A DNA stretch of 64,000 nucleotides from assembly GCF_013408535.1 (NCBI RefSeq), contig NZ_JACBZA010000001.1:4238850-4302849 (forward strand), read 5' to 3'. The notes below the pieces were generated by a model that made no database searches, had not been told where the DNA came from, and was given only the letters and a program-made list of their open reading frames with translations. Below, piece after piece: positions 1-64,000 of the stretch (its first letter is position 1; every line of letters starts with the position of its first letter). This DNA comes from Actinopolymorpha cephalotaxi (lineage in GTDB: Bacteria > Actinomycetota > Actinomycetes > Propionibacteriales > Actinopolymorphaceae). The position numbers and the translations under genes are program-made.

Positions 1-1
1 G

Positions 2-445
2 GTCGACCTCGACGGCAGGGAGTTCGGCCCCGTCGTGCACACCGGGCTGCGGGCGCCGCTGATGCTCCTCGGCAGCGAGAACTCCTGCATCACCGGCACC
101 TGCTCGGCCGCGAGCAGCGGCGACCGCGGCGATCTGGCGGCCGCGCATTCGCTGCTGGCGGCGAGCACGGGCGAGGAGTATGCGTACTCGATCACCGGTG
201 CGCGGCACTTCAACTTCACCGACTACGGGGCGTACTACCTCGCGTGGCCACTGCACGCGCTGCTGGCGCTGGGGTCCATAGACGGCGACCGCGCACTGGA
301 GGTGCAGAACGCCTACCTGGTGGCGTTCCTCGACCACGTGGTGCACGGCTCCACCCGGCCGCTGCTCACCGCCCCGCACCCGAAGGACTTTCCGGAGGTA
401 CGCCTGCTCCGCCACCGCGCCGCGGCCGAGCCGGCGTCGCCGTGA
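2..445 (+). CDS. C-terminal part of a PAF-acetylhydrolase-like alpha/beta hydrolase (5' end outside window)
   Basis: Only the last 147 codons lie in the window; the frame is open to the left edge. The visible part has the ending of plasma PAF acetylhydrolase / dienelactone-hydrolase-like enzymes: a conserved H-F-N-F-[TS]-D segment holding the probable catalytic His, then a short linker with L-G-S-I-D and a helix ending A-F-L-D-H. The nucleophile and acid are upstream of the window. Such enzymes hydrolyse short acyl esters and are often exported, but no signal can be judged here. The 3' end overlaps the convergent APH-like gene by 80 bases, unusually long for two real convergent genes, so one C-terminus may be shorter in life. 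Family assignment rests on the terminal motif only. Confidence 0.7.
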   Translation, partial: VDLDGREFGPVVHTGLRAPLMLLGSENSCITGTCSAASSGDRGDLAAAHSLLAASTGEEYAYSITGARHFNFTDYGAYYLAWPLHALLALGSIDGDRALEVQNAYLVAFLDHVVHGSTRPLLTAPHPKDFPEVRLLRHRAAAEPASP

Positions 446-1388
446 CCGGGGCGAGCGTCTCCCACTCCTCGGCGAGCCGGGTCAACCGGCCGAGGACGAT
501 GTCGCGGCGGGACACGTCGACGCCCCCCAGGTGGTCCGGCCAGCCGTACAGAACCATCCGGAGCTCTGCGGCCACCGTCGCCGACCGAAGCGTCGCGTCG
601 AGCGGGATGCCGCGCGCCCGCGCGTAGGCGGCGAGCATGGCCTCCCGCGGCGGCTCGGCGCCGTCGAACTCCGCACGCTGCCACAGCAACGCCAGGTCTC
701 CCGGCCCGTGGCCCAGGCCGACCTCCTGCCAGTCGATCCACACGAACTCGCCATCGGCGTCGCGCAGCAGGTTGTCGGCATGCCAGTCGCCGTGGCACAG
801 ACAGGCCGGCAGCCGGGACAGCGCGGCGTCGAACTCGGCGGCCTGGTCCAGCAACGGCTCGGCGAGCCGCTCCCGGCCCAGCCGCCGCCAGGCCGCACGG
901 ACACCGTGGGCAGCCGCGGCCGCGCCGCCGACGTCGCCGCGGGTCAGCCGGCCACCTCCGGCGGCACTCTCCAGGACCTCCGGCCGATGCAGCGCGCCGA
1001 GCTGGGCCGCCGCGTCGTCCCAGTCGCGCGCGGACCACCGGTCCGGCGGCGGCGCGGGGCGCGCGTGAGTGAGCAGCAGCACGGTCCGCCCATCCGGCGT
1101 CTCGGCACCGGCGAGCAACCGCGGCGTGCGCACCGGCAGCCTGTCGGCCACCTCGCGGTAGAAGCCGAGCTCCCGTCGGGCGCGGTCACCACCGCCGGTC
1201 ACCTTGAGGACGACCTCCCGGCCGCCGTCCAGGGACAGCAGGTGGACGGCCGAACCGGAAGCGCCTCCGGCCAGGCGGCGATGCCGGCGCACCCGGCCGA
1301 GCGCGACCGGCAGGTTGGGCCCGAGCGCGGCGAGCGCCCGGTCGACGGAGTCCCCTTCGGTGGGCGGCGTGTCCGGCGGTCCGTTCAT
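366..1388 (-). CDS. Aminoglycoside-phosphotransferase-fold (APH) kinase
   Basis: A 340-residue cytoplasmic protein of the APH/choline-kinase superfamily, which transfers phosphate from ATP to a small hydroxylated molecule. The N-lobe has G-G-A-S-G-S and V-V-L-K-V (nucleotide loop and Lys). The catalytic loop is H-G-D-W-H-A-D-N-L and the metal-binding segment is W-I-D-W-Q. The start ATG at 1388 is preceded by GGAGG at ideal distance; an in-frame extension upstream lacks family similarity. The substrate is unknown and resistance should not be assumed, since actinobacterial genomes carry many such kinases. The Pro/Gly/Arg-rich C-terminal 25 residues lie in the overlap with the convergent hydrolase and may not be conserved. 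Confidence 0.82.
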   Translation of the reverse strand: MNGPPDTPPTEGDSVDRALAALGPNLPVALGRVRRHRRLAGGASGSAVHLLSLDGGREVVLKVTGGGDRARRELGFYREVADRLPVRTPRLLAGAETPDGRTVLLLTHARPAPPPDRWSARDWDDAAAQLGALHRPEVLESAAGGGRLTRGDVGGAAAAAHGVRAAWRRLGRERLAEPLLDQAAEFDAALSRLPACLCHGDWHADNLLRDADGEFVWIDWQEVGLGHGPGDLALLWQRAEFDGAEPPREAMLAAYARARGIPLDATLRSATVAAELRMVLYGWPDHLGGVDVSRRDIVLGRLTRLAEEWETLAPVTATPARPRRGGGAGVPPESPSGAGR

Positions 1389-1530
1389 CGGTTCCTCCGT
1401 GATCGGCAGGAGAACCATGGCCGGCGAACCATGGCGACCCTGGTATAGCAGCGACCGCCGACACACCGTCGGTGCCGACGACACCCGGGACCGACGTCGA
1501 GGCCGGCACCCGCGACCGGGAAAGCTTTCG

Positions 1531-1536
1531 TATGGT
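1531..1536 (+). promoter_or_regulatory. -10 box of a probable leaderless transcript (GNAT gene)
   Basis: TATGGT sits 6 bases before the GTG at 1543, so transcription would begin at or next to the start codon. No Shine-Dalgarno sequence precedes that GTG and no clear -35 hexamer is visible. Confidence 0.5.
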
Positions 1537-1542
1537 GACCCG

Positions 1543-2040
1543 GTGACCGACACCACCACCTCGTTGCACCGGATGACGGACGCGGACCGGCCCCTGATCG
1601 ACCGGTTGTGGCAGTTGTACGCGCACGACCTGTCGGAGTTCCGCGGCACGATGCCCGACGCCGCGGGCCTGTTCAAGTGGACCCGGGTTCCCGACTACTT
1701 CGACGACCCGGACAGGTGCGGCTACCTCGTCCTGCACGGCAGCGCACCGGCCGGGTTCGCGCTGGTACGCGGGTTGAAGGACGACAGCCGGCTGATGGGC
1801 GAGTTCTTCGTCGTCCGGGCGGTACGCCGCCGTGGGGTGGGTCACGACGTCGCGCTCGAACTGCTGCGCCTGCACCCCGGCAGGTGGGAGATCCCGTTCC
1901 AGGAGGAGAACCCCGGGGCGGCGAGGTTCTGGCGGCGGATCGCGACCGAGGTGGCCGGAGACAGGTGGACCGAGGAGCGCCGCCCGGTGCCGGGAAAGCC
2001 GCAGATTCCGCCGGACGTCTGGCTGTCCCTCACGGTCTGA
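1543..2040 (+). CDS. GNAT-family N-acetyltransferase
   Basis: A 165-residue GNAT-like protein with the usual fold order: N-terminal substrate part, strand G-E-F-F-V-V-R, the acetyl-CoA loop R-R-R-G-V-G, then E-E-N-P-G-A-A-R-F-W typical of GNAT helix 4. It is expected to transfer an acetyl group from acetyl-CoA to an amine in the cytoplasm; the acceptor is not predictable. GTG 1543 is chosen because of the TATGGT box 6 bases upstream; ATG 1573 is the alternative, ten codons shorter. It is divergent from the APH-like kinase. Its stop codon lies inside the first unit of a 13-bp triplicate repeat. Confidence 0.8.
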   Translation: MTDTTTSLHRMTDADRPLIDRLWQLYAHDLSEFRGTMPDAAGLFKWTRVPDYFDDPDRCGYLVLHGSAPAGFALVRGLKDDSRLMGEFFVVRAVRRRGVGHDVALELLRLHPGRWEIPFQEENPGAARFWRRIATEVAGDRWTEERRPVPGKPQIPPDVWLSLTV

Positions 2041-2077
2041 GAGATCGGCCCGAGAGATCGGTCCGAGAGATCGGTCC
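2039..2077 (+). repeat. Three tandem 13-bp direct repeats
   Basis: Three adjoining units of GAGAGATCGGYCC begin on the stop codon of the GNAT gene. Units 2 and 3 are identical and unit 1 differs at one base. Function unknown; it could be slipped-strand duplication or a protein-binding array between the GNAT gene and the polymer operon. Confidence 0.85.
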
Positions 2078-2098
2078 GCCTGACCAGGGGATTCGCGC

Positions 2099-2116
2099 GA
2101 GGATGAGAAAATCCTC
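2099..2116 (+). terminator. Weak hairpin after the GNAT gene
   Basis: GAGGAT, a six-base loop and ATCCTC form a short perfect stem followed by ATTTCCC. It may end GNAT transcription, but the stem is short and the T-tract poor. Confidence 0.3.
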
Positions 2117-2186
2117 ATTTCCCGGTGGTTAATTGTGTGACGAAAAGCCGGACAAAATTCCGCACTTCGCGGTGGCCTGCGGCTAA

Positions 2187-2332
2187 CGTCTCTCACGCGT
2201 GAGGGCCTTGCGGTCGCGTTCTGCGACCGCTTGCGTCTCTCACGCGCGGGGCTTCAGCCCGAGCAGTTGCCGCCGCCAGGGGGATGTGCAGAGGCGGCGC
2301 GTGTCCCAATCACACAAGGGGAAACCACCGTC
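2187..2332 (+). promoter_or_regulatory. Structured 5' leader upstream of the GT2 gene
   Basis: Consecutive stems lie before the GT2 start. A perfect 8-bp stem GCGGTCGC/GCGACCGC (2210-2230, loop GTTCT) is nested in an outer stem GCGTGAG/CTCACGC (2197-2203 with 2238-2244). The 13-mer CGTCTCTCACGCG occurs twice (2187-2199 and 2234-2246), so the two copies could compete for pairing. GGGCT/AGCCC and a GCCGCC/GGCGGC arm follow before the ribosome site. The layout looks like a regulatory leader. It does not match the c-di-GMP (GEMM) or c-di-AMP (ydaO) consensus as remembered, so no class is assigned. Confidence 0.45.
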
Positions 2333-4057
2333 GTGCCAGCCTTGCTCGCTCCGGTTCGCCAGACAAAGCCGACCGGAGGAGAACTCTTCCTGCCCACCGC
2401 ACCCTCCGACGCCGAACTCTACGCATATCTCGGTCCGCAACGCAGATGGGTTCTGCTGGTGATGACCGGCGCTTTCGCGTGTGCGTCGATCAGCCTTTTC
2501 AGGTTCTCCACCCACCAGTGGATTCTCGCGCCGTTTCTGTGCGTACTCGCGCTGAACGCCGTCTGCACGGTGATCTCCCTGCGTTCGGGGCAGAACACCC
2601 GCCGGATATCCCGGGTCTCCCACCAAAGCCTCACCGGACTGTGGAACCCCGCCCGGATCCCGTCCGTGGACGTGTTCCTGCCGACCGCGGGAGAACCGCT
2701 GGAGGTGCTCGCCAACACCTACGCGCACGTCGCCGCGATGTCCTGGCCGGGGACGCTGCGGGTGTACGTCCTGGACGACAGTGCCCGCGAGGAGGTCGAA
2801 CGTGCCGCCCTCGCCGCCGGCTTCACCTACCTCAGCCGTCCCGACCGGGGTCAGTGGAAGAAGGCCGGCAACCTCCGGTTCGGTTTCGACCACAGCGACG
2901 GTGACCTGATCGCGGTGTTCGACGCGGACTTCTGCCCGCGCCCGGACTACCTCTTCCACCTCGTGCCCTACCTGGACGACCCGAAGGTGGGGATCGCCCA
3001 GTCGCCGCAGTGTTTCGAGACCAGGCCGGAGATGGGCTGGCTGCAGCGGACCGCGGGCGCCACCCAGGAACTCTTCTACCGTTGGGTGCAGCCCTCCCGT
3101 GACGCGGCCGGCGCGCCGATCTGCGTGGGCACCTGCGCGGTGTACCGGCGCTCGGCGCTGGCCGAGGTCGGCGGCTTCGCGCTGATCGAGCACTCCGAGG
3201 ACGTGCACACCGGCGTGAAGCTGCTGTCCGGCGGGTACGTCACCCGCTACGTGCCCGTGCAGATCGCCCGCGGGATGTGCCCGGACGACCTGGCCGGCTT
3301 CTGCAACCAGCAGTACCGCTGGTGCACCGGGTCGATGAGCCTGCTGGCCAGCAAGGACTTCCACAGCCTTTCGCTCACCTGGCGGCAGCGGGCCTGTTTC
3401 TGGAGCGGCTTCCTCTACTACGTCTCCACCGCGGTGAACGTCTTCCTGCTGCACCTTCCGGGCCTGGTGATGGAGTTCGGCTACCCCGAGGACATCCGCG
3501 CGAGCCACTTCCTCGTCCTGTTGCCGGCCGCCTGGGTGTGGCTGGTGCTGCTGCCGGTGGTGTTCCGCTCGCGGTGGAGGTTCGAGGTGCTGCGGGTCCA
3601 GATGGTCTACAGCTTCGCCCACGCGGTCGCGATCTGGCACGTCCTGCGCGGGCGTACGGCCGGCTGGGTGCCGACGGGGTCTCTCGGCGCGGGCGGCGCC
3701 GGCAGCGGTGGCAGCGGTGGCGGCGGTGGCAACGGTGGCGGCAGTGGTGCCCGGCTGGCGAGGACCATCACCATCGTCGCCGTGGTGTGGCTCGGCGGCT
3801 ACACGATCGCCGCGTGGGTGGGGATCGTCGCGGGCGTCATGACGTACGGGCTGGACGCCTTCTGGCTGATGGCCGCGTTCGTCGCCGGCTACACCTACCT
3901 CGTCGTCCCCCTGGTGCTGGACGGCATCCGGTTGCTGACCGGACAGCCCGCCGGCCGCCGGGTGGCTGCCGCACCGTCTGCTCGGCGGTCGGCGCCCGTG
4001 CTGACCGCTCACAGCACCGTGACCGGCGCCGTGACCGTGGACAGGACCGCCGAATGA
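2333..4057 (+). CDS. Cellulose-synthase-like family 2 glycosyltransferase, processive membrane beta-glycan synthase
   Basis: A 574-residue integral membrane GT2 of the BcsA/hyaluronan-synthase type. Two TM segments (about residues 40-80) precede the catalytic domain, which has all four processive-synthase signatures: DD at 148-149, DAD at 197-199, ED at 289-290 and Q-Q-Y-R-W at 326-330. Several C-terminal TM segments follow. No PilZ domain is present, so c-di-GMP control of the BcsA kind is not indicated. A Gly/Ser-rich stretch (about 449-475) sits in a loop between TM segments and is unusual. GTG 2333 is chosen for its AAGGGG site 11 bases upstream; a longer start at 2231 would fall inside the structured leader. 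The stop overlaps the next start (ATGA). The polymer made is unknown; a beta-glucan is the simplest guess. Confidence 0.85.
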   Translation: MPALLAPVRQTKPTGGELFLPTAPSDAELYAYLGPQRRWVLLVMTGAFACASISLFRFSTHQWILAPFLCVLALNAVCTVISLRSGQNTRRISRVSHQSLTGLWNPARIPSVDVFLPTAGEPLEVLANTYAHVAAMSWPGTLRVYVLDDSAREEVERAALAAGFTYLSRPDRGQWKKAGNLRFGFDHSDGDLIAVFDADFCPRPDYLFHLVPYLDDPKVGIAQSPQCFETRPEMGWLQRTAGATQELFYRWVQPSRDAAGAPICVGTCAVYRRSALAEVGGFALIEHSEDVHTGVKLLSGGYVTRYVPVQIARGMCPDDLAGFCNQQYRWCTGSMSLLASKDFHSLSLTWRQRACFWSGFLYYVSTAVNVFLLHLPGLVMEFGYPEDIRASHFLVLLPAAWVWLVLLPVVFRSRWRFEVLRVQMVYSFAHAVAIWHVLRGRTAGWVPTGSLGAGGAGSGGSGGGGGNGGGSGARLARTITIVAVVWLGGYTIAAWVGIVAGVMTYGLDAFWLMAAFVAGYTYLVVPLVLDGIRLLTGQPAGRRVAAAPSARRSAPVLTAHSTVTGAVTVDRTAE

Positions 4058-4269
4058 GTGCCGACCGCATGCCGGACCACCTGATGGACCGTACGCAGGG
4101 CCACCTGGCGGACCGTACGCAGGACCTCCGGCCGGTCGACGTTTCGGACGACCCGCCCACCTCGGCCAGCCTTGCCTGGCCGGAGGCGGTGGCGATCACC
4201 GTACTTCTGCTCGCCGTGGCCCTGCTCGCCTCCGGCTGGATCGATCCGATGCTGCCGTGGCGGCGCTGA
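4054..4269 (+). CDS. Small single-pass membrane protein between synthase and acyltransferase
   Basis: A 71-residue protein whose ATG overlaps the GT2 stop codon, so it is probably translationally coupled. The N-terminal 45 residues are hydrophilic, with an internal D-R-T-Q-(G/D)-H-L near-repeat. One TM helix follows (about residues 46-65), ending in a short W-R-R tail that favours N-out or re-entrant placement. No family is recognised. By position it may be an accessory subunit of the GT2/acyltransferase pair, as small membrane subunits assist other polysaccharide synthases. The coupling and GC pattern support a real gene; the function is inference. Confidence 0.6.
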   Translation: MSADRMPDHLMDRTQGHLADRTQDLRPVDVSDDPPTSASLAWPEAVAITVLLLAVALLASGWIDPMLPWRR

Positions 4270-4289
4270 CCGCACCTTCGAGGAGCCCC

Positions 4290-7169
4290 GTGAAATCCCC
4301 CCGTTTCCGGCCCGACATCGAGGGGCTGCGCGCGGTTGCCGTCGCCGCGGTCCTGCTCTTCCACGCCGGCGTCCCGCACCTCGCCGGCGGCTTCGTCGGA
4401 GTGGACGTCTTCTTCGTCATCTCCGGGTTCCTCATCGGCGGGCTGCTCCTCGCCGAACTCGAGAGCACCGGACGCGTGTCGCTGCGCAAGTTCTACGCCC
4501 GGCGCGCCCGCCGCATCCTGCCCGGCGCCGCGCTGGTGATCGTCGTGGTCGCGGTGGTGTCCTGGCTGGTGCTTCCGCCGTTGCGGGTGGTCGACGTGGC
4601 CCACGACGCGCTCGCCTCGGCGGCGTACGTCGTGAACTGGCACTTCGTCGGCACCGAGACCAACTACCTGGCGGCCGGCCGGGAGGCCAGCCCCCTGCTG
4701 CACTACTGGTCGCTGTCGGTCGAGGAGCAGTTCTACCTGCTGTGGCCGGCGTTGCTGATCGGCGCCGGCTGGTTCGCCCGCCGGACCGGGCGCGGCGTCC
4801 GGGGCGTACGGACGATGGTCGCGGTGGTGACCGTCCTCGTCGCGGCCGGGTCGTTCGCGGTCTCGCTGGTGTGGACGCACTCGACGGGACCCCTTGCCTA
4901 CATGGGAACTCCGGCCCGGGCGTGGCAGTTCGCGCTCGGCGCCGGGCTGGCCCTGCTCGTCCGCCACGGCCGGTCGCTGCCGTTCCCCCTGCCGGCGCTG
5001 GTCGGCTGGGCCGGGGTGGCCGCGATCGGCTGGTCCGTGGTCACCGTCGCCGGCACGACCAACTGGCCCGGGACCGGCGCGCTCGTGCCGACCCTGGGCG
5101 CGGTCGCAGTGATCGCCGCCGGGATGGGGACGCCGGGGTCGGGTCGCTTCGGTCCGGGCCGGGCGCTGGCCACCCGGCCGATGCGGTACGCCGGACGGCT
5201 GTCGTACTCGCTGTACCTGTGGCACTGGCCAGTGCTCGTCCTCGTCCAGGCGGTCACCGGCCCACTGACCTGGCCGGTCCGGCTCGCGGTGGTGGCGGCC
5301 TCGGCGATCCCCGCGGCGGCCGGCCTGAGGCTGCTGGAGACGCCGATCCGCTTCTCCCCCGTCGTCACCGCCCGGCCCGGGCGCGGCCTGTCCGTCGGCC
5401 TCACCGCGACGGTCCTGCCGGTGTGCATGGCGCTGCTGCTGGGCGCCACCGCCCTGCACACGTTGACGAACACGCCGGTGGCCGCCGCGGCGCCGCGCAC
5501 CGGCCTGCGGCTGAGTGGGCCGGACCTGTCCGCGGACCCGTTCGAGTCGTCCGGCTCGGATCGCACCGGCGGACCGACCCGTCCCTCACCCGGCCGGGCG
5601 CGCACCGACAACCAGCACTATCCGCGACGGTGCATCCTGGCACCGAAGGAGATCACCGAACCGCCCTGCCTCCTCGGCCCGGCGGACGCCGACGGCCGGG
5701 TCGTGCTGATCGGGGACTCCCACGCCGGGCAGTGGTACGGCGCGGTGGCCGCGATCGCGGCCGAGCACCACTGGGCCGTGGAGGTGTACAACAAGTCGGG
5801 CTGTCCCCTGCCGACCATCTCGGTGTCGAGTCCCCAACTGGGGCAGACGTTCCACGAGTGCGACACCTGGCGGGATCATGCGCTGAAGCGGTTGCGGCAG
5901 GGGCCTCGTCCCAAGCTGGTCTTCCTCGCCACTCTGAACCGCTACACCACCGACCGCGACCGGCTCCTGCGCGGTTGGGCCAGGACCCTGAAGCCGCTGC
6001 GCGCCCTCGACATGCCGCTGGTCTACCTGCGGGACACACCGTTTCCGGCCGAGGACGTGCCGTCCTGCGTGTCCGGCACGCTCGACCGCTGGGACCGGTG
6101 CGCGTTCCCGCGCGCGGACGCACTGCGTCCGGACCCGCTGGCGGAGGCGATCCGGGCCGGCCGGCAGCCCGGCGTACACCTGGTCGACGTCAACAACTTC
6201 CTGTGCCCACCCGGGCCGAAGTGCCCGGTCGTGCGCGGAACGACGTTGCTGTACCGGGACGGCTCCCACCTGACGAACACGGCGGTCAACGCGCTGGCAC
6301 CGGCCGTCGACGCGCAACTGGAAGCCCAGCGGGTGCTCCCGGCCCGGCCGGCGAAGCTCAGCGCCGGGGTCCGGCAGTCCGGCCCGGTCACGCCGGGGCC
6401 TGCCCAGGCACGCGAGGACTGGGGTGAGCGCTCGGAGAAGTGCCTGGCGGGGCCGTCGGTCCGTACCGCCACCGGCTGCTGGTACGGCGCGCAGCGATTC
6501 CGGTACACGGTCGTGCTCCTCGGCGACTCCCACGCCTTCGAGTGGGTGCCGACGTTGGACATCATCGCCCGTGCGCACCGGTGGCGGCTGCTGGTGCTGA
6601 CCAAGCAGGGCTGCCCGGCGGCGATGCTGCACGGAGTGAGGAACCCCAAGACCGGCCGGGCGTACGACGCGTGCGACGTGTGGCGGCGGTCGGCGTTCCG
6701 GCGGATGCACGAGGTGCGGCCGGACGCCGTGGTCCTCGCGCAACTGGGCCGGTACGCCACTGCCCCGGACGTCCTGAAGACCGCCTGGGCACCCACCCTG
6801 GACGCGATCAAGGTGCTCGGCGTGCCGATGGTGTATCTGCGGGACACGCCCTACCCGGGCAAGGACATCCCCACCTGCGTGTCGGCGCATCTGGACGACT
6901 GGGACGCGTGTGCGTTCGGCGCGTCGAAGGCGGTGCTGCCCGACCCGGCCGCGAACCTGCTCCGGGCCGGGTGGTACCCGCGCACCACGGTGGTGGACCT
7001 GAACGGCGCCCTGTGTCCGGGCGGGCGCTGCCCGGCGGTGTGGGACGGGACACTGGCCTACCTGGACCACTCCCACCTCACCGCGACGTTCGCCCGCCAG
7101 CTCGCGCCCGCCCTGGCCAGTGCCATGCGGACGTCGCCGCTGCTGCAACCGCTCCTCGCGGCACCCTGA
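4290..7169 (+). CDS. Acyltransferase-3 (OafA/YrhL-type) with two tandem SGNH domains
   Basis: A 959-residue membrane O-acyltransferase. The N-terminal acyltransferase-3 domain opens with R-P-D-I-E-G-L-R-A-V (residues 7-16) and His25, includes G-V-D-V-F-F-V-I-S-G-F and E-E-Q-F-Y-L-L-W-P, and has about ten TM helices. Typical family members end with one exported SGNH domain (about 650-700 residues in all). Here there are two: G-D-S-H with Asp476-Ser477 and a D-x-x-H at 657-660, then G-D-S-H with Asp746-Ser747 and D-x-x-H at 926-929. Both keep the catalytic Ser/Asp/His pattern and Cys-Pro-containing loops. GTG 4290 has GAGGAG just upstream. It likely moves acyl (acetyl) groups across the membrane onto the GT2 polymer or another surface glycan. 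The double SGNH arrangement is the odd feature. Confidence 0.88.
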   Translation: MKSPRFRPDIEGLRAVAVAAVLLFHAGVPHLAGGFVGVDVFFVISGFLIGGLLLAELESTGRVSLRKFYARRARRILPGAALVIVVVAVVSWLVLPPLRVVDVAHDALASAAYVVNWHFVGTETNYLAAGREASPLLHYWSLSVEEQFYLLWPALLIGAGWFARRTGRGVRGVRTMVAVVTVLVAAGSFAVSLVWTHSTGPLAYMGTPARAWQFALGAGLALLVRHGRSLPFPLPALVGWAGVAAIGWSVVTVAGTTNWPGTGALVPTLGAVAVIAAGMGTPGSGRFGPGRALATRPMRYAGRLSYSLYLWHWPVLVLVQAVTGPLTWPVRLAVVAASAIPAAAGLRLLETPIRFSPVVTARPGRGLSVGLTATVLPVCMALLLGATALHTLTNTPVAAAAPRTGLRLSGPDLSADPFESSGSDRTGGPTRPSPGRARTDNQHYPRRCILAPKEITEPPCLLGPADADGRVVLIGDSHAGQWYGAVAAIAAEHHWAVEVYNKSGCPLPTISVSSPQLGQTFHECDTWRDHALKRLRQGPRPKLVFLATLNRYTTDRDRLLRGWARTLKPLRALDMPLVYLRDTPFPAEDVPSCVSGTLDRWDRCAFPRADALRPDPLAEAIRAGRQPGVHLVDVNNFLCPPGPKCPVVRGTTLLYRDGSHLTNTAVNALAPAVDAQLEAQRVLPARPAKLSAGVRQSGPVTPGPAQAREDWGERSEKCLAGPSVRTATGCWYGAQRFRYTVVLLGDSHAFEWVPTLDIIARAHRWRLLVLTKQGCPAAMLHGVRNPKTGRAYDACDVWRRSAFRRMHEVRPDAVVLAQLGRYATAPDVLKTAWAPTLDAIKVLGVPMVYLRDTPYPGKDIPTCVSAHLDDWDACAFGASKAVLPDPAANLLRAGWYPRTTVVDLNGALCPGGRCPAVWDGTLAYLDHSHLTATFARQLAPALASAMRTSPLLQPLLAAP

Positions 7170-7188
7170 CGGTCGGGCCCGGTTGGGT

Positions 7189-9084
7189 TCAGTCGTCGGT
7201 GGGCTCGGGCGTCACGGTGACGGTGGGCAGCTCGGCCACCCGGAGCCGGGCCGAGCCGTAGGGCAGCAGCCGCAGCTCCATCACCGGCGCCCGGGTGGGC
7301 ACCGGGCCGGCCGGTGGCGGGCCGGCGGAGTTGGCCCGCATCCGCCACTGCCGCAGCGGGGCGCCACGTCCGTGCACCACCACCGGAGCCGCGTCCGCGG
7401 CGAACGGCACCGCGCCGACCGGCCGGCGCTCGACCGGCCAGGAGTCGATGCCGTTGGTGCCGGCGGGGTCGTCCACGCAGGCACCGAGGTTCCAGAACGT
7501 ACGGGGCATGATCTCCCACTCGGCGAGCCCGGCATGGTCGGGCACGGGACGCCAGATCTCACCGATCGCGTGCACCAGCACCAGCGGGCCGAGCCGGAAG
7601 CCGACCGCGCCGTTGTCCCGCGGCACGGTCCGCACCCGCATCGGCAACCGGAGGCGGACCACGTCGCCGTCGGCCCACGCCCGCCGCACGGTGACGTAGC
7701 CGTCCTCGTCCGGCGTGACCGGCATCGGCTCCTCCGCCACGGTCAGGCTCGGATCCCGGCACCAGCCAGGGATCCGCAGCCGCAGCGCGAACTCCCGCGC
7801 CACCGGCGTACTCACCCCGATCTCCACCACCTCGTCGAAGGGGTAGCTGGTACGGACGTCCAGCCGCACCGGATGGCCGGCCACCTCCGCGTCGACCTGG
7901 CAGGGCGCGTAGGAGACCGCGGCCAGGGTCTGGTCGTCGCCCAGCATCCACAGCGACCGGACGAACTTCGGCCAGCCCTGGTGGAGGTTCGCGGTGCAGC
8001 AGCCGAAGTGGGGTTCGAGGCCGAAGACGTTGGCGTCGGGCCCGCTGAAGCTCCAGTCGCGGTCGGCGAAGGAGACCAGCACCTGGTTGGCCTGCTGGTG
8101 GTACTGGTGCGCGAGCATCCGCGGGTCGCTGGAGGCCGCGAGCAGGTTGAACGCGGTCTGCTCCAGCAGGTCGGCGTGGCTGCCGTCACCGAGGATCCGC
8201 ACCACCTGCTCGAGGCTGAACATCAGCTCGACCACCAGGCAGGTCTCCACGCCGTGGTGCGGCTCGCGGCCGCCGAGCCACTCATCGCCGGAGAAGCAGC
8301 CGTGCACGAGCCCGTGCAGCCGCATCAGGTTGGCCAGCATGTCCCGCGTCTGCTCCGCACTCCGGCGAGCGGCATCCTCGCCACCGTCGACCAGCGCGCC
8401 GACGGCCGGCGTCTTCAGCCCCATCGCGACGTTGACCCCGTGGGTCAGGTGGCGGAACGCCGGAGCGGGCCCGGCGGGCAGGTCGCGGGTGAGGAACGTC
8501 GCCCAGTCGTGGGTCTGGGCCGCCAGCAGCCGGCCCAGGTCGAGCAGCCACTCCTCCCCCGTCCGGTCGTACAGCCACATGACGGACAGCACGTTGTCCG
8601 CGCCGCGCGCGCGTCCCCAGCCGTGCAGCGGACGCTCCGGCAGTGCCCGCGCCTGGAACGTGAAGTACCTGTGCAGGAACGGCGGCACGCGGTCGTCACC
8701 GGTCGCGTCGCCGTATTGCGTGAGGACCTTCAGCGCCACCATCCGCGGCCACCAGTCGTCGTCACCCGATGGGCCGAAGGAACCGTCGTCGCGCTGACTC
8801 GCCAGGATCGCCTCGATCCACTTCTGTGCCCTGGCCTTCAGCTCGGCGTCGTCCAGGACGTACGCCAGCGGTATCAGCCCGTCGAGGTAGTAGGGCCCGC
8901 GCTCCCAGCCCTCGCCGTCACCGCCGAGCCAGGCGCTGTCCGGTCCGACGTCGGGCCAGACGTCCTCCAGCCGCCCGGTCTGGCCGTCGGCCTGTAGCCG
9001 CAGTTGGTCGGCGAGCCAGCCGCGGGGCCGGATCGCACCCAGGGGGAGTTCGGTGAGCCGGGCCCGGCCACGCGCGTTCGGCAC
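7189..9084 (-). CDS. GH127 family beta-L-arabinofuranosidase (DUF1680)
   Basis: A 631-residue protein matching glycoside hydrolase family 127 through its length. The N-terminal (alpha/alpha)-barrel contains W-L-x-D and H-H-G-V-E-T. The hallmark C-C-T-A-N-L-H-Q-G-W-P-K-F has Cys362-Cys363; in the bifidobacterial enzyme HypBA1 the equivalent Cys is the zinc-bound nucleophile. C-terminal beta-sandwich domains follow. It should release L-arabinofuranose from beta-linked arabino-oligosaccharides such as those of plant extensin. No signal peptide is visible, so it probably acts on imported oligosaccharides. It begins 3 bases after the stop of the GNAT gene (GTG start), so the two are co-translated. 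It is convergent with the acyltransferase gene, 19 bases apart. Confidence 0.88.
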   Translation of the reverse strand: MPNARGRARLTELPLGAIRPRGWLADQLRLQADGQTGRLEDVWPDVGPDSAWLGGDGEGWERGPYYLDGLIPLAYVLDDAELKARAQKWIEAILASQRDDGSFGPSGDDDWWPRMVALKVLTQYGDATGDDRVPPFLHRYFTFQARALPERPLHGWGRARGADNVLSVMWLYDRTGEEWLLDLGRLLAAQTHDWATFLTRDLPAGPAPAFRHLTHGVNVAMGLKTPAVGALVDGGEDAARRSAEQTRDMLANLMRLHGLVHGCFSGDEWLGGREPHHGVETCLVVELMFSLEQVVRILGDGSHADLLEQTAFNLLAASSDPRMLAHQYHQQANQVLVSFADRDWSFSGPDANVFGLEPHFGCCTANLHQGWPKFVRSLWMLGDDQTLAAVSYAPCQVDAEVAGHPVRLDVRTSYPFDEVVEIGVSTPVAREFALRLRIPGWCRDPSLTVAEEPMPVTPDEDGYVTVRRAWADGDVVRLRLPMRVRTVPRDNGAVGFRLGPLVLVHAIGEIWRPVPDHAGLAEWEIMPRTFWNLGACVDDPAGTNGIDSWPVERRPVGAVPFAADAAPVVVHGRGAPLRQWRMRANSAGPPPAGPVPTRAPVMELRLLPYGSARLRVAELPTVTVTPEPTDD

Positions 9085-9087
9085 GGG

Positions 9088-9687
9088 TCAGCCCTCGACC
9101 GGCCACTCGGCGGGCTGGAGCGGCGCTCCCAGGCGTTCGCAGATCTCCCGCCACCGCTCGACCATCCCGGCCGCCCACAGGTGCGGACGGAAGCCGAGCC
9201 GGAGGTAGGTGTGCAGCGCCGGAAGGCGGTGGTCGTCGGTCTGCAGATAGACGCACTTCGCGCCGACCTCGACCAGGCGTGCGGTCGCGGCGGCGGTGAC
9301 CGCGCGTCCGAGTCCGCGACCGCGGTGGTCCGGATGCGCGGCGATCCAGCCGACCTCGTGGCCGTTCGGATAGAGGTCGGGCACCGGCCTGCGCTGCGAC
9401 ATGCCGGTCGCGACGACCGTGCCGGTCGGCGCGTGCACCACCAGGTGCCAGCCGTCGGGGACGACGGTCTCCAGCGTCTCGCCGAGCTTGCCGTCGTCCC
9501 AGGTGCCGAGCTCGACCCGTGCCATCAGCTCCCGGAACGCGGGAACGTCCTGGTCAGGATGGCCGTGGCGGAGGACGTACCCGTCCGGCAGCCGGCCGGC
9601 CTCGGCACCGGGTAACTGCCCGGCAGGCCAGAGCATCCGCAACTGCCGCGGTGGTTCCCCCTCGGTCCAACCGCCTTCTCCAGCCAT
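9088..9687 (-). CDS. GNAT-family N-acetyltransferase
   Basis: A 199-residue GNAT protein. The acetyl-CoA binding loop H-P-D-H-R-G-R-G-L-G-R-A lies after W-I-A-A, followed by L-Q-T-D-D-H-R-L-P-A and Y-L-R-L-G-F, the usual motif B region. ATG 9687 has AGGAGG five bases upstream; the GTG two codons earlier would overlap that site. It is first in a two-gene operon with the GH127 glycosidase. Whether the acetyltransferase modifies a sugar amine or is simply a neighbour cannot be told. Confidence 0.85.
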   Translation of the reverse strand: MAGEGGWTEGEPPRQLRMLWPAGQLPGAEAGRLPDGYVLRHGHPDQDVPAFRELMARVELGTWDDGKLGETLETVVPDGWHLVVHAPTGTVVATGMSQRRPVPDLYPNGHEVGWIAAHPDHRGRGLGRAVTAAATARLVEVGAKCVYLQTDDHRLPALHTYLRLGFRPHLWAAGMVERWREICERLGAPLQPAEWPVEG

Positions 9688-9706
9688 GCGCACCTCCTGC
9701 TTGCGT

Positions 9707-9736
9707 GACGTACCGCGTCCATGACGTTCGGGCCAA
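9707..9736 (-). promoter_or_regulatory. Probable promoter of the GNAT-GH127 operon
   Basis: On the minus strand TTGGCC (9736-9731), an 18-base spacer and TACGTC (9712-9707) resemble a housekeeping promoter placed just upstream of the GNAT ribosome site. Confidence 0.4.
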
Positions 9737-9782
9737 CCTACCCGGACGCGCCGACATCACCCGCAGGCACCGAGAACGCGAA

Positions 9783-9824
9783 GGTCCCCGTGCACCGCGG
9801 CGACCGCCACGGAGCACGGGGACC
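9783..9824 (-). terminator. Strong hairpin after the M14 peptidase gene
   Basis: GGTCCCCGTGC and GCACGGGGACC form a perfect 11-bp stem around a 20-base loop that can itself fold. It lies about 50 bases beyond the M14 stop codon. There is no T-tract, as is common for actinobacterial terminators. Confidence 0.7.
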
Positions 9825-9875
9825 AGGCCCGGAATCCAGGCACGTGAGCCACGTGGGCTCAGCGACCTCTCGCGG

Positions 9876-12485
9876 TCAGCGTTCCCCTCCCAGCAGCAGG
9901 GAGTTGAACAGCAGCTTGTACGAGCCGTGCGCCTGCGCCCGGTGCTGCACGCTGGTGCCGAGCAGGACCACGCGCCCCTTGCCGTACGTCACGTCGGCCA
10001 CGGCCGCCTTGCCGGCGATCAGATCCTCACCGAGCAGCCAGCCGCTGCGCAGAATCTTCTCCTGCGGGTAGGTCACCGGCGTGCTGACCGATCCGGCGTC
10101 ACCGGTGACCGTGAACGCCGGGCTGGTCGAGGAGTACGCGTCCAGCTTCTCCGGCAGTCCCCAGGTCACCGGCGTGGTGGGCTGCACGTTCGTCGCCACC
10201 ACCGAACCCGGCGAGTAGTACTTCGTGGACGGCACTCCCTCGGTGACGTCGGTGACCGGGAAGTCGCCGAACGCCTGGATCGGCAGCTGGGCGGCGTCGT
10301 TGACGGTGACGAGCGTCCCGCCGTCCTCGACGAACTTCTTCAGGTTGGCCACCCCCGCGGCCGTCATGCCGCCGGTGTACTCGGCCGGAAGGGAACCCGC
10401 GCGCAGGCCGTTTAGCATCCGGGAGTACGTCGCGTCCGGCAGCACCAGCACGTCGTACTTGTCCGCCAGCGAGCCCGCGCGTACGTCGGCGTCGTGCACC
10501 TGGGCGTACGGGAACCTGAACTGCTCCAGCACGTAACGGGTCCAGCCCTCGTCGGAGTTGCCGCCCCAGCCGTGGTAGAGCCCGACCCGGGGCCGGGTGA
10601 CCGGGACGGTCTTCGCGGGCGCGGTGTCGACGCCGGCCACCGTCAGCCCGAGGCCGCGGGCCTGACCGCGCACCTTCGCCTCGCTCGAACGGCCGGCCGG
10701 GACCAGGAACGTGCCCGCCGGCCAGCTGCCCTGGTCGGTCTGCACCGCCTCGGTCGTGCGGGTCACCTTCTCGTTGGAGCGCAGCAGGTTCATCGCGGCG
10801 GTGTAGGAGTCGTTGACCCGCGGGTCGAGGGCGTACGCGTAGCCCGGCGTGCTGCTCGGCATCCTCGGCGCGGGCACGTTCGCCCACGTCACCTGCCGGG
10901 ACGGCACGTCGATCCTCGCGTCGACCTTGTCGACGTCGACGCCCATCTGGTACGGCAGCGTCCAGCCGGCCATGTCGTACGGGCGTTCCGGTGTGCCGTC
11001 GGGGTTGCGCCGGTCGGGATAGGTCTGCGGGTTGAACAGGTCGGTGACGTAGGGCCGGAACGGCTGCGCCTCCCGCACGATGTAGCTGCCCGCGGGGTAG
11101 CTGCGGTCGCCGACGCTGAACGCCTTCTCCGCCTGCTCGACCTCGACGTCGCCCCAGCGCAGGACGTTCACCATCTTGGCCGCGGTGGCGAAGTCGGTCT
11201 GGTCGGCCGGGATGACGTACGCGACGTTGCCGCCCGCCTCGATGGCCTGCTTCCCCATCCGGTAGGCGCCGTACAGCCAGCCCTCCCGGTCGGTGGCCGC
11301 GGTGTTGAGGTAGGCCCAGCCGGTCGACTCGATGTAGGAACAGCTGTCCTTCAGGTGCCACCAGCCGCCCTTGTAGGGGCTCGGGTAGAACGCCGACGGC
11401 TCCGACGTCGACACACCCTGGTAGGGGAACTCCTTCGGGAACTTCGCCGGGTCCTCGAACTTCGGCGTCGCCGAGGCGTGCGCGGTCTCGCTGAGCAGGC
11501 CGATCTGGTTGTGGAACGCCGGCACCGAACGCAGTCCGCCGTTCCACCACTGGTCGTACTGCTGGCGGGACACCGCGCCGACCTTGCCCTCGCGGTCCAG
11601 CCGCTGGGTCATCGCGTCGCCCATCAGGTTGATGCCGCGGATCACCTCGGCCGGGATGTTTGGGTTGCTCGGGTCCTTGAACGGCGGGATGAAGATCCGC
11701 GCCGGGTAGGCCGCCGTCTGGTGGGTGTTGTAGACCATCTGCGGGTACCACTGGTGCCACAGGACGTTGCCCTGGTTGCGGGTCTCCTGCAGGTTGAACA
11801 TGAACCAGTCGCGGTTGTCGTCGTGGCCGGCGTACTTCTGGTACAGCTCCGGGTAGCTCGAGTCCTGGTAGGGCCCGCCCACGTGGTCCATGTACCACTT
11901 GGAGACGTGCGTCGTCCCGTCCGGGTTGACGTTCGGATTGAACAACGTGATGACGTTGTCGCGGATCGACTTCGCCTCCGCGGTCTCGCTGCGCACCAGG
12001 TCGTAGGCGAACTTCGGCGCGGTCTGAGTCGGCGCGACCTCGGTGGAGTGGATGCCGAAGTCGACCCAGGCGACGGTCTTGCCCTCCGCGGCGAGGTCCT
12101 TGGCCTGCGCGTCGGTGAGCCCGCGGGCGTGTGCCAGGCGTTCGGCGATGTCGCGGTACTTCTTCAGGTTGTCCGGGGTGAGGTTGTCCGGCGCGGACAC
12201 GATGCCCAGTACCTGGTCGCGGCCCTCGGAGGTCTTGCCGATGTTCATCATCTGCAGCCGGTCGCTGGCCTTGTCGAGCGCACCGAAGTAGCCGGTGATC
12301 TGTTCGTAGGTGGCCAGCTTGTAGTCGGTGCAGGGCTCGAAGCCGAGCACCGAGGCGGGGGTGGGCAGGTTGTCCTCGCGCGGGTCGCTCGCCTGTGTCA
12401 GCGACCCGGATGCGGACGGACCGACGACGGCGGCCAGCGCCGCGACGAGCGGAACCACGAGTCCTGCTTGAAGTTTGCGTCGCAT
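9876..12485 (-). CDS. Secreted M14-family zinc carboxypeptidase
   Basis: An 869-residue exported peptidase. A Sec signal (basic M-R-R-K, hydrophobic core, cleavage near residue 28) is followed by the M14 domain. Zinc ligands are His146 and Glu149 (H-S-T-E) and His255 (Y-N-T-H-Q). N-P-N-V-N-P-D-G (183-190) is the usual substrate-site motif, and a Glu in L-L-S-E-T-A is a candidate catalytic base. The long C-terminal half has beta-rich segments and an ending resembling a glutamine-amidotransferase-like domain. It probably trims peptides outside the cell. ATG 12485 has GAGG at good spacing. It is monocistronic, between a promoter at 12558-12586 and a hairpin at 9783-9824. Confidence 0.87.
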   Translation of the reverse strand: MRRKLQAGLVVPLVAALAAVVGPSASGSLTQASDPREDNLPTPASVLGFEPCTDYKLATYEQITGYFGALDKASDRLQMMNIGKTSEGRDQVLGIVSAPDNLTPDNLKKYRDIAERLAHARGLTDAQAKDLAAEGKTVAWVDFGIHSTEVAPTQTAPKFAYDLVRSETAEAKSIRDNVITLFNPNVNPDGTTHVSKWYMDHVGGPYQDSSYPELYQKYAGHDDNRDWFMFNLQETRNQGNVLWHQWYPQMVYNTHQTAAYPARIFIPPFKDPSNPNIPAEVIRGINLMGDAMTQRLDREGKVGAVSRQQYDQWWNGGLRSVPAFHNQIGLLSETAHASATPKFEDPAKFPKEFPYQGVSTSEPSAFYPSPYKGGWWHLKDSCSYIESTGWAYLNTAATDREGWLYGAYRMGKQAIEAGGNVAYVIPADQTDFATAAKMVNVLRWGDVEVEQAEKAFSVGDRSYPAGSYIVREAQPFRPYVTDLFNPQTYPDRRNPDGTPERPYDMAGWTLPYQMGVDVDKVDARIDVPSRQVTWANVPAPRMPSSTPGYAYALDPRVNDSYTAAMNLLRSNEKVTRTTEAVQTDQGSWPAGTFLVPAGRSSEAKVRGQARGLGLTVAGVDTAPAKTVPVTRPRVGLYHGWGGNSDEGWTRYVLEQFRFPYAQVHDADVRAGSLADKYDVLVLPDATYSRMLNGLRAGSLPAEYTGGMTAAGVANLKKFVEDGGTLVTVNDAAQLPIQAFGDFPVTDVTEGVPSTKYYSPGSVVATNVQPTTPVTWGLPEKLDAYSSTSPAFTVTGDAGSVSTPVTYPQEKILRSGWLLGEDLIAGKAAVADVTYGKGRVVLLGTSVQHRAQAHGSYKLLFNSLLLGGER

Positions 12486-12557
12486 GCGTACCTCAAGACA
12501 CCGGTAGGTGGAGCACTCAGGACACGAGGAGGGACACCTCGGCCATGGAAGGTGATC

Positions 12558-12586
12558 AATCTAGGGACCGGCGCGCTGAGTGACAA
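12558..12586 (-). promoter_or_regulatory. Housekeeping-type promoter of the M14 peptidase gene
   Basis: On the minus strand TTGTCA (12586-12581), a 17-base spacer and TAGATT (12563-12558) give a near-consensus sigma-70-like promoter. The predicted start is near 12551, with a leader of about 65 bases. Confidence 0.6.
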
Positions 12587-12628
12587 GGCCATGTCTCAAC
12601 GTGGCCGAATGACTGTCACGTTGTCCCC

Positions 12629-12634
12629 TACAGT
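12629..12634 (+). promoter_or_regulatory. -10 box of a probable leaderless transcript (luciferase-like gene)
   Basis: TACAGT ends 8 bases before ATG 12643, and no Shine-Dalgarno is present. Transcription should start at or next to the ATG. Confidence 0.5.
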
Positions 12635-12642
12635 GGGGCCTC

Positions 12643-13527
12643 ATGCGCCACGGCATCGTGATCCTGCCCGAACACCGCTGGTCCGAGGCCGCCCCGCGGT
12701 GGAGACGTGCCGAAGAGTACGGATTCGACCACGCCTGGACCTATGACCACCTCGCCTGGCGGAGCCTGGCCGACGGGCCGTGGTTCGGCACCGTCCCGAC
12801 CCTGACCGCCGCAGCGATGGTGACCTCGCGGATCAGGCTCGGGACCTACGTCGCCTCCCCCAACTACCGGCATCCGGTGCCGTTCCTGCGCGACGTCCTC
12901 GGCTTGGACGACATCAGCGCGGGCCGGTTCCTCCTCGGCCTCGGCTCCGGCGGCACCGGCTTCGACGCCACCGTGCTCGGCCACGACACCTTGTCCCCGC
13001 CCCAGCTGGTCGCGCGGCTGGGAGAGTTCCTGGAGTTGCTGGATCGGCTGCTGACCGAGGACGACGTCAGCTACACGGGCGACTACTTCACGGCCGTGAA
13101 CGCGCGCACGAGACCCGGCAGCCTGCACGACCCGAGGCTTCCGCTCCTCGTCGCCGCGAACGGCCCCAGGTCGATGCGGCTCGCGGCGCGGTACGGCCAG
13201 GGCTGGATCACCTACGGCAAGGGCGGTCAGGGCGGCCCGTCGCAGTGGTGGCGGGGGGTCGCGGAGCTGGCCGACCGCTTCGACAACATCCTCGCCGAGA
13301 GCGGCCGTGACCCGGCCACGGTCGACCGCTACCTGTCCCTGGACAGCGACGACCGCTTCGCGCTGTCCAGCGTGGAGTCGTTCGCCGACGCGACCGGCCG
13401 GGCCGCCGAGTGCGGCTTCACCGACGTGGTGGTGCACTGGCCGCGGCCCGAGGGCATCTACGCCGGCGACGAAGCCGTACTGGAGAAGGTCGCGAGCGAC
13501 TACCTGTCGGCCCCTCAGGCTCCGTAG
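12643..13527 (+). CDS. LLM-class (luciferase-like, F420/FMN-dependent) oxidoreductase
   Basis: A 294-residue TIM-barrel flavin-dependent oxidoreductase of the bacterial luciferase-like superfamily. It shows the typical N-terminal A-E-E-Y-G-F-D-H-A-W strand, T-x-R-I-R-L-G-T-Y-V-A-S-P, the G-R-F-L-L-G-L-G-S-G cofactor-binding segment and P-L-L-V-A-A-N-G-P. In actinobacteria many relatives use coenzyme F420, but FMN cannot be excluded from sequence. The substrate is unknown. The gene appears leaderless. Its last 13 bases overlap the convergent PfkB kinase gene. Confidence 0.85.
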   Translation: MRHGIVILPEHRWSEAAPRWRRAEEYGFDHAWTYDHLAWRSLADGPWFGTVPTLTAAAMVTSRIRLGTYVASPNYRHPVPFLRDVLGLDDISAGRFLLGLGSGGTGFDATVLGHDTLSPPQLVARLGEFLELLDRLLTEDDVSYTGDYFTAVNARTRPGSLHDPRLPLLVAANGPRSMRLAARYGQGWITYGKGGQGGPSQWWRGVAELADRFDNILAESGRDPATVDRYLSLDSDDRFALSSVESFADATGRAAECGFTDVVVHWPRPEGIYAGDEAVLEKVASDYLSAPQAP

Positions 13528-14465
13528 GCGACCTGACCCAGAAGCGCCGTGAGCTCACCGGCGTCGGGCTGGGCGTCGGTCCCACCGGCTGTCCGGGTGG
13601 ACAGCGAGCCACACCCGGCGCCCAGCGCGAGGCACTCCCCCAGCTCGGCGCCGTTCAGCAGGCCGTGCACGAATCCCGCGTCGAAGGAGTCACCGGCGCC
13701 GGTGGTGTCGACGACGTTCATGTCGTACGCCGGAACCGCCGTGTCCTTGCCGTCGCGGACCGCCAGCGCGCCGTGCTCGCCGCGCTTGACGACGATCGTC
13801 CCGCCCGGTCGCATCAGGTCGCTGAGCGCGTACGCCGCGCGGAACGCCGGCAGCCCGCCGGTGAGGTGCTCCGCCTCGGCCTCGTTCACGAACACCACGT
13901 CGACGTGGCCCAGCAGTGGCAACAGGTCGGTCCAGCGTTGCGCGGGGTCCCAGTTCGGGTCGAACGACGTGGTCAGCCCGGCGGCGCGGGCGTCGTCGAA
14001 CAGCGCCGGGAGCTCCGGGCGCAGGTCCCTTTGCAGGAACACGCTGCCCACGTGCAGGTGCCGGGCGCCGTGCAGGAGCTCCGCCGGCACGTGCGCGCGC
14101 CGGGTGGCCCCGATGCTGCCTGGCGCGGTCAGCAGCGCCCGGTCGGCGCCGGTGTTGAGGATCACCGTGACACCGGTGGGTGTGCCCGGGTCGACCACGA
14201 CCGCGGAGGTGTCCACGTCCCGTTCACGCAGGGCGTCTCGTACGACCTCGCCGAACATGTCCGCCCCTACCACGCCGACCATCGTGGTGGCGTGCCCGAG
14301 CCGGCGTACGCCACAGGCGAAGATCGCCGACGACGACCCCAGCGTCACCCGGCACTCGTCCACGATCTGCTCGTGCTGGCCGAACGTCGGGACGGCGTCG
14401 GCGCCGGACACGATCACGTCGACGTTGAGCTCGCCGACGACGAGGACCTCGGTGGGTTCGGGCAT
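13515..14465 (-). CDS. PfkB-family carbohydrate kinase (ribokinase-like)
   Basis: A 316-residue sugar kinase. N-terminal G-E-L-N-V-D begins the ribokinase fold, G-S-S-S-A-I-F-A-C belongs to PfkB signature 1, and D-T-T-G-A-G-D-S-F (253-261) is signature 2 with catalytic Asp259. It phosphorylates a sugar or sugar acid from ATP in the cytosol. It is divergent from the importer/GH4 operon that starts 170 bases away, so it plausibly acts on the sugar released by that GH4 enzyme; that link is inference. A TACGCT box 6 bases before the ATG suggests a leaderless transcript. Confidence 0.87.
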   Translation of the reverse strand: MPEPTEVLVVGELNVDVIVSGADAVPTFGQHEQIVDECRVTLGSSSAIFACGVRRLGHATTMVGVVGADMFGEVVRDALRERDVDTSAVVVDPGTPTGVTVILNTGADRALLTAPGSIGATRRAHVPAELLHGARHLHVGSVFLQRDLRPELPALFDDARAAGLTTSFDPNWDPAQRWTDLLPLLGHVDVVFVNEAEAEHLTGGLPAFRAAYALSDLMRPGGTIVVKRGEHGALAVRDGKDTAVPAYDMNVVDTTGAGDSFDAGFVHGLLNGAELGECLALGAGCGSLSTRTAGGTDAQPDAGELTALLGQVAYGA

Positions 14466-14471
14466 CGGCGA

Positions 14472-14477
14472 AGCGTA
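14472..14477 (-). promoter_or_regulatory. -10 box of a probable leaderless transcript (PfkB gene)
   Basis: On the minus strand TACGCT ends 6 bases before ATG 14465. No Shine-Dalgarno or clear -35 is seen. Confidence 0.45.
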
Positions 14478-14560
14478 ACCGAACCGCCTGCGCGCGGTCG
14501 GGCGGCAGCGGGCCCGGTGACCGGGTACGGCAGGCGGTGGCAGATGGCGGACACACCGGC

Positions 14561-14589
14561 TTGACCCGGGCAGGTGCGGTGAATACGTT
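14561..14589 (+). promoter_or_regulatory. Near-consensus promoter of the importer/GH4 operon
   Basis: TTGACC (14561-14566), a 17-base spacer and TACGTT (14584-14589) form a textbook housekeeping promoter. The start site would be near 14596, about 40 bases before the lipoprotein ATG. An ACGT/ACGT-flanked TGCGCA core overlaps the -10 (14585-14599) and could hold a LacI-type operator, which is speculative. Confidence 0.65.
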
Positions 14590-14635
14590 GCGCAGACGTC
14601 GGCAGTGGTGCTCGTTCGCAGGGACGGTTTCCCAG

Positions 14636-15973
14636 ATGACGTTGAGCCGCAGGGGTTTCCTCGGCCGTTCCGCGGCGGGCCTGTCGGCGGTCGCAGCCGG
14701 CTCCGTGCTGGCCGGGTGTTCCTCGGGTTCGGCCCCCGAGGGGACCGTGGTGTCCAAGCCGGTCGACGGCAAGCTCAACGTCACCTGGTGGAGCCACAAC
14801 AACCCGAGCTTCGTCACCGCCAACACCACGATGATCAAGCGGTTCGAGGCCGAGAACCCCGGCATCCACATCGTCTACCAGTACTTCCCGTACGACGTGC
14901 TGGCCCGCAAGCTGCAGGCCGCCTACCGCGCCCGCAACGTCGCCGACATCCAGCAGATGTTCGGCACCTGGGTCACCGAGTACGCCGTGAACCAACTGCT
15001 GGACGAGGTTCCGTCCTCTCTGTCCGGCAGCGAGCCGACGTCGAGGTTCTGGCCCGCGGCGGTCGGCGCCTACACCCACAGGGGAAAGCTGTACGGCGTT
15101 CCACACGAGTACAACCTGGAGAACGGCGGCATCCTCTACAACCCGAAGCTGGCCCGGAAGGCCGGCATCACCGAGCCGCCCGCGACCTGGGCCGACCTGG
15201 TGGAGGCCGGCGAACGGCTGACGAGGATCGACTCGAAGGGACGCGCCGACCAGGTGGGGTACGCCTTCACCGGCAACGACTCCATCACGTTCACCTTCCT
15301 GTCGATGATCCTGCAGCTCGGCGGCGACTTCTGGGCCGACGACGGCGTGCACGTCGACTTCCACAGCCCGCAGGCGCGTAAAGCGTGGATTGACGAGACC
15401 GAACTCGTCACCAAACACAAGGTGGACAACACCACGTGGTACACCGGCGACCCGTACACGATGTTCTTCCGCGGCCGCGCGGCGATGGCCCACCAGGGCC
15501 CGTGGGTGGTGGCGTCCGGGCGCGCGGACTTCCCGAAGTTCACCGACCTCGCCTACATCGCCGAGCCGCCCTACGCCGGTGACACGCTGAAGTTCGCCGC
15601 CGAGTCCGGCTGGGGCGAGGTGGTCAACGCGAAGGCGGACCCGAAGGTACGCGAGGCGGCGTGGAAGTTCGTCGGCTTCATGGCCCGCCCGGACAACGCC
15701 CGGATCTGGAACCTCACCTCCGCCACCGTCCCGGCGCTGAAGGAGTTGCAGGACGACAAGCAGATGCTGGCCAAGGCGCCCTACCTGAAGGTGCCGTTCG
15801 GCGTCCTGCCGCACGGGAGGTGGGTCGGCCGGGTGCACGACCGGGACGAGTTCTGGACCTACATCCACGACGCGTTCGTCAGCGTCGAACTGCACCGGCA
15901 GGACCCGGTGACCGCGATCGCCGAGGCGGAGAAGCAGATCAACCTGATGATCGACGAGAAGATCGGGCCCTGA
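14636..15973 (+). CDS. Sugar ABC transporter substrate-binding lipoprotein
   Basis: A 445-residue extracellular solute-binding protein (family 1, carbohydrate type). The N-terminus has twin arginines (5-6), a hydrophobic stretch and a lipobox L-A-G-C with Cys28, so it is probably a Tat-exported lipoprotein. The mature part has the family features W-W-S-H-N-N near its start, F-E-x-E-N-P-G-I and G-V-P-H-E-Y-N, and a C-terminal helix for permease contact. It captures an oligosaccharide or glycoside outside the membrane for the two permeases downstream. ATG 14636 begins the signal directly; a longer reading lacks a signal at its N-terminus. The operon order is lipoprotein, permease, permease, GH4, HAD. 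Confidence 0.88.
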   Translation: MTLSRRGFLGRSAAGLSAVAAGSVLAGCSSGSAPEGTVVSKPVDGKLNVTWWSHNNPSFVTANTTMIKRFEAENPGIHIVYQYFPYDVLARKLQAAYRARNVADIQQMFGTWVTEYAVNQLLDEVPSSLSGSEPTSRFWPAAVGAYTHRGKLYGVPHEYNLENGGILYNPKLARKAGITEPPATWADLVEAGERLTRIDSKGRADQVGYAFTGNDSITFTFLSMILQLGGDFWADDGVHVDFHSPQARKAWIDETELVTKHKVDNTTWYTGDPYTMFFRGRAAMAHQGPWVVASGRADFPKFTDLAYIAEPPYAGDTLKFAAESGWGEVVNAKADPKVREAAWKFVGFMARPDNARIWNLTSATVPALKELQDDKQMLAKAPYLKVPFGVLPHGRWVGRVHDRDEFWTYIHDAFVSVELHRQDPVTAIAEAEKQINLMIDEKIGP

Positions 15974-15974
15974 C

Positions 15975-16913
15975 ATGGCGGCCACGACCACGCCCACCAC
16001 CACACCCCCGGCGGCTTCGCGTACAACGACCAGCCTGCCCGGGCGGCGGCGCCAGCTTGCCTTCGTGTACGGCTGGCTCGCGCCCATCCTCGCGTTGTTC
16101 GCGGTCTTCTCGCTGGTCCCGATCGGCATCGCGGTCTGGCTCAGCCTGCACAGGTACAACCAGCTCGCGCCGGTCTCTCCGTTCATCGGCCTGCGCAACT
16201 TCACCTACGCTTTCACCGACGATCCGGCGTTCCTCAACTCTCTCGCCGTCACCGGGAAGTACGCGCTGGTCGCCGTACCGCTGAACATCGTGCTCTCGCT
16301 GGCAGTCGCGCTCGCCCTCAACCACATCACCCGGCTGCGGGCGTTGTTCCGCACGGTCTTCTTCCTTCCCGCGATCGCGTCCGCGGTGGCCGCATCCCTT
16401 GTGTGGGTGCCGATCTACGACCCGCAGGCGGGCTGGCTGAACGCGGTGCTCAACCTGCTCGGGCTGTCCGGGAAGTCCTGGCTCGGCGACCCGGGCACCG
16501 CGTTGTGGTCGGTGATGGTCACCTCGGTGTGGCAGGACCTGGGGTTCAACGTGATCGTGTTCCTGGCCGGGCTGCAGGCGATCCCGCTGGACTTCTACGA
16601 CGTGGCGAAGGTGGACGGCGCCGGGGTGGTGTCCCGCTTCCGGCACGTGACGCTTCCGTTGTTGCAGCGTACGTTCGTGTTCGTCTTCTGCCTGACCACG
16701 ATCGGCTACCTGCAGGAGTTCACCCGTATCCAGGTGATGACCGCCGGCGGGCCGCTGCGGTCGAGTGAGACCGTCGTCCTGCACATCTACCAACGTGCCT
16801 TCGGCGACTTCCAGCTGGGGTACGCGACGGCGATGTCGCTGATCCTGATGCTGATCATCCTCGTCATCGCGCTGGTCCAGATGCGCATCCTGCGTTCCCG
16901 TTGGGAGTACTGA
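15975..16913 (+). CDS. Sugar ABC transporter permease (MalF/UgpA-like)
   Basis: A 312-residue inner-membrane permease with about six TM helices. The cytoplasmic EAA-type loop reads D-V-A-K-V-D-G-A-G and ends in T-L-P-L-L, the surface that docks the ATPase. A 30-residue Thr/Ala/Pro-rich N-terminal tail precedes the first TM. The ATG is one base after the lipoprotein stop and the stop overlaps the next start (TGATG), so the three importer genes are coupled. No ATPase gene is nearby. Confidence 0.88.
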   Translation: MAATTTPTTTPPAASRTTTSLPGRRRQLAFVYGWLAPILALFAVFSLVPIGIAVWLSLHRYNQLAPVSPFIGLRNFTYAFTDDPAFLNSLAVTGKYALVAVPLNIVLSLAVALALNHITRLRALFRTVFFLPAIASAVAASLVWVPIYDPQAGWLNAVLNLLGLSGKSWLGDPGTALWSVMVTSVWQDLGFNVIVFLAGLQAIPLDFYDVAKVDGAGVVSRFRHVTLPLLQRTFVFVFCLTTIGYLQEFTRIQVMTAGGPLRSSETVVLHIYQRAFGDFQLGYATAMSLILMLIILVIALVQMRILRSRWEY

Positions 16914-17821
16914 TGGCGAGTCCGCTGACCAGCCGCGTCCCGGCGGCGTCGCCCACCCCGGCTTCCACGTCCGCGGCGGCCCGGGGCGGGCGGCCCCGTC
17001 GCCGCTTCGGCGGACCCGGGCAGATCGTGCTGTACGTCGTGCTGAGCATCGCGGCGATCGGGTTCGTCGCGCCGTTCGTGCTGATGGTGAGCAACTCGCT
17101 GAAGACTGCGCAGGAGATCATCCAGGTCCCGCCGAGCCTGTTGCCCGAGCACCCGACGTTCGCGAACTTCGCGTTCGTGTTGCAGAACTCGCCGTACCTC
17201 ATCTGGTATCGCAACAGCCTGCTGGTGGCGGTGGCGGTGACCGCCCTGACGTTGTTCACAAGCTCGATCGCGGGCTACATCTTCGCGAAGTTCGCCTTCC
17301 CCGGAAAGAACGTCCTCTTCGTCGTGCTGCTGTCCACGATGATGATCCCGGCGCCGGTCCTGCTGATCCCGAGCTACCTCGTGATGAACTTCCTGCACCT
17401 GCTGAACACCCTGTGGGCGCTGGTGGTCGGCAGCATCGTGAGCGCGTTCGGCATCTTCTTGATGCGGCAGTTCATCGCGGCGATCCCGGACGACCTGGTG
17501 GACGCGGCCCGGCTCGACGGCGCGGGCGAGTTCGCGATCTACTGGCGGGTGATCCTGCCGCTGACCGGACCCGCCCTGGCGGCACTCGGCATCTTCACCT
17601 TCCTCGGTTCGTGGAACGACTACCTGTGGCCGCTGATCGTGATCAACGACCAGGACAAGATGGTCGTCCCGCTGGCGCTGACGTACTTCAACAGCCAGCA
17701 CGCGCAGCGCTCGGACCTGGTGATGGCGGCGGCCACGATGGCGGTCGTTCCGGTCTGTGTGGTCTTCTTGTTCTTCCAGCGGCGGATCGTGAACGCGTTC
17801 GTGCTGACCGGAATCAAGTAG
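16913..17821 (+). CDS. Sugar ABC transporter permease (MalG/UgpE-like)
   Basis: A 302-residue second permease subunit with six predicted TM helices. Its EAA loop D-A-A-R-L-D-G-A-G-E ends I-L-P-L-T-G-P-A-L, the classical MalG signature, and it carries a G-S-W-N-D-Y-L-W-P-L segment typical of carbohydrate-uptake permeases. ATG 16913 overlaps the stop of the first permease. With it this protein forms the membrane channel; energy probably comes from a shared MsiK-type ATPase encoded elsewhere. Confidence 0.88.
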   Translation: MASPLTSRVPAASPTPASTSAAARGGRPRRRFGGPGQIVLYVVLSIAAIGFVAPFVLMVSNSLKTAQEIIQVPPSLLPEHPTFANFAFVLQNSPYLIWYRNSLLVAVAVTALTLFTSSIAGYIFAKFAFPGKNVLFVVLLSTMMIPAPVLLIPSYLVMNFLHLLNTLWALVVGSIVSAFGIFLMRQFIAAIPDDLVDAARLDGAGEFAIYWRVILPLTGPALAALGIFTFLGSWNDYLWPLIVINDQDKMVVPLALTYFNSQHAQRSDLVMAAATMAVVPVCVVFLFFQRRIVNAFVLTGIK

Positions 17822-17853
17822 GCCGGGATCAAGTGAGGCGGGTGGCGTCGTCC

Positions 17854-19188
17854 ATGTCGGGGATCAAGGTCGTGCTGATCGGCGCCGGCAGCACGGTGTT
17901 CACACCCGGCCTGCTGGCCGACCTCGCTGCCTCGCCGGTGTTCGACGGCGCCGAGGTGCACCTGGTCGACATCGAGGAGGACGCGGCCACCACGATGGCC
18001 CGGCTCGGCCGGCGCATCGCCGCCGAACGCGGGGCCCGGCTCACCGTCGAGGCGCACGTCGACCGGCGGGAGGCGCTTGCCGGAGCCACGCTGGTCGCCA
18101 CCACCATCGCGGTCGGCGGTGCGGACGGATGGCGGGCCGACCTGGACATCCCGCTGCGGTACGGCATCCGGCAGACGGTCGGCGACACGGTGGGGCCGGG
18201 CGGGGTGCTGCGCGCGTTCCGGCAGGTGCCCGAGCTGGTGCGGATCGGCCAGGACGTGGCCGACCTCGCTCCGGACGCCTGGCTGGTCAACTACGCCAAC
18301 CCGCTGACCGCCAACGTACGGGCGATCACCGGCTGGGCGCACCCGCGCACCATCGGCCTGTGCCACGGCACGATGCACACCCGGTCCATGCTGGCCCGGG
18401 TGCTCGGGGTGCCGCGGGAGGAGGTCACCGCGGTCTTCGCCGGGCTCAACCACCTGTGCTGGTTGCTGGAACTCCGCCACGGCCGGGAGGACCTCCTTCC
18501 CCGGTTGCGGACGATGGTCGAGGAGGTCGCCGCGAAGGGCGACCGGGACCACCCGCTGGGCGAACCGGTGACGGCGGACCTGCTGGACGTCTTCGGCCTG
18601 TATCCCGCGCCCGGTGACCGGCACGTGGCGGAGTTCTTCGGGTGGTACCTGCGCGGTGAGGCGGCGAGCCCGTCCGGCGAGCTGCCGTGGGGGCTGCAAC
18701 CCGGCCTTGACGCCACCCGCTCCTACATCGACGAGAAGTCCGACCTGTGGGACAAGTTGCACGCGCAGGCGTCCGGCGCGATGCCGCTGGACGCGGTGTC
18801 GGAGGGTCAGGAGGCCGAACGACTGGTCGCGATCGCCGAGGCGCTGTTCACCGGTCGCGAGCTCCTCGAGCTTGCCGTCAACGTCCCGAACGCGGGCGCG
18901 ATCGCGAACCTCCCGAGCGAGGCCGTCGTCGAGGTGCCCGCGGTGGTCCGCGCGGCCGGCGTGACCCCGCTGGCGGTGGGTGACCTCCCGCCCGCGCTGG
19001 CGGCCGTCCTCACCGAGCGCAGCCTCCAGCAGGAACTCACGGTTCGGGCGGCGATCGAGGGATCCCGGGAATTGGCTGTGCAGGCGCTGGCGTTGGACCC
19101 ACTGGTGCCGAGCCCACAGGTGGCGAAGGCGCTGCTGGACGACGCGATCGCCGGCCACCGCCCGCTGCTGGACTCCTTCGCTTCCTGA
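17854..19188 (+). CDS. GH4 NAD-dependent glycosidase, alpha-glucuronidase/galacturonidase-like motif
   Basis: A 444-residue family 4 glycoside hydrolase, cytoplasmic. GH4 enzymes use NAD+ and a divalent metal to cleave glycosides by an oxidation-elimination route. G-A-G-S (10-13) starts the Rossmann domain, N-Y-A-N-P is at 146-150, and C-H-G-T is at 170-173. From memory of the family, CHG-type motifs mark alpha-glucuronidases and related uronidases, whereas CHS marks alpha-galactosidases and CDMP phospho-glucosidases, so a uronic-acid glycoside substrate is suggested but not proven. ATG 17854 is used; GTG 17833 is an in-frame alternative and neither has a strong ribosome site. It probably hydrolyses what the adjacent importer brings in. 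Confidence 0.85.
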   Translation: MSGIKVVLIGAGSTVFTPGLLADLAASPVFDGAEVHLVDIEEDAATTMARLGRRIAAERGARLTVEAHVDRREALAGATLVATTIAVGGADGWRADLDIPLRYGIRQTVGDTVGPGGVLRAFRQVPELVRIGQDVADLAPDAWLVNYANPLTANVRAITGWAHPRTIGLCHGTMHTRSMLARVLGVPREEVTAVFAGLNHLCWLLELRHGREDLLPRLRTMVEEVAAKGDRDHPLGEPVTADLLDVFGLYPAPGDRHVAEFFGWYLRGEAASPSGELPWGLQPGLDATRSYIDEKSDLWDKLHAQASGAMPLDAVSEGQEAERLVAIAEALFTGRELLELAVNVPNAGAIANLPSEAVVEVPAVVRAAGVTPLAVGDLPPALAAVLTERSLQQELTVRAAIEGSRELAVQALALDPLVPSPQVAKALLDDAIAGHRPLLDSFAS

Positions 19189-19215
19189 GGAGCCCGCGCT
19201 CATCGAGGAGTTGAC

Positions 19216-19914
19216 GTGCCGCACCGCCCCGAGCTCGTCGTGTTCGATGTCAACGAGACGTTGACAGACCTCTCCCCGCTGCGGGACCGGCTCGAGTCGG
19301 TGAGCGCACCGCGCCACCTGCTGGACTCGTGGTTCGCCGCGACCCTGCGCGACGGGTTCGCGCTCACCAGTGTGGGTGCGTACGCGGACTTCGCCGACGT
19401 CGCCAAGGCGGCCTTGCGTACCGCGTTGGCGGGTCTCGGCGCCGGCTTCGCCGACGAGGCGAAACGCGAGGAGGCGGTGGCGGAGGTTCTGTCCGGCTTC
19501 CCTGCTCTCGACGTACATCCGGACGTTCCGGCCGGGCTGCGCCGCCTGCACGGGGCCGGGGTGCGGCTGGTGACGCTCACGAACGGGTCGGCGGAACTGT
19601 CGCGCGGTGCGTTCGAGCGAGCCGGCGTCCTGGACCTGTTCGAACGCCGGCTGTCGGTGAGCGAGCCGCGCCGCTGGAAGCCCGCCCCCGAGCCGTACCT
19701 CTGGGCGGTCGGCGAGTGCGGCGTGCCCGCTGACCGCGCGGCACTGATCGCCGTTCATCCGTGGGACACCGACGGCGCCGCTCGCGCCGGGCTGACCAGC
19801 GCATGGATCGACCGGTCCGGTACGCCGTTCCCCGCCGTCTTCCTCTCCCCCGACGTCACCGGCCCGGACCTGCCCGCCGTCGTGGAAGCCTTGCTCGCAC
19901 TCGACCAGGCCTGA
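19216..19914 (+). CDS. HAD-superfamily hydrolase, haloacid-dehalogenase type II-like
   Basis: A 232-residue HAD hydrolase. Motif I is F-D-V-N-E-T-L with nucleophile Asp11, motif II is L-T-N-G-S, and R-W-K-P-A-P-E-P-Y carries the motif III Lys. H-P-W-D-T-D-G-A supplies the acidic motif IV. D-V-N-E-T-L is typical of type II 2-haloacid dehalogenases, but many such proteins act as small phosphatases. GTG 19216 is preceded by GAGGAG at five bases. It ends the importer/GH4 operon, 27 bases after the GH4 stop, and might dephosphorylate a sugar-phosphate intermediate (inference). Confidence 0.85.
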   Translation: MPHRPELVVFDVNETLTDLSPLRDRLESVSAPRHLLDSWFAATLRDGFALTSVGAYADFADVAKAALRTALAGLGAGFADEAKREEAVAEVLSGFPALDVHPDVPAGLRRLHGAGVRLVTLTNGSAELSRGAFERAGVLDLFERRLSVSEPRRWKPAPEPYLWAVGECGVPADRAALIAVHPWDTDGAARAGLTSAWIDRSGTPFPAVFLSPDVTGPDLPAVVEALLALDQA

Positions 19915-19927
19915 ATCCGTCTGGTTA

Positions 19928-19943
19928 CCCGGGACTGCCCGGG
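19928..19943. terminator. Hairpin between convergent genes
   Basis: CCCGGG-ACTG-CCCGGG makes a 6-bp perfect stem with a four-base loop between the HAD gene and the convergent DUF222/HNH pseudogene. It has no T-tract on either strand and could act in both directions. Confidence 0.45.
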
Positions 19944-19950
19944 CGTGCTG

Positions 19951-21805
19951 TCAGAACGGTGGCAGGTCATCCTCGGCCAGCAGTGCTCCGGCGGTGGCGG
20001 GTTCCGGCTCGGCCGGCACCACCGGGTCGGTGAGGGAGGGTGCTCCGCTGACGTACTGGCGTCCGAACGGGTCGGTGAGGGTGTGCTCGCCGGGGCCGGT
20101 CTGCTGGAGTTTCCAGTCGCGTTCGGTTTTGGCCTTGTGGTGGCGTGGGCACAGTGGCGCGATGTTGTCGACGGAGGTTTCTCCGCCGTCGGCGTACTCG
20201 GTGTTGTGGTCGAGGTGACAGGTCGCGGCGGGTCTTCGGCAGGTGGTCCACACGCAGCGCTGGTCGCGGGCATGGACGAGCTCGGCCTGTAGTCCGCGCA
20301 GGAACCTCGCCGGGATCGGATGCAGGTGAAGTAACCGTCCGGTGACGGGGTGGGTGACCCCGACACTGAAGCGGGCTTCGGGGTTGGTGAGGTTGTTCGC
20401 CACGATGCGTTCGGCGATCTCGGTGATGATCGGGCCGAACCCGCCGAGCTCACCGGGCCGGGTCGAGAGTCCCATCAGCGTGGTGAGTGGGATGTTCATT
20501 TGGACCTTCGAGCGCGTTCGTATCGGCCCCCAGCTCGGCTGCGAGGACGACCAGGGCGGCCGTGGTGGTGCTGTCGGATCGTCCACGGGCGGGTCGACCG
20601 GCTCGTCGGGTCGGCGGTTCTGCTCGGGGATCTGCCCCGCCGCTTGTTGACCGGCGGCCGGAGCGGCACTGTCGGCGGCGGTCGCCTCCTCGGTGGCTGG
20701 TCCCTTTCCGGCTGCTTCCTCACCGGCTTCGTGTGCGGCGGTGTCGTGCACGGTGGAGCAGTTGCAGGGGGTGTAGTCGGCTGTGGCGTTCGCGGTCCCG
20801 GCGGGAGCGCAGTCACCGCAGTCACAGGCGGCGCGGTGCAGGTCGTGGTCGGGATACCGGTGAACGGCACACGAACCCTGCTCGTCCTCGGTCTGCTCGG
20901 ACTCTTCCTGGGCCGCCTGGGTCCTGCGCGGCCTCGTCTTGCGCCCGGTCTTGGTCGGTGTGGTTGTCGGTGGCTGTGGGGGCGGAGCAGTCGACGATGT
21001 CGGCCATGCCGGTGAGCAGGGAGGCAGCGACGTCGGCACGGAGTTGGCCGAGTTTGCGAGGGTCGCCGCCGGACTTCACCGCACGCGCGATGGCGTCGAT
21101 GTTGCCGTACGCCTCCGCGGCCTGGTCCGCGGACAGTCCTCGGATGCCGAGGTCGGCGACACCGTCGACGGACGGCCAGATCGCCACGTCACGGTCCGAC
21201 CTCTTGGCCTTGTGCCGTTTCGCCGCGGCGTCGGGGTCGGCCTTGAGGGTCTCGGCCTCGACCTTGGCCCGTAGCAGCCCGCCGCGTAGTTCGAGGACTT
21301 TGGGAAAAAGGGCGGCCTCGATCCCATCCCACAGGTCGGGTTTGGCGTCGGTGATCCGGTCCACGATGACGCGGACCTCGTCGAACTCCAGAAGTCCGCC
21401 TGCCAGAGCCTCATCCACCCGCGGCAGCCTGGGCAGGGTGGTCGCGATCGCCACGTACTGGGACGCGCGGTAGGCGGTCCACCCCAGCAACGGCTCCAGG
21501 AGCACAGGAGTCATCGAGTCCGCGGTGAACCTGCGCCCGGCCGCATCGGTACGCATACCCGGATCGGCGTGGGCAAGCTCGTTCACCCCCGTCAGACAGC
21601 GGGACTCCGCCCAGCAAACCAGCCGCCGGGTCCCCTTGACGTACTCCTCCAGCTCCCACCCGTTGCACGCGGCCAGGTCGACCGAAGCGATCGCCACCGC
21701 CAACTCCGGCCCACCCGGCAAATCCTCAAACCCCGCAGGCAGCACCCGACGGCCACCCAGGTCCTCACCCGGGTGGCCGTCGAAGCACTCACCGTCATCG
21801 CTCAT
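19951..21805 (-). pseudogene. DUF222 / HNH endonuclease (13E12 repeat family) with a frame disruption
   Basis: Two open frames make one protein of about 615 residues. The 5' frame (21805 to about 20900) has the DUF222 domain. The 3' frame holds an acidic, Cys-rich linker (C-D-C-G-D-C, C-N-C) and a C-terminal HNH module: C-V-W-T-T-C, H-L-D-H-N-x-E-Y-A-D-G-G-x-T, N-I-A-P-L-C-x-x-H-H-x-x-K-T. They are joined by a net one-base surplus (or two-base loss) somewhere in about 20900-21000, in the low-complexity linker, so the exact site is unclear. Members of this family are common and multicopy in actinobacteria. It may be decayed, a sequencing error, or recoded. ATG 21805 is 7 bases after a TAGACT box, suggesting a leaderless transcript. 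Confidence 0.75.
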
Positions 21806-21812
21806 GTGTTCG

Positions 21813-21818
21813 AGTCTA
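21813..21818 (-). promoter_or_regulatory. -10 box of a probable leaderless transcript (DUF222/HNH gene)
   Basis: On the minus strand TAGACT ends 7 bases before ATG 21805, without a Shine-Dalgarno. Confidence 0.5.
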
Positions 21819-22004
21819 CCGGACAAGATCGGCTTTCTCTAGCGGGAAATCGCTTACTCACAACGAAAATCGAGGAATTCTTGTCCAACTCATCGAGCCG
21901 TGCACCAGGTCAGATGAAGGCCCAGGACGACCTGCCGCCGCCCGTCAAGACATGGTTGTCAGCTGGTACCGCTGATGGAGCGGCACCAGCCGGCCAGTCG
22001 TACA

Positions 22005-24017
22005 TCAGGAAGGGAAGTGAATGCGCACGAGGTTGCGGCCGCGCACGGTGAAGACGTCGCCGGAGTCCTCGTCAACCGCGAGTTGCGGTTCGTTGTACCA
22101 GTCCCCCGCGAGTCCGGACACCAACGTCGTCGTGGTGGCGTCGGGGTTCACCCGGGCCAGCACCTGGGTGGTCACCGAGAGCACGGAGCCGGCCCGCACC
22201 GCGAGGTAACCAGGACCCCCGGCCGGTATCCGGCCCGAACCGACCACTGTGCGGGCGACCGGATCCGCCACCAGCAACACGCCCTGCGCCGTGACGCCGT
22301 ACAGCAGCCCGTGATGGTGCACCAGGCTGACGTACCCGGTGGCGCCGGGCACCGCGGTCCATGTCCACACCACCTGGCGGGACGTCAGGTCGAAGCCGAG
22401 CAGCACCGCCTCCTTCGCCACCGGCGGCGCACCGTCCACCCGGGTGTCGGTGCCGAGATAGGCGAGGTCGCGATGGCTCGCCACCGCACCGACCGACTGC
22501 CCGGCGGCGAGGTCGTCGTACCGATCGATCCCACCCGAGCGCACGTCGACGACGGCGAGCGCACCACCGGGTATGCCGTACTCATTGCGTACGCCGATCA
22601 GCAGCAGCCGACCGGGCGGATGCAGACGCATCGAGCGGGGCCGGTTGGCCAGGCCGCCGATCTCGCCGATCCTGACGACACTCGCCGAGCGGTGGTCGTA
22701 CGCGTCGACCAGCGCGCCCGGATAGATCGCCATCACGGTCCGGTCGCGTACGGGGGCCATCGACTTCGCCTCACCGTCCACCCGCAGCCGCCGGCTCGTG
22801 TCCCGGGACAGATCGTGCACCTGCAAGCCGAAGTTGCCACCGACGAGCACCTGGCCCGGCCCGTCGTCGTCGACGTACGACACCGACTGCGGCGGCTCGG
22901 GCCCGGGCCTCAGGCCGACGTCAACGAGGTCGACGACGTTCACCCCGCCACCGTTGGCAGCCCCGGCAGCGTCGTACGTCCACCACAGCCCGGCACCGGA
23001 GGCGCCGCGCACCACACCGTCGCGGACGAACACACCACGCGTCTCCTCCGCGGCGACAGCGACGGCGAGCCGGGTGAGCGTGCCCGTGTCCAGCCGGTAC
23101 GCGTAGAGCGCGCCGCTCGGGCGGGCGGTGAAGTACACGGTGTCGCCGTCGATGGTGATCGCGTCGATCGTGCGTTCACCGGTGGAGACGACGGTGTGGT
23201 GCGCGGGGTCGGCACGGTCGATCACGACGAGCTGACCGTGGGGCTCGGTGCCGGCCACCACGTGGTCGGCGCCGACCACGACGTCGTAGACGAACGACTC
23301 ACTGTGCAACGACTCCGGCAGGATGTCGGTCCGGGTGCCGGTCACCGGGTCGATCGCGACCAGCCGGGCGGACGTGCCGGTCCCGGCGTACACGGTGCCG
23401 TCCGAACCGACCGCGACACAGCGGACGTACTGCAGACCTGGCGCCGCCTGACCGAGGTCGCGGAAGACAGGGCTACCGGAGCCCGTGGGATCGATCTCAT
23501 AGACCCTGCCGCCCGGGAACGTACCTGCATAGATCTTCCCGCTCGGCGAGGCGGTCAGGTCGAACGCGTACTGCTCGTTCCCCAACCGGCCAAGGCGTTC
23601 CACCACACCGGTGGCGAGGTTCAGCCGGTGGATGTCCGCGACGGAGTACATCCCCGCGTACACCGATCCGCCGACCGCCGCCGTGCCCCAGCCGCCGAGT
23701 CCGGTTGTCAACTCGTGGTTGGCAACCACCTTCCCGGTGCGCAGGTCGTACTCGGCGAGAATCGGTGGCTCGAGGCCGCGGGTCACCACGAAGCCACTGT
23801 CACCGGCGACCGTCGCCCCGACGATCGGAGCGCCCAGCACCGCCGGGCCGAGGTCGGTGATCATCGGCGAGGCCCCCAGCTGTGCAGTCGAGGTGGCGTG
23901 TGCGGGCATCGCACCGGCCGGAAGCGACGCCACGACCGCGCCGACCCCGGACGCCCCGGCCGCACCGAGTAGTCGTCGCCTGGAGATGCCGTCGTGTTTG
24001 CGTTCGGGCGTGGTCAT
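22005..24017 (-). CDS. Tat-exported beta-propeller protein (downstream paralogue)
   Basis: A 670-residue secreted protein. The Tat signal has S-R-R-R-L-L-G at 12-18, a hydrophobic core and an A-H-A cleavage near residue 42. The rest is a long series of beta-propeller blades with repeated D-x-x-T-G, V-Y-A-G-T and G-x-V-Y-x-x-x-P patterns, like PQQ/NHL-type propellers. No catalytic residues are recognised; it may bind or modify extracellular glycans, or act as a quinoprotein-like scaffold. It is a paralogue of the upstream gene, with nearly identical first 40 residues and the same blade order. Its ATG overlaps the upstream stop (ATGA). Function unknown. Confidence 0.8.
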   Translation of the reverse strand: MTTPERKHDGISRRRLLGAAGASGVGAVVASLPAGAMPAHATSTAQLGASPMITDLGPAVLGAPIVGATVAGDSGFVVTRGLEPPILAEYDLRTGKVVANHELTTGLGGWGTAAVGGSVYAGMYSVADIHRLNLATGVVERLGRLGNEQYAFDLTASPSGKIYAGTFPGGRVYEIDPTGSGSPVFRDLGQAAPGLQYVRCVAVGSDGTVYAGTGTSARLVAIDPVTGTRTDILPESLHSESFVYDVVVGADHVVAGTEPHGQLVVIDRADPAHHTVVSTGERTIDAITIDGDTVYFTARPSGALYAYRLDTGTLTRLAVAVAAEETRGVFVRDGVVRGASGAGLWWTYDAAGAANGGGVNVVDLVDVGLRPGPEPPQSVSYVDDDGPGQVLVGGNFGLQVHDLSRDTSRRLRVDGEAKSMAPVRDRTVMAIYPGALVDAYDHRSASVVRIGEIGGLANRPRSMRLHPPGRLLLIGVRNEYGIPGGALAVVDVRSGGIDRYDDLAAGQSVGAVASHRDLAYLGTDTRVDGAPPVAKEAVLLGFDLTSRQVVWTWTAVPGATGYVSLVHHHGLLYGVTAQGVLLVADPVARTVVGSGRIPAGGPGYLAVRAGSVLSVTTQVLARVNPDATTTTLVSGLAGDWYNEPQLAVDEDSGDVFTVRGRNLVRIHFPS

Positions 24018-25999
24018 CGAGAGCCTTCCAGTCCGATCCGGACGAGGTTGCGTCCGCGCAGTGCGTACAACGCGGAGCCGTCGGGTGCGGCCGCGATCAT
24101 CGCGCCGCTGTAGCTTTCGGTGTGCAGGTCGTCGACCACCGTCATGGTCGCAAGGGTGGACCGGTCGACCCGGAACACGTGGCGGATGTCGGCTCCGTAG
24201 ATGGTCCGCCCGACCAGCACCAGTGCCGGTGCGCCGGTGGCCACCTGCGCGGTCCGCAGCACCTGCCGACGCCGCGGGTCGTACTCGAACATCAGCCCGG
24301 TGTCGGTCACGCCGTACACCCGGTCTCCGGTGGCCACCAGGTCGACGATCTCCCTGGCGCCGGGCACGGGAACGAGCTCGTACGTGACGGAGCGGGAGGC
24401 CAGGTCGAACGCCGCGAGCTTCGCCTCCGGCGCCCGCGGCGTCGTGCCAAGCCCGTTGCGGATACTGCTGCCCAGGAAGACCGTTCCGTCCTTGATCGCG
24501 ACCGACCGCACCGACTGGTCGGGCACGACGCCGCGGTACACCGACAGGTGCCCGCCGACAGGATCGTAGAGGCCGAGCGCGCCGCCGTACCTGCCGTACT
24601 CCGGTTGGGTTCCGACCGCGAGCAGCCCGTCGCTCGGTGAGTACGTCGCGTCCAGGGGACGGGTCTGGTCGTTGCCGAGGGTCGTCACCCGGACGGGCCC
24701 TGCGCCGGGCGACATCCGGAACAGGTAGGCCAGCGTGTAGACCGACAGCCACACCTGCCCGCGCACAGGCGTCATCGCCTTCGCCTCACCGGGCAGGAAC
24801 ACCCGCTTCGACGTGCCCGTCGCCAGGTCGTGCACCTGGACTCCGGCCTTGCCGCTGACGTAGACGCGGGGCCCGTCGGTGGCGATCGCCATCGCGAGTT
24901 CGGGTGCCGGCGGCATGCCCGCCTGGGTGATGTCGACCCCGTCGTACTCCCCCGTGTCGAGGTCGTAGCTCACCACGTTGCTGGTGAGGATGCCGCGCAG
25001 AACGCGTCCGTCGAGGACGATCCGGCCGAAGTACGCGCCGTCGTAGGGAACCAGCAGCGAGGTGAGCGAGCCGGTGTCCCGGTCGTACTTGTAGAGCGTG
25101 CCGGACGGGCGGGTGCCGAAGTAGACGTCGTTGTTCGCCGCGTCGATGGTGATGGCGGTGATGTAGGAGTCGTTCGGCGCCTGCACGACCTCGTAGTGCG
25201 TGGGGTCGGCGGTGTCGATCAGCAGCATCGTGCCGGTCGCGGACAGTCCGGCCGCGAGGAGGCCGTCCTCCAACGCGAGGGTCGCGACGAACGTACGGTC
25301 GGCGAACTCCGGAGGCAGGATGTCCCTGCCGGCACCGGTCACCCGGTCGATGGCCATCAGATGTGCGTGCGCCCCGACGCCGGCGTAGATCGTGGTGTCG
25401 TCGACGGCGATGCTGCGGACGTACTGTTCGCCCGGCACCGCCGTTCCGTAGTCGCGCTTCGCGCCGGTCGCGGGGTCGTACTCGAAGACCCGGCCGCGCG
25501 GGTACGTCCCGCCGTAGACCTTGCCGTCCGGTGAGGTGTCCAGCGCCCAGATGAAGTCGTCCGGCCGGACGTCGGCGACCTTCGTGACCGACGTGCCGGT
25601 CGTGTCCACGCGGTAGAGGTCGCCAGGTGCGTACGTGCCGACGTAGAGGTCGGCGCCCACGGCGGTCGTCGCCCACGCGCCCTGCCCGGTTGGCAACGTG
25701 TACCGCTGGGTGACCCGCTTCTGTGCCGGGTCGTACGCGCCGACGACGGTCGGGCTGACCCCGCCGGTGTTGACGTAGATGCGGTCGCCGATCGGCTCGG
25801 ATCCGTTGAGGACGGTGACCTCGGACGCCGGGCCGAGGTCGGTGATCGTCGGCGCGACCTGAGGCGCTGCTGCCGACGCGTGCGCGGGCCTCGCGCCGGC
25901 CGGAAGCGCTGCCGCGACCGCGCCGACACCGGCTGCCCCGGCCGCACCGAGCAGTCGTCGCCTGGAGATGCCCTCGGGTGCGCGTTCGGGCGTCGTCAT
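24014..25999 (-). CDS. Tat-exported beta-propeller protein (upstream paralogue)
   Basis: A 661-residue paralogue of the gene after it, with the same Tat signal (S-R-R-R-L-L-G), a cleavage site near A-H-A and a propeller-only mature chain. Blades show Y-V-G-T-Y-A-P-G-D-L-Y, V-Y-G-G-T-Y-P-R-G and V-Y-F-G-T-R-P-S-G-T-L-Y-K-Y. The C-terminus reads A-L-R-G-R-N-L-V-R-I-G-L-E-G. Its start overlaps a stop codon belonging to the last codons of a third, lost paralogue. The pair is probably co-transcribed. No enzyme function can be assigned; extracellular location is well supported. Confidence 0.8.
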   Translation of the reverse strand: MTTPERAPEGISRRRLLGAAGAAGVGAVAAALPAGARPAHASAAAPQVAPTITDLGPASEVTVLNGSEPIGDRIYVNTGGVSPTVVGAYDPAQKRVTQRYTLPTGQGAWATTAVGADLYVGTYAPGDLYRVDTTGTSVTKVADVRPDDFIWALDTSPDGKVYGGTYPRGRVFEYDPATGAKRDYGTAVPGEQYVRSIAVDDTTIYAGVGAHAHLMAIDRVTGAGRDILPPEFADRTFVATLALEDGLLAAGLSATGTMLLIDTADPTHYEVVQAPNDSYITAITIDAANNDVYFGTRPSGTLYKYDRDTGSLTSLLVPYDGAYFGRIVLDGRVLRGILTSNVVSYDLDTGEYDGVDITQAGMPPAPELAMAIATDGPRVYVSGKAGVQVHDLATGTSKRVFLPGEAKAMTPVRGQVWLSVYTLAYLFRMSPGAGPVRVTTLGNDQTRPLDATYSPSDGLLAVGTQPEYGRYGGALGLYDPVGGHLSVYRGVVPDQSVRSVAIKDGTVFLGSSIRNGLGTTPRAPEAKLAAFDLASRSVTYELVPVPGAREIVDLVATGDRVYGVTDTGLMFEYDPRRRQVLRTAQVATGAPALVLVGRTIYGADIRHVFRVDRSTLATMTVVDDLHTESYSGAMIAAAPDGSALYALRGRNLVRIGLEGSR

Positions 26000-26052
26000 C
26001 GGTTGCCCTCCAGTCCGATCCGAACGAGGTGGCGTCCGCGCAGTGCGTACGA
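25996..26052 (-). pseudogene. Remnant: last codons of a third beta-propeller paralogue
   Basis: Directly before the start of the upstream propeller gene, the minus strand encodes Y-A-L-R-G-R-H-L-V-R-I-G-L-E-G-N-R-stop, with the stop overlapping the next ATG as ATGA. This matches the end of the intact upstream paralogue almost exactly at DNA level, and the similarity stops abruptly near 26052. It is best read as the residue of a tandem array whose first copy was deleted. The codons have no start of their own. Confidence 0.75.
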
Positions 26053-26166
26053 CGGGAAACCAGTCAAAGTTTTCGGTCCGGACTGTAATTGTGAATCGGC
26101 ACCCACGACAGCCCTCGGCCGATCCACGTCCACGTTCGGCCGTTTCACTGTCCGGCCGACAGACCG

Positions 26167-27108
26167 TCAGCTCAGGAAGCCGAACGCCTGCACGAGGTTC
26201 GCCTCGGCGATCATCCGCGTGCCCTCGTGGTCGGGGAAGTCGGTGTCGAGCATGAGCAGCGGCTTCGCGACGAGCGACAGGTGCATAGCAAGCCGATAGA
26301 GCGCGAGCCGCTGCCTGTCCAGGTCCTCCCGGCGAAGGGCCGCGTAGTGCTTACCGAAGCGGATCCGCAGGAAGGCGTGCTCCCATTCGACGTCGAAGAA
26401 CATCAGGCCCTCGATGTCGATGAGGACCGGGGCACCGTCGGAGTCGACCAGGACGTGATCCGGTCCCAGCTCACCGTGGATGAGGCCGTACGCGGTACGA
26501 GAGCCGACAGCACTCGCCAGCAGCCGCAGGACGTCGGCGAACTCGTCGTGCGCCTTCGCCACGCGCCGGTCACGGGACGCGGCGCCGGCGAGATCGGCGA
26601 GCGCGTTGTCGAGGACGACCTGCTCACACGAGGAACCGATCGGTCGATCGCCGGCGTCGACCAAGGCGACCTTGCCGTACGCCGGTCCGAGGTCGGCGTG
26701 CATCCGGCCGAGCGCGGCATTCAGCCGGTCCATGACCGCGCTCGCCGCCGCCGGATCGCTTGCCAGCAGGGTTTCCAGGTTCGGCCCCTGGAGATCCTCG
26801 ACGACCGCGACGTCCGCCGGGAAGTGCGCCCGGCTTCGGTCCGCGAGGTAGACCTGCGGGCTGCGCACCCCCACCGCGTCCAGGTGGGCGCGCGCGGCCT
26901 CGAACAACTCGAAGCCGGAGGCGTGCGAGTCCGGGTCCCAGCTGTAGACAATCGCCGTGCTGTCGTCGTCGAACGCGAGGCGGTACACGCCCTTCTTGGT
27001 GCCACCGGCCAGGGGTTCGGTGGCGACCAACCGGCGGCCGTGGCCGAACGCCGCGCGGGCGAGCGCTGCCAGGTGTTCGGGGTCGGCGAACCTGCGTTCT
27101 GCGGTCAC
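26167..27108 (-). CDS. APH-fold phosphotransferase-like protein
   Basis: A 313-residue protein of the aminoglycoside-phosphotransferase superfamily. The N-lobe has L-A-G-G-T-K-K-G-V-Y and a later V-V-E-D-L-Q-G hinge. The catalytic loop is H-G-E-L-G-P-D-H-V, with Glu in place of the usual Asp of H-G-D and His in place of the Asn; the metal site is I-D-I-E-G. Those changes raise the possibility of altered or weak catalysis. GTG 27108 is favoured by an AGGAT site. GTG 27171 would overlap the upstream stop (GTGA) and add 21 residues without family similarity. It is downstream of the methyltransferase-like gene, perhaps in one operon. Confidence 0.72.
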   Translation of the reverse strand: MTAERRFADPEHLAALARAAFGHGRRLVATEPLAGGTKKGVYRLAFDDDSTAIVYSWDPDSHASGFELFEAARAHLDAVGVRSPQVYLADRSRAHFPADVAVVEDLQGPNLETLLASDPAAASAVMDRLNAALGRMHADLGPAYGKVALVDAGDRPIGSSCEQVVLDNALADLAGAASRDRRVAKAHDEFADVLRLLASAVGSRTAYGLIHGELGPDHVLVDSDGAPVLIDIEGLMFFDVEWEHAFLRIRFGKHYAALRREDLDRQRLALYRLAMHLSLVAKPLLMLDTDFPDHEGTRMIAEANLVQAFGFLS

Positions 27109-27167
27109 CAGCCGATCCTGGCCGCCGGAAGGACAGTCGCACAAGACAATTCGGGCATACGCGAAAC

Positions 27168-27659
27168 TCACAGGTCAGGCACAGGCGGTTCGAGGACGAG
27201 GCCGAGGTTCTTCGGGCCGCGGAAGTCCAGGCGTACGGACTCGCACACGCCACCCAGCCCGCGGTGGTGCCCGGCGACGGCGGCCAGCAGTTCGGCCTGG
27301 CCCAACTTGTGGGAGCGATCCCAGAAGTTGCAGCACGGCACCACCAGGACAGGACGGGTGACGGCCGAGTCGACCACCTCCCGCAGCGCCTCGTCCGGAT
27401 GCAGCCCGACCACGACGTCGTAGAAGTCGGCCATCCCCGCGGAGTACTCCTCCGCCCGGCCGGGCACGCCCTTCAGCGTCCAGCCGCGCGGGTCCACCAC
27501 CTCGCACTCCATGCCGAACCGCTTGCGCAGCAGCCGCGCCAGCATCCCCTGGCCACCGGCCACGTCCGCGACGTACTTCGCGGTCGGGAACCGCTCACCG
27601 ACGTACGCGGCGACCACCTCGAAGCGGGCCGGGTCACCGTGGAACCGATGCCGGCTCAT
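27168..27659 (-). CDS. Small methyltransferase-like protein
   Basis: A 163-residue protein resembling a truncated class I SAM-dependent methyltransferase: V-A-D-V-A-G-G-Q-G-M-L-A fits motif I, V-V-D-P-R-G matches the acidic end of strand 2, and Y-D-V-V-V-G-L-H-P-D fits motif IV. The protein is shorter than most methyltransferases, and a C-C-N-F-W-D-R-S-H-K segment is distinctive. ATG 27659 follows a purine-rich GGAAGGGGG stretch. Substrate unknown. It is divergent from the AlkB-like gene and upstream of the APH-like gene, so an RNA- or nucleotide-modification role is possible but unproven. Confidence 0.65.
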   Translation of the reverse strand: MSRHRFHGDPARFEVVAAYVGERFPTAKYVADVAGGQGMLARLLRKRFGMECEVVDPRGWTLKGVPGRAEEYSAGMADFYDVVVGLHPDEALREVVDSAVTRPVLVVPCCNFWDRSHKLGQAELLAAVAGHHRGLGGVCESVRLDFRGPKNLGLVLEPPVPDL

Positions 27660-27798
27660 CCCCCGCCCCCTTCCATGAACTCGCTGTCACGTGACCGCCA
27701 TTGAACCGTCGACCGCGACGGCGCGACAATTCCCTGGTGCAGTTCAGCGCGGACGTTCGTGATCGGGTGTGCGGCGAACGCCTGTTCGAAGCATCGGG

Positions 27799-27804
27799 TA
27801 GGGT
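27799..27804 (+). promoter_or_regulatory. -10 box of a probable leaderless transcript (AlkB-like gene)
   Basis: TAGGGT ends 7 bases before GTG 27812. No Shine-Dalgarno is seen before that GTG. Confidence 0.5.
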
Positions 27805-27811
27805 CGGGGCT

Positions 27812-28441
27812 GTGACTTCGGCGTTCCAGGGCTCCCTGCTGGACTTCGCCGACGAGCCGGGCCTGGCCGAGCTCGCCGGCGCCGTCCGCCGGGTGCCGCT
27901 CAGTTACGGAGCCTGGATCGACCTGCGGCCCGGTTGGGTGCGCGGTTCGGACGAGCTGTTCGAGCGGCTTTCGCAGATCGTCCCGTGGTACGCCGAGAAG
28001 CGGCAGATGTACGACCGGGTGGTCGACGTCCCGCGGCTGCTGTGCTTCTACGACGAGGACGTTCCCCTTCCCGACCCGCTGCTCGATCAGGCGAAAGCCG
28101 CCCTTGACAGCTACTACGCCGAGGAGCTGGGCGAGCCGTTCCGTACCGCCGGCCTGTGTCTCTACCGCGACGGCAGTGACAGCGTCGCCTGGCACGGTGA
28201 CCGGATCGGCCGCGGCAGCACCGACGACACCATGGTGGCGATCCTCTCCCTCGGCGCCCCGCGCTCCCTGCTGCTGCGGCCGCGCGACGGCGGGGAGACG
28301 ATCCGCCATCCGCTCGGCCACGGCGACCTGATCGTGATGGGTGGCTCCTGCCAGCGCACCTGGGAGCACTGCGTACCCAAGAGCAAGGGAGCGGTCGGGC
28401 CGCGGATCAGCATCCAGTTCCGCCCACGCGGCGTGCGCTGA
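27812..28441 (+). CDS. AlkB-like 2-oxoglutarate/Fe(II)-dependent dioxygenase
   Basis: A 209-residue protein of the AlkB family, which oxidatively removes alkyl lesions from DNA or RNA bases. The iron ligands are His128 and Asp130 in W-H-G-D-R and His186 in W-E-H. The 2-oxoglutarate-binding R-I-S-I-Q-F-R closes the domain, as in AlkB. Y-R-D-G-S-D-S-V-A-W-H-G-D is the family's central block. GTG 27812 is chosen because TAGGGT lies 7 bases upstream; a longer reading from 27701 has no similarity in its extra 37 residues. Substrate preference cannot be told from sequence. Confidence 0.85.
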   Translation: MTSAFQGSLLDFADEPGLAELAGAVRRVPLSYGAWIDLRPGWVRGSDELFERLSQIVPWYAEKRQMYDRVVDVPRLLCFYDEDVPLPDPLLDQAKAALDSYYAEELGEPFRTAGLCLYRDGSDSVAWHGDRIGRGSTDDTMVAILSLGAPRSLLLRPRDGGETIRHPLGHGDLIVMGGSCQRTWEHCVPKSKGAVGPRISIQFRPRGVR

Positions 28442-28538
28442 GCCCGGACGAGCCGACCCGACCGGTGGGCGAGACGGCGCAGACCATGGCCGGACAGCTC
28501 GCCGCCCGACCGTCCGATGCCGTGGTTGGCTGGCGTCC

Positions 28539-29339
28539 ATGCACATCGATCTCAGCGGACGGGTAGCCATCGTCACCGGGGCCGGGCGTGGAATCGGCCG
28601 TGAACTCGTGCGCCGGCTGGCCGCCGAAGGGGTCACCACGGTGGCGCTGGACGTCCACCCCGACGACCTGGACTCCCTCGGCGCCGAACTCGACGCCGAG
28701 AGCAGCGTGCCCGCGAGCCAGTTCGTCTGCGACGTCACCGACTCGGCCCGCATCCAGGAGGTCGTCGAGGAGACCGTACGCCGGCACGGCCGCATCGACA
28801 TCCTGGTCAACAACGCCGGCATCGTCGCGGGCGGGCCCGTCGACGTCCTGTCGGAGGAGAGCTGGCGCCGCTGCCAGGACGTCAACCTGACCGGGACGTT
28901 CCTGATGTGCAAGGCCGTGGTGCCGGTGATGAAGGAGCAGCGGTCCGGGCGCATCATCAACGTCTCGTCGTTCGCCGCGATCGTGCCCACCGCGGGCGGT
29001 TCGGCGTACGCCTCGGCGAAGGCGGCGGTCGCGCACTTCACCCGCGCCCTCGCCGGCGAGCTCGGCCCCTGGAACATCACCGCGAACGCCTACGCCCCGG
29101 GCATGGTGCCCACGCAGATGAACCACTTCGCCGAACGCTCACCGGACGAACAGGACCGGCTGCTGGACCTGCTGACGATCCGCCGCTGGGGTACGCCGGA
29201 CGACATCGCCAACCTGGTCTGCTTCCTCGCCTCCGACCAGGCGGGGTACGTCACCGGCACGCTGATCGACGTCAGCGGCGGCAAGCTCGCCACCCAGATC
29301 CCTCGCGCCGCCTACGACCGCGCGGCCCGCGCAACCTGA
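28539..29339 (+). CDS. Short-chain dehydrogenase/reductase
   Basis: A 266-residue classical SDR. T-G-A-G-R-G-I-G binds the nucleotide, N-N-A-G is present, and the catalytic set is Ser in N-V-S-S-F, Tyr in A-Y-A-S-A-K and the following Lys. D-V-H-P-D-D at the end of strand 2 favours NAD(H) over NADP(H). G-W-G-T-P-D-D-I-A is the typical C-terminal block. It oxidises or reduces an alcohol/ketone; substrate unknown. It stands alone between the AlkB-like gene and a convergent esterase. Confidence 0.87.
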   Translation: MHIDLSGRVAIVTGAGRGIGRELVRRLAAEGVTTVALDVHPDDLDSLGAELDAESSVPASQFVCDVTDSARIQEVVEETVRRHGRIDILVNNAGIVAGGPVDVLSEESWRRCQDVNLTGTFLMCKAVVPVMKEQRSGRIINVSSFAAIVPTAGGSAYASAKAAVAHFTRALAGELGPWNITANAYAPGMVPTQMNHFAERSPDEQDRLLDLLTIRRWGTPDDIANLVCFLASDQAGYVTGTLIDVSGGKLATQIPRAAYDRAARAT

Positions 29340-29359
29340 GGGCCTGAGCTGTCCCCCGG

Positions 29360-30325
29360 TCAGGCCTTCAGGTGTTCCCGCAGCCACGTCGCCGCCTGCG
29401 TCACCGCGGCCCGGGCGGCTCCGGTGTCGCGCAGCGCGTCCAGCATCACGAAGTCGTGGATCACCCCGGCGTACCGCACCGCGGTCGTGGACACCCCCGC
29501 CTGGCGCAACCTGACCGCGAACGCCTCGCCCTCGTCGCGGAGCACGTCGGCCTCCGCGGTGATCACCAGCGCCGGCGGCAGGTCGCGAAGGTCGTCCGGG
29601 CCGGCGCGCAGCGGGGACACCGTGGCCAGCGCGCGCTCGCCCTCGTCGGTGGTGTACTGGTCCCAGAACCACCGCATCGCGTCCCGGCGCAGGAAGTAGC
29701 CCTCGGCGAACTCCTCGTAGGAGGAGGTGCCGAACGCCGCGTCGGTCACGGGGTAGAACTCCACCTGTGCGGCGAACCGCACGTCCCCGCGCTCTTTCGC
29801 CAACAGGGTAAGGGCGATCGCCAGGTTTCCACCCACGGAGTCGCCGGCAACCGCGATGTGGGAGGAGTCCAGTCCCTGCAGGGCGCCCTGCGCGCAGACC
29901 CACTGCGCCGCCGCGTAGCACTGCTCCAGCGCGACCGGGTAGCGCACTTCCGGTGACCTGTCGTACTCCGGGAACACCACCGCGGCGTGCGCCTGGGTGG
30001 CGAGCTCGCGGACCAGCCGGTCGTGGGTGTGCGCGTTGCCGAACACCCAGCCGGCACCGTGCACGTAGACGATCACCGGCAGCAGGCCACGCGCCCGCGG
30101 TGGGCGGACGACCCGCACCCGCACGGACCCGGTCGGCCCGCCGGGTGCGGTCACCCACTGCTCGTCCACCTCGGGCGCTTCGACGCCGTCACCGGACTGC
30201 ACCTCGTCCACCGCTGCCCGGCCATCCTCGGGCGGCAGCTCGTAGAGGTAGGGCGGCGCGTCGGTCGCCTCGGCGAACGCCTGCGCTGCCGGGTCGAGTG
30301 CGATACCTCGCGGGTTCGCCGTCAT
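29360..30325 (-). CDS. HSL-family alpha/beta hydrolase (esterase)
   Basis: A 321-residue esterase of the hormone-sensitive-lipase group. The oxyanion motif is H-G-A-G-W-V-F-G, where HGGG is usual, so one Gly is replaced by Ala. The nucleophile elbow is G-D-S-V-G-G-N. An Asp in the D-V-L-R-D-E region and a His in V-I-H-D-F complete the triad. It hydrolyses short acyl or aryl esters. ATG 30325 has AGGAG seven bases upstream. It lies 84 bases after a sugar permease gene on the same strand, so it may be the last gene of that importer operon and could deacylate imported substrates. Confidence 0.85.
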   Translation of the reverse strand: MTANPRGIALDPAAQAFAEATDAPPYLYELPPEDGRAAVDEVQSGDGVEAPEVDEQWVTAPGGPTGSVRVRVVRPPRARGLLPVIVYVHGAGWVFGNAHTHDRLVRELATQAHAAVVFPEYDRSPEVRYPVALEQCYAAAQWVCAQGALQGLDSSHIAVAGDSVGGNLAIALTLLAKERGDVRFAAQVEFYPVTDAAFGTSSYEEFAEGYFLRRDAMRWFWDQYTTDEGERALATVSPLRAGPDDLRDLPPALVITAEADVLRDEGEAFAVRLRQAGVSTTAVRYAGVIHDFVMLDALRDTGAARAAVTQAATWLREHLKA

Positions 30326-30409
30326 GGGCTGCTCCTGGGGACGAAGCGGACGACTCCGAACGTACGACTCACAACGTACGACGAGATCGCACGCTTCGCG
30401 CCGGAATGC

Positions 30410-31309
30410 CTACTTCAGGGCGCCCCTCGTCAGCCCGGCGACGAACTGCTTCTGGAAGAAGATGAACACCAGGATCACCGGCAGGGACGCCAGTAGCGCG
30501 CCGGACAGCAACATCCCGTAGCGGAAGTCGTACGGCCCGATCAGCGAGGAGATGCCGAGGTTCATGACGAACATCTTCGGGTCGGTGGTGATGATGAGCG
30601 GCCAGAAGTAGTCGTTCCAGAGTCCGAGGAACGTCAGGATGCCGAGCACCGCCAGGCCGGGCCGCACCAGCGGCACGACCACCCGCCACCAGATGCCGAA
30701 CTCGGTCGCGCCGTCCACCCGGGCCGCGTCCAGCAGCTCGTTCGGGATCGACAGGGTGTACTGCCGCATCAGGATGATCCCGAACGCCGTCACCGCCCGC
30801 GGGATGATCAGGCCCTGGTAGGTGTTGAACCAGTCCAGCGTCCGCATGATCTGGAACTGCGGGACCAGCAGCACCTGGCTGGGCAGCAGGATGGTGGCCA
30901 GCATCAGGAACAGCAGTGGGGTCTTGAACCTGAAGTCGTGCTTGGCGAACGCGAACCCCGCGAGCGAGGCGAGCATCACCGCGAGGAACGTGCCCACCAC
31001 CGCCACGATCGCGGTGTTCAGCATCCACCGCGCCACCGGGAAGCCCTGGAACAGCTGCGCCAGGTTGGTGAACGTCCACGTCCGCGGCCACAGGGTGAGC
31101 GGGACGCCGAAGATCTCCGCGTTGCTCTTGAACGCGCTGAAGGCCATGTAGAGGTAGGGCAACACCTCGACCAGGACGCCGATGAGCAACAGCACGTTGA
31201 CGACGACGAACGACACCATCGGCCAGCGCCGCTTCGTCCCCGCCATGGGCGCGGTGTCGGCCTGTGAGCGCGCGGATACCTTGGTATAGGCCTTGTGAAT
31301 GACTGCCAC
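30410..31309 (-). CDS. Sugar ABC transporter permease (MalG-like), second importer
   Basis: A 299-residue permease with six TM helices. Its EAA loop D-A-A-R-V-D-G-A-T-E leads to V-V-P-L-V-R-P-G, and G-L-W-N-D-Y-F-W-P-L follows, as in carbohydrate-uptake family 1. The GTG start at 31309 uses an AGGTGA site that overlaps the stop region of the preceding permease, so the two are coupled. With the gene before it, it forms the channel of the second importer in this window. Confidence 0.87.
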   Translation of the reverse strand: MAVIHKAYTKVSARSQADTAPMAGTKRRWPMVSFVVVNVLLLIGVLVEVLPYLYMAFSAFKSNAEIFGVPLTLWPRTWTFTNLAQLFQGFPVARWMLNTAIVAVVGTFLAVMLASLAGFAFAKHDFRFKTPLLFLMLATILLPSQVLLVPQFQIMRTLDWFNTYQGLIIPRAVTAFGIILMRQYTLSIPNELLDAARVDGATEFGIWWRVVVPLVRPGLAVLGILTFLGLWNDYFWPLIITTDPKMFVMNLGISSLIGPYDFRYGMLLSGALLASLPVILVFIFFQKQFVAGLTRGALK

Positions 31310-31319
31310 TTACTTCACC

Positions 31320-32258
31320 TCACTCGCCGGGCGCGGACCTACCGCGGAAGACCTTGATGTTGACCAACGACACGATCAGCAGGAAGAACGTCATCACGTA
31401 GGCGATCGCGCTCGCGTAGCCGACGTTGAAGAACTGGAAGCCCTGGTTGTAGATGTAGAGCGTCACCGTGAGCGAGGCGTCGGAGGGCCCGCCGTTGGTG
31501 AGCAGGAACGGCAGCGCGAACAGGTTGTACGAACCGATGATCGCCTGCAGGACGACGAACAACGCGATCGGCCGCAGCAGCGGCATGGTGATGTGGCGGA
31601 ACGCCTGCCAGCTGCTGGCCCCGTCGATCGCGGCCGCCTCGTAGAAGTCCTCGTCGATGCCGTTCAGGCCGGCCATCCAGTACAGCGCGTTGATGCCGGT
31701 CCACGTCCACACGCCGATCAGCACGATCGCGAACATCACCAGCTTCGGATCGGTCAGCCAGGCGAACGGGCCGACCCCGAACCAGCCGAGTGCGGCGTTG
31801 AGCAGGCCGAACTGCTCGTCCAGGATGCGCGCGGCGATGACGGTGATGACCACTTCCGACGTCAGCACCGGGAAGAAGAACGCCGTTCGGTAGAAGGTCT
31901 TCCACTTCACCGACTTGGAGTTGATGGCGAGCGCGATCAGCAGCGACAGGCCGCCGATCAGCACGACGCTGCCGAGTGCGTAGATCGTGGTGTTGCGCAG
32001 CGCCATCAGGAACCGCGGGTCCGACATCAGGTGGATGTAGTTGCCCAGGCCCACGAACGTGCGGTTCTCGAACCCGAAGCCCTTGGTGAAGCTCAGGATG
32101 AACGAGTAGATGATCGGATACAGGCCGAACACCAGGAACAGCAGGAAGAACGGTGCGATGAACAGGTAGGGCGACACCTTCCGCTGCCGTTGCCACCACC
32201 AGGTTCGCGCCGGTTCCAGCGGCGCGGACAGGCGCGCGCCCAACGTCGACGTCGCCAT
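31320..32258 (-). CDS. Sugar ABC transporter permease (MalF-like), second importer
   Basis: A 312-residue permease with about six TM helices and an EAA loop E-A-A-A-I-D-G-A-S ending T-M-P-L-L-R-P. A-L-Y-W-M-A-G-L-N-G-I lies just before it, as in oligosaccharide permeases. ATG 32258 has AAGGAGAGG upstream. It is second in the operon, 37 bases after the lipoprotein stop. Confidence 0.87.
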   Translation of the reverse strand: MATSTLGARLSAPLEPARTWWWQRQRKVSPYLFIAPFFLLFLVFGLYPIIYSFILSFTKGFGFENRTFVGLGNYIHLMSDPRFLMALRNTTIYALGSVVLIGGLSLLIALAINSKSVKWKTFYRTAFFFPVLTSEVVITVIAARILDEQFGLLNAALGWFGVGPFAWLTDPKLVMFAIVLIGVWTWTGINALYWMAGLNGIDEDFYEAAAIDGASSWQAFRHITMPLLRPIALFVVLQAIIGSYNLFALPFLLTNGGPSDASLTVTLYIYNQGFQFFNVGYASAIAYVMTFFLLIVSLVNIKVFRGRSAPGE

Positions 32259-32295
32259 CAGGCAACCTCTCCTTCTCTCACGGCATCCACGACCC

Positions 32296-33615
32296 TCACG
32301 CGGTCACGAAGTTGATGGTGTCGATCGACTCGCGCTGCGCCTTGGTCAGCGCCGACCGCGGAGCCATCCGCAGGTTCTGCATCGGCGGGGTGAGGCCCAC
32401 CCGTACGAAGGTGCTGGTCGTCTCCGGCCAGTACGGCGACATGTAGGCGGTGGGGATCTCCGGCGACACCGCCTGGATCATGGCGCCCACCCGCTGGTTG
32501 TCGAAGAACGGCAGTGGCTCGGACAGCCGCTTGTCCTTGAACGCGGGCTTGTAGGTCGGCCACACCTGGCGGATGCCGAAGTCGGTGAGCAGCGCCTGGG
32601 AGTTGGTGTGCTCCCACAGCACGAAGTCGCGGGCCTCCTCGGGGTACTTCCCGGTCTTCAGCACCGTCACTCCGGTGCCGCCCCAGGTCGCGGTGCGCGC
32701 GCCGCCGGCCTCCCATCGCGGGAACGGCATCAGGTGCCACTTGCCCTTGGTCTGCGGGATGTTCTGCTGGACGAACCCGCTGAACTGCCAGGAGGGGCCG
32801 AGCAGGGAGGCGATCTTGCCCTGCTCGAGCGCGACGTTGTACGACTGGCCGGCCGGGCGCAGGGTCGACCAGCCGTCCTTCATCGCGTTCTGCATCCACG
32901 CCAGCGTGCGGATGCCCTCGGGGGTGTCCAGTGCGGGTGCGCCGTTCGGGCGGAAGAAGCCGCCGCGTTGCTGCAGCGTCTGCATCCACCACTGGCTCCA
33001 GTCGAGGTAGGCCTGGTCGATCAGGTAGCTGCCGGTGTCGCGGTGGAAACGCTTCGCCTCCTCGACGAAGTGCTCCCAGGTGGTGACGTTGGTGTCGACC
33101 TTCGCCTTCTTCCACACGTCGTGGCGATAGCTGAGCAGGCAGGCGTTGAGCTCGTTGCCGATGCCGTAGGTGCGGCCCCGCCAGGTCCACGGGTCGGTCG
33201 CGGACGGATGGTAGAGGTTGTCCCATTCACCCATCTGCCGCAGCTTTGCGCCCAGATCGACGAACAGCACGCTCCCTTTGATGAAACGGGGGAACTGACT
33301 GATTTCGACGTCGGCCATGTCAGGACCGCCGGATCCGGCCTGGGCGGTGATGAGCAACTGGTCGTGCATCTGCGTGAACGGCAGGATGAGCCAGTTGATC
33401 TCGAAGTCCGGATTCTTCTCTTTCTTGTACCGCTCGAACGCTTTCTTCTGCCACGCGATGCGCGTGTCGGTGAATGCCCAGAAATTGAGGACCTTCTTCG
33501 CCCCCCGATTCTGGTTCGGCGCCTGCCCGCAACCACCCAGAACGGAGCCGCCGGCAACGGCGGCTCCAGCCCCTACAGCACCTTTGAGCAGTGCCCTTCT
33601 GGTCAAGGACGCCAT
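32296..33615 (-). CDS. Sugar ABC transporter substrate-binding lipoprotein, second importer
   Basis: A 439-residue extracellular solute-binding protein. R-R at 6-7, a hydrophobic stretch and lipobox L-G-G-C with Cys29 indicate an exported lipoprotein, possibly through Tat. The mature part has F-W-A-F-T-D-T near the start, Y-G-I-G-N-E-L-N-A as the ligand-cleft loop, and many Trp residues suited to sugar stacking. ATG 33615 begins the signal and has AAAGG upstream; the 33 codons before it have no signal features. Ligand unknown. It heads an operon with two permeases and perhaps the HSL esterase. Confidence 0.86.
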   Translation of the reverse strand: MASLTRRALLKGAVGAGAAVAGGSVLGGCGQAPNQNRGAKKVLNFWAFTDTRIAWQKKAFERYKKEKNPDFEINWLILPFTQMHDQLLITAQAGSGGPDMADVEISQFPRFIKGSVLFVDLGAKLRQMGEWDNLYHPSATDPWTWRGRTYGIGNELNACLLSYRHDVWKKAKVDTNVTTWEHFVEEAKRFHRDTGSYLIDQAYLDWSQWWMQTLQQRGGFFRPNGAPALDTPEGIRTLAWMQNAMKDGWSTLRPAGQSYNVALEQGKIASLLGPSWQFSGFVQQNIPQTKGKWHLMPFPRWEAGGARTATWGGTGVTVLKTGKYPEEARDFVLWEHTNSQALLTDFGIRQVWPTYKPAFKDKRLSEPLPFFDNQRVGAMIQAVSPEIPTAYMSPYWPETTSTFVRVGLTPPMQNLRMAPRSALTKAQRESIDTINFVTA

Positions 33616-33795
33616 CTTCACCAGCCTTTCGAAAGCGCCGAACCGTACCGACCAACCACTTAATCGGGCAGTTCGTTTTTCTACTGATGGAAATACGGTT
33701 GACGCGACACACACGAATCCGCCGTCGGAGGCGTTGAGCGTACGACGTGATGCATTGCACGGCTAGCTCGGTGGCCAGCTTCGGACAGCATTGAA

Positions 33796-33840
33796 TTCAA
33801 GTGATGACCTGGCTTTATGAACTGAACTTTCAAGTGCTGA
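33796..33840. repeat. Spaced 12-bp direct repeat, possible operator pair
   Basis: TTCAAGTGATGA (33796-33807) and TTCAAGTGCTGA (33829-33840) match at 11 of 12 bases and start 33 bases apart, three helical turns. The first copy shares TTCAA with the palindrome TTGAATTCAA. Phasing and position between divergent operons suit a regulator of sugar genes. Confidence 0.45.
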
Positions 33841-33980
33841 GAGCTCAACAAACTGGGCCGCCCTTTTTACCCCGCGGCGTGCCGGAATGGCGTAGAGGCC
33901 GGGCGTTGGCCGCATTCGCGGGTACGGCCGACCCCGGGCACCCCGCCCGGTGAGCGTGGACGGGCCACCGGCGCCTGCAC

Positions 33981-33986
33981 TAGCGT
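33981..33986 (+). promoter_or_regulatory. -10 box near the alpha/beta hydrolase start
   Basis: TAGCGT ends 8 bases before ATG 33995, suggesting a leaderless or near-leaderless transcript, though CCAGGAC could act as a poor ribosome site. Confidence 0.4.
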
Positions 33987-33994
33987 CCCAGGAC

Positions 33995-35068
33995 ATGCAG
34001 CACGGACCAGGCAAGCCTGGCAACACCAGCCCGTACGAGATGTTCCGGACCCTCGCCGACCACAACCACCCCAAGCACGCCTACCGGCCCGGCGAGGACG
34101 TCGCCGCCTGGCGGGCGCGGGCTCTGCCGGAGGTGCTGGCCACTCTCGGCCGCCCACCGGCGGCGCCCTCCCAGCCGCGGGCCGACCTGGTGGCCGAGTG
34201 GCAGGACGGCCCGGTGGTCACCCAGCGCTGGCTGTTGTCGGTGAGCGAACACCTGGAGGCCTACGCCTACGTCAACCGCCCCGCCGACCTCGCGCCGGAC
34301 GAACAACGTCCGGCGCTGCTGTGCTGGCACGGCCACTCCGCCGGCGGCAAGGAGGTCATCATGGGCAACGCCTCCTCCCCGGAGTACCGCGACGCAGACC
34401 TGGACACGCACACCTCCTACGGCCGCCGGATGGCCGAGGACGGGTTCGTCACCTTCGGGATCGACTGGATGGGGTACGGCGACCAGGACGATCGGCGCAA
34501 GCCGCACCACCACGACGTGGCCGGCGACCGGGACTGGTGCAACCTCTACTACCTGCAGGCGACGATGCTCGGTATGACCCCGCTCGGCATCAACCTCGCC
34601 CACGGGCGGAGCCTGGTCGACCACGTGGCCACGCTGCCGTTCGTGGACCCGGACCGGCTGGGCGTGATGGGACTGTCCGGCGGCGGCACGATGACGTTGT
34701 GGAGCGCGCTCACCGACGAACGCCTGCGCGCGGCGGAGATCATCTGCTACAGCGACCTGTTCTCCGTCTTCGCGTTCCGCGACCTGAACTACTGCGGCTC
34801 CCAGATCACCCCCGGCCTCTTCACTCTCGTCGACCTGCCGGACCTGCAAGGACTGCTTGCACCGCGTCCACTGCTGGTTGACATCGGTGCCTACGACGAG
34901 TGTTTCCGGCTGGAGTCGGCGATGGCCTGCCACGAGCGGGTACGCGAGACCTACCGCGCGGCGGGTGCGGTGGACCTGCTCGAGCTCGACCTGTTCCCCG
35001 GCGGGCACGGCTGGGGCGGCAACCGGTCCGTGGCGTTCTTCTCCCGGCACCTCGGGGCCGTCCGATGA
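33995..35068 (+). CDS. Alpha/beta hydrolase, acetylxylan-esterase/dienelactone-hydrolase-like
   Basis: A 357-residue hydrolase without a signal peptide. C-W-H-G-H-S-A-G-G-K is the oxyanion region, G-L-S-G-G-G is the nucleophile elbow, D-I-G-A-Y-D-E probably holds the acid, and F-P-G-G-H-G-W-G-G supplies the His. The pattern fits large prolyl-oligopeptidase-like esterases that often deacetylate carbohydrates. It is translationally coupled to the Gfo/Idh gene (ATGA) and divergent from a sugar importer, so a role in removing acyl groups from imported sugars is reasonable. An in-frame start at 33950 lies upstream of the TAGCGT box and is less likely. Confidence 0.78.
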   Translation: MQHGPGKPGNTSPYEMFRTLADHNHPKHAYRPGEDVAAWRARALPEVLATLGRPPAAPSQPRADLVAEWQDGPVVTQRWLLSVSEHLEAYAYVNRPADLAPDEQRPALLCWHGHSAGGKEVIMGNASSPEYRDADLDTHTSYGRRMAEDGFVTFGIDWMGYGDQDDRRKPHHHDVAGDRDWCNLYYLQATMLGMTPLGINLAHGRSLVDHVATLPFVDPDRLGVMGLSGGGTMTLWSALTDERLRAAEIICYSDLFSVFAFRDLNYCGSQITPGLFTLVDLPDLQGLLAPRPLLVDIGAYDECFRLESAMACHERVRETYRAAGAVDLLELDLFPGGHGWGGNRSVAFFSRHLGAVR

Positions 35069-36462
35069 GCGGCACCCCGGCGGACCGAGCGGGCCGGCGT
35101 TCCGGCCGTACGAGATATGCCCTCTGCGGCTTGTCCAACCGCGGACTGTCGCTCTTCGCGCTGCCCCTGCTCGGCCTGGACGCCGGCGGCACCCGGCCGG
35201 CCGAGCCGTCGGAGCTTTCCGATCTTTCCGACCTGTCCGACCTGTCCGAGCACGGCGAGCTGGTGGCGATCCTCGACGTGGACGCCGAGCGGGTCCGCGC
35301 GTTCGGCGAGCTGACCGCCACGAACGTCCCGTACTACGCCCCGGCCGACTTCGACCGGATGGTGGACGAGGCCGACCCGGACGTCGTGCTCGTCACCTCC
35401 CCCGACGCCACCCACGCCATCTACGCGATCGCCGCGCTGCGCCGCGACCGCGACGTCATCACCGAGAAGCCGATGGCGGCAAGCTGCGCGCAGGTGCGGG
35501 AGATGCTCGCCGCCGAACGCGCAAGCCGCGGGTCGATCCGGGTGGCGCACAACCTCCGTTACACCGAACGCAACCGGCAGCTGAAGCAACTGCTGCTTGA
35601 CGGTGCCGTGGGCCGGGTGACCAGTGTCGAGCTGACGTGGAGCGTGGACACCTACCACGGTTCGAGCTACTTCCACCGGTGGAACCGCGAGCGCCGGATC
35701 TCCGGCGGGCTGTCGATCCACAAGGCCTGCCACCACTTCGACATGGTCAACTGGCTGGTCGGCGACGTGCCCCAGCAGGTGTTCGCCTACGGTGCGCTCA
35801 ACTACTACGGGCCGAACAGCCCGCACCGTCCGGAGACCGGCAGCGTGGACGGAGACGAAACCGACGACCCGCGCCGCGGATGCCCGTACCACCAACGCTG
35901 GCAGGGCGACGGCGACGTCCCCGAGGACGACCACCTCAAGCCGCGCACCGGCCTCGGCGGCCTTCCGTACACCGTGCAGTACCCACCCGGCCGGCAGAAC
36001 TGGATCTACGACGAGGCCATCGACATCGAGGACACCTACTCCGCGGTCGTCCGCTACCGCTCCGGCGCGAGCCTGAGCTACTCGGTGCTGTTCTCCGGCG
36101 CCTGGGAGGGCTACCGGCTGGCGATCAACGGCACCCACGGGCGGCTGGAGGCGTGCAGCGTCGACTTCCGGGACGGGAAGGGCGAGACGCCCGAGTCCGG
36201 GCAGATCGTGCACTACCCGATGTTCGAATCGGCACGGCGGTACGACATCGCCGGCGGCGAGGGCGGGCACGGCGGTGCGGACCCGCTGATCCGGCGGGAC
36301 CTGCTGCTCGGCCCGTCGAAGGAGTCGCTGGACCTGCGCATCCCGGCCGGCAGCCGCGAGGGTGCGCTGGCGGTGGCGATGGGCGAGGCGGTCTGGCGTT
36401 CGGTGGCCGACAACCGTCCGTACCTCATCGACGAACTGCTCGACGAGACCGCACGAACGTAG
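35065..36462 (+). CDS. Gfo/Idh/MocA-family NAD(P)-dependent oxidoreductase
   Basis: A 465-residue sugar oxidoreductase. The N-terminal Rossmann domain reads Y-A-L-C-G-L-S-N-R-G instead of the usual G-x-G-x-x-G, and V-I-T-E-K-P-M-A carries the E-K-P motif with catalytic Lys. The second domain has S-I-H-K-A-C-H-H-F-D. Between the first two strands is an insert with four near-identical L-S-D units (9-base DNA repeats, about 35209-35250), not typical of the family. It probably oxidises or epimerises a sugar derivative. It sits between an esterase and a dioxygenase-like pseudogene in one operon. Confidence 0.82.
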   Translation: MSGTPADRAGRRSGRTRYALCGLSNRGLSLFALPLLGLDAGGTRPAEPSELSDLSDLSDLSEHGELVAILDVDAERVRAFGELTATNVPYYAPADFDRMVDEADPDVVLVTSPDATHAIYAIAALRRDRDVITEKPMAASCAQVREMLAAERASRGSIRVAHNLRYTERNRQLKQLLLDGAVGRVTSVELTWSVDTYHGSSYFHRWNRERRISGGLSIHKACHHFDMVNWLVGDVPQQVFAYGALNYYGPNSPHRPETGSVDGDETDDPRRGCPYHQRWQGDGDVPEDDHLKPRTGLGGLPYTVQYPPGRQNWIYDEAIDIEDTYSAVVRYRSGASLSYSVLFSGAWEGYRLAINGTHGRLEACSVDFRDGKGETPESGQIVHYPMFESARRYDIAGGEGGHGGADPLIRRDLLLGPSKESLDLRIPAGSREGALAVAMGEAVWRSVADNRPYLIDELLDETART

Positions 36463-36487
36463 CCTGCGACGACGGGGAGGTACGGCG

Positions 36488-37239
36488 ATGGTGAGCGACC
36501 TGGACGCCGAGCGGCGCGGAGTGGGCGAGCACGCCGGGCGCGACGGGTTCTTCCTGGTCGAGGACCTGGTCGGCGAGGACGACTGCGCGCGCTTCGGCGC
36601 CCGCCTCAACGAGTAGCCAGTGGCCGGCTGGCGGCTCCGGACGGCATCAGACTGCAGCGGGAGCCCGCGCTGGACCGGTCCGGTGAGGTGCGCGCGGACG
36701 GCGGCGACATCCGCAAGGTGGACGGGCTGTTCCACGACGACCTGCTGCACGGGCTGATCACCAGCGAGAGGGTGCTGCGGTTCGTCCGGGCGCTGGTCGG
36801 TGAGCCGCCGCGGCTGTTCCGCGCCACCGCACTGATGAAACCCGCGGCGGTCGGCTCGGAGAAGGGGCAGCACCAGGACTCGCCGTACTGGCCGATCGCG
36901 CCGATGTCCCTGTGGTCGTGCTGGATCCCGTTCGACGACGCCACCCTGGACAACGGCTGCCTGACCGTCGTGCCCGGCAGTCACCGGCGCGGGGCGCTGC
37001 CGCACGTGCAGACCCAGGACGACTTCGTGGTGCCGGCCGAGCACTACGACGAGGCGGCGCTGGTGCCGGTGCCGATGCGGCGCGGCTCCGCGTTGTTCTT
37101 CCACAGCCTGCTGCTGCACGGCAGCGCGGCGAACACCTCCGGCGACCCGCGCCGCGCGGTGACCATGAGCTACCTGGGCCCCGGCCACCGCTACACCGGC
37201 ACGCCGCCGGCACCGGAGTACCCCCCGGTCACTGAGTAG
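36488..37239 (+). pseudogene. Phytanoyl-CoA dioxygenase-like (PhyH) gene with a one-base deletion
   Basis: ATG 36488 follows GGGGAGG and opens the usual N-terminus (F-F-L-V-E-D-L-V). The frame hits TAG at 36614-36616, right after R-L-N-E. Adding one base after GAGTA restores R-L-N-E-Y-A-S-G-R-L-A, and the reading then runs on to 37239 as a full PhyH domain: iron ligands in H-Q-D-S-P-Y and a later L-L-L-H-G-S, and G-C-L-T-V-V-P-G-S-H. About 250 residues in all. The lesion looks recent, or is an assembly error, because the rest is intact. PhyH enzymes are Fe(II)/2-oxoglutarate hydroxylases; substrate unknown. Confidence 0.8.
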
Positions 37240-37285
37240 GGTCGGGACGTCCCGGTCGACGTCGAGCGCAGAGGAGCGATGCCCG

Positions 37286-38353
37286 GTGGGCGAGGAGTGG
37301 CGCGAACGGCTGGACCAGCGGGCGTTGCTGGAGGCGAACGCCGCCGGCTACGCGCGGGTGGCGCTGGACAACATCGACCGGGAGTTCCCGTACGCCGTCC
37401 CGCACACGATGCGGGAGCCGGGCGACTTCCCGCACCGGCCGCGCGCACAGCATCCGGTGTTCTACGGCAGCTTCGACTGGCACTCGTGCGTGGAGATGTA
37501 CTGGCTGCTCGTACGACTGCTCACGACGGCCAACCAGGGCGCACCGGTCGGCCCGCTGCCGGAGGCGGAGATCCGGTCCGCCCTCGACAGTCACCTCAGC
37601 GCCGACGGCCTGGCCGCCGAGGCCGCGTTCATGGTCGACCGGGTGGGCGGCCGCCGGGAGCGCCCCTACGGGTGGGGATGGGCGCTGCGGCTCGCGCACG
37701 AGCTGGCCGGCTGGGACGACCCGGACGCCAGGCGGTGGGCGGAACGCTTCACCCCGCTCGCCGAGACGCTGACCGGGAACTTCCTTCGCTGGCTGCCCAA
37801 TGCGACGTATCCGGTGCGGTACGGCATGCACACCAACAGCGCGTTCGCGGTGTCCCTGACCCTGCCGTACGCCCGAGCCCGCGCGGCCGACGGCGACTCC
37901 GACCTGCTGGACGCACTCGTCGCGGCCACGCACCGGTGGTTCGGTGACGACCGCGACTACCCGGGCGCGTGGGAGCCGTCCGGCACCGACTTCCTCTCCC
38001 CCGCGCTGACCGAGGCCGAACTCATGGCTCAGCTGGTGCCGGCGGAGGAGTTCCCTGCCTGGCTGGAGCGGTTCCTGCCCGGGCTCGCCGACGGACGTCC
38101 GTCGGCCCTGTTCACCCCGGCGATCGTGTCCGACGCCAGTGACGGCCAGATCGCGCACCTGCACGGCCTGAACGCGAGCCGCGCGTGGTGCTGGCGCCGG
38201 ATCGCGGAGTCCCTTCCGGAGAACGACCCGCGGGTGGGCGTCGCGCTCACGGCGATGCGGCGCCACGCCGACGCCGCGCTGCCGCACGTCGCCGGGAGCG
38301 ACTACATGGTCGAGCACTGGCTCGCGGCGTACGCCGTCCTCCTGCTCACGTAG
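37286..38353 (+). CDS. DUF2891 family protein
   Basis: A 355-residue cytoplasmic protein of the DUF2891 family. Recognisable blocks are H-P-V-F-Y-G-S-F-D-W-H-S-C-V, Y-G-W-G-W-A-L-R-L and H-T-N-S-A-F-A, with a helical, alpha/alpha-barrel-like composition. Conserved His, Trp and Asp residues suggest an enzyme, but no reaction is known to me. GTG 37286 has GAGGAG nine bases upstream. It is last in the hydrolase / Gfo-Idh / PhyH operon, 46 bases after the PhyH pseudogene. Confidence 0.8.
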   Translation: MGEEWRERLDQRALLEANAAGYARVALDNIDREFPYAVPHTMREPGDFPHRPRAQHPVFYGSFDWHSCVEMYWLLVRLLTTANQGAPVGPLPEAEIRSALDSHLSADGLAAEAAFMVDRVGGRRERPYGWGWALRLAHELAGWDDPDARRWAERFTPLAETLTGNFLRWLPNATYPVRYGMHTNSAFAVSLTLPYARARAADGDSDLLDALVAATHRWFGDDRDYPGAWEPSGTDFLSPALTEAELMAQLVPAEEFPAWLERFLPGLADGRPSALFTPAIVSDASDGQIAHLHGLNASRAWCWRRIAESLPENDPRVGVALTAMRRHADAALPHVAGSDYMVEHWLAAYAVLLLT

Positions 38354-38574
38354 GGGTCCGTCCCGCGGATCAGGGCTGCGGTTCTCCGTCGGTCGGGGGA
38401 CCGCATGGGTCCTAGCCCGCATGGGCCACCGGTCTCCTGCCCGCACCGACCTACCGTGCCTACGCTGCGAACGTCGACGTGTCCGGCGGCGCGCCCGTCG
38501 GCGGGTTTCGCCGGTCTCGGGTGAACGCCGACCGTCCGGTTGGCCCTGCCGATGCTGCGTACAGAGGAGGTCCC

Positions 38575-38859
38575 ATGCTACGAAAGCTGCACGAGGTCGG
38601 AATCAGGTCGGAGCACGCATACATCGCCGGCTTCGCCAGTATCGGGCTTTCGGTCGCATCCTGGCTGGTCTCGAACCGGAAGGAACACGCCGGCGTCGAC
38701 CGGGCCGACCGGTGGGGGATCTTCGTCGGTGAGTGGGCCCCCACCTTCTTCGCGCTGGGAAACGGCCTGCGCAGCTACGAGCTTGGCGAAGAACACGAGC
38801 AGGCCCGGATTCCCCAGCAGGCGGGCTACGAAGGCCATTACGAGAGAACCGGCGTGTAG
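38575..38859 (+). CDS. Small two-pass membrane protein
   Basis: A 94-residue protein with two predicted TM segments (about 16-36 and 50-68), a basic loop N-R-K-E-H between them and a Glu/Gln/His-rich C-terminal tail of about 25 residues. AGGAGG precedes ATG 38575 at four bases. No family is recognised. It is monocistronic and convergent with the DUF5722 gene. The 221 bases before it hold no other gene and no clear promoter. Confidence 0.7.
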   Translation: MLRKLHEVGIRSEHAYIAGFASIGLSVASWLVSNRKEHAGVDRADRWGIFVGEWAPTFFALGNGLRSYELGEEHEQARIPQQAGYEGHYERTGV

Positions 38860-38889
38860 GCGAACTCTCGCCCGAGTGCCGCGTCACCG

Positions 38890-41800
38890 TCAGTCGAGGT
38901 AGGCCACGTCGTCGACCTGGAACCTCGCACTCCACGGGGTGTCCGACCCGATCGCCCGGAAGCTCACCTCGATCCGGGTCACCTTGTTGCGCGGCGACCA
39001 GTCGCCGACGTCCACCCGTAGCTCGTTCCACCTGTCCGGGGTGAAGGTGGTGAGCGTCGCCGACCGGCGCTCGGTCCCGCCGACGAGGGTCAGCGTGGCC
39101 TCGTAGCCGGTTGCTCCGGGTGCGCCGCCGTAGGAGTCCACCCAGGCGACGACGGTCCTCGCGGCGGACAGGTCGAGCGGGTTCGCCGGATCGACGGCGA
39201 CGGTCCTCGTCGCCGAGGCAGGCGCCGCGGCTCCGGTGGCCTCCAGCGCGCCGGCCCCGCCGTGGGGAGAGCCGGGCCCGTTGGCGAAGCCGCCCACGCT
39301 CGCCACCGACGTCACGTTCCCTCCTGCCTGCCAACCCTGAACCCCGTCGTCGAAGGTGAACAGCGACGTGGGCGTGGCGGGCGGCACCGTGAACTCCACC
39401 GGCAGCACCAGTCCGTCGTACGCCGCGCAGATCACCGGGTGGTCGGCGTCGGCCGGGTCGAAGGCCGTCACGGTGGTGTCGTACGTCCTCTCATCGCCGG
39501 TCCCGATGCCGTCGACGTCCAGCGTGTCCGGTGTGGCGGCCACGCCGTCACAGGGGCGCAAGGTGAGCTTGCCTGCCAGCGGGCGTACGTCGTTGTTGGT
39601 CACCGAGACCGACAGCTTCGAACCGACCGGATGGTGTTCGGCGAGCGTCGCCGAGACGTCGACGTTCGGGATCGCCGCGCCCGCAGCCACCTCGCCCGAC
39701 AACGCCACGTCGTCCAGGTCGAAGCTGCCCCGCCAGTCGTCGTCGGTGGAGCCGCGTACCCACACCTTCAGCCGGGCGAGCTGGGATCGCTCCTTCCAAC
39801 CGGACAGGTTCAGGGACAGCACGTTCCAGCCGAGCTGCGGGTCGAGCCGGGCCAGACCGTACGCCACCTGCCCGTCGGCCGCGTACGCGCGCACCTTGGC
39901 GTAGAAGACGTTGCCGGCCTTGAACTCCCCTGCCGCCGGCTTGGGCACGCGTACGGCGAGACTCAGGTGCGGCGTCGCGCTCGCGTCCACCGGCTTGGGG
40001 AGAACGACGTCGGCGCCCTTCCAGGTCTTGGCGTCCCTGGACCAGGCGGGCAGCGAGGCCGCGTCGAACCGCACCCGCAGTGCCCGCCGTCCGTGGTAGC
40101 CGCCGGCCACCGTCTCCACGGCGGAAGCGTTGTCGGAGACGCGCCAGCCGTCGGGACCGTTCTCGAAGTCGGCGAGGACGTGCGGCCGTACCGGCCTCGC
40201 ACCGACACCGGTGCCGACCTGGGTGGGCGGCGTGCGCTCGGTGAGCCTGTCCGGATCGAAGCCGGGGATGACGTCGGCCCAGTCCTGGATGCCGATCACG
40301 GACTTCGCGAAGTCGGTGACCTCCAGCGACCGCGCGGTGTCGATGCCGGCGAACACGTCGTAGCTGACCTTGTGCCGGCCGGGCATCGCCGCCTCGGACC
40401 GGTCGACGTCCCAGGTCCACAGGCCGAGCCGGAGCCCGCCCTCCTGCTGGTGGTCGACGTGCCGGTGCAGGATGAACGCGTCGATGCCGTCCAGAAAGCG
40501 GATCTTGTAGTAGGCGTACGCGTAGCATGCGGCCTGCAGGCGTTCGGCGTCCGGGGTGTCGCCCGGGGTGTTGCAGCCCTGCTCGGACAGGATGATCCGC
40601 CGCTTCGTCCCCGCGTAGGTGAGGTCGTCCTGGGCGAGGTAGTCCGGAAGTACCTCGATGTTCCTGAACGTGATCTGCTCGGTGTCGAAGCTCGGGGTCG
40701 CCGCCTGGTCGTTCCAGAACGCGGGGTTGAACAGGTCCTGCGGGTACGGGTGGTAGGCGACGTTCCAGCCCACGTCACCGGTGCGCTTGGTGAGCGCGTT
40801 CAGCTGATCGATGACGTCCTTGCCGGCATAGAACCTCGTCGGGTTCGCGGGGTCGGGATTGGCGCCGCACACGGTCATCCAGCAGTGCGTGAGCGAGACG
40901 TAGGTACGGGCGCCGGGCCAGTACTTCCGCGTCGCCTGCCAGGCGATCCGCACCGCCCGGGCGTACGTCGTGAGGAACTCGCTCAGCGGCTTGTCGCCTG
41001 AGTTCGCCCACACCCACTGGGCGTCCACCTCGTTGCCGACGATGTACCCGACGGCCCGACCGTGTGCCTGGTCCGCGCGGGTGTAGCGGTCGGCGAGGAA
41101 CTCCATGGCCGCGGTGAAGTACGCCACACCCTCTGCCGTACGGGTGTTGAACGCGTAGACCGTGCCGGACCCGACCGCGGCGTCCGGGTCGTGCAGGATC
41201 GGCCAGGCGGAGTTCGGGTCGCCGCTCTGGTAGAGAATCAAGATCAGGTTGACAAGGATCCCGTTGTCCGACAGGGGTTTGATCTGCCCGTCGAGCCGGG
41301 CGACCGCGTCCGCGTCGAAGTAGAACGTCCGTCCTCCGGACTCGAACGCCACCACCTTCGACGGGTCACCGCCCGGCCCGTTGCGCATCAGCTCGTTGAA
41401 CGCCACGTTGATGCCGGCGTGCTGGACGCCGAGCTCCTCCGCGTCGTCGGTCATCTCGACCTGCAGGCCCTTCTTGCTGGCCGCGTTCGGATAGTCGAAG
41501 TCGCGTGCGGGAGTGAAGTCGAGCCGGTCGACATACCTCGGGCCGCCGACGGCCTTCGCGTCCGCGCCCGACCCGGCCACCGCGACGTACTGGTCGTACA
41601 GCCGGTCGTGTCCTGCCGAGTCGGTACGCGGGAAGGAGGCGGTGAAGCTGCCGTCGGCGCCGGAGGTCGTCCGCGCCACCACCTCGCCGTCGGCGTAGTC
41701 GGCCGCGTCCGCCTCGGCGCCGAGCACGTAGATCGCCACCTGGGCAGCGGCCTCCGTCCCCGCCCCACTGACCTCGACAGTCGTGTCGTGGGCCGACACC

Positions 41801-41985
41801 GCCGTGATGCCGTCCGTCGCGTTCGCCCGCGCGGCGTTCACCTGCTTGGCCATCTCGGCCGTCCCGGCCGTACCGGCCCCGGGTGAGGCGACCGCGGCCG
41901 CCGGGACGCCCATGGCGACCGCCAGGAGTCCGGCGAGCGCGGATGCGAGGATGAACAGGCTCCGGCTGCGTAACCGCCCGGGCAT
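38890..41985 (-). CDS. Secreted DUF5722 protein, glycoside-hydrolase-like, with two C-terminal carbohydrate-binding-like modules
   Basis: A 1031-residue exported protein. The signal peptide (residues 1-34) is followed by a short beta domain and a (beta/alpha)-barrel-like core of the DUF5722 type. Clan GH-A signatures are visible: G-N-E with Glu319 as probable acid/base, Y-H-P-Y-P with His412, and I-L-S-E-Q-G with Glu468 as probable nucleophile. Two C-terminal beta-sandwich modules each begin F-[ED]-[ND]-G-x-x-G-W (near 592 and 880), as in carbohydrate-binding domains. It is the last gene of a four-gene operon after a sugar importer, so it likely releases the importer's substrate. ATG 41985 has GGAGG upstream. 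Substrate unknown. Confidence 0.8.
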   Translation of the reverse strand: MPGRLRSRSLFILASALAGLLAVAMGVPAAAVASPGAGTAGTAEMAKQVNAARANATDGITAVSAHDTTVEVSGAGTEAAAQVAIYVLGAEADAADYADGEVVARTTSGADGSFTASFPRTDSAGHDRLYDQYVAVAGSGADAKAVGGPRYVDRLDFTPARDFDYPNAASKKGLQVEMTDDAEELGVQHAGINVAFNELMRNGPGGDPSKVVAFESGGRTFYFDADAVARLDGQIKPLSDNGILVNLILILYQSGDPNSAWPILHDPDAAVGSGTVYAFNTRTAEGVAYFTAAMEFLADRYTRADQAHGRAVGYIVGNEVDAQWVWANSGDKPLSEFLTTYARAVRIAWQATRKYWPGARTYVSLTHCWMTVCGANPDPANPTRFYAGKDVIDQLNALTKRTGDVGWNVAYHPYPQDLFNPAFWNDQAATPSFDTEQITFRNIEVLPDYLAQDDLTYAGTKRRIILSEQGCNTPGDTPDAERLQAACYAYAYYKIRFLDGIDAFILHRHVDHQQEGGLRLGLWTWDVDRSEAAMPGRHKVSYDVFAGIDTARSLEVTDFAKSVIGIQDWADVIPGFDPDRLTERTPPTQVGTGVGARPVRPHVLADFENGPDGWRVSDNASAVETVAGGYHGRRALRVRFDAASLPAWSRDAKTWKGADVVLPKPVDASATPHLSLAVRVPKPAAGEFKAGNVFYAKVRAYAADGQVAYGLARLDPQLGWNVLSLNLSGWKERSQLARLKVWVRGSTDDDWRGSFDLDDVALSGEVAAGAAIPNVDVSATLAEHHPVGSKLSVSVTNNDVRPLAGKLTLRPCDGVAATPDTLDVDGIGTGDERTYDTTVTAFDPADADHPVICAAYDGLVLPVEFTVPPATPTSLFTFDDGVQGWQAGGNVTSVASVGGFANGPGSPHGGAGALEATGAAAPASATRTVAVDPANPLDLSAARTVVAWVDSYGGAPGATGYEATLTLVGGTERRSATLTTFTPDRWNELRVDVGDWSPRNKVTRIEVSFRAIGSDTPWSARFQVDDVAYLD

Positions 41986-42044
41986 CGCGGACCTCCACAG
42001 GGTTGTCCTCGGTGGCGCACCAGGCGTCACCGCTTCGGTCGACC

Positions 42045-42893
42045 TCACTTGTTGCCGCCCGCTCCGGGCAGTCCGCCCTGCAGGCCGGCGAGGAAGTACT
42101 TGGACAAGAAGACGAACAGCACCAGCAACGGAATGCTCGCGATCGCGTACCCCGCGAACAACGGGCCGTACTCCGTGGCGTTCTGGGTCTGGAAGAACTG
42201 CAGCCCGGCGGACACGGTGCGCAGTTCGTTCTCGGTGACGGTGAGCAGTGGCCAGAAGAAGTCGTTCCAGACGCCGATCACCGTGACCAGCGCGATGGTT
42301 CCGACCACCGGAAGTGACAGCGGCAGGGCGATCGAGACGAACAGGCGTGGCCCTCCGGCACCGTCGACCCGGGCCGCATCGAACAACTCCTGCGGCAACT
42401 GCTCGACGAACGTCTTCATCAGCAGGGTTCCGAGGACCGCTCCGCCGACCAGGTGGGGTATCACCAGGACGACCCGGGTGTTCAGCAGGCCGAGGTCACG
42501 CATCAGCACGAACATCGGGATCAGGCTCGCGATGCCCGGCACCATGAGCAGGGCGGCGACCAGCCCGAACAGCACGTTGCGGCCGAAGAACCGATACCGC
42601 GCGAAGACGAACGCCGCGACCGTGCACAGGACGAGCGCACCGACGATGGCCGCCGCCGCCACGACCACCGACGTCACGAAGTACGGCCGGACCTGGGTCC
42701 AGGCCCGGGTGTAGTTCTCCAGGTGCAGCGGGAGGGTCGGAAGCCACCAGGACTCGTAGTACTGCTGGTTGGTCTTGAAGGACGTGACCGCCATGAACAG
42801 GAACGGGAACAGCCCCACGAACACGATCAGGCTGAGCACGGCCTTGATCGCGGCCTGCCGGCGCCGGCGGTGACGTCTAGAGCGGACGGACAT
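42045..42893 (-). CDS. Sugar ABC transporter permease (MalG-like), third importer
   Basis: A 282-residue permease with six TM helices after a very basic N-terminus. Its EAA loop D-A-A-R-V-D-G-A-G-G leads to A-L-P-L-S-L-P, followed by G-V-W-N-D-F-F-W-P-L. The first 17 bases overlap the end of the upstream permease, so translation is coupled. It ends 59 bases before the DUF5722 start. Confidence 0.87.
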   Translation of the reverse strand: MSVRSRRHRRRRQAAIKAVLSLIVFVGLFPFLFMAVTSFKTNQQYYESWWLPTLPLHLENYTRAWTQVRPYFVTSVVVAAAAIVGALVLCTVAAFVFARYRFFGRNVLFGLVAALLMVPGIASLIPMFVLMRDLGLLNTRVVLVIPHLVGGAVLGTLLMKTFVEQLPQELFDAARVDGAGGPRLFVSIALPLSLPVVGTIALVTVIGVWNDFFWPLLTVTENELRTVSAGLQFFQTQNATEYGPLFAGYAIASIPLLVLFVFLSKYFLAGLQGGLPGAGGNK

Positions 42894-43881
42894 CGGCGTC
42901 GCCCCTCCTGCGTACGAACACGATCACGACGCTCAGCGCGATGGTCATCGCGAACAGCGTGGTGGACAGTGCCGCGGCGTAGCCCCACTGGCTGCCCTGG
43001 AACGCCACGCCCAGCATCCGCAGGACCGGCACCTGGGTGGCGTTGTCGGGTCCTCCCCCGGTGAGCAGGTACGCCGCGAAGCCGTACTGCAGAACCCCGA
43101 TCGTGGCCAGGAACACCAGCAGCTTCAACTGCCCGGTCATCAGCGGCAGGTCGATCGCGACGAGTCGGCGCAGCCGGCCACAGCCGTCGAGTTCGGCTGC
43201 CTCGAAGATCTCCGCGGAGACGTTCTGCAATGTCGTGAGGAAGACCAGGAACGGCAGGCCGGCCACGAAGGGGAAGCCGATGAACAGCAGGGACAACAGC
43301 GCGTACTTCGGGTCGCCGACCCAGTTCTGCGCCAGGAAGCCCAGACCAGTGCCGCGCAACACGCGGTTGATCACACCGTTACCCGGCTCGTACATCGCCG
43401 CCCACAACAACACCGTGACCACACCCGGGAACGCCATCGGCGCGATCAGCAACGTGCGGAAGGTGAACTGCGCGCGTTTGCTGTCCAGACTGATGATCAG
43501 CTCGGCTGCCAGCAGTGGAAGCGCCCAGGCGATGGTGACACCGAACACGAAGATGAAGCCGAGATTGCGGAACGACTTCCACCACAGGTCGTCGGCCATC
43601 ATGGTGGCGTAGTTGCCTAGCCCGACGAACGGTGAGTCGAACCCGGGGCGCCACTCGTAGAACGAGTGCCAGATACCGCTGGCCGCCGGGTAGTACGCGA
43701 AGAGGGCGAGAGTCGCGAACAGCGGCGTGAGCGCGAGGTAGGCGTACCACGGGAAGCGGGTACGCCGTCGCCGGCGACCGTCCTGACCGTGCCGACCGGT
43801 CCGGCTGTCCGGACCCAGCCGGCGTCCACGGCCCTGCGCGCCGCGCCGGTCCTCGACCGCCGCGGTCGCTATTTCGCCCAC
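42877..43881 (-). CDS. Sugar ABC transporter permease (MalF-like), third importer
   Basis: A 334-residue permease with a long basic N-terminal tail and six TM helices. The EAA loop is E-A-A-E-L-D-G-C-G and ends D-L-P-L-M. No ATG lies before the first TM; GTG 43881 is the best start. It has AAGGAG two bases upstream and overlaps the last codons of the lipoprotein gene by 13 bases. The short spacing leaves the exact start uncertain. Confidence 0.83.
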   Translation of the reverse strand: MGEIATAAVEDRRGAQGRGRRLGPDSRTGRHGQDGRRRRRTRFPWYAYLALTPLFATLALFAYYPAASGIWHSFYEWRPGFDSPFVGLGNYATMMADDLWWKSFRNLGFIFVFGVTIAWALPLLAAELIISLDSKRAQFTFRTLLIAPMAFPGVVTVLLWAAMYEPGNGVINRVLRGTGLGFLAQNWVGDPKYALLSLLFIGFPFVAGLPFLVFLTTLQNVSAEIFEAAELDGCGRLRRLVAIDLPLMTGQLKLLVFLATIGVLQYGFAAYLLTGGGPDNATQVPVLRMLGVAFQGSQWGYAAALSTTLFAMTIALSVVIVFVRRRGDADVRPL

Positions 43882-45380
43882 GGCTCCTTGTCCCATTTGT
43901 TGTCCTTGACGGCCTGCCGCTGCCCCTTGGTCCACATGTCCTGCAGGTAGGACTCCTGCTGGGACAGGGATTTCGTGCCCAGCAGCCAGCCTTCGTACAG
44001 GCTGAGGGTGGTCACCCCCGGTGGCCCGCCCGGCACGGCCAACGGGATCGAGTCGCCCCAGGTGCCGTCGGCGAAAGCCTTCGTGGCCGCCGCACCGCCG
44101 GCACCCTCGACCGCGGAGATGCCCCCGGTCCGCGACAGCCAGGGCTGGATGTTCGCAGGCGTACTGACGAACTGCAGGAACTTGATCGCCGCGGCCAGCT
44201 TGTCGCCCTTGATGGTCGACGGGATCATGTAGCTCGTGCCGCCGACTCCGGCTCCGAAGCGGGCCGGCGCTCCCGTCGCCAGCGGGGTCGACTCCCTGGT
44301 GACCTGCGGAAAGGGCATGCTGGCGAAGGGAAACTTCACGTCCTTCAGCGCGCTCACCCCGAAGTTCACGCCCCATGCCATGCCGGCCTTCCCGGATGCG
44401 AAGTCGCGCAGGCCGACGACCGCTCCGTTGAGCCCCTCGGTGTTGCCGGACCAGTCCTTGTCCACGCAGGCGTCCCACATCCGCTTGATAAGCCTGTGGG
44501 ACTCCACCACCGGCGGCGTCTTCGTGGTGAGTTCTCCGGTCAGCACCGCCTTCGCCATCGACTTCCCGGCCACGACCGGCGCACCGGTGGAGGAGGCGGC
44601 CTTACCCGGTTTACCGTCCACGGTGTAGACGTTCAGCTTGTCGACCCAGCTGTCGAGGAGCATCCCGCTGATCGTGGCCATGGTCCAGCCCGGGCCGAGG
44701 TCTGAGCGGTCCATCGCAAGTGGCGTGTATCCCGCGGCTTTCAGCCGTCCACACGCGCCGACCAGGTCCTCGAAGGTCCGTACGGGTGCCTTGAGCCCGG
44801 CCTTGTCGAAGGCCTCACGGTTGTAGAAGATGCCGGTGCCGACCAGGTTGAACGGGACGAACTCCACGTGTCCGTCCGCGTTTCGGCTGGCCGGGTTGCC
44901 GATTCCGTAGTACCGCTTCCGGAAGACGTCCAGCCAGCGTCGACTGCCCGGGCCACTCTTGATGTAGGGGTTCGGCTTCTTCAGGTAGTCGTCCAGCGAG
45001 GTCACCATGTAGGGCTGGTGCGGTGCCTGGTTGAAGACGAGTTCGGGCGCGGTCCCGGCGGCGAGGTGGGTCGAGATCGTCTGGCTGAAACTGTTCAGGG
45101 GAAGGACGACGGTCTTCACCTTGATGTCGGGCTCGGCCTTCTCGAAGGCCGCGACCAGATCTTCCCAGGGTTTACCGAACGACGAACCGCTGTCGTTCCA
45201 CTGGTTCGGTCCTTCGACGGTGATGGTGAGCTTGCCGTCGCCGCCGGTCGAGTCATCGGAGCCACTCGCGCAGGCCGCGCCGGAGAGCGCCAGCAGCAGC
45301 GACACCGCGAGAAGCAGGGGTGACCGCAGCCGGCGCGGCCGAGCCGTGCGCGGGACCGCGCGAATGTGGGGCGCGACCAT
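43869..45380 (-). CDS. Sugar ABC transporter substrate-binding lipoprotein, third importer
   Basis: A 503-residue extracellular solute-binding protein. A basic N-terminus and a hydrophobic stretch end in A-L-S-G-A-A-C (Cys37), a slightly atypical lipobox. The mature protein begins with an acidic Ser/Asp/Gly linker and I-T-V-E-G-P-N-Q-W-N. It has the cleft loop F-V-P-F-N-L-V-G-T-G and a C-terminal G-T-K-S-L. ATG 45380 has AAGGG upstream. Sugar ligand unknown, presumably a product of the DUF5722 protein. It heads the operon, about 100 bases downstream of a 10-bp phased repeat array. Confidence 0.85.
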   Translation of the reverse strand: MVAPHIRAVPRTARPRRLRSPLLLAVSLLLALSGAACASGSDDSTGGDGKLTITVEGPNQWNDSGSSFGKPWEDLVAAFEKAEPDIKVKTVVLPLNSFSQTISTHLAAGTAPELVFNQAPHQPYMVTSLDDYLKKPNPYIKSGPGSRRWLDVFRKRYYGIGNPASRNADGHVEFVPFNLVGTGIFYNREAFDKAGLKAPVRTFEDLVGACGRLKAAGYTPLAMDRSDLGPGWTMATISGMLLDSWVDKLNVYTVDGKPGKAASSTGAPVVAGKSMAKAVLTGELTTKTPPVVESHRLIKRMWDACVDKDWSGNTEGLNGAVVGLRDFASGKAGMAWGVNFGVSALKDVKFPFASMPFPQVTRESTPLATGAPARFGAGVGGTSYMIPSTIKGDKLAAAIKFLQFVSTPANIQPWLSRTGGISAVEGAGGAAATKAFADGTWGDSIPLAVPGGPPGVTTLSLYEGWLLGTKSLSQQESYLQDMWTKGQRQAVKDNKWDKEPWAK

Positions 45381-45480
45381 CCTGGTCCCTTCCGGCACAG
45401 AGGTTGGGCGGAACACACGCGAGCGGAACGCGGGCGGTTCCACGCATCCTCTGTTGCCGGTCGGACGGTGTCCAGATCAC

Positions 45481-45560
45481 TGTCCGCAGCCGGTCCGGCA
45501 CGTCCAGCATTGTCCACCACCGTTCAAAGTCTTTCAGCGTCGTTCAACATCGTTCAGCAC
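45481..45560 (-). repeat. Eight degenerate 10-bp tandem repeats over the third importer's promoter
   Basis: The sequence falls into eight consecutive 10-base blocks with a shared YGTYCA core (CGTTCARCAY in the best copies). Blocks 5, 7 and 8 are closest; blocks 1-4 have TCC in place of TTC. On the coding strand of the operon the core reads TGAACG or TGGACG each helical turn. The phasing places every copy on the same DNA face, as expected for a cooperatively bound regulator. Confidence 0.65.
45509..45537 (-). promoter_or_regulatory. Predicted promoter inside the 10-bp repeat array
   Basis: On the minus strand CTGAAA (45537-45532), a 17-base spacer and GACAAT (45514-45509) make a plausible housekeeping promoter for the third importer/DUF5722 operon, with a leader of about 120 bases. 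Both hexamers are embedded in repeat units. Confidence 0.45.
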
Positions 45561-45579
45561 TGACGACATGGCGTCGTTC

Positions 45580-46470
45580 TCATCGCGGCCACAGCGCGAG
45601 GATGATGGTGAGCCCGATGACGCCGTCGAAGACCGCGCACGCCTCGGCGTACGCCCGCGGCACCACGGACCTCGCGCGGTGGTGGGCGACGTCCCAACCG
45701 GCGTGGACCAACCAGCCGCTGCCGACGAGGATGGCGGCGAGCCGCTCGTGGGCGCCGAGCGCGGCGAGGAAGAGAACCACGTAGAGGACCAGTCCACCGA
45801 GCTGGATCGCGAGCACTCGGCGGTCTCCGAACTGCCGGCGCCAGAACCCGATCACGATGTACGCGACGGGCAGGACCAGCATCACCCACATGAAGTCCGG
45901 CATCGGGTTGTCCACCCAGGCGCCCACGGCTACCACCAGGCCGAGCAGGCTCGGCCACCGGTGCGCGACCGCGGCGCCGACGCGCCGCAGCCCGCGCCGC
46001 AGCCCACCGCTCGGTTCGGCAGCCGGTACCCGACGGTGGTGATGGCGCGTGTACTCCCCCGGCCGGGCGAGCATCGCCACCGCCATCGCCGGCAGCATCA
46101 GCACGTGGCCGCCGAGCATCACGACGTCGCCGGAGACGGCGTCGAGCCAGTACGGCACGAGGAACGCCAGGAACGGCACGTACATCGCCGCGCTCATCTG
46201 CGCGATCGGGACCCAGCCGTGCCCCCGGTACCGCATCCAGATCGCCATCCCGATGGCCATGTTGGTCGCCATCACCAGGGCACCGGCGTCAACCCGGCCG
46301 AGGATCTCCCGGCCACCGAGAACGACCGTCGCGGTCGTCCAGACCGGGCCGAGCAGCATCATGCCGGCGACCATGGCCACCACCATCTCGAGGTAGTGCC
46401 GACCGGCGATCCACAGTGGACGGTCCCGGCGCCGGGGCGGAGCGGTGTTGGTGAGCTGTTGTGTCGTCAT
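45580..46470 (-). CDS. Multi-pass integral membrane protein of unknown function
   Basis: A 296-residue protein with about eight hydrophobic segments in two blocks (roughly 25-135 and 165-290), separated by a basic, His/Arg-rich cytoplasmic-type loop (H-H-H-R-R). The first block is rich in Met and small residues (M-A-T-N-M-A-I-G-M-A), the second has paired W-V-x-N-P-M-P-D and H-A-G-W-D-V-A-H-H. Conserved His near the C-terminus could bind metal. I do not recognise a family. It is divergent from the two-component pair, 136 bases apart, so it may be its target or a sensor partner. Confidence 0.7.
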   Translation of the reverse strand: MTTQQLTNTAPPRRRDRPLWIAGRHYLEMVVAMVAGMMLLGPVWTTATVVLGGREILGRVDAGALVMATNMAIGMAIWMRYRGHGWVPIAQMSAAMYVPFLAFLVPYWLDAVSGDVVMLGGHVLMLPAMAVAMLARPGEYTRHHHRRVPAAEPSGGLRRGLRRVGAAVAHRWPSLLGLVVAVGAWVDNPMPDFMWVMLVLPVAYIVIGFWRRQFGDRRVLAIQLGGLVLYVVLFLAALGAHERLAAILVGSGWLVHAGWDVAHHRARSVVPRAYAEACAVFDGVIGLTIILALWPR

Positions 46471-46593
46471 GGGTCGAGCGTGGAGCCGGGCGGGCGCAGT
46501 CCCCAGATGCGGATTGTCATCGGCTGCCCGTGCACTTCCCACGTCCTGTCGCGGCTCCGGCGCCGGACGGGGCGATCGGGTGGTCCGCGACCC

Positions 46594-46599
46594 TAGGAT
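46594..46599 (+). promoter_or_regulatory. -10 box of a probable leaderless transcript (histidine kinase gene)
   Basis: TAGGAT ends 7 bases before GTG 46607. GAGAG in between could be a weak ribosome site, so leaderless initiation is likely but not certain. Confidence 0.45.
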
Positions 46600-46606
46600 C
46601 TGAGAG

Positions 46607-47830
46607 GTGACCACGCTGAGCACGACCGCCGCGGGCGAGCCCGCCGACGCCGCGGACCCTCCGCTGCGGCGGGCCCGGTGGGCCACCGTCGGGTCGCTCG
46701 CCGCGGGCTGGCTGGCCTGCATGACGATGCCGTACCTCGCCGTCATCAGGGAGCAGCGCCCGACGTGGGCCGTCCTCGGCGCCGTGGGCACCACCGCGTT
46801 CGGGATCACGCTGGCCGGTTGCCTCTACGCCACCGCGACACCGTGGCTGGCCGCCCGTACCCGCCGGTGGCTGCTGGTCGCGTTCGGCGCCGCCTGTGTG
46901 GGGTCGGTGCCATTGGTCGCCCCTGTCGGCGGCAGCGAGTGGCTGACCTGGGCGTGGTTCGGCGGGACGATCGCCGGCTTCTCGCCGATGCTCACCAGCC
47001 GGCGGTACGCGCTGGCGGTGACGGTCGCGGTGCTCGGCTGCGCGACCGCGGTGGCGTTGGCGACGGGTTCCGCGGTGTGGGCGTTCCTGGTGGTGACCGT
47101 CTCGCTCGCGGTGTCCGTCGCGGCTCTGAGCGGGCTGCAGCTCTGGTTGTGGAGCCTGCTCCTGCAGGCACGAGCAGGGCGCGACGCGCAAGCTCGGCTT
47201 GCGGTGACCGAGGAACGCCTGCGGTTCGCCCGCGACGTGCACGACCTGCTCGGCCACCGGCTCGCCGTGATCGCGTTGAAGGCCGAGCTCGCCGCCCGGC
47301 TGGCCGGCACCGATCCCGGCCGGGCGGCCGAGGAATCGGCGCAGGTGCAACATCTCGCCGCCACAGCGTTGTCGGAGGTACGTGAAGCCGTGCACGGCTA
47401 CCGAACCGTCGACCTGTCCGATCAGCTGACCGCTGTCAACGCGGTCTTGCGTTCGTCCGGAATCCGTTGTACGGCAACGAACTCCGCCGGCGAGCTGCCG
47501 GTCGAAGTCGCCACCGCGTTCGCCCTCACCCTGCGGGAGGCGGGTACGAACGTGCTCCGGCACAGCCGGGCCACCTGGGCCACGATCGAGATCGCCCGTG
47601 CCGCGAACCAGGCGACGCTCACCGTCTCCAACGACGGCGCGGACCGGTCCGGCCCCGACCGGCACAGCTTCGGCCTGCGCGGGGTGGCCGACCGGCTCGC
47701 GGACCTCGGCGGTTCGCTGCACGTCGAGGAGGTGAACGACGTGTTCACGCTCACCGCAACCGTGCCGACAGCGCCCCTGCCTGCCGAGGCGACCGGGCCG
47801 GCAACGACGACCACGCCGGCCGGCCAGTGA
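46607..47830 (+). CDS. Sensor histidine kinase, DesK/HisKA_3 type
   Basis: A 407-residue membrane kinase. Six or so TM helices (about 25-190) take the place of an external sensor domain, so it probably senses something in or at the membrane. The dimerisation/phosphoacceptor block is R-F-A-R-D-V-H-D-L-L-G-H-R-L with His212. The ATPase domain has N-box R-E-A-G-T-N-V-L-R-H-S and G-box F-G-L-R-G-V-A-D-R. A Thr/Pro/Ala tail ends the protein. The stop overlaps the regulator start (GTGA). Partner: the NarL-type regulator that follows. Confidence 0.9.
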   Translation: MTTLSTTAAGEPADAADPPLRRARWATVGSLAAGWLACMTMPYLAVIREQRPTWAVLGAVGTTAFGITLAGCLYATATPWLAARTRRWLLVAFGAACVGSVPLVAPVGGSEWLTWAWFGGTIAGFSPMLTSRRYALAVTVAVLGCATAVALATGSAVWAFLVVTVSLAVSVAALSGLQLWLWSLLLQARAGRDAQARLAVTEERLRFARDVHDLLGHRLAVIALKAELAARLAGTDPGRAAEESAQVQHLAATALSEVREAVHGYRTVDLSDQLTAVNAVLRSSGIRCTATNSAGELPVEVATAFALTLREAGTNVLRHSRATWATIEIARAANQATLTVSNDGADRSGPDRHSFGLRGVADRLADLGGSLHVEEVNDVFTLTATVPTAPLPAEATGPATTTTPAGQ

Positions 47831-48432
47831 TCCGGGTACTCCTCGCCGACGACGAGGAACTCATCCGTACCGCGCTCGCTGCGCTGCTCGACCTCGAGCC
47901 CGACCTGGACGTGGTCGCCCAGGCACCCGACGGCACCGCAGCGGTCGAGGCGGCCCGGGCGCACCGGCCCGACGTCGCCGTGGTCGACCTGCAGATGCCG
48001 GGCCTGGACGGGCTGGAGGTCACCGCCGAGCTTCGGCGCGTCCTCCCGTCCTGCGAGGTGGTCATCCTCACCGGCCGCGGCCGTCCACCACATCTGCAGA
48101 AGGCACTCGCCGCCGGCGCGAAAGGCTTTCTGCCCAAGGGATCTCCCGGTGGTGCGCTCGCCGAGGTGATCCGGCGGGTGGCGGCCGGCGGCCGGTACGT
48201 CGATCCGGCGCTGGCCGCCGACGCGCTCAGTGCCCCCGAATGCCCGTTGAGCCCACGTGAGCTGGAGGTGCTTCGCCTCGCGGAGTACGACACCCCGCTC
48301 ACGGTCGTGGCCCGCCGGATGAACCTCTCCCACGGCACAGTCCGCAACTACCTCGCCGCGGCGGTCACCAAGCTCGGCGTACGCACCCGGGCCGAGGCGT
48401 TCCGCGCCGCCCACGACGCCGGCTGGCTCTGA
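47827..48432 (+). CDS. NarL/FixJ-family response regulator
   Basis: A 201-residue regulator. The receiver domain has acidic D-D-E-E near residue 10, phosphoacceptor Asp54 in V-D-L-Q-M-P-G, and Lys in F-L-P-K-G-S. The C-terminal LuxR-type helix-turn-helix reads L-S-P-R-E-L-E-V-L-R-L-A and S-H-G-T-V-R-N-Y-L. L-T-G-R replaces the more usual L-T-T-x segment at the switch Thr strand. It is translationally coupled to the kinase. Target genes unknown; the divergent membrane protein is a candidate. Confidence 0.92.
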   Translation: MIRVLLADDEELIRTALAALLDLEPDLDVVAQAPDGTAAVEAARAHRPDVAVVDLQMPGLDGLEVTAELRRVLPSCEVVILTGRGRPPHLQKALAAGAKGFLPKGSPGGALAEVIRRVAAGGRYVDPALAADALSAPECPLSPRELEVLRLAEYDTPLTVVARRMNLSHGTVRNYLAAAVTKLGVRTRAEAFRAAHDAGWL

Positions 48433-48493
48433 CCCGCGCCAGGTCCACGCATTTCAACCACTCGAGCTGGACGAGCGTCCACAGAGGCGTGAT

Positions 48494-49444
48494 CTACCTG
48501 CGGACGCGGGAGTACACCGCTCCAGCCAGGTCGCGGACGAACCTCGATGGGCGGCGGTTCGACAATCCCATCGATCGCGCTGCACGCTGCGTGAACTCAT
48601 CTGCACCCGCGCGCCAGAACCACGAGTCGCGGTCCGTCGCCAACGAATACATCTCGGCGAACCCGCGATCCTTCTCGGCGGGCAGATGCCAAAGCGTCAA
48701 CTCGGGCTCACAGCCATCGACCGTGCGGTGACGGGCCGCAGTCCAGATCCGACGCACAAACGGCGACAGATTCACTACGGGCACACCCCGCAATGCGAAA
48801 GCCATGATGTGCTCCTCGGTCGTGAACCTCGACTCGTGGCGCTCGTAACGATCCAGCGATAGCCGCCATGCCGACTCGGCGCGATCGATCAGAGTCGGAG
48901 CGAGCCCGGCAGGCACGACGTAACACTCGCCACCGAAGTGCTGGGGAGGAGAGTCTGTCGCCTCACCGAGCTCGGTGTGCAGTTCGGCGGCCTGCCTTCG
49001 CGTCAACCCGTTCACATCATGGTCCACGGGATAGCTCAACGGGAGCGCTCCGACCGCATCCCCACACGCCGCACGCATGTCACCCAGAGGCCGGACGCAC
49101 AGCACGTCCGGATCGACATAGAGAACCTGCTTGGCCGCGGCTGGCTGGCCCAGCGCGTCGAGCATGTAGAGCGACGCCGCGAAACTCCTGTTGAACCCCG
49201 CAGGTGGCTCGTGAGCGAATGGCTCCAACTGCTCCGATACGCCGAGGCCATGCAACTGCCGTGCGAACTCCTCGGGCGCCGTATGGTTGGTCACAAGGAT
49301 CAGATCGACGTCCGGATTCCAGCGCCGCACCGACGCGAACGTCACCACCATTGCCCGGTAATAGGTCGCCAAGTGATTGTCCGCCCTGATGTTCGGGCTC
49401 TGCTCGGCTGACGCGCGGACAAAGGGGATGACTATGGAGATCAC
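48494..49444 (-). CDS. GT-A fold glycosyltransferase-like protein
   Basis: A 316-residue protein beginning with a S-I-V-I-P-F strand and containing V-L-Y-V-D-P-D-V-L-C, a D-x-D-type metal/nucleotide-sugar site in the style of family 8 and related transferases. H-F-G-G-E-C-Y and a late L-W-H-L-P match the acceptor part of such enzymes. No TM segment, so cytoplasmic or peripheral. It reads leftward after the flavin monooxygenase (54-base gap). TAAGGT lies 8 bases before GTG 49444, so it may have its own leaderless promoter. It likely adds a sugar in the nearby glycan pathway. Confidence 0.7.
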   Translation of the reverse strand: MISIVIPFVRASAEQSPNIRADNHLATYYRAMVVTFASVRRWNPDVDLILVTNHTAPEEFARQLHGLGVSEQLEPFAHEPPAGFNRSFAASLYMLDALGQPAAAKQVLYVDPDVLCVRPLGDMRAACGDAVGALPLSYPVDHDVNGLTRRQAAELHTELGEATDSPPQHFGGECYVVPAGLAPTLIDRAESAWRLSLDRYERHESRFTTEEHIMAFALRGVPVVNLSPFVRRIWTAARHRTVDGCEPELTLWHLPAEKDRGFAEMYSLATDRDSWFWRAGADEFTQRAARSMGLSNRRPSRFVRDLAGAVYSRVRR

Positions 49445-49452
49445 GGAAGCTG

Positions 49453-49458
49453 ACCTTA
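49453..49458 (-). promoter_or_regulatory. -10 box near the start of the GT-A glycosyltransferase gene
   Basis: On the minus strand TAAGGT ends 8 bases before GTG 49444. The same AAGG could serve as a distant ribosome site. Confidence 0.4.
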
Positions 49459-49498
49459 GTCGCTGATCCCCCGTCGACTCCGGACGGCGGATCGACCC

Positions 49499-50767
49499 TC
49501 ACACATTCTGCCGTACGACGTTCCACGACGGACGGCTGTTGAGCGCGTGTACGTCCATGTCGCTGAGCCGCCGCTGCGCCTCGCGCATGGTGCCGAGCTC
49601 GTCCGGAGTCAGCACGTCGGTGATGTCGTCGAACCCCTCGGGCGCGCGTTCGGTGACCAGCGCGATGGTCGCCTCCATGGGCAGCTCGCGCTGGGCGAGC
49701 ACGAGTTCGGAGGTGGCCGGTCTGCGCTCGGCTTCGTACGCCGCCAGCCCAGCAACCGGGTCGGCGGCCACAGCCAGCTCCCTCGCCAGCACCCGGGCGT
49801 CCACCACGGCCTGCGAGCCGCCGTTGGAGCCCACGGGGTACATCGGGTGCGCGGCGTCCCCGAGCAGCGTGACCCGGCCGGTCCCCCAGCTGGGCAAGGG
49901 GTCCTTGTCCACCATCGGGTGCTCCAGGATCCGTTCCGTACCTGAGATGATCGAGGCGATGTCCGGGCTGGTAAGCCGCCAGCCGCCGAAGTGCGGGAGT
50001 ACGTCCTCCAGCCGTCCTCGCCGGGACAGGTCCGCGTCCGGGACCGGGCCCGGGGCGGCGAGCGTCACCTCGGCCACCCAGTTGAGCAGCGCTCTCCCCT
50101 GGGCCCGAGCGGCGCGGGCCGACACGGGGTAGACCACGAACTTCACCGACCGGTTGGAGCCGGCGACGAGCATCGTGGCGCCGTTGAGGTACGACTCACC
50201 CTCCACCGTCCCTCGCCACACCCGGATCCCGCTCCACAGCAGCGGCCCGTCGCCGGGGTGCAGCTGCGCGCGGACGGTCGAGTGGAGGCCGTCCGCGCCG
50301 ACGAGGACGTCGCCCGTCCGCGGCACCCGCTCCCCCGTCCGTACGTCACGCAGCAGAGCCGTGACGCCGGCGTCGCCCTGCTCGAAGTCCTCCAGGACCA
50401 GCCCGGTCGAGATGCCGCCCAGGCGTTCGCGTACGCGTTCGAGGAGCATCATCTGCAGCTCACCGCGGTGGATGGAGTACTGCGGCCAGTCGTAACCTGC
50501 GAACCGCCCCCGAGGGATCGCCACGATCGTGCCGCCGAACCGGTCGGTGTACACCATCCGGCTGGTCGGGATGCCGAGGTCGGCAAGCGCCTCGCCCAGG
50601 CCGAGTTCGACGAGCTCGCGGACGGCGTGTGGCTGAAGGTTGATGCCCACGCCGAGCGGCCGGGGAACCACAACGGACTCGACGACCTCGCAGTCGACAC
50701 CTGCCGCGTGCAGGCTCAGCGCAGCGGTCAGTCCGCCGATCCCGCCCCCGACGATCAGTACCTTCAT
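49499..50767 (-). CDS. FAD-dependent monooxygenase (PhzS/salicylate-hydroxylase-like)
   Basis: A 422-residue class A flavoprotein hydroxylase. G-G-G-I-G-G-L binds FAD (7-13), V-G-A-D-G-L-H-S-T-V-R is the D-G motif, and L-L-G-D-A-A-H-P-M-Y-P is the G-D motif. G-V-G-I-N-L-Q-P-H-A-V resembles PhzS-like flavin-dependent oxidoreductases. It would hydroxylate an aromatic substrate using NAD(P)H and O2. Its start lies 16 bases after the stop of the BY-kinase gene, so they may be co-transcribed, but no aromatic biosynthesis gene is nearby and its role in a glycan locus is unclear. Confidence 0.87.
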   Translation of the reverse strand: MKVLIVGGGIGGLTAALSLHAAGVDCEVVESVVVPRPLGVGINLQPHAVRELVELGLGEALADLGIPTSRMVYTDRFGGTIVAIPRGRFAGYDWPQYSIHRGELQMMLLERVRERLGGISTGLVLEDFEQGDAGVTALLRDVRTGERVPRTGDVLVGADGLHSTVRAQLHPGDGPLLWSGIRVWRGTVEGESYLNGATMLVAGSNRSVKFVVYPVSARAARAQGRALLNWVAEVTLAAPGPVPDADLSRRGRLEDVLPHFGGWRLTSPDIASIISGTERILEHPMVDKDPLPSWGTGRVTLLGDAAHPMYPVGSNGGSQAVVDARVLARELAVAADPVAGLAAYEAERRPATSELVLAQRELPMEATIALVTERAPEGFDDITDVLTPDELGTMREAQRRLSDMDVHALNSRPSWNVVRQNV

Positions 50768-50783
50768 AGGCGCCGGTCCGCGA

Positions 50784-52397
50784 TCAGCTCAGACGGTTGG
50801 CGCGGCGCCGACCCTCGTAGGTGCCGGCCGGTTCGACCGCACCCTGGTTGTACCGGGCCGCGCCGTTGGTGTGCGCGGCGTCGTTGGCGTGCGGGGCCGC
50901 ACCGCCGTTGGAGGGTGGACCGGCGGCCCCCGGCTGGACGAGAGTTGAGTCCGGGACCGCGTCGGGGTGATAGGTGTACGTCATGCTGGCTTCGCTTCGC
51001 GGACACCAGTTCAGGATGGTGCCGGTGAGCCTGCCATGCACGGAGGTGAGGCGTTCCACCCCGGCACGTACCTGCTCTCGGGTGGTCCTGCCGTACCGGA
51101 CGACCATGAGGGCTCCGTCGGCCTGGCTGGCAAGGATGGTCGCGTCGGCGACCGGCAACAGAGGCGGCGCGTCGATGAGCACGACGTCAAACGCCCGACG
51201 CAGATCTCTGAGTACGTCTGACATCGCCCGGGACTGGAACAGTTGGACCGGGTCCGGTGGCAGACCCCCACTGGCAAGAACCGCAAGGCCCGCGTCGCCC
51301 CACTCCTGAATGGCATCGGACAGTGCCGCCTGACCAATGAGGACCGTGGTCAAGCCAACTGCCTGCTCCAATCCCAACGTGGAAGCTACTTTCGGACGGC
51401 GCAGGTCGCCGTCGACCAGGAGGACGTGCTTACCGGATTGGGCCAGCGAGATCGCGAGATCGGACGCGGTGGTGGTCTTACCATCACCTTCGACCGCACT
51501 AGTGATGACGAACACCTTGCTCGGCTGGTCCACGTCGACGAACGTAAGGCTGGTCCGCAGGACACGGAACTGCTCGACCCGCGGCGCAGAGCGCCCGGCG
51601 GAGGCGATGGTGTACCTCTTGTCCACGTTCGGATCGAAGCCGACCGAACCCAGCACCGGCGCAGCGGCCAGAGCTGCGAGTTCCTCCGCCTGGCGCACCG
51701 AGGTGTCGAGGCTTTCCCGCAGAGCGGCGGCGCCGATTCCGAGCAGGAGTCCGAGGACCGCTGCGAGCCCTAGGTTCCGCACCGGCTGCGGCGAAACAGG
51801 GCTGCTCGTGGTGTCCGGCGTGCCGAGGACGCTCGTCGTGATCGGCGAGCCGGACTTCTTCGACGGAGCCTCAATCTGCTCGACGAAGGTCTTGAACTGG
51901 TCGGCGTACGCCTTCGCGATTCGCTCTGCCCGGCCAGGGCTCGGGTCGGTCACGGTCACGGAAAGGATAACCGTGTTCGGTACGACACTGGCGGTAACGT
52001 GCTTTTGAAGTGCGGACGGGCTCTCGTGCAGACCGAGCGCGTGCACGACTCGCTCCGCAACCTCCGGGCCGGTCAGCAGGTCGGCGTAGGACGCGGCCCG
52101 CTGCTCCGAGAACAGCCCGCCCTGATACGCAGCGGTGGTGTTCGTCTCGGGCGTGGAGACGAACAGGCGGATCGTGGAGGCGTACTGCGGAGTCGTGAGG
52201 AAGGTGACGACGGCCGCGGCAACAACGGCGACGAGGACGCCGGGGATCAGCCACCGCCAGCGGCGGCGGAGCACCTTGAGGTAGTCGCGCAGGTTCACTG
52301 AGTCACTTTCGTTGTCGCCGGTCTCCTCGGTCCACTGCTCGTCCATGGCCGGCGCTGTCCCGCGCGGCGACGAGGCCCGAGGCGTGGCTCCCATCAT
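50784..52397 (-). CDS. Polysaccharide co-polymerase / tyrosine autokinase (Wzz + BY-kinase)
   Basis: A 537-residue fusion controlling polysaccharide chain length and export. The N-terminal Wzz part has TM1 near 52-72, an external loop and TM2 near 212-228. The cytoplasmic BY-kinase domain follows, with Walker A G-D-G-K-T-T (about 300), Walker A' L-L-V-D-G-D-L-R-R-P and Walker B V-V-L-I-D-A-P-P. The C-terminal tail is long, Asn/Ala/Gly-rich and has only a few spread Tyr (T-Y-T-Y, R-Y-N-Q, T-Y-E-G) rather than a dense Tyr cluster. No cognate phosphatase gene is seen. It is divergent from the glycan operon and presumably serves its product. Confidence 0.9.
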   Translation of the reverse strand: MMGATPRASSPRGTAPAMDEQWTEETGDNESDSVNLRDYLKVLRRRWRWLIPGVLVAVVAAAVVTFLTTPQYASTIRLFVSTPETNTTAAYQGGLFSEQRAASYADLLTGPEVAERVVHALGLHESPSALQKHVTASVVPNTVILSVTVTDPSPGRAERIAKAYADQFKTFVEQIEAPSKKSGSPITTSVLGTPDTTSSPVSPQPVRNLGLAAVLGLLLGIGAAALRESLDTSVRQAEELAALAAAPVLGSVGFDPNVDKRYTIASAGRSAPRVEQFRVLRTSLTFVDVDQPSKVFVITSAVEGDGKTTTASDLAISLAQSGKHVLLVDGDLRRPKVASTLGLEQAVGLTTVLIGQAALSDAIQEWGDAGLAVLASGGLPPDPVQLFQSRAMSDVLRDLRRAFDVVLIDAPPLLPVADATILASQADGALMVVRYGRTTREQVRAGVERLTSVHGRLTGTILNWCPRSEASMTYTYHPDAVPDSTLVQPGAAGPPSNGGAAPHANDAAHTNGAARYNQGAVEPAGTYEGRRRANRLS

Positions 52398-52400
52398 GCC

Positions 52401-52430
52401 TTGCCATCCAGATTAATATGCCTTCATACT
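52401..52430 (+). promoter_or_regulatory. Predicted promoter of the glycan biosynthesis operon
   Basis: TTGCCA (52401-52406), an 18-base spacer and CATACT (52425-52430) form a plausible housekeeping promoter with a leader of about 77 bases before GTG 52514. A minus-strand TATTAA box (52418-52413) in the same stretch may serve the divergent BY-kinase gene, so the two promoters would overlap and compete. Confidence 0.45.
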
Positions 52431-52513
52431 GCCACTTGGCCGCAATCGTGAGCGGTCGTGCTCCGCGCAGAGGTTCCGGGGGGAACAACCGTGATGTCTT
52501 GGGGAGAGTGCGG

Positions 52514-54436
52514 GTGACGGGCCGTGTCGAGCCCGTCTTGCGTCGCCACCGACTCGTGGTGCTGGCTCTGTGCGATGGCGTCGCCTGGCTGTTGGCGATG
52601 GCAACGTTCTCGGTCCTGCGCGCGAGCGTCGGAGCGCCCGGCGGTGTGACACCGTGGATGGGTGCGCTCGCACTTGGGCTGATCGCCGCCGTGTTGCAGG
52701 TCAGCTTCGGCTGGGTGGTGCGGCTGCACCACGGGCGAGCCGCGGTCGGCAGCTTCGAGGAGATGATCCTTCTTGGCGGGGTAACCGTGTCCGTCGGGCT
52801 AGTGGCCGCGGTACTCAACGCACTACTCTCGCCGCCGCTGGTGCCTCGGACGGTTCCGGTCGGCGCGTCGTTCATGGCGATGGCCCTGGTGGCCTGGCTG
52901 CGCGCCACCTGGCGACGGTTGCATGAACACGAGTACCGCACAGCGGAACGGACCGACGGAATGACGCCGGTCCTGATCTTCGGCGCCGGTGATGGTGGCC
53001 GTCAGCTCGTCGACTCGATGCTCCGGGACCCCAGCGCCGGCTGGTGGCCGGTCGGCCTACTCGACGACCGACTCAACTTGCGACATCGCCGGGTGCGTGG
53101 CATTCCGGTTTTGGGCACCGGCGAGGACCTTCCGCGGGCGGTCGCGGAGACCGGATGCCGAACGCTCGTCGTCGCGATTCCTAGCGCGAGTGCCGAACTG
53201 CTGCGAACCATGGAGCGCCGCGCGGCAAGTCTCAACATCGATCTGAAGGTGCTGCCGAGCCTCGGCGAACTGCTGGACCGGCGGGTCGCGGTGTCCGATA
53301 TCCGCGACCTACAGATGAGCGACCTACTCGGCCGGCACCAGATCGACACCGATGTGGCATCTGTTGCGGACTACCTGACCGGACGGGTCGTGCTGGTGAC
53401 GGGCGCCGGCGGGTCGATCGGGTCAGAGCTCTGCCGGCAGATCTGGAGGTATGCACCGGCCGAACTCCTCATGCTCGACCGGGACGAGTCGGCTCTGCAC
53501 GCCGTCCAGTTGTCGATTCATGGACGCGCGATGCTCGACTCCCCCGACCTGGTGCTGGCCGACATCCGAGACACCGAACGGATCCTTCAGGTATTCGAGG
53601 AACGACGTCCGGATGTCGTGTTCCACGCCGCGGCGCTCAAGCACCTGTCGATGCTGGAGCAGTACCCGGCTGAGGCGGTGAGGACCAACGTCTGGGGCAC
53701 CCATGCGGTGCTCGAGGCTGCCAAACGCACAGGTGTGAGCCGGTTCGTGAACATCTCCACGGACAAGGCCGCCAACCCCTGCAGCGTTCTCGGCTACACG
53801 AAGCGCCTGGCGGAGGGACTCACGGCCACAGTCGCGCGCGAGGCCAGCGGCACCTTTCTCAGTGTGCGGTTCGGCAACGTACTCGGCAGCCGGGGTTCGG
53901 TATTGACGGCGTTCACGTCCCAGATCGAGGCCGGTGGGCCGGTTACAGTGACCGATCCCAAGGTGACGCGCTACTTCATGACCGTGCAGGAAGCCGTCCA
54001 GCTGGTGATCCAGGCGGCTGCGATCGGGCGTGACGGTGAAGCCCTCGTGCTCGACATGGGCAAGCCGGTCTCCATCGATGACGTCGCCCGCAACCTGATC
54101 GACATGTCCGGCAAGCAGATCGAGGTCGTATACACGGGCCTGCGCGAAGGCGAGAAGCTGCACGAGGAGCTCTTCGGGGACGGCGAGCCAGACCATCGTC
54201 CCGTGCATCCGCTGGTGTCGCACATCTCCGTACCGGCCGTACGGCCCGCCGACGTCTACTCCGTGGACCTGTGGTCGAGGCGTGGTCAGGTGACCGACGC
54301 GCTGAGGGACATCTGCGCGCACATGGTCGGTGAGGTCGCCCATCAACCCGTACGTTCTCCGCGCTCGGGACAGCCTGGCAGACCACGGCAGTCTGAATCC
54401 GAGGAACTGCCGACTTGGAGGAGGAGCCGTACCTGA
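52514..54436 (+). CDS. Membrane-bound nucleotide-sugar 4,6-dehydratase (WbpM/PglF/FlaA1-like)
   Basis: A 640-residue protein with four N-terminal TM helices, a Rossmann-like CoA-binding domain (F-G-A-G-D-G-G) and a C-terminal extended SDR (V-T-G-A-G-G-S-I-G). This is the layout of WbpM/PglF, which convert UDP-GlcNAc to the 4-keto-6-deoxy sugar, the entry to D-QuiNAc and D-FucNAc. I-S-T-D-K-A is present. The M-x-x-x-K catalytic pair of the family appears as L-G-Y-T-K (Leu426, Lys430), so Met is replaced by Leu. GTG 52514 has GGGGAG seven bases upstream. It is first in the rightward glycan operon. Confidence 0.88.
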   Translation: MTGRVEPVLRRHRLVVLALCDGVAWLLAMATFSVLRASVGAPGGVTPWMGALALGLIAAVLQVSFGWVVRLHHGRAAVGSFEEMILLGGVTVSVGLVAAVLNALLSPPLVPRTVPVGASFMAMALVAWLRATWRRLHEHEYRTAERTDGMTPVLIFGAGDGGRQLVDSMLRDPSAGWWPVGLLDDRLNLRHRRVRGIPVLGTGEDLPRAVAETGCRTLVVAIPSASAELLRTMERRAASLNIDLKVLPSLGELLDRRVAVSDIRDLQMSDLLGRHQIDTDVASVADYLTGRVVLVTGAGGSIGSELCRQIWRYAPAELLMLDRDESALHAVQLSIHGRAMLDSPDLVLADIRDTERILQVFEERRPDVVFHAAALKHLSMLEQYPAEAVRTNVWGTHAVLEAAKRTGVSRFVNISTDKAANPCSVLGYTKRLAEGLTATVAREASGTFLSVRFGNVLGSRGSVLTAFTSQIEAGGPVTVTDPKVTRYFMTVQEAVQLVIQAAAIGRDGEALVLDMGKPVSIDDVARNLIDMSGKQIEVVYTGLREGEKLHEELFGDGEPDHRPVHPLVSHISVPAVRPADVYSVDLWSRRGQVTDALRDICAHMVGEVAHQPVRSPRSGQPGRPRQSESEELPTWRRSRT

Positions 54437-54528
54437 GCGCGAATCTGCCTGACGAATCTTGATCGTCACACGTCTGGCTGTGCCCCTCGGGCGATCAGCC
54501 ACTGAACCTGCACCGAGGGAGGACCTCC

Positions 54529-55644
54529 GTGACCATGCCGGCAGTAGTGCTGGCGGCTGCCTTCGCAAGCCTAGGGTTGCAGGGCGTCCTATTGCCCGTG
54601 CTTCGACGGTACGTCGTCGATATACCCAACAACCGCTCATCGCATGCCATGCCGACCGCCCGCGGAGGCGGGCTCGCGGTCGTCGCCGGCATCTGGCTCG
54701 GGATCGTAGCTGGGTATCTGGCTGCGGCGCCCGTCCCATGGTCCGTTGTCGTGATGGCGCTGGCTCTGTCCGCGGCACTCGGGCTGGCGGACGACATGTG
54801 GACGCTGGGAGCTTTGCCCCGGCTCGGAATCCAACTGGTGCTGGGGTTGAGCCTTGCGCTGTGGATGCTTGAGACCAGGACTGCCCTGAGCGGGATCAGC
54901 CTCGTTCTCGCCGCCGCAGTAGCTACGATCTGGCTGGCGGGCTTCACCAACGCCTTCAACTTCATGGACGGCGTGAACGGGATCTCCGCGCTCAACGCCA
55001 TAGTGGCCGGCGCCTGGTATGCGTACGTTGGCTGGCACTGGAGTGTCGACAACCTGACGACGCTCGGCCTCGCCGTCGCCGGGGCGGCTGCAGGCTTCCT
55101 GCCCTGGAACTTTCCCAAAGCTCGCGTCTTCCTCGGCGACGTAGGGAGTTACGCCATCGGGATGGCGCTTGCGGGTCTTGCTCTGTGGGCAGCCGCTGCA
55201 GGCGTACCGCTCTGGTCGGCGTTGGCACCGCTGCTGGTGTATGTCGTCGACACGAGCTGGACCTTGACGAGACGCGTCGCGTCCGGTCAGCCGTGGAAGC
55301 AGGCGCATCGAGACCACATATATCAGCGGCTCGTGGCCGGCGGATGGAGCCACGCACGGTCCGCGATGGTGTCGGCCTTCGCTGCGGTTGGGTGTTGCGC
55401 CGCGGCATTGGTCACCGAGACTGTCGGACCAATTGTTGGTGTGCTTCTTCTGGCGATCGGCGCCGGGTGCTATCTGTTGCTGCCTCAGACCATCCACGGG
55501 GACTCAGCATCAGCCCGACTCCAGGCGCCCGGCCGGAGGCACGCCGCCGAGGGCGCCGTCGTGGCGCCCAGAAATCCATCGAGGGCCGGCCGAACCGTCC
55601 AGCCTCGTCCGCATCCGGCCACGCATGAATGGGTGAGCGAGTGA
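54529..55644 (+). CDS. Polyprenyl-phosphate sugar-1-phosphate transferase (WecA/WbpL/MraY family)
   Basis: A 371-residue membrane enzyme with about ten TM helices that should start a lipid-linked glycan by moving a sugar-1-phosphate to undecaprenyl phosphate. Family motifs are S-S-H-x-x-P-T-A-R-G-G-G, L-A-D-D in loop 2, N-F-M-D-G-V-N-G in loop 3, F-L-G-D-V-G-S, and H-R-D-H-I-Y-Q-R-L in loop 5. A roughly 50-residue hydrophilic C-terminal tail is extra. AGGGAGG precedes GTG 54529. Beside WbpM-like and WbpV-like genes it most resembles WbpL-type enzymes that use UDP-D-FucNAc/QuiNAc, but the donor must be tested. Confidence 0.9.
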   Translation: MTMPAVVLAAAFASLGLQGVLLPVLRRYVVDIPNNRSSHAMPTARGGGLAVVAGIWLGIVAGYLAAAPVPWSVVVMALALSAALGLADDMWTLGALPRLGIQLVLGLSLALWMLETRTALSGISLVLAAAVATIWLAGFTNAFNFMDGVNGISALNAIVAGAWYAYVGWHWSVDNLTTLGLAVAGAAAGFLPWNFPKARVFLGDVGSYAIGMALAGLALWAAAAGVPLWSALAPLLVYVVDTSWTLTRRVASGQPWKQAHRDHIYQRLVAGGWSHARSAMVSAFAAVGCCAAALVTETVGPIVGVLLLAIGAGCYLLLPQTIHGDSASARLQAPGRRHAAEGAVVAPRNPSRAGRTVQPRPHPATHEWVSE

Positions 55645-56909
55645 GGATCGGATTCATCACCCAGTGGTACAGCCCCGAGCCTGGCGCCGCGGCGCATCCG
55701 ACCGCAGTTGCAAACGCACTAGTTGACGCGGGCCATGAGGTGACCGCCCTGACCTCGTTCCCGAACTACCCAACCGGTCGCTTCCTTGATCCCCGACCTC
55801 GCAGACCACTCCGGCGCGAGACGGTCGACGGGGTTCGCCTGACGAGGGTGTTGCACTACCCGAGCCATGACGACAGCGCCGCGAAGCGGATCGCGAGCTA
55901 CATGTCCTTCGCCGCTTCCACGACAGCTTTTACCGCAGCACTGGCCGGGTGCGACGTTTGCCTCGTCTACTGCACGCCGGCGACGGTAGCCATTCCCGCA
56001 GTCGTCCTCAACGCGCTTGCGGGGGTGCCATTCGTCTTGTACGTGCAGGACCTGTGGCCAGACTCGGTAACTGCGAGTGGGTTCGTGAGCAACCCACGCG
56101 GAAACCACTTCATGGCCCGCCAGCTTTCGCGCTATTGCAACGGTATCTACCGCCGCGCCAGCGCTGTCGTGGGCATCTCACCAGCCATGAGCGACCTGCT
56201 CCGGGCGCGAGGTGTGGACGAGCACAAAGTCGCCACCGTCTACAACTGGGTGGACGAAAGTGTTTTCAAACCAGCACCGCGCTCGAACAGTGACTCCTCG
56301 CGATTCGAACTCATGTACGCGGGCGGCATTGGCGAGGTTCAAGGCCTCGAAAATGCCATCGAGGCGATGAACGCTTTGCGTGACCGCGATGACGTGCGGC
56401 TGACTTTCGTCGGCCGGGGTGTTGCGGAGCCGGGACTGCGCCGCCGGGTCGCCGAACTTGGCCTAGAGCATTCAGTCCGATTCTGTCCTCCACGGACTAC
56501 GGCTGACATGGCCGGGGTCATCGCCTCGGCGGACGCGCAGCTCGTGTCATTGCGGGGTGACTCGTTTCTGGCCACGACTCTGCCCAGCAAGCTCCAAGCG
56601 TCAATGGCGTGTGGTGCTCCGATCATCTGTGCTGCGCCTGGTGCAGCCGCACAGCTCGTAGCGCAGGCCCACGCCGGGATCGCAGTGGAGCCGGACCGAC
56701 CATCCGCGTTGGCGGGCGCGATCGCCGGAATGGCAGCTGCTTCAAAGGAGAAGCGCGCGGTCATGGGTCGCAATGGTCTCGCGTACTACAACCGCAACCT
56801 GTCCCGATCTGTTGGAGCCGCACGCCTGGCGGACATCCTTGCCAGGGCCTGCGCAGATCGTCGTCCAAACATTCTCAAGCGGACGACCCGGGAGAGTTGG
56901 TATGGCTGA
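55641..56909 (+). CDS. GT4 glycosyltransferase, WbuB-like (candidate L-FucNAc transferase)
   Basis: A 422-residue GT-B fold transferase. I-T-Q-W-Y-S-P-E-P-G-A at the N-terminus, V-Q-D-L-W-P-D-S in the linker and the C-terminal donor site (Y-A-G-G-I-G-E-V-Q-G-L, then L-P-S-K-L-Q-A-S-M-A-C-G-A-P) match the WbuB group, whose E. coli O26 member is assigned as an L-FucNAc transferase. GTG 55641 overlaps the upstream stop (GTGA); ATG 55629 is an alternative four codons earlier. The nearby CapEFG genes make the L-FucNAc assignment more likely. Confidence 0.85.
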   Translation: MRIGFITQWYSPEPGAAAHPTAVANALVDAGHEVTALTSFPNYPTGRFLDPRPRRPLRRETVDGVRLTRVLHYPSHDDSAAKRIASYMSFAASTTAFTAALAGCDVCLVYCTPATVAIPAVVLNALAGVPFVLYVQDLWPDSVTASGFVSNPRGNHFMARQLSRYCNGIYRRASAVVGISPAMSDLLRARGVDEHKVATVYNWVDESVFKPAPRSNSDSSRFELMYAGGIGEVQGLENAIEAMNALRDRDDVRLTFVGRGVAEPGLRRRVAELGLEHSVRFCPPRTTADMAGVIASADAQLVSLRGDSFLATTLPSKLQASMACGAPIICAAPGAAAQLVAQAHAGIAVEPDRPSALAGAIAGMAAASKEKRAVMGRNGLAYYNRNLSRSVGAARLADILARACADRRPNILKRTTRESWYG

Positions 56910-57894
56910 GGTAGCCGTGATCGGCGCGAGTGGCTTTGTCGGCGCTGCGATTTCGTCACAACTACGCAGGTCAGGATTCGATGTCCGCGAAGTGGCAGCG
57001 CCCCGAGTGGCCTTCAGCGGTGCCAACTGCGAAGCTCTGCTCATGCAGGCATCTCTCCGAGATGACCTGACTGAGGAACTCAGCCAGACAGTCGCCGGCG
57101 CGGACTGCGTGGTCAACGCTGCCGGAATCGCTGACGCGACGGGGGCGGACTGGCCTGCGCTGTGCGGGGCAAATGCGCTCCTCCCAATACTTGTACACCT
57201 CGCCTGCCGCGCCGCTGGAACGAAACGGTTCGTCCACGTAAGTTCGGCCGCCGTCCAAGGAAGAACCCGTCGGCTGGACGAGTCGACGCTGCGGTATCCC
57301 TTCTCTGCGTACTCCCGGTCGAAGGCGCTAGCTGAAGAGACCCTGGAGCGCATGGACTCCGGACCATCCACGGTGCTCTTCCGGCCGACCTCAGTCCATG
57401 GACCCAACCGCTCGGTCACACGACGCCTGGCCCGGTTGGCGTCCTCCAAGGCCACCTCCGTGGCTGGGAAGGGCGAGAATCCAACACCGCAGGTCCAAGT
57501 GGACAACGTCGGTGCAGCCGTCGCGTTCGTCGCCACCTGTACGGACACGCCGCCGGAAATCATCCTGCAGCCGTGGGAAGGGCTAACTACGGGAGAGCTG
57601 CTCCGAATCCTGGGGGGTCGAGAGCCGCGTCACGTTCCAACCAGTGTTGCCCGCAGCCTGGTCCTCGCAGCCAGATGGGCTGGAACACATCATCTCCAGA
57701 TCGCAGGCCAGGCTCGACGACTCGAGATGGTGTGGTTCGGCCAGGACCAAGACAGTGGGTGGCTGACAGCGAAGGGCTGGCGTCCTCCCGTCGGTCCGGA
57801 GGGTTGGCAGGAGCTCGCGGCAGCCGTGGCGGCAGTGCGCGCCGGTGAAGTTCGGACAGCAGAAGCAGTGAGTTCGAAGGGGGCAGGGTCGTGA
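56902..57894 (+). CDS. NAD-dependent sugar reductase/epimerase (WbpV/WbjF-like extended SDR)
   Basis: A 330-residue extended SDR. G-A-S-G-F-V-G binds the nucleotide and the catalytic set is S-S-A in H-V-S-S-A-A with Y-S-R-S-K. C-terminal H-L-Q-I-A and D-x-G-W-x-x-x-K-G-W segments resemble WbpV/WbjF-type proteins found beside WbpM and WbpL. It could reduce the 4-keto intermediate from the membrane dehydratase to UDP-D-FucNAc or UDP-D-QuiNAc. It overlaps the upstream gene by 8 bases with GGAG at good distance, and its stop overlaps the CapE start (GTGA). Confidence 0.8.
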   Translation: MAEVAVIGASGFVGAAISSQLRRSGFDVREVAAPRVAFSGANCEALLMQASLRDDLTEELSQTVAGADCVVNAAGIADATGADWPALCGANALLPILVHLACRAAGTKRFVHVSSAAVQGRTRRLDESTLRYPFSAYSRSKALAEETLERMDSGPSTVLFRPTSVHGPNRSVTRRLARLASSKATSVAGKGENPTPQVQVDNVGAAVAFVATCTDTPPEIILQPWEGLTTGELLRILGGREPRHVPTSVARSLVLAARWAGTHHLQIAGQARRLEMVWFGQDQDSGWLTAKGWRPPVGPEGWQELAAAVAAVRAGEVRTAEAVSSKGAGS

Positions 57895-58952
57895 CCGACC
57901 TCAACGAGGGCCGGCAGCAAGCGCAGTCACCGGTGGACTCCGGATGTGTACTCGTGACGGGTGGTACCGGTTCGTTCGGGTCGACCATGGTGCGCAGGTT
58001 GCTGCGTACCGGAGTGCACGAGGTCCGGGTGCTGAGCCGCGACGAGGCGAAGCAGGACGACATGCGCCGCCGGCTTTCGGACGACCGACTGCGGTTCTTC
58101 CTTGGAGACGTCCGGGACTTCGACAGCGTGCGGGACGCGGTGCGCGGGGCCGACTTCGTCTTCCACGCCGCCGCACTGAAGCAGGTACCGAGCTGCGAGT
58201 TCTTCCCCACCCAGGCAGTGCGCACCAACATCCTGGGCAGCTCCAACGTCGTCGAGGCCGCGACCGCAGGGGGGGTCAGGTCAGTCGTCTGCCTGAGCAC
58301 GGACAAGGCCGTCTACCCGGTCAACGCGATGGGCATGTCGAAGGCGCTGATGGAAAAGGTCGCGCAGGCTGCAGCCCGCAACAGCGCAGGCTCGGATACA
58401 ACTATCTCGGTGACCCGCTACGGGAACGTGATGTACTCCCGGGGGTCGGTGATCCCGCTCTTCGTCGAACAGCTCCGCAACGGCCAGCCGCTCACGATCA
58501 CCGAGCCGCAGATGACGCGGTTCCTGATGAGCCTGGAGGAGTCCGTGGAGCTGGTGGAGTACGCCTTCGCCAACGCCGACAACGGCGATCTCTTCGTCCG
58601 TAAGGCGCCGGCCTGCACCGTCGAGGTCCTGGCTCGCGCCGTGGCCAAGCTCCTGAAGGTCGACGAGCCCGAGATACGGGTGATCGGCACCCGTCACGGA
58701 GAAAAGATGTACGAGACCCTGCTGAGCCGTGAGGAGCGGGTGCGCGCCTTGGACAAGGGCGACTACTTCCGCGTGCCGCTGGACGCGCGTTCCCTGCAGT
58801 ACGAACTCTTCTTCGACGAGGGGATGCCAGAGGAGCGGGAGACAGACGACTACACATCGCACAACACCCGCCGGCTCGATGTCGACGAGGTGCAGACCCT
58901 TCTGCTGACCCTGCCCGAGATGCAGCGCGTACTCCAGGGGGCGGCGGCATGA
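57891..58952 (+). CDS. capE: UDP-GlcNAc 4,6-dehydratase/5-epimerase, CapE/FnlA/WbjB type
   Basis: A 353-residue soluble SDR. T-G-G-T-G-S-F-G binds NADP and the active site has N-A-M-G-M-S-K, with Met147 and Lys151 in the M-x-x-x-K form. Y-G-N-V-x-x-S-R-G and G-T-R-H-G-E-K-M-Y-E-T-L-L are diagnostic of the CapE/FnlA group. It catalyses the first step from UDP-GlcNAc toward UDP-L-FucNAc (dehydration with C5 epimerisation). Followed without gaps by CapF and CapG, which fixes the pathway. Confidence 0.92.
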   Translation: MTDLNEGRQQAQSPVDSGCVLVTGGTGSFGSTMVRRLLRTGVHEVRVLSRDEAKQDDMRRRLSDDRLRFFLGDVRDFDSVRDAVRGADFVFHAAALKQVPSCEFFPTQAVRTNILGSSNVVEAATAGGVRSVVCLSTDKAVYPVNAMGMSKALMEKVAQAAARNSAGSDTTISVTRYGNVMYSRGSVIPLFVEQLRNGQPLTITEPQMTRFLMSLEESVELVEYAFANADNGDLFVRKAPACTVEVLARAVAKLLKVDEPEIRVIGTRHGEKMYETLLSREERVRALDKGDYFRVPLDARSLQYELFFDEGMPEERETDDYTSHNTRRLDVDEVQTLLLTLPEMQRVLQGAAA

Positions 58953-60067
58953 AGGTTGCGGTGACCGGAGCCGATGGCTTCCTCGGCTGGCATGTCCGCA
59001 GCCGCCTACGGGCACTCACCGAGCACGAGGTCGTGCCTGTGAACCGGTCGGCGATGCCAGGCCTCGCGAAGGTCGTTCGCGACGCCGACGCGGTGATCCA
59101 CCTGGCCGGGATCAACAGGTCGGAAACCGAGGACCTCCGTGACGGCAACGTCGAACTGGCCCGGGCCGTGGGGGATGCGGTCATCCGTGCCGAGCGCCCG
59201 GTGCGGGTGGTCTACGCGAACAGCATCCAGGCAGGCAACGGAACGTCTTACGGCGACGGCAAGTCTGCCGCGGCGGACACGCTGAGGAAGGCGGCGTCCG
59301 AGGCCGGTGCGGGCATCGTCGATGTACGGCTGCCGAATCTCTTCGGTGAGCACGGCCGGCCGCACTACAACTCCTTCGTGGCAACCTTCTGCCACGAGGT
59401 CGCAAGTGGTCGGACGCCGGAGGTCAACGATCGCGAGGTCTCCTTGCTGCACGCGCAGGACGCCGCCCGCGTCCTCGTCGACGCCTGTGGTCCGACTGAT
59501 GCTGCCGAGGAACTGACCCCGGTGGGTGAGCCACACCGCGTCAGCGGGGTCCTGGCCACCCTGCGGGAGTTCCATACGCTCTACAGCACGGGCGACATTC
59601 CGCCGCTGGCCAACAAGTTCGACGTGGACCTGTTCAACACCTACCGCGCGGCGCTGTTCCCCGATCACTACCCGATCAGGTTCCCGAAGCGGGCCGACGC
59701 CCGTGGCGAGCTCGTGGAGTGCGTACGAGCGCACGGCGGAGCAGGTCAGACCTTCGTCTCGAGCACGGTGCCGGGAATCACTCGCGGGGAGCACTTCCAC
59801 CTCGGCAAGGTCGAGCGGTTCGTCGTACTCCGCGGTGAGGCCGAGATCGCACTGCGGCGTCTCTTCTCCGACGAGGTCGTCCGTTTCCGCGTGTCAGGCG
59901 ACTCCCCTGCTGCCATCGACATGCCCACGATGTGGGTGCACAACATCACTAACATCGGCGGTGGCGAACTCGTGACGCTGTTCTGGACGAACTCGGTCTT
60001 CGACCCGAACAACCCCGACACATACGCCGAGCCGGTGGCTCCCGGAGCCGAGGAGAAGCGCGGATGA
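58949..60067 (+). CDS. capF: UDP-L-FucNAc pathway reductase/epimerase with cupin domain, CapF/FnlB/WbjC type
   Basis: A 372-residue two-domain enzyme. The N-terminal SDR has G-A-D-G-F-L-G and Y-G-D-G-K (Tyr101, Lys105). The C-terminal cupin domain has G-E-H-F-H (Glu281, His282, His284) and later W-V-H-N-I, consistent with the zinc site of CapF. In S. aureus CapF the cupin epimerises C3 and the SDR reduces C4, giving UDP-6-deoxy-L-talosamine-type product. ATGA overlap with capE and with capG. Confidence 0.92.
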   Translation: MKVAVTGADGFLGWHVRSRLRALTEHEVVPVNRSAMPGLAKVVRDADAVIHLAGINRSETEDLRDGNVELARAVGDAVIRAERPVRVVYANSIQAGNGTSYGDGKSAAADTLRKAASEAGAGIVDVRLPNLFGEHGRPHYNSFVATFCHEVASGRTPEVNDREVSLLHAQDAARVLVDACGPTDAAEELTPVGEPHRVSGVLATLREFHTLYSTGDIPPLANKFDVDLFNTYRAALFPDHYPIRFPKRADARGELVECVRAHGGAGQTFVSSTVPGITRGEHFHLGKVERFVVLRGEAEIALRRLFSDEVVRFRVSGDSPAAIDMPTMWVHNITNIGGGELVTLFWTNSVFDPNNPDTYAEPVAPGAEEKRG

Positions 60068-61203
60068 CGAAGGTCATGACGATCGTGGGCACCCGCCCGG
60101 AGATCATCCGGCTCTCCCGAGTGATCGCCACGCTGGACCGGACGATGGACCACGTTCTCGTCCACACCGGCCAGAACTACGACTACGCCCTCAACCAGGT
60201 GTTCTTCGACGACCTGGAGTTGCGCGCTCCCGATCACTACCTCGACGTCGACACCTCGTCGCTTGGCCACGTCCTGGGCGAGACGCTGATCAAAACTGAG
60301 GAGGTGCTCCGCGCCGAGCGGCCGGACGCCGTGCTCATCCTGGGCGACACGAACAGCTGCATCGCGGCACTGATGGCCAAGCGAATGCACATCCCCGTCT
60401 ACCACATGGAGGCGGGCAACCGGTGCTTCGATGAAAACGTCCCGGAGGAGACCAACCGGCGGCTCGTCGACCACGTGGCCGACTTCAACCTCGTCTACAC
60501 CGAGCACGCCCGGCGGAACCTCCTTGCTGAAGGCCTCCAGCCGAGGCGAATCCTGCTGACCGGTTCGCCAATGCGTGAGGTCCTGGACCACTACCGCCCT
60601 CGGATCGAGGCGTCCGACGTGGTAGCCCGACTGGGACTTCACGACGGCGGCTACTTCCTCGTCAGCGCGCACCGCGAAGAGAACGTCGACGACCCGGAGC
60701 GGATTCGCATGCTCCTGGAGTGCATCGTGGATGTCCGCGACCACTGGAAGCTGCCGGTGCTCGTGTCCACTCACCCGCGCACGCGCAAGCGGCTCGAGAA
60801 CCTCGCCGAGTGGGACGCGCCGGAAGGTGTGGATTTCCACGAGCCCTTCGGCTTCCTCGACTACGTGAAGCTCCAGACCAACGCGGCGTGCGTGCTCTCC
60901 GACTCCGGGACGATCTCGGAAGAGTCGGCGATCCTGGGCTTCCCGGCAGTGACCCTGCGGGAATCCATCGAACGACCCGAAGCGCTCGACGCCGGCTCGA
61001 TCGTGATGACCGGACTGTCATCCGCTGACGTCAGGCACGCAATCCAGCTTCAGATGGAAGTGGCACGGCAGCCCAACACCCACCAGATTCCATTCGAGTA
61101 CGCCGTCGAGGACTGCGCACATCGCACGTCGATGTGGATCCTGTCCACCTGCGCCCGACACGGCACGTGGTCTGGCCTGCGCAGCGCCAGGGGCCCGAAG
61201 TGA
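60064..61203 (+). CDS. capG: UDP-sugar C2-epimerase (WecB-like), CapG/FnlC/WbjD type
   Basis: A 379-residue GT-B fold epimerase. V-G-T-R-P-E at the start, H-T-G-Q-N-Y-D, G-D-T-N-S, A-G-N-R-C-F-D-E-x-V-P-E-E, and S-D-S-G-T-I-S-E-E-S are the family motifs. A-G-N-R in place of A-G-L-R distinguishes the CapG/FnlC group from standard WecB. It performs the last C2 epimerisation to UDP-N-acetyl-L-fucosamine. ATG 60064 overlaps the capF stop and the stop overlaps the next GTG. Confidence 0.92.
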   Translation: MTKVMTIVGTRPEIIRLSRVIATLDRTMDHVLVHTGQNYDYALNQVFFDDLELRAPDHYLDVDTSSLGHVLGETLIKTEEVLRAERPDAVLILGDTNSCIAALMAKRMHIPVYHMEAGNRCFDENVPEETNRRLVDHVADFNLVYTEHARRNLLAEGLQPRRILLTGSPMREVLDHYRPRIEASDVVARLGLHDGGYFLVSAHREENVDDPERIRMLLECIVDVRDHWKLPVLVSTHPRTRKRLENLAEWDAPEGVDFHEPFGFLDYVKLQTNAACVLSDSGTISEESAILGFPAVTLRESIERPEALDAGSIVMTGLSSADVRHAIQLQMEVARQPNTHQIPFEYAVEDCAHRTSMWILSTCARHGTWSGLRSARGPK

Positions 61204-62483
61204 GTACTACGCCGTCTGCGCCGAGCCCGGTCTGGCTGGTTGTCGACGCCCGAAGCGTCCACGCGGTGCGATGGGCAATGCATCTGACCAGAGCGGGCGT
61301 CACCGGTCTCGCGTTCTCCACCCGCCGGCTCGACGCTACACAACGGTCAACCTGGGCGTCGTCGTGCGCGGGATTCGAGCTCGTGGAACCGACCGACCTG
61401 TGGAACCGGAGCCGCAGTCTGCTCCTGGAAGGGACCGGCAGGCGCGGCCTCGAGGCCATTTCTCGCAGGCTCCTCGCTCGTTCGGCCAACGCTCGCCGCG
61501 CGGACGCGGGTGCCGGGGGTAGCGCGCACCGAGTTGAAAACACCCTCGACCTGTGGGCGACTCGCAGGCTGTCCCGCCGTCTCGCCAGGCTGGCATCCAG
61601 GCAGCGCCCTGCACTCGTTCACGCGCTGCGGGTACCGTTCGAGGGAATCGCCGCCACCATGACGCGGTTGGATGCCCCTACGATCGTGAGTACGTGGGGG
61701 CAGGACTTCCAGGGACAGGCGAAGGGGTCGGTTCTCGACCACGCCCGCCACGCGTTGCGGTCCTGCGACGGCTTCATGGCGGACAATCACGCGGATGTAC
61801 GTCTCGCAAAGGAGTTCGGACTTCCCGAGACGACCCCGAGTCTCGTCGTGCCCGGGAACATGGGGCTCGCTACCGCAGATTTGCGCGCCGCGCTGGCTGC
61901 GTCCTCGACCTCCTCCAAAGGGGACCGTGCCCCCTTGGTGGTCTTTCCCCGAGGCGCACGCTCCTATATCGACTACGAGACGTTCGTCGACGCCATCCCC
62001 CGGGTGCTCGAGCTACGTCCCGACGCCCGGGTCGTCTGCATCGGCCTCGGCAGGAACCAGCAGGCTGCACAGAAGGCCGTCTCGTTCGGCAGTTCGGTGA
62101 CCCTGATGGAGCAGGTTCCGCAAAAGGACCTATGGCGGCTCTTCGCCGAAGCGGCTGTCGTGGTCTCGCCCGGCAGGACGGACGGTCTGCCGAACTCCGT
62201 CATAGAGGCGGCCGCGCTCGGAGCGGTCGTGGTCGTCTACGAACTGGTGTCACTGGTGGAGGTGCTGGAGCCTCCGATGCTCGGATACACCGTTCCCCAG
62301 GGGGACGAAGGAGCCATGGCGAAAGCCATCGTCGATGCCCTCGACACCCCCGCCGAGAGGCGGAACCAGAACATCGAAGTAACCATCGACCGGTTCGAAG
62401 CACAGACGTCACTAAGAAGAGTGCTGGACTTCTATGGCCAAGTCGCGCCCTCGATGAGCGGACGTGAGGGCCGGGAATCATGA
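61200..62483 (+). CDS. GT4-like glycosyltransferase
   Basis: A 427-residue GT-B protein. The N-terminal half is divergent. The donor half has S-T-W-G-Q-D-F, F-P-R-G, and S-P-G-R-T-D-G-L-P-N-S-V-I-E-A-A-A-L-G, the E-x(7)-E-type block of family 4. It begins with GTG overlapping the capG stop. It would extend the lipid-linked repeat unit in the cytoplasm. Donor and acceptor unknown. Confidence 0.82.
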   Translation: MSTTPSAPSPVWLVVDARSVHAVRWAMHLTRAGVTGLAFSTRRLDATQRSTWASSCAGFELVEPTDLWNRSRSLLLEGTGRRGLEAISRRLLARSANARRADAGAGGSAHRVENTLDLWATRRLSRRLARLASRQRPALVHALRVPFEGIAATMTRLDAPTIVSTWGQDFQGQAKGSVLDHARHALRSCDGFMADNHADVRLAKEFGLPETTPSLVVPGNMGLATADLRAALAASSTSSKGDRAPLVVFPRGARSYIDYETFVDAIPRVLELRPDARVVCIGLGRNQQAAQKAVSFGSSVTLMEQVPQKDLWRLFAEAAVVVSPGRTDGLPNSVIEAAALGAVVVVYELVSLVEVLEPPMLGYTVPQGDEGAMAKAIVDALDTPAERRNQNIEVTIDRFEAQTSLRRVLDFYGQVAPSMSGREGRES

Positions 62484-63592
62484 GCAGCCGATCCCCACAC
62501 GTGGCGATTGTGAGTTTGTGCGTAGCGCACTACCGGTTGCCGGTGTTCCATGAACTCGAACGGTCGGACGCGTTCCGCTTCTCCTTCTGGGCCGACACCG
62601 AGGGCACGGAGTCCGTCCTGACCGCGGGGCAGGGAGACCTCAAGGAGTTCGTGCGGCTCCGCAACCATTCCCACGGCAACTGGGTCTGGCAGTCTGGGCT
62701 GATCAGCAACCTCCTCCGCTCCAGGCCCGATGTGGTCATCTTCGTGGGGAGCGCCTACTACCTCTCGACCTGGATCGCGGCCCTGCTCGCACGCGCCCTT
62801 AACCGACCAGTGCTCTTCTGGACACAGGGCTGGTTGGCGGAGGAGACAGGCCTGAAAAGGCTCGTCCGCGTCTCGTTCTACCGTCTCGCGGACCGGTTGC
62901 TTCTGTACGGGCACCGCGCCGCGGACATCGGCGTCAAGATGGGTTTTCCCCGAGAGCGAATGACAGTCGTGTACAACAGCGTCGGGCGTCCTCGGCGCGA
63001 AGCTGTCGGAAAAAGTGAGACATCCTCTCGGCCGGGATCCTCGACAGAGGTGATCCTCGTATCCCGCCTCATCAAGGAGCGGGGTGTCGAGGTGCTGCTG
63101 CAGGCTGCCCGCCTGTTGGACGCGCAGGGTTCGAGAACAACCATCAACCTGATCGGCGACGGGCCGGAGGAAGAGCGGCTCAAGAAGCTCGCGAGCGACC
63201 TCGGAGTGGACGCGAAGTTCCATGGGCCCATCTACGACCAGAAGCTCCTGGACGAGGCCTATGAACGTGCCGACGTGTGCGTTTTGCCGGGCCGAGCTGG
63301 CCTGGCCGTCATCCAGAGCCTGCTGGCGCGGGTTCCAGTGGTCGCGCATTCCAACCTCGACGACCACATGCCCGAGGTGGAAGCGATCATGCCTGGGGTA
63401 ACCGGGGAGTTCTTCACGAAGGACGACCCAGCCGATCTGGCCAGGGCAATACTCCAATGCATCGAGAGGAAGAACGACCCACGTGTCGTCGATGTACGGG
63501 AGAAGGCTCTGGACACCGTGACGCGCCTGTACACGCCTGAGCATCAGGCGCAGGTCGTGGAACGCGTGTGCCGGGAGGTCGGCAGTGCCTGA
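62480..63592 (+). CDS. GT4 glycosyltransferase
   Basis: A 370-residue family 4 transferase. Y-R-L-P-V-F-H-E-L lies near the N-terminus, then W-T-Q-G-W-L, a V-V-Y-N-S-V linker, V-S-R-L-I-K-E-R-G-V-E-V-L-L and D-G-P-E-E-E in the donor domain, and P-G-R-A-G-L-A-V-I-Q-S-L where others have E-x(7)-E; the first Glu appears replaced by Ala or Gly. ATGA overlap upstream and an 8-base overlap with the next gene. Role: addition of a sugar in the same repeat unit. Confidence 0.85.
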   Translation: MSSRSPHVAIVSLCVAHYRLPVFHELERSDAFRFSFWADTEGTESVLTAGQGDLKEFVRLRNHSHGNWVWQSGLISNLLRSRPDVVIFVGSAYYLSTWIAALLARALNRPVLFWTQGWLAEETGLKRLVRVSFYRLADRLLLYGHRAADIGVKMGFPRERMTVVYNSVGRPRREAVGKSETSSRPGSSTEVILVSRLIKERGVEVLLQAARLLDAQGSRTTINLIGDGPEEERLKKLASDLGVDAKFHGPIYDQKLLDEAYERADVCVLPGRAGLAVIQSLLARVPVVAHSNLDDHMPEVEAIMPGVTGEFFTKDDPADLARAILQCIERKNDPRVVDVREKALDTVTRLYTPEHQAQVVERVCREVGSA

Positions 63593-64000
63593 TCGGGAGA
63601 CGAGCGACCGGGACCATCAGCGCGCGAGAGTCTATGGCGCTCATCGCGCACCCGACGGTCGCGGCGTTGGTGCGTTCGGTGACGCGAGGCTGATCAGCCT
63701 TACGAAATCGAGCGCCGCCCGAGCACTAGTGGGCACAGGCGCGGTCAATGCCCTTACGATGCTTCTCGGAATCGTAAGCAGCGTCGTCACCTCCCGGGGC
63801 CTTGGGCCCGAGGATCGTGGGATGCTCGTGTCCCTGCTGGTGTGGTCCCAAGCGGTGGCAACAATGTCGCTGGTCGGCGCCGACGAGGCCGTAATCTTTC
63901 AGTCCGGTGGTTCGTCGTCACGCGCGTGGACCCTCAGAGCGGCGGTAGCGCGCGACGCAGTCGTACAGGCCGCCCTCGGGTGCCTCGTCCTTCTGGGAGC
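63585..64000 (+). CDS. Wzx-like polysaccharide flippase, 5' part (continues past window)
   Basis: GTG 63585, with GGGAGG six bases upstream, opens a frame running off the right edge (138 full codons). After a hydrophilic N-terminus of about 50 residues come two TM helices with T-M-L-L-G-I-V-S-S-V-V-T-S-R-G-L-G-P-E-D-R-G, the opening typical of Wzx/MATE-type O-unit flippases. Position at the end of the glycan operon supports a role in moving the lipid-linked repeat unit across the membrane. Confidence 0.75.
   Translation, partial: MPDRETSDRDHQRARVYGAHRAPDGRGVGAFGDARLISLTKSSAARALVGTGAVNALTMLLGIVSSVVTSRGLGPEDRGMLVSLLVWSQAVATMSLVGADEAVIFQSGGSSSRAWTLRAAVARDAVVQAALGCLVLLG

Follow-up and report, generated by a model that had tools for sequence, protein, structure and literature searches.

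A putative L-FucNAc and D-6-deoxy-HexNAc glycan cassette with a distinct priming reductase at an exchange site in Actinopolymorpha cephalotaxi

An 18.2-kb insertion (island 50768-68989) on contig NZ_JACBZA010000001.1 of Actinopolymorpha cephalotaxi probably encodes a Wzx/Wzy-type heteropolysaccharide built from a D-6-deoxy-HexNAc primer and L-FucNAc, judging by its gene content and protein families. The window analysed is a stretch of 64,000 nucleotides, and positions follow its numbering, continued beyond its right end for the last genes of the island. All of the sugar-locus genes named in the first-pass annotation (CapE-CapF-CapG, a WbpM-like dehydratase, an initiator, a WbuB-like glycosyltransferase and a flippase) were present in one orientation (+), with family matches in profile searches far above chance and intact pathway reading frames. 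The features were as follows.

50784-52346, minus strand: Wzz and BY-kinase, 520 aa (PF02706 and PF13614), at the left end of the inserted cassette
52514-54436, plus strand, open frame from 52418: WbpM/PglF-type membrane UDP-GlcNAc 4,6-dehydratase (PF02719 337 bits, PF13727)
54529-55644, plus strand: WbpL-class PNPT, a polytopic HexNAc-1-phosphate initiator (PF00953 106 bits)
55629-56909, plus strand: WbuB/WbjE-like (WbuB/WcaI-like) GT4 glycosyltransferase (NF007640 159 bits, below the cut-off of 276)
56902-57894, plus strand: SDR reductase, SDRa (PF01370 78 bits on a longer frame)
57891-58952, plus strand: CapE/FnlA UDP-GlcNAc 4,6-dehydratase/5-epimerase (TIGR04130 465 bits, cut-off 730)
58949-60067, plus strand: CapF/WbcJ reductase, SDR and cupin (NF047837 244 bits, cut-off 500)
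60064-61203, plus strand: CapG/FnlC UDP-HexNAc 2-epimerase (TIGR00236 253 bits, above cut-off)
61200-62483, plus strand: GT4-type glycosyltransferase, donor not assigned (PF13692, PF00534)
62480-63592, plus strand: GT4-type glycosyltransferase, donor not assigned (PF00534; 44% to a locus B glycosyltransferase)
63585-64949, plus strand, crossing the window end at 64000: Wzx-like flippase (PF13440)
about 65135-65872, beyond the window: FkbM methyltransferase (PF05050)
66321-67721, window-equivalent: Wzy candidate, 466 aa (PF04932 17.4 bits, E 0.004, cut-off 31.7)
67756-68801: transposase pieces (transposase-type HTH/DDE matches)

The WbpM-like and initiator genes were separated by 92 bases and every later neighbour pair overlapped by 4 to 16 bases. 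The Wzz/BY-kinase attributed to the locus was present but located just outside the 52514-64000 originally given for it. An Rfam scan of the window returned no match.

The genes for CapE, CapF and CapG are adjacent, and each product was closest to a solved enzyme of its type. The best solved chains were 4j2o (445 bits, named UDP-GlcNAc 4,6-dehydratase/5-epimerase) and 3vvb (398 bits, CapE/Cap8E) for CapE, 2zkl (Cap5F, 218 bits) for CapF, which retained YxxxK and H.H....E, and 7ya2 (CapG, 406 bits) for CapG. These matches support the earlier prediction that the three enzymes would make UDP-L-FucNAc, while CapE (465 of 730) and CapF (244 of 500) scored well under the NCBIfam equivalog cut-offs, which counts against the assignment; CapG was scored by the general wecB model only (TIGR00236), which it passes. 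The L-FucNAc genes are not unique to the A. cephalotaxi genome, as CapF relatives occurred in 11 genomes of 394 from the class and in 53 of 391 from the order, with the A. cephalotaxi genome included in each count. A comparison of CapE DNA with E. coli genomes gave no match.

The WbpM-like protein combined an N-terminal membrane/CoA-binding part (PF13727) with Polysacc_synt_2 (PF02719), the arrangement of WbpM/PglF. Its best solved chain was 5bju (244 bits), labelled 'WlaL protein' and presumably PglF; the STDK motif was retained, and the alignment placed a Leu here opposite Met of 5bju and Tyr of chain 5bjy. The initiator carried AHRDHIYQ at the WbpL place, where the P. aeruginosa WbpL (34.8% over 282 aa) has AHRSHAYQ and a Legionella PNPT has HRTHAYQ. 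HRxHxYQ was found in 16 of 18 cluster PNPTs, with no match in G726 and G690. The motif was unlike the HIHH of E. coli WecA and the HLHH of the genome's own WecA-like protein. By this C-terminal loop motif the initiator is of the WbpL and not the WecA class, which keeps one half of its initial 'WbpL/WecA-like' label, and we infer that the motif may mark donor specificity. The proposed feeding of a WbpL-class initiator by the WbpM product is likewise supported. The WecA of the genome was rejected as the cassette initiator since the cluster carries its own.

The SDR between the WbuB-like glycosyltransferase and CapE had been called WbpV-like, a name that was rejected. It was only 25% identical to the WbpV-type SDR of a relative (G088); against the P. 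aeruginosa reductase it scored 44 bits with 28% identity over 186 aa, whereas the G088 protein matched that reductase at 42.8% (224 bits), and orthology to WbpV/WbjF is therefore not indicated. The SDR is instead a member of a distinct SDR family of actinobacteria, here SDRa, with S114, Y137 and K141 invariant in the alignment and further members in Arthrobacter, Kocuria, Rothia, Nocardioides and others. SDRa is apparently a different, uncharacterised reductase family; its best solved match was only MoeE5 (61 bits), which counts against its predicted role in making the primer sugar. The predicted D-FucNAc or D-QuiNAc primer is backed by the WbpM/WbpL-class set, but because the SDR is not WbpV-like the sequence does not allow a choice between the two sugars. 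Of 36 actinobacterial SDRa loci, five had too little flank to judge, and 29 of the remaining 31 also carried WbpM and PNPT.

Synthesis in E. coli O26 starts with WecA and GlcNAc, and the O26 analogy drawn in the first-pass annotation fits worse than the P. aeruginosa O11 one because the initiator motif is of the WbpL and not the WecA type. An initiator that starts with GlcNAc here, with the WbpM and SDRa sugar added later or never, is improbable, although it draws on the WbpL-bearing clusters with seemingly roleless wbpV and wbpL described in PMC3726653 and on G490, which has PNPT, WbuB-like glycosyltransferase and CapEFG with no SDR or WbpM within 20 kb. Besides the lack of the WecA HIHH motif, such a start is opposed by the separate WecA-like gene elsewhere in the genome, by the absence of any other initiator found in the cassette and by the linkage of SDRa and PNPT even without CapF, since in 27 of the 31 SDRa loci CapF was not found within 7.5 kb and PNPT was present in all 27. 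Priming with the D-6-deoxy-HexNAc remains the preferred reading.

The WbuB-like glycosyltransferase is the predicted L-FucNAc transferase acting on the primer sugar, which supports the original proposal, and WbjE is described as specific for UDP-L-FucNAc (PMC3628348). In relatives, CapEFG accompany either primer set. Of 57 CapF neighbourhoods (12 retrieved separately, 40 from the order list, three from the class list and two from the own genome), 37 had a single type of initiator and a single modifying enzyme no further than 10.5 kb from CapF, and these were distributed as PNPT with SDR in 13, PNPT with DegT in none, PGT with SDR in one and PGT with DegT in 23. DegT was counted from 45% identity and WbpV-type SDR above 90 bits, thresholds that exclude the 34% DegT of G491 and the weak SDR matches of G566 and G686.

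A WbuB-like match was present in 48 of the 57 neighbourhoods, and the glycosyltransferase tree used 43 of these together with L130 and L132, leaving out G282, G193 and G737, where no initiator was seen, and G544 and G581, whose matches were only 25-26%. In the 42-locus comparison (31 loci chemistry-labelled), which omits G052 and G690, for want of a row for CapE or for both CapF and CapG, and G648, which carries no A/B label, the glycosyltransferase tree needed three changes for four primer chemistries, the minimum possible, compared with 10 for CapE and 11 each for CapF and CapG. The glycosyltransferase tree tracks primer chemistry closely and the CapE, CapF and CapG trees much less. The congruence persisted once near-copies were removed (G001, G002, G004, G610 and G020 also out, and G088 out of the three-state count). 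Some clustering was also present in the CapE and CapF trees when near-copies were included, the chemistry label equalling the lowest of 200 shuffles and the CapE A/B label falling below all 200. The trees were made by the treekit quick method, and the Fisher and shuffle statistics treat related loci as independent, with some reference proteins coming from counted loci. Chemistry labels were set by hand, with G479 and G602 counted as B from DegT alone, the WbpV-type label being the single row G088, and mixed content in G020 and G509 (also PGT), G020 and G491 (also DegT/LbH-type) and G645 (LbH besides GNAT). The A. cephalotaxi protein was placed among the SDRa-locus glycosyltransferases, which split into two clades, and one exception was G668 (PGT with DegT), whose glycosyltransferase fell among WbpV-type loci. 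Naming the acceptor by placing P. aeruginosa WbjE in this tree was rejected, as its long branch took no firm place.

A second L-FucNAc locus (locus B), with an aminotransferase and PGT, is newly observed in the genome. It also encodes CapEFG, so FucNAc in cell-wall glycans would not be specific to the window locus. Locus B is not a plain duplicate, as PGT, aminotransferase and GNAT replace PNPT and SDR. We regard it as an even call that CapEFG are freely plugged into either the primer set of the window locus or an aminotransferase/PGT set, with the rule residing in a primer-specific second glycosyltransferase, and that one genome carries both kinds, one of them as a cassette at a serotype-like exchange site.

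That site was compared in three genomes of the genus, G001, G002 and G004; in the stretch read, G003 shares one flank gene only. It is near-empty in G002 (229 bp) and G004 (161 bp), from which the whole 18.2-kb stretch including the Wzz/BY-kinase is absent, and in G001 it holds a 13.1-kb GDP-fucose-type cassette that carries gmd and GDP-fucose synthase. Such variation between common flanks, with another cassette or almost none, is the pattern of an exchangeable, serotype-like site. The absence of the island at this site in all three relatives, the transposase pieces at its right end and a GC3 that falls to 0.68 in the SDR, 0.71 in the flippase and 0.55 in the FkbM piece (most flanking genes 0.85-0.93) would also suit a decayed or silent import with some steps dead, locus B alone supplying an L-FucNAc glycan. 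This is less probable still than a GlcNAc start, given that pathway frames are intact and motifs are retained where examined, and a functional cassette remains favoured.

The initiator, the Wzx-like flippase, found as claimed, and the Wzz/BY-kinase are in one locus, and the BY-kinase was 58% and 60% identical to two BY-kinases of locus B. No Wzy is in view within the window, as stated at the outset; the suggested extension past 64000 yielded a candidate with about nine hydrophobic stretches in a simple scan, which is sub-threshold for PF04932. PHROGs applied to two Wzy candidates and the flippase gave nothing useful. Seven LCP proteins are encoded in the genome, none near the cassette. A protein decoration or short oligosaccharide in place of a polymer, to which the weak Wzy candidate and the lack of an LCP gene in the cassette might point, is the least probable alternative in view of the Wzz/BY-kinase and flippase, followed by a 466-aa polytopic protein.

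The substrates, linkages, sugar order and attachment that we infer would run as follows. WbpM would convert UDP-GlcNAc to a 4-keto-6-deoxy sugar, which SDRa would reduce to UDP-D-FucNAc or UDP-D-QuiNAc, and the WbpL-class initiator would load the D-sugar-1-phosphate onto undecaprenyl phosphate. CapE, CapF and CapG would supply UDP-L-FucNAc, to be attached by the WbuB-like glycosyltransferase, itself specific for the primer sugar, and the two further glycosyltransferases and the FkbM methyltransferase may complete a repeating unit of roughly four sugars. Wzx would flip this unit, a divergent Wzy polymerise it and Wzz/BY-kinase set the length, with one of the seven LCP proteins possibly tying the chain to the wall.

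The acceptor of a WbuB/WbjE-type L-FucNAc transferase may be predictable from its clade, a testable rule, and a genome with two paralogous L-FucNAc systems allows side-by-side comparison. The product of the SDRa family would define the first surface-glycan sugar in Arthrobacter, Kocuria, Rothia, Nocardioides and others, and a glycan-cassette exchange site is pointed to in the genus Actinopolymorpha. Among the titles and abstract openings returned by a literature search, mostly off topic, the acceptor rule, the SDRa family and the exchange site were not described for Actinobacteria, which is weak evidence of absence; a similar search for actinobacterial walls containing FucNAc or QuiNAc gave mostly off-topic results and nothing useful.

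The closest known system is the P. aeruginosa O11-type block (WbjB-D, WbjE, WbjF, WbpL and WbpM), with seven gene types in common in one block. Compared with the proteins of P. aeruginosa record NZ_CP042268, which annotates products only and which we take to be the Wbj/WbpL/WbpM set of serotype O11, identities were 37% over 497 aa for WbpM, 35% over 282 aa for WbpL, 30.5% over 416 aa for the WbuB-like glycosyltransferase, 59% for CapE, 32% for CapF and 54% for CapG, and this gene-by-gene comparison supports the O11-type core logic proposed initially. The O11 block is described in PMC3628348, and its repeat contains a-L-FucNAc-(1->3)-b-D-FucNAc (PMC12865246). The A. cephalotaxi cassette differs in its gene order, its non-orthologous reductase (28% over 186 aa), its actinobacterial host and the addition of the BY-kinase, two further glycosyltransferases and FkbM.

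The occurrence of such logic in a Gram-positive is not novel in itself, since S. aureus CP5/CP8 have the L-/D-FucNAc disaccharide in common with O11 (PMC12865246, PMC6441080), and L-FucNAc addition to a D-FucNAc primer has been reconstituted in vitro there, with BY-kinase control (PMC6441080). Of the CP5/CP8 enzymes (CapD, CapN, CapM, CapE-G, CapL), CapM is described in PMC6441080 with one re-entrant membrane segment, whereas the initiator here is a polytopic PNPT, and no ManNAcA genes were found in the A. cephalotaxi cassette, unlike CP5/CP8. The six-gene logic of A. baumannii KL8/KL9 and PSgc5/24/44, fnlABC-gtr-qnr(wbpV)-itrB(wbpL), is also held in common, and that block has been likened to the O11 module (PMC3628348, PMC3726653). 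Its reductase is of the WbpV type and not SDRa, and in PSgc5/24 the wbpV/wbpL pair has been interpreted as a leftover that plays no part (PMC3726653), so gene presence does not prove use. The Pdeg/Preq pathway of B. cereus makes UDP-D-QuiNAc, a D-6-deoxy-HexNAc, in a Gram-positive with a 4,6-dehydratase and a reductase unlike WbpV (PMC4514872), where a coupling of 10 Hz between H3 and H4 is reported for UDP-QuiNAc; the pathway as described there has no L-FucNAc genes, in contrast to the CapEFG here. Systems of this kind have precedents in other bacteria, and what appears new from the sequence is SDRa as the priming reductase and the placement of the cassette at an exchange site.

The nine-gene core of the glycan cassette is located on the plus strand at 52514-63592 of the window, which spans positions 4238850-4302849 of a one-contig 6.86-Mb genome. 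It codes in order for a WbpM-like dehydratase, a polytopic PF00953 initiator (PNPT), a WbuB/WcaI-like glycosyltransferase (GT), an SDR, CapE, CapF, CapG and two further GTs. The first two genes are 92 bases apart and the remaining neighbours overlap by 4-16 bases. The gene content described in the first-pass annotation was borne out in full by gene calls and family matches. Around the core were the following features, with numbers above 64000 being window-equivalent positions beyond its end:

50784-52346, opposite strand, Wzz/BY-kinase to the left of the nine-gene run
crossing the window end and stopping at 64949, flippase
about 65135-65872, beyond the window, FkbM methyltransferase
66321-67721, 466-aa polytopic protein, Wzy candidate with a weak PF04932 match
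67756-68801 (L004:4206-5251), minus strand, transposase pieces closing the cassette on the right

Extension past 64000, suggested earlier as a search for wzy, yielded the 466-aa candidate at 17.4 bits (E 0.004), which is below the cut-off. The transposase-like genes occupy two adjoining reading frames, and a profile search with the larger one gave the transposase-type matches. Cassette genes had a GC3 of 0.55-0.87 versus 0.85-0.93 in most flanking genes.

The best solved matches were a CapE-type chain for CapE (445 bits), Cap5F for CapF (218 bits) and CapG for CapG (406 bits). CapE and CapF scored well under their NCBIfam equivalog cut-offs, and CapF keeps the YxxxK and cupin H.H....E residues. 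The nearest solved chains to the WbpM-like protein, named ‘WlaL’ and presumably PglF, share its STDK motif, while Leu is found at the Met position of chain 5bju. The initiator bears the motif AHRDHIYQ, compared to AHRSHAYQ in the P. aeruginosa protein that occupies the position of WbpL, HIHH in E. coli WecA and HLHH in the separate WecA-like gene of the same genome; HRxHxYQ was present in 16 of 18 cluster PNPTs and absent from two. The genome has four PF00953 matches. A second MraY-like gene off the cell-wall cluster (L023:4686-5762, genome about 4538685-4539761) bears SPIQFHF at the site where MraY usually bears a triple-histidine motif.

The reductase (56902-57894) had been called WbpV-like. 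Its identity to the WbpV-type SDR of the relative G088 is 25%. Against the reductase encoded in a P. aeruginosa O11-type block it aligns over 186 aa at 28% (44 bits); the corresponding figures for the G088 enzyme are 42.8% and 224 bits. A profile built from ten cluster SDRs, one row being L139 itself, had MoeE5 as its best solved match at only 61 bits. Among the best 80 of at least 169 confirmed loci in named genomes, at least 36 recovered with the profile were actinobacterial, with identities of 37-53% (L107-L142, including MAGs); the listed matches that came after these were partial ones elsewhere at 26-34%. Thirty-one of the 36 loci of this family, termed SDRa, had at least 6 kb to the left and at least 3 kb to the right, and neighbours were sought within 7.5 kb. 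Among these listed matches, PNPT and WbpM were both present in 29 of 31, the exceptions being a Dietzia locus with PNPT only and a Nocardioides sediminis locus with WbpM and a PF02397 initiator (PGT), while CapF was present in 4 of 31. SDRa therefore accompanies WbpM and the initiator whether L-FucNAc genes are near or not, and the simplest reading is that it would be a 4-reductase for the WbpM product, yielding UDP-D-FucNAc or else UDP-D-QuiNAc. In loci L112-L142 (Arthrobacter, Kocuria, Rothia and others) WbpM, PNPT and SDRa occur as a group, in most cases with no CapF inside 7.5 kb, and these three may form the primer set for surface glycans of Micrococcaceae.

A second L-FucNAc locus, locus B, is located outside the window at about 2.02-2.04 Mb (L019/L020, genome 2020515-2035942). 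Its products were 71% (CapE), 56% (CapF), 68% (CapG), 73% (WbpM-like) and 36% (WbuB-like GT) identical to those of the window locus, and its two BY-kinases 58% and 60% to the window Wzz/BY-kinase. A PGT initiator, a DegT aminotransferase and a GNAT replace PNPT and SDR, from which pathway knowledge predicts a diacetyl-bacillosamine-like primer. Because locus B also has L-FucNAc genes, FucNAc in the wall would be no test of the window locus. Among relatives, locus B was found in G001, G002 and G004 (main genes at 64-94% identity) with a related locus in G003, and no CapF match was found in G005. G003 also has, apart from its full CapF, a match of 71 residues to the C-terminal part of CapF (C1:4201203-4201412).

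At E no higher than 1e-30, CapF relatives occurred in 11 of the 394 genomes surveyed in the class and in 53 of the 391 in the order, both counts including the own genome. Adding locus B and three class genomes to the order genomes gave 57 neighbourhoods for comparison. DegT was counted from 45% identity and WbpV-type SDR above 90 bits. In 37 neighbourhoods a single initiator type and a single modifying enzyme lay within 10.5 kb of CapF; these were PNPT with SDR (13), PNPT with DegT (0), PGT with SDR (1, G648) and PGT with DegT (23), a Fisher p of 3.9e-9 with kinship not corrected for. The other 20 had both initiators with both enzymes (1, G020), both initiators with SDR (1, G509), DegT and no initiator (3), PNPT with neither enzyme (3), PGT with neither (1) or nothing (11).

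When 45 WbuB-like GTs were placed on a tree, 4 changes were required for the PGT-type label (24 rows) and 5 for the PNPT-type label (20 rows), compared to shuffled means of 15.3 and 15.0, with none of 500 shuffles as low. For 42 common loci labelled as PNPT-type or PGT-type, the GT tree took 4 changes where 200 shuffles averaged 14.0 and went no lower than 10; the counts were 8 for CapE (mean 14.1, lowest 9), 12 for CapF and 11 for CapG (both 14.1, 9). When four primer chemistries were distinguished (SDRa, WbpV-type SDR, DegT with GNAT, DegT with LbH; 31 labelled loci), the GT needed 3 changes, the minimum possible, versus 10 for CapE, 11 for CapF and 11 for CapG; shuffled means for these last three were 13.8-13.9 and the lowest shuffles 10, 11 and 10, so that with near-copies kept CapE and CapF were also at the low end of the shuffles. 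With near-copies and doubtful rows removed, 37 loci remained, of which 25 carried a three-state label. There the GT needed 2 three-state changes, again the minimum (0 of 500 shuffles as low), and CapE 9 (156/500), CapF 9 (137/500) and CapG 10 (365/500). The two-state label gave 4 changes for the GT (0/500), some clustering for CapE (8, 7/500) and CapF (9, 21/500) and weak clustering for CapG (10, 54/500).

The supported group that contains the window GT has seven members, six of which come from SDRa loci. The GT of G648 (L107, Nocardioides sediminis KCTC 19271), which combines SDRa with a PGT, adjoins that of the SDRa locus G509, suggesting that the GT tracks the sugar rather than the fold of the initiator; this natural hybrid is a useful test case for GT recognition. 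Against the rule, the GT of G668 (PGT with DegT) groups with WbpV-type loci and the SDRa-locus GTs split into two clades. No place was found in the tree for the P. aeruginosa GT. These patterns are consistent with an L-FucNAc donor set that would be exchanged more freely and a GT tied to its acceptor, as expected for a second transferase, and some of the congruence signal may come from physical linkage between the GT and primer genes.

The cassette occupies an island (50768-68989) that was compared across G001, G002, G003 and G004 (against L198, L199 and L200/L202/L203). Its flanks (49496-50767 and 68990-73744) are 18.2 kb apart here and 229 bp apart in G002, and flanks 49512-50767 and 68990-72360 are 161 bp apart in G004. 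In G001 the same flanks enclose a different 13.1-kb cassette including another BY-kinase (39%; TIGR01007 at 153 bits against a cut-off of 108), a GT sharing 28% with the window WbuB-like GT, a GDP-mannose 4,6-dehydratase (514 bits, cut-off 415), a GDP-L-fucose synthase scoring 437 bits against a cut-off of 500, and further genes. G003 had one flank gene only in common in the stretch read. This chromosomal site is one that carries differing glycan cassettes or almost nothing among relatives. Nearby, a 316-aa protein without a Pfam match (48494-49444, minus strand) has a YVDPDVLC stretch that by eye may be a glycosyltransferase metal site, and about 1.05 kb around its gene (48445-49495) is missing in G002 between collinear flanks, a separate small insertion.

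The P. aeruginosa O11-type block, whose record annotates products only, has the same gene types as the window block. The outline of the first-pass reading was right, its reductase was wrong, and the predicted primer sugar may be either D-FucNAc or D-QuiNAc. The O11 repeat is described as holding a-L-FucNAc-(1->3)-b-D-FucNAc (PMC12865246). Close in logic are the A. baumannii blocks, in which wbpV and wbpL can be remnants (PMC3628348, PMC3726653), and S. aureus CP5/CP8, where the CapD/N/M/E/F/G/L steps are reported as reconstituted (PMC6441080), and the novelty of such a block in Gram-positives is therefore smaller than thought. UDP-D-QuiNAc synthesis is also described for B. cereus (PMC4514872). 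As far as the literature was searched, what appears to be new is the SDRa family with its linkage, the pair of parallel systems within a single genome, the congruence of GT and primer, and the exchange site.
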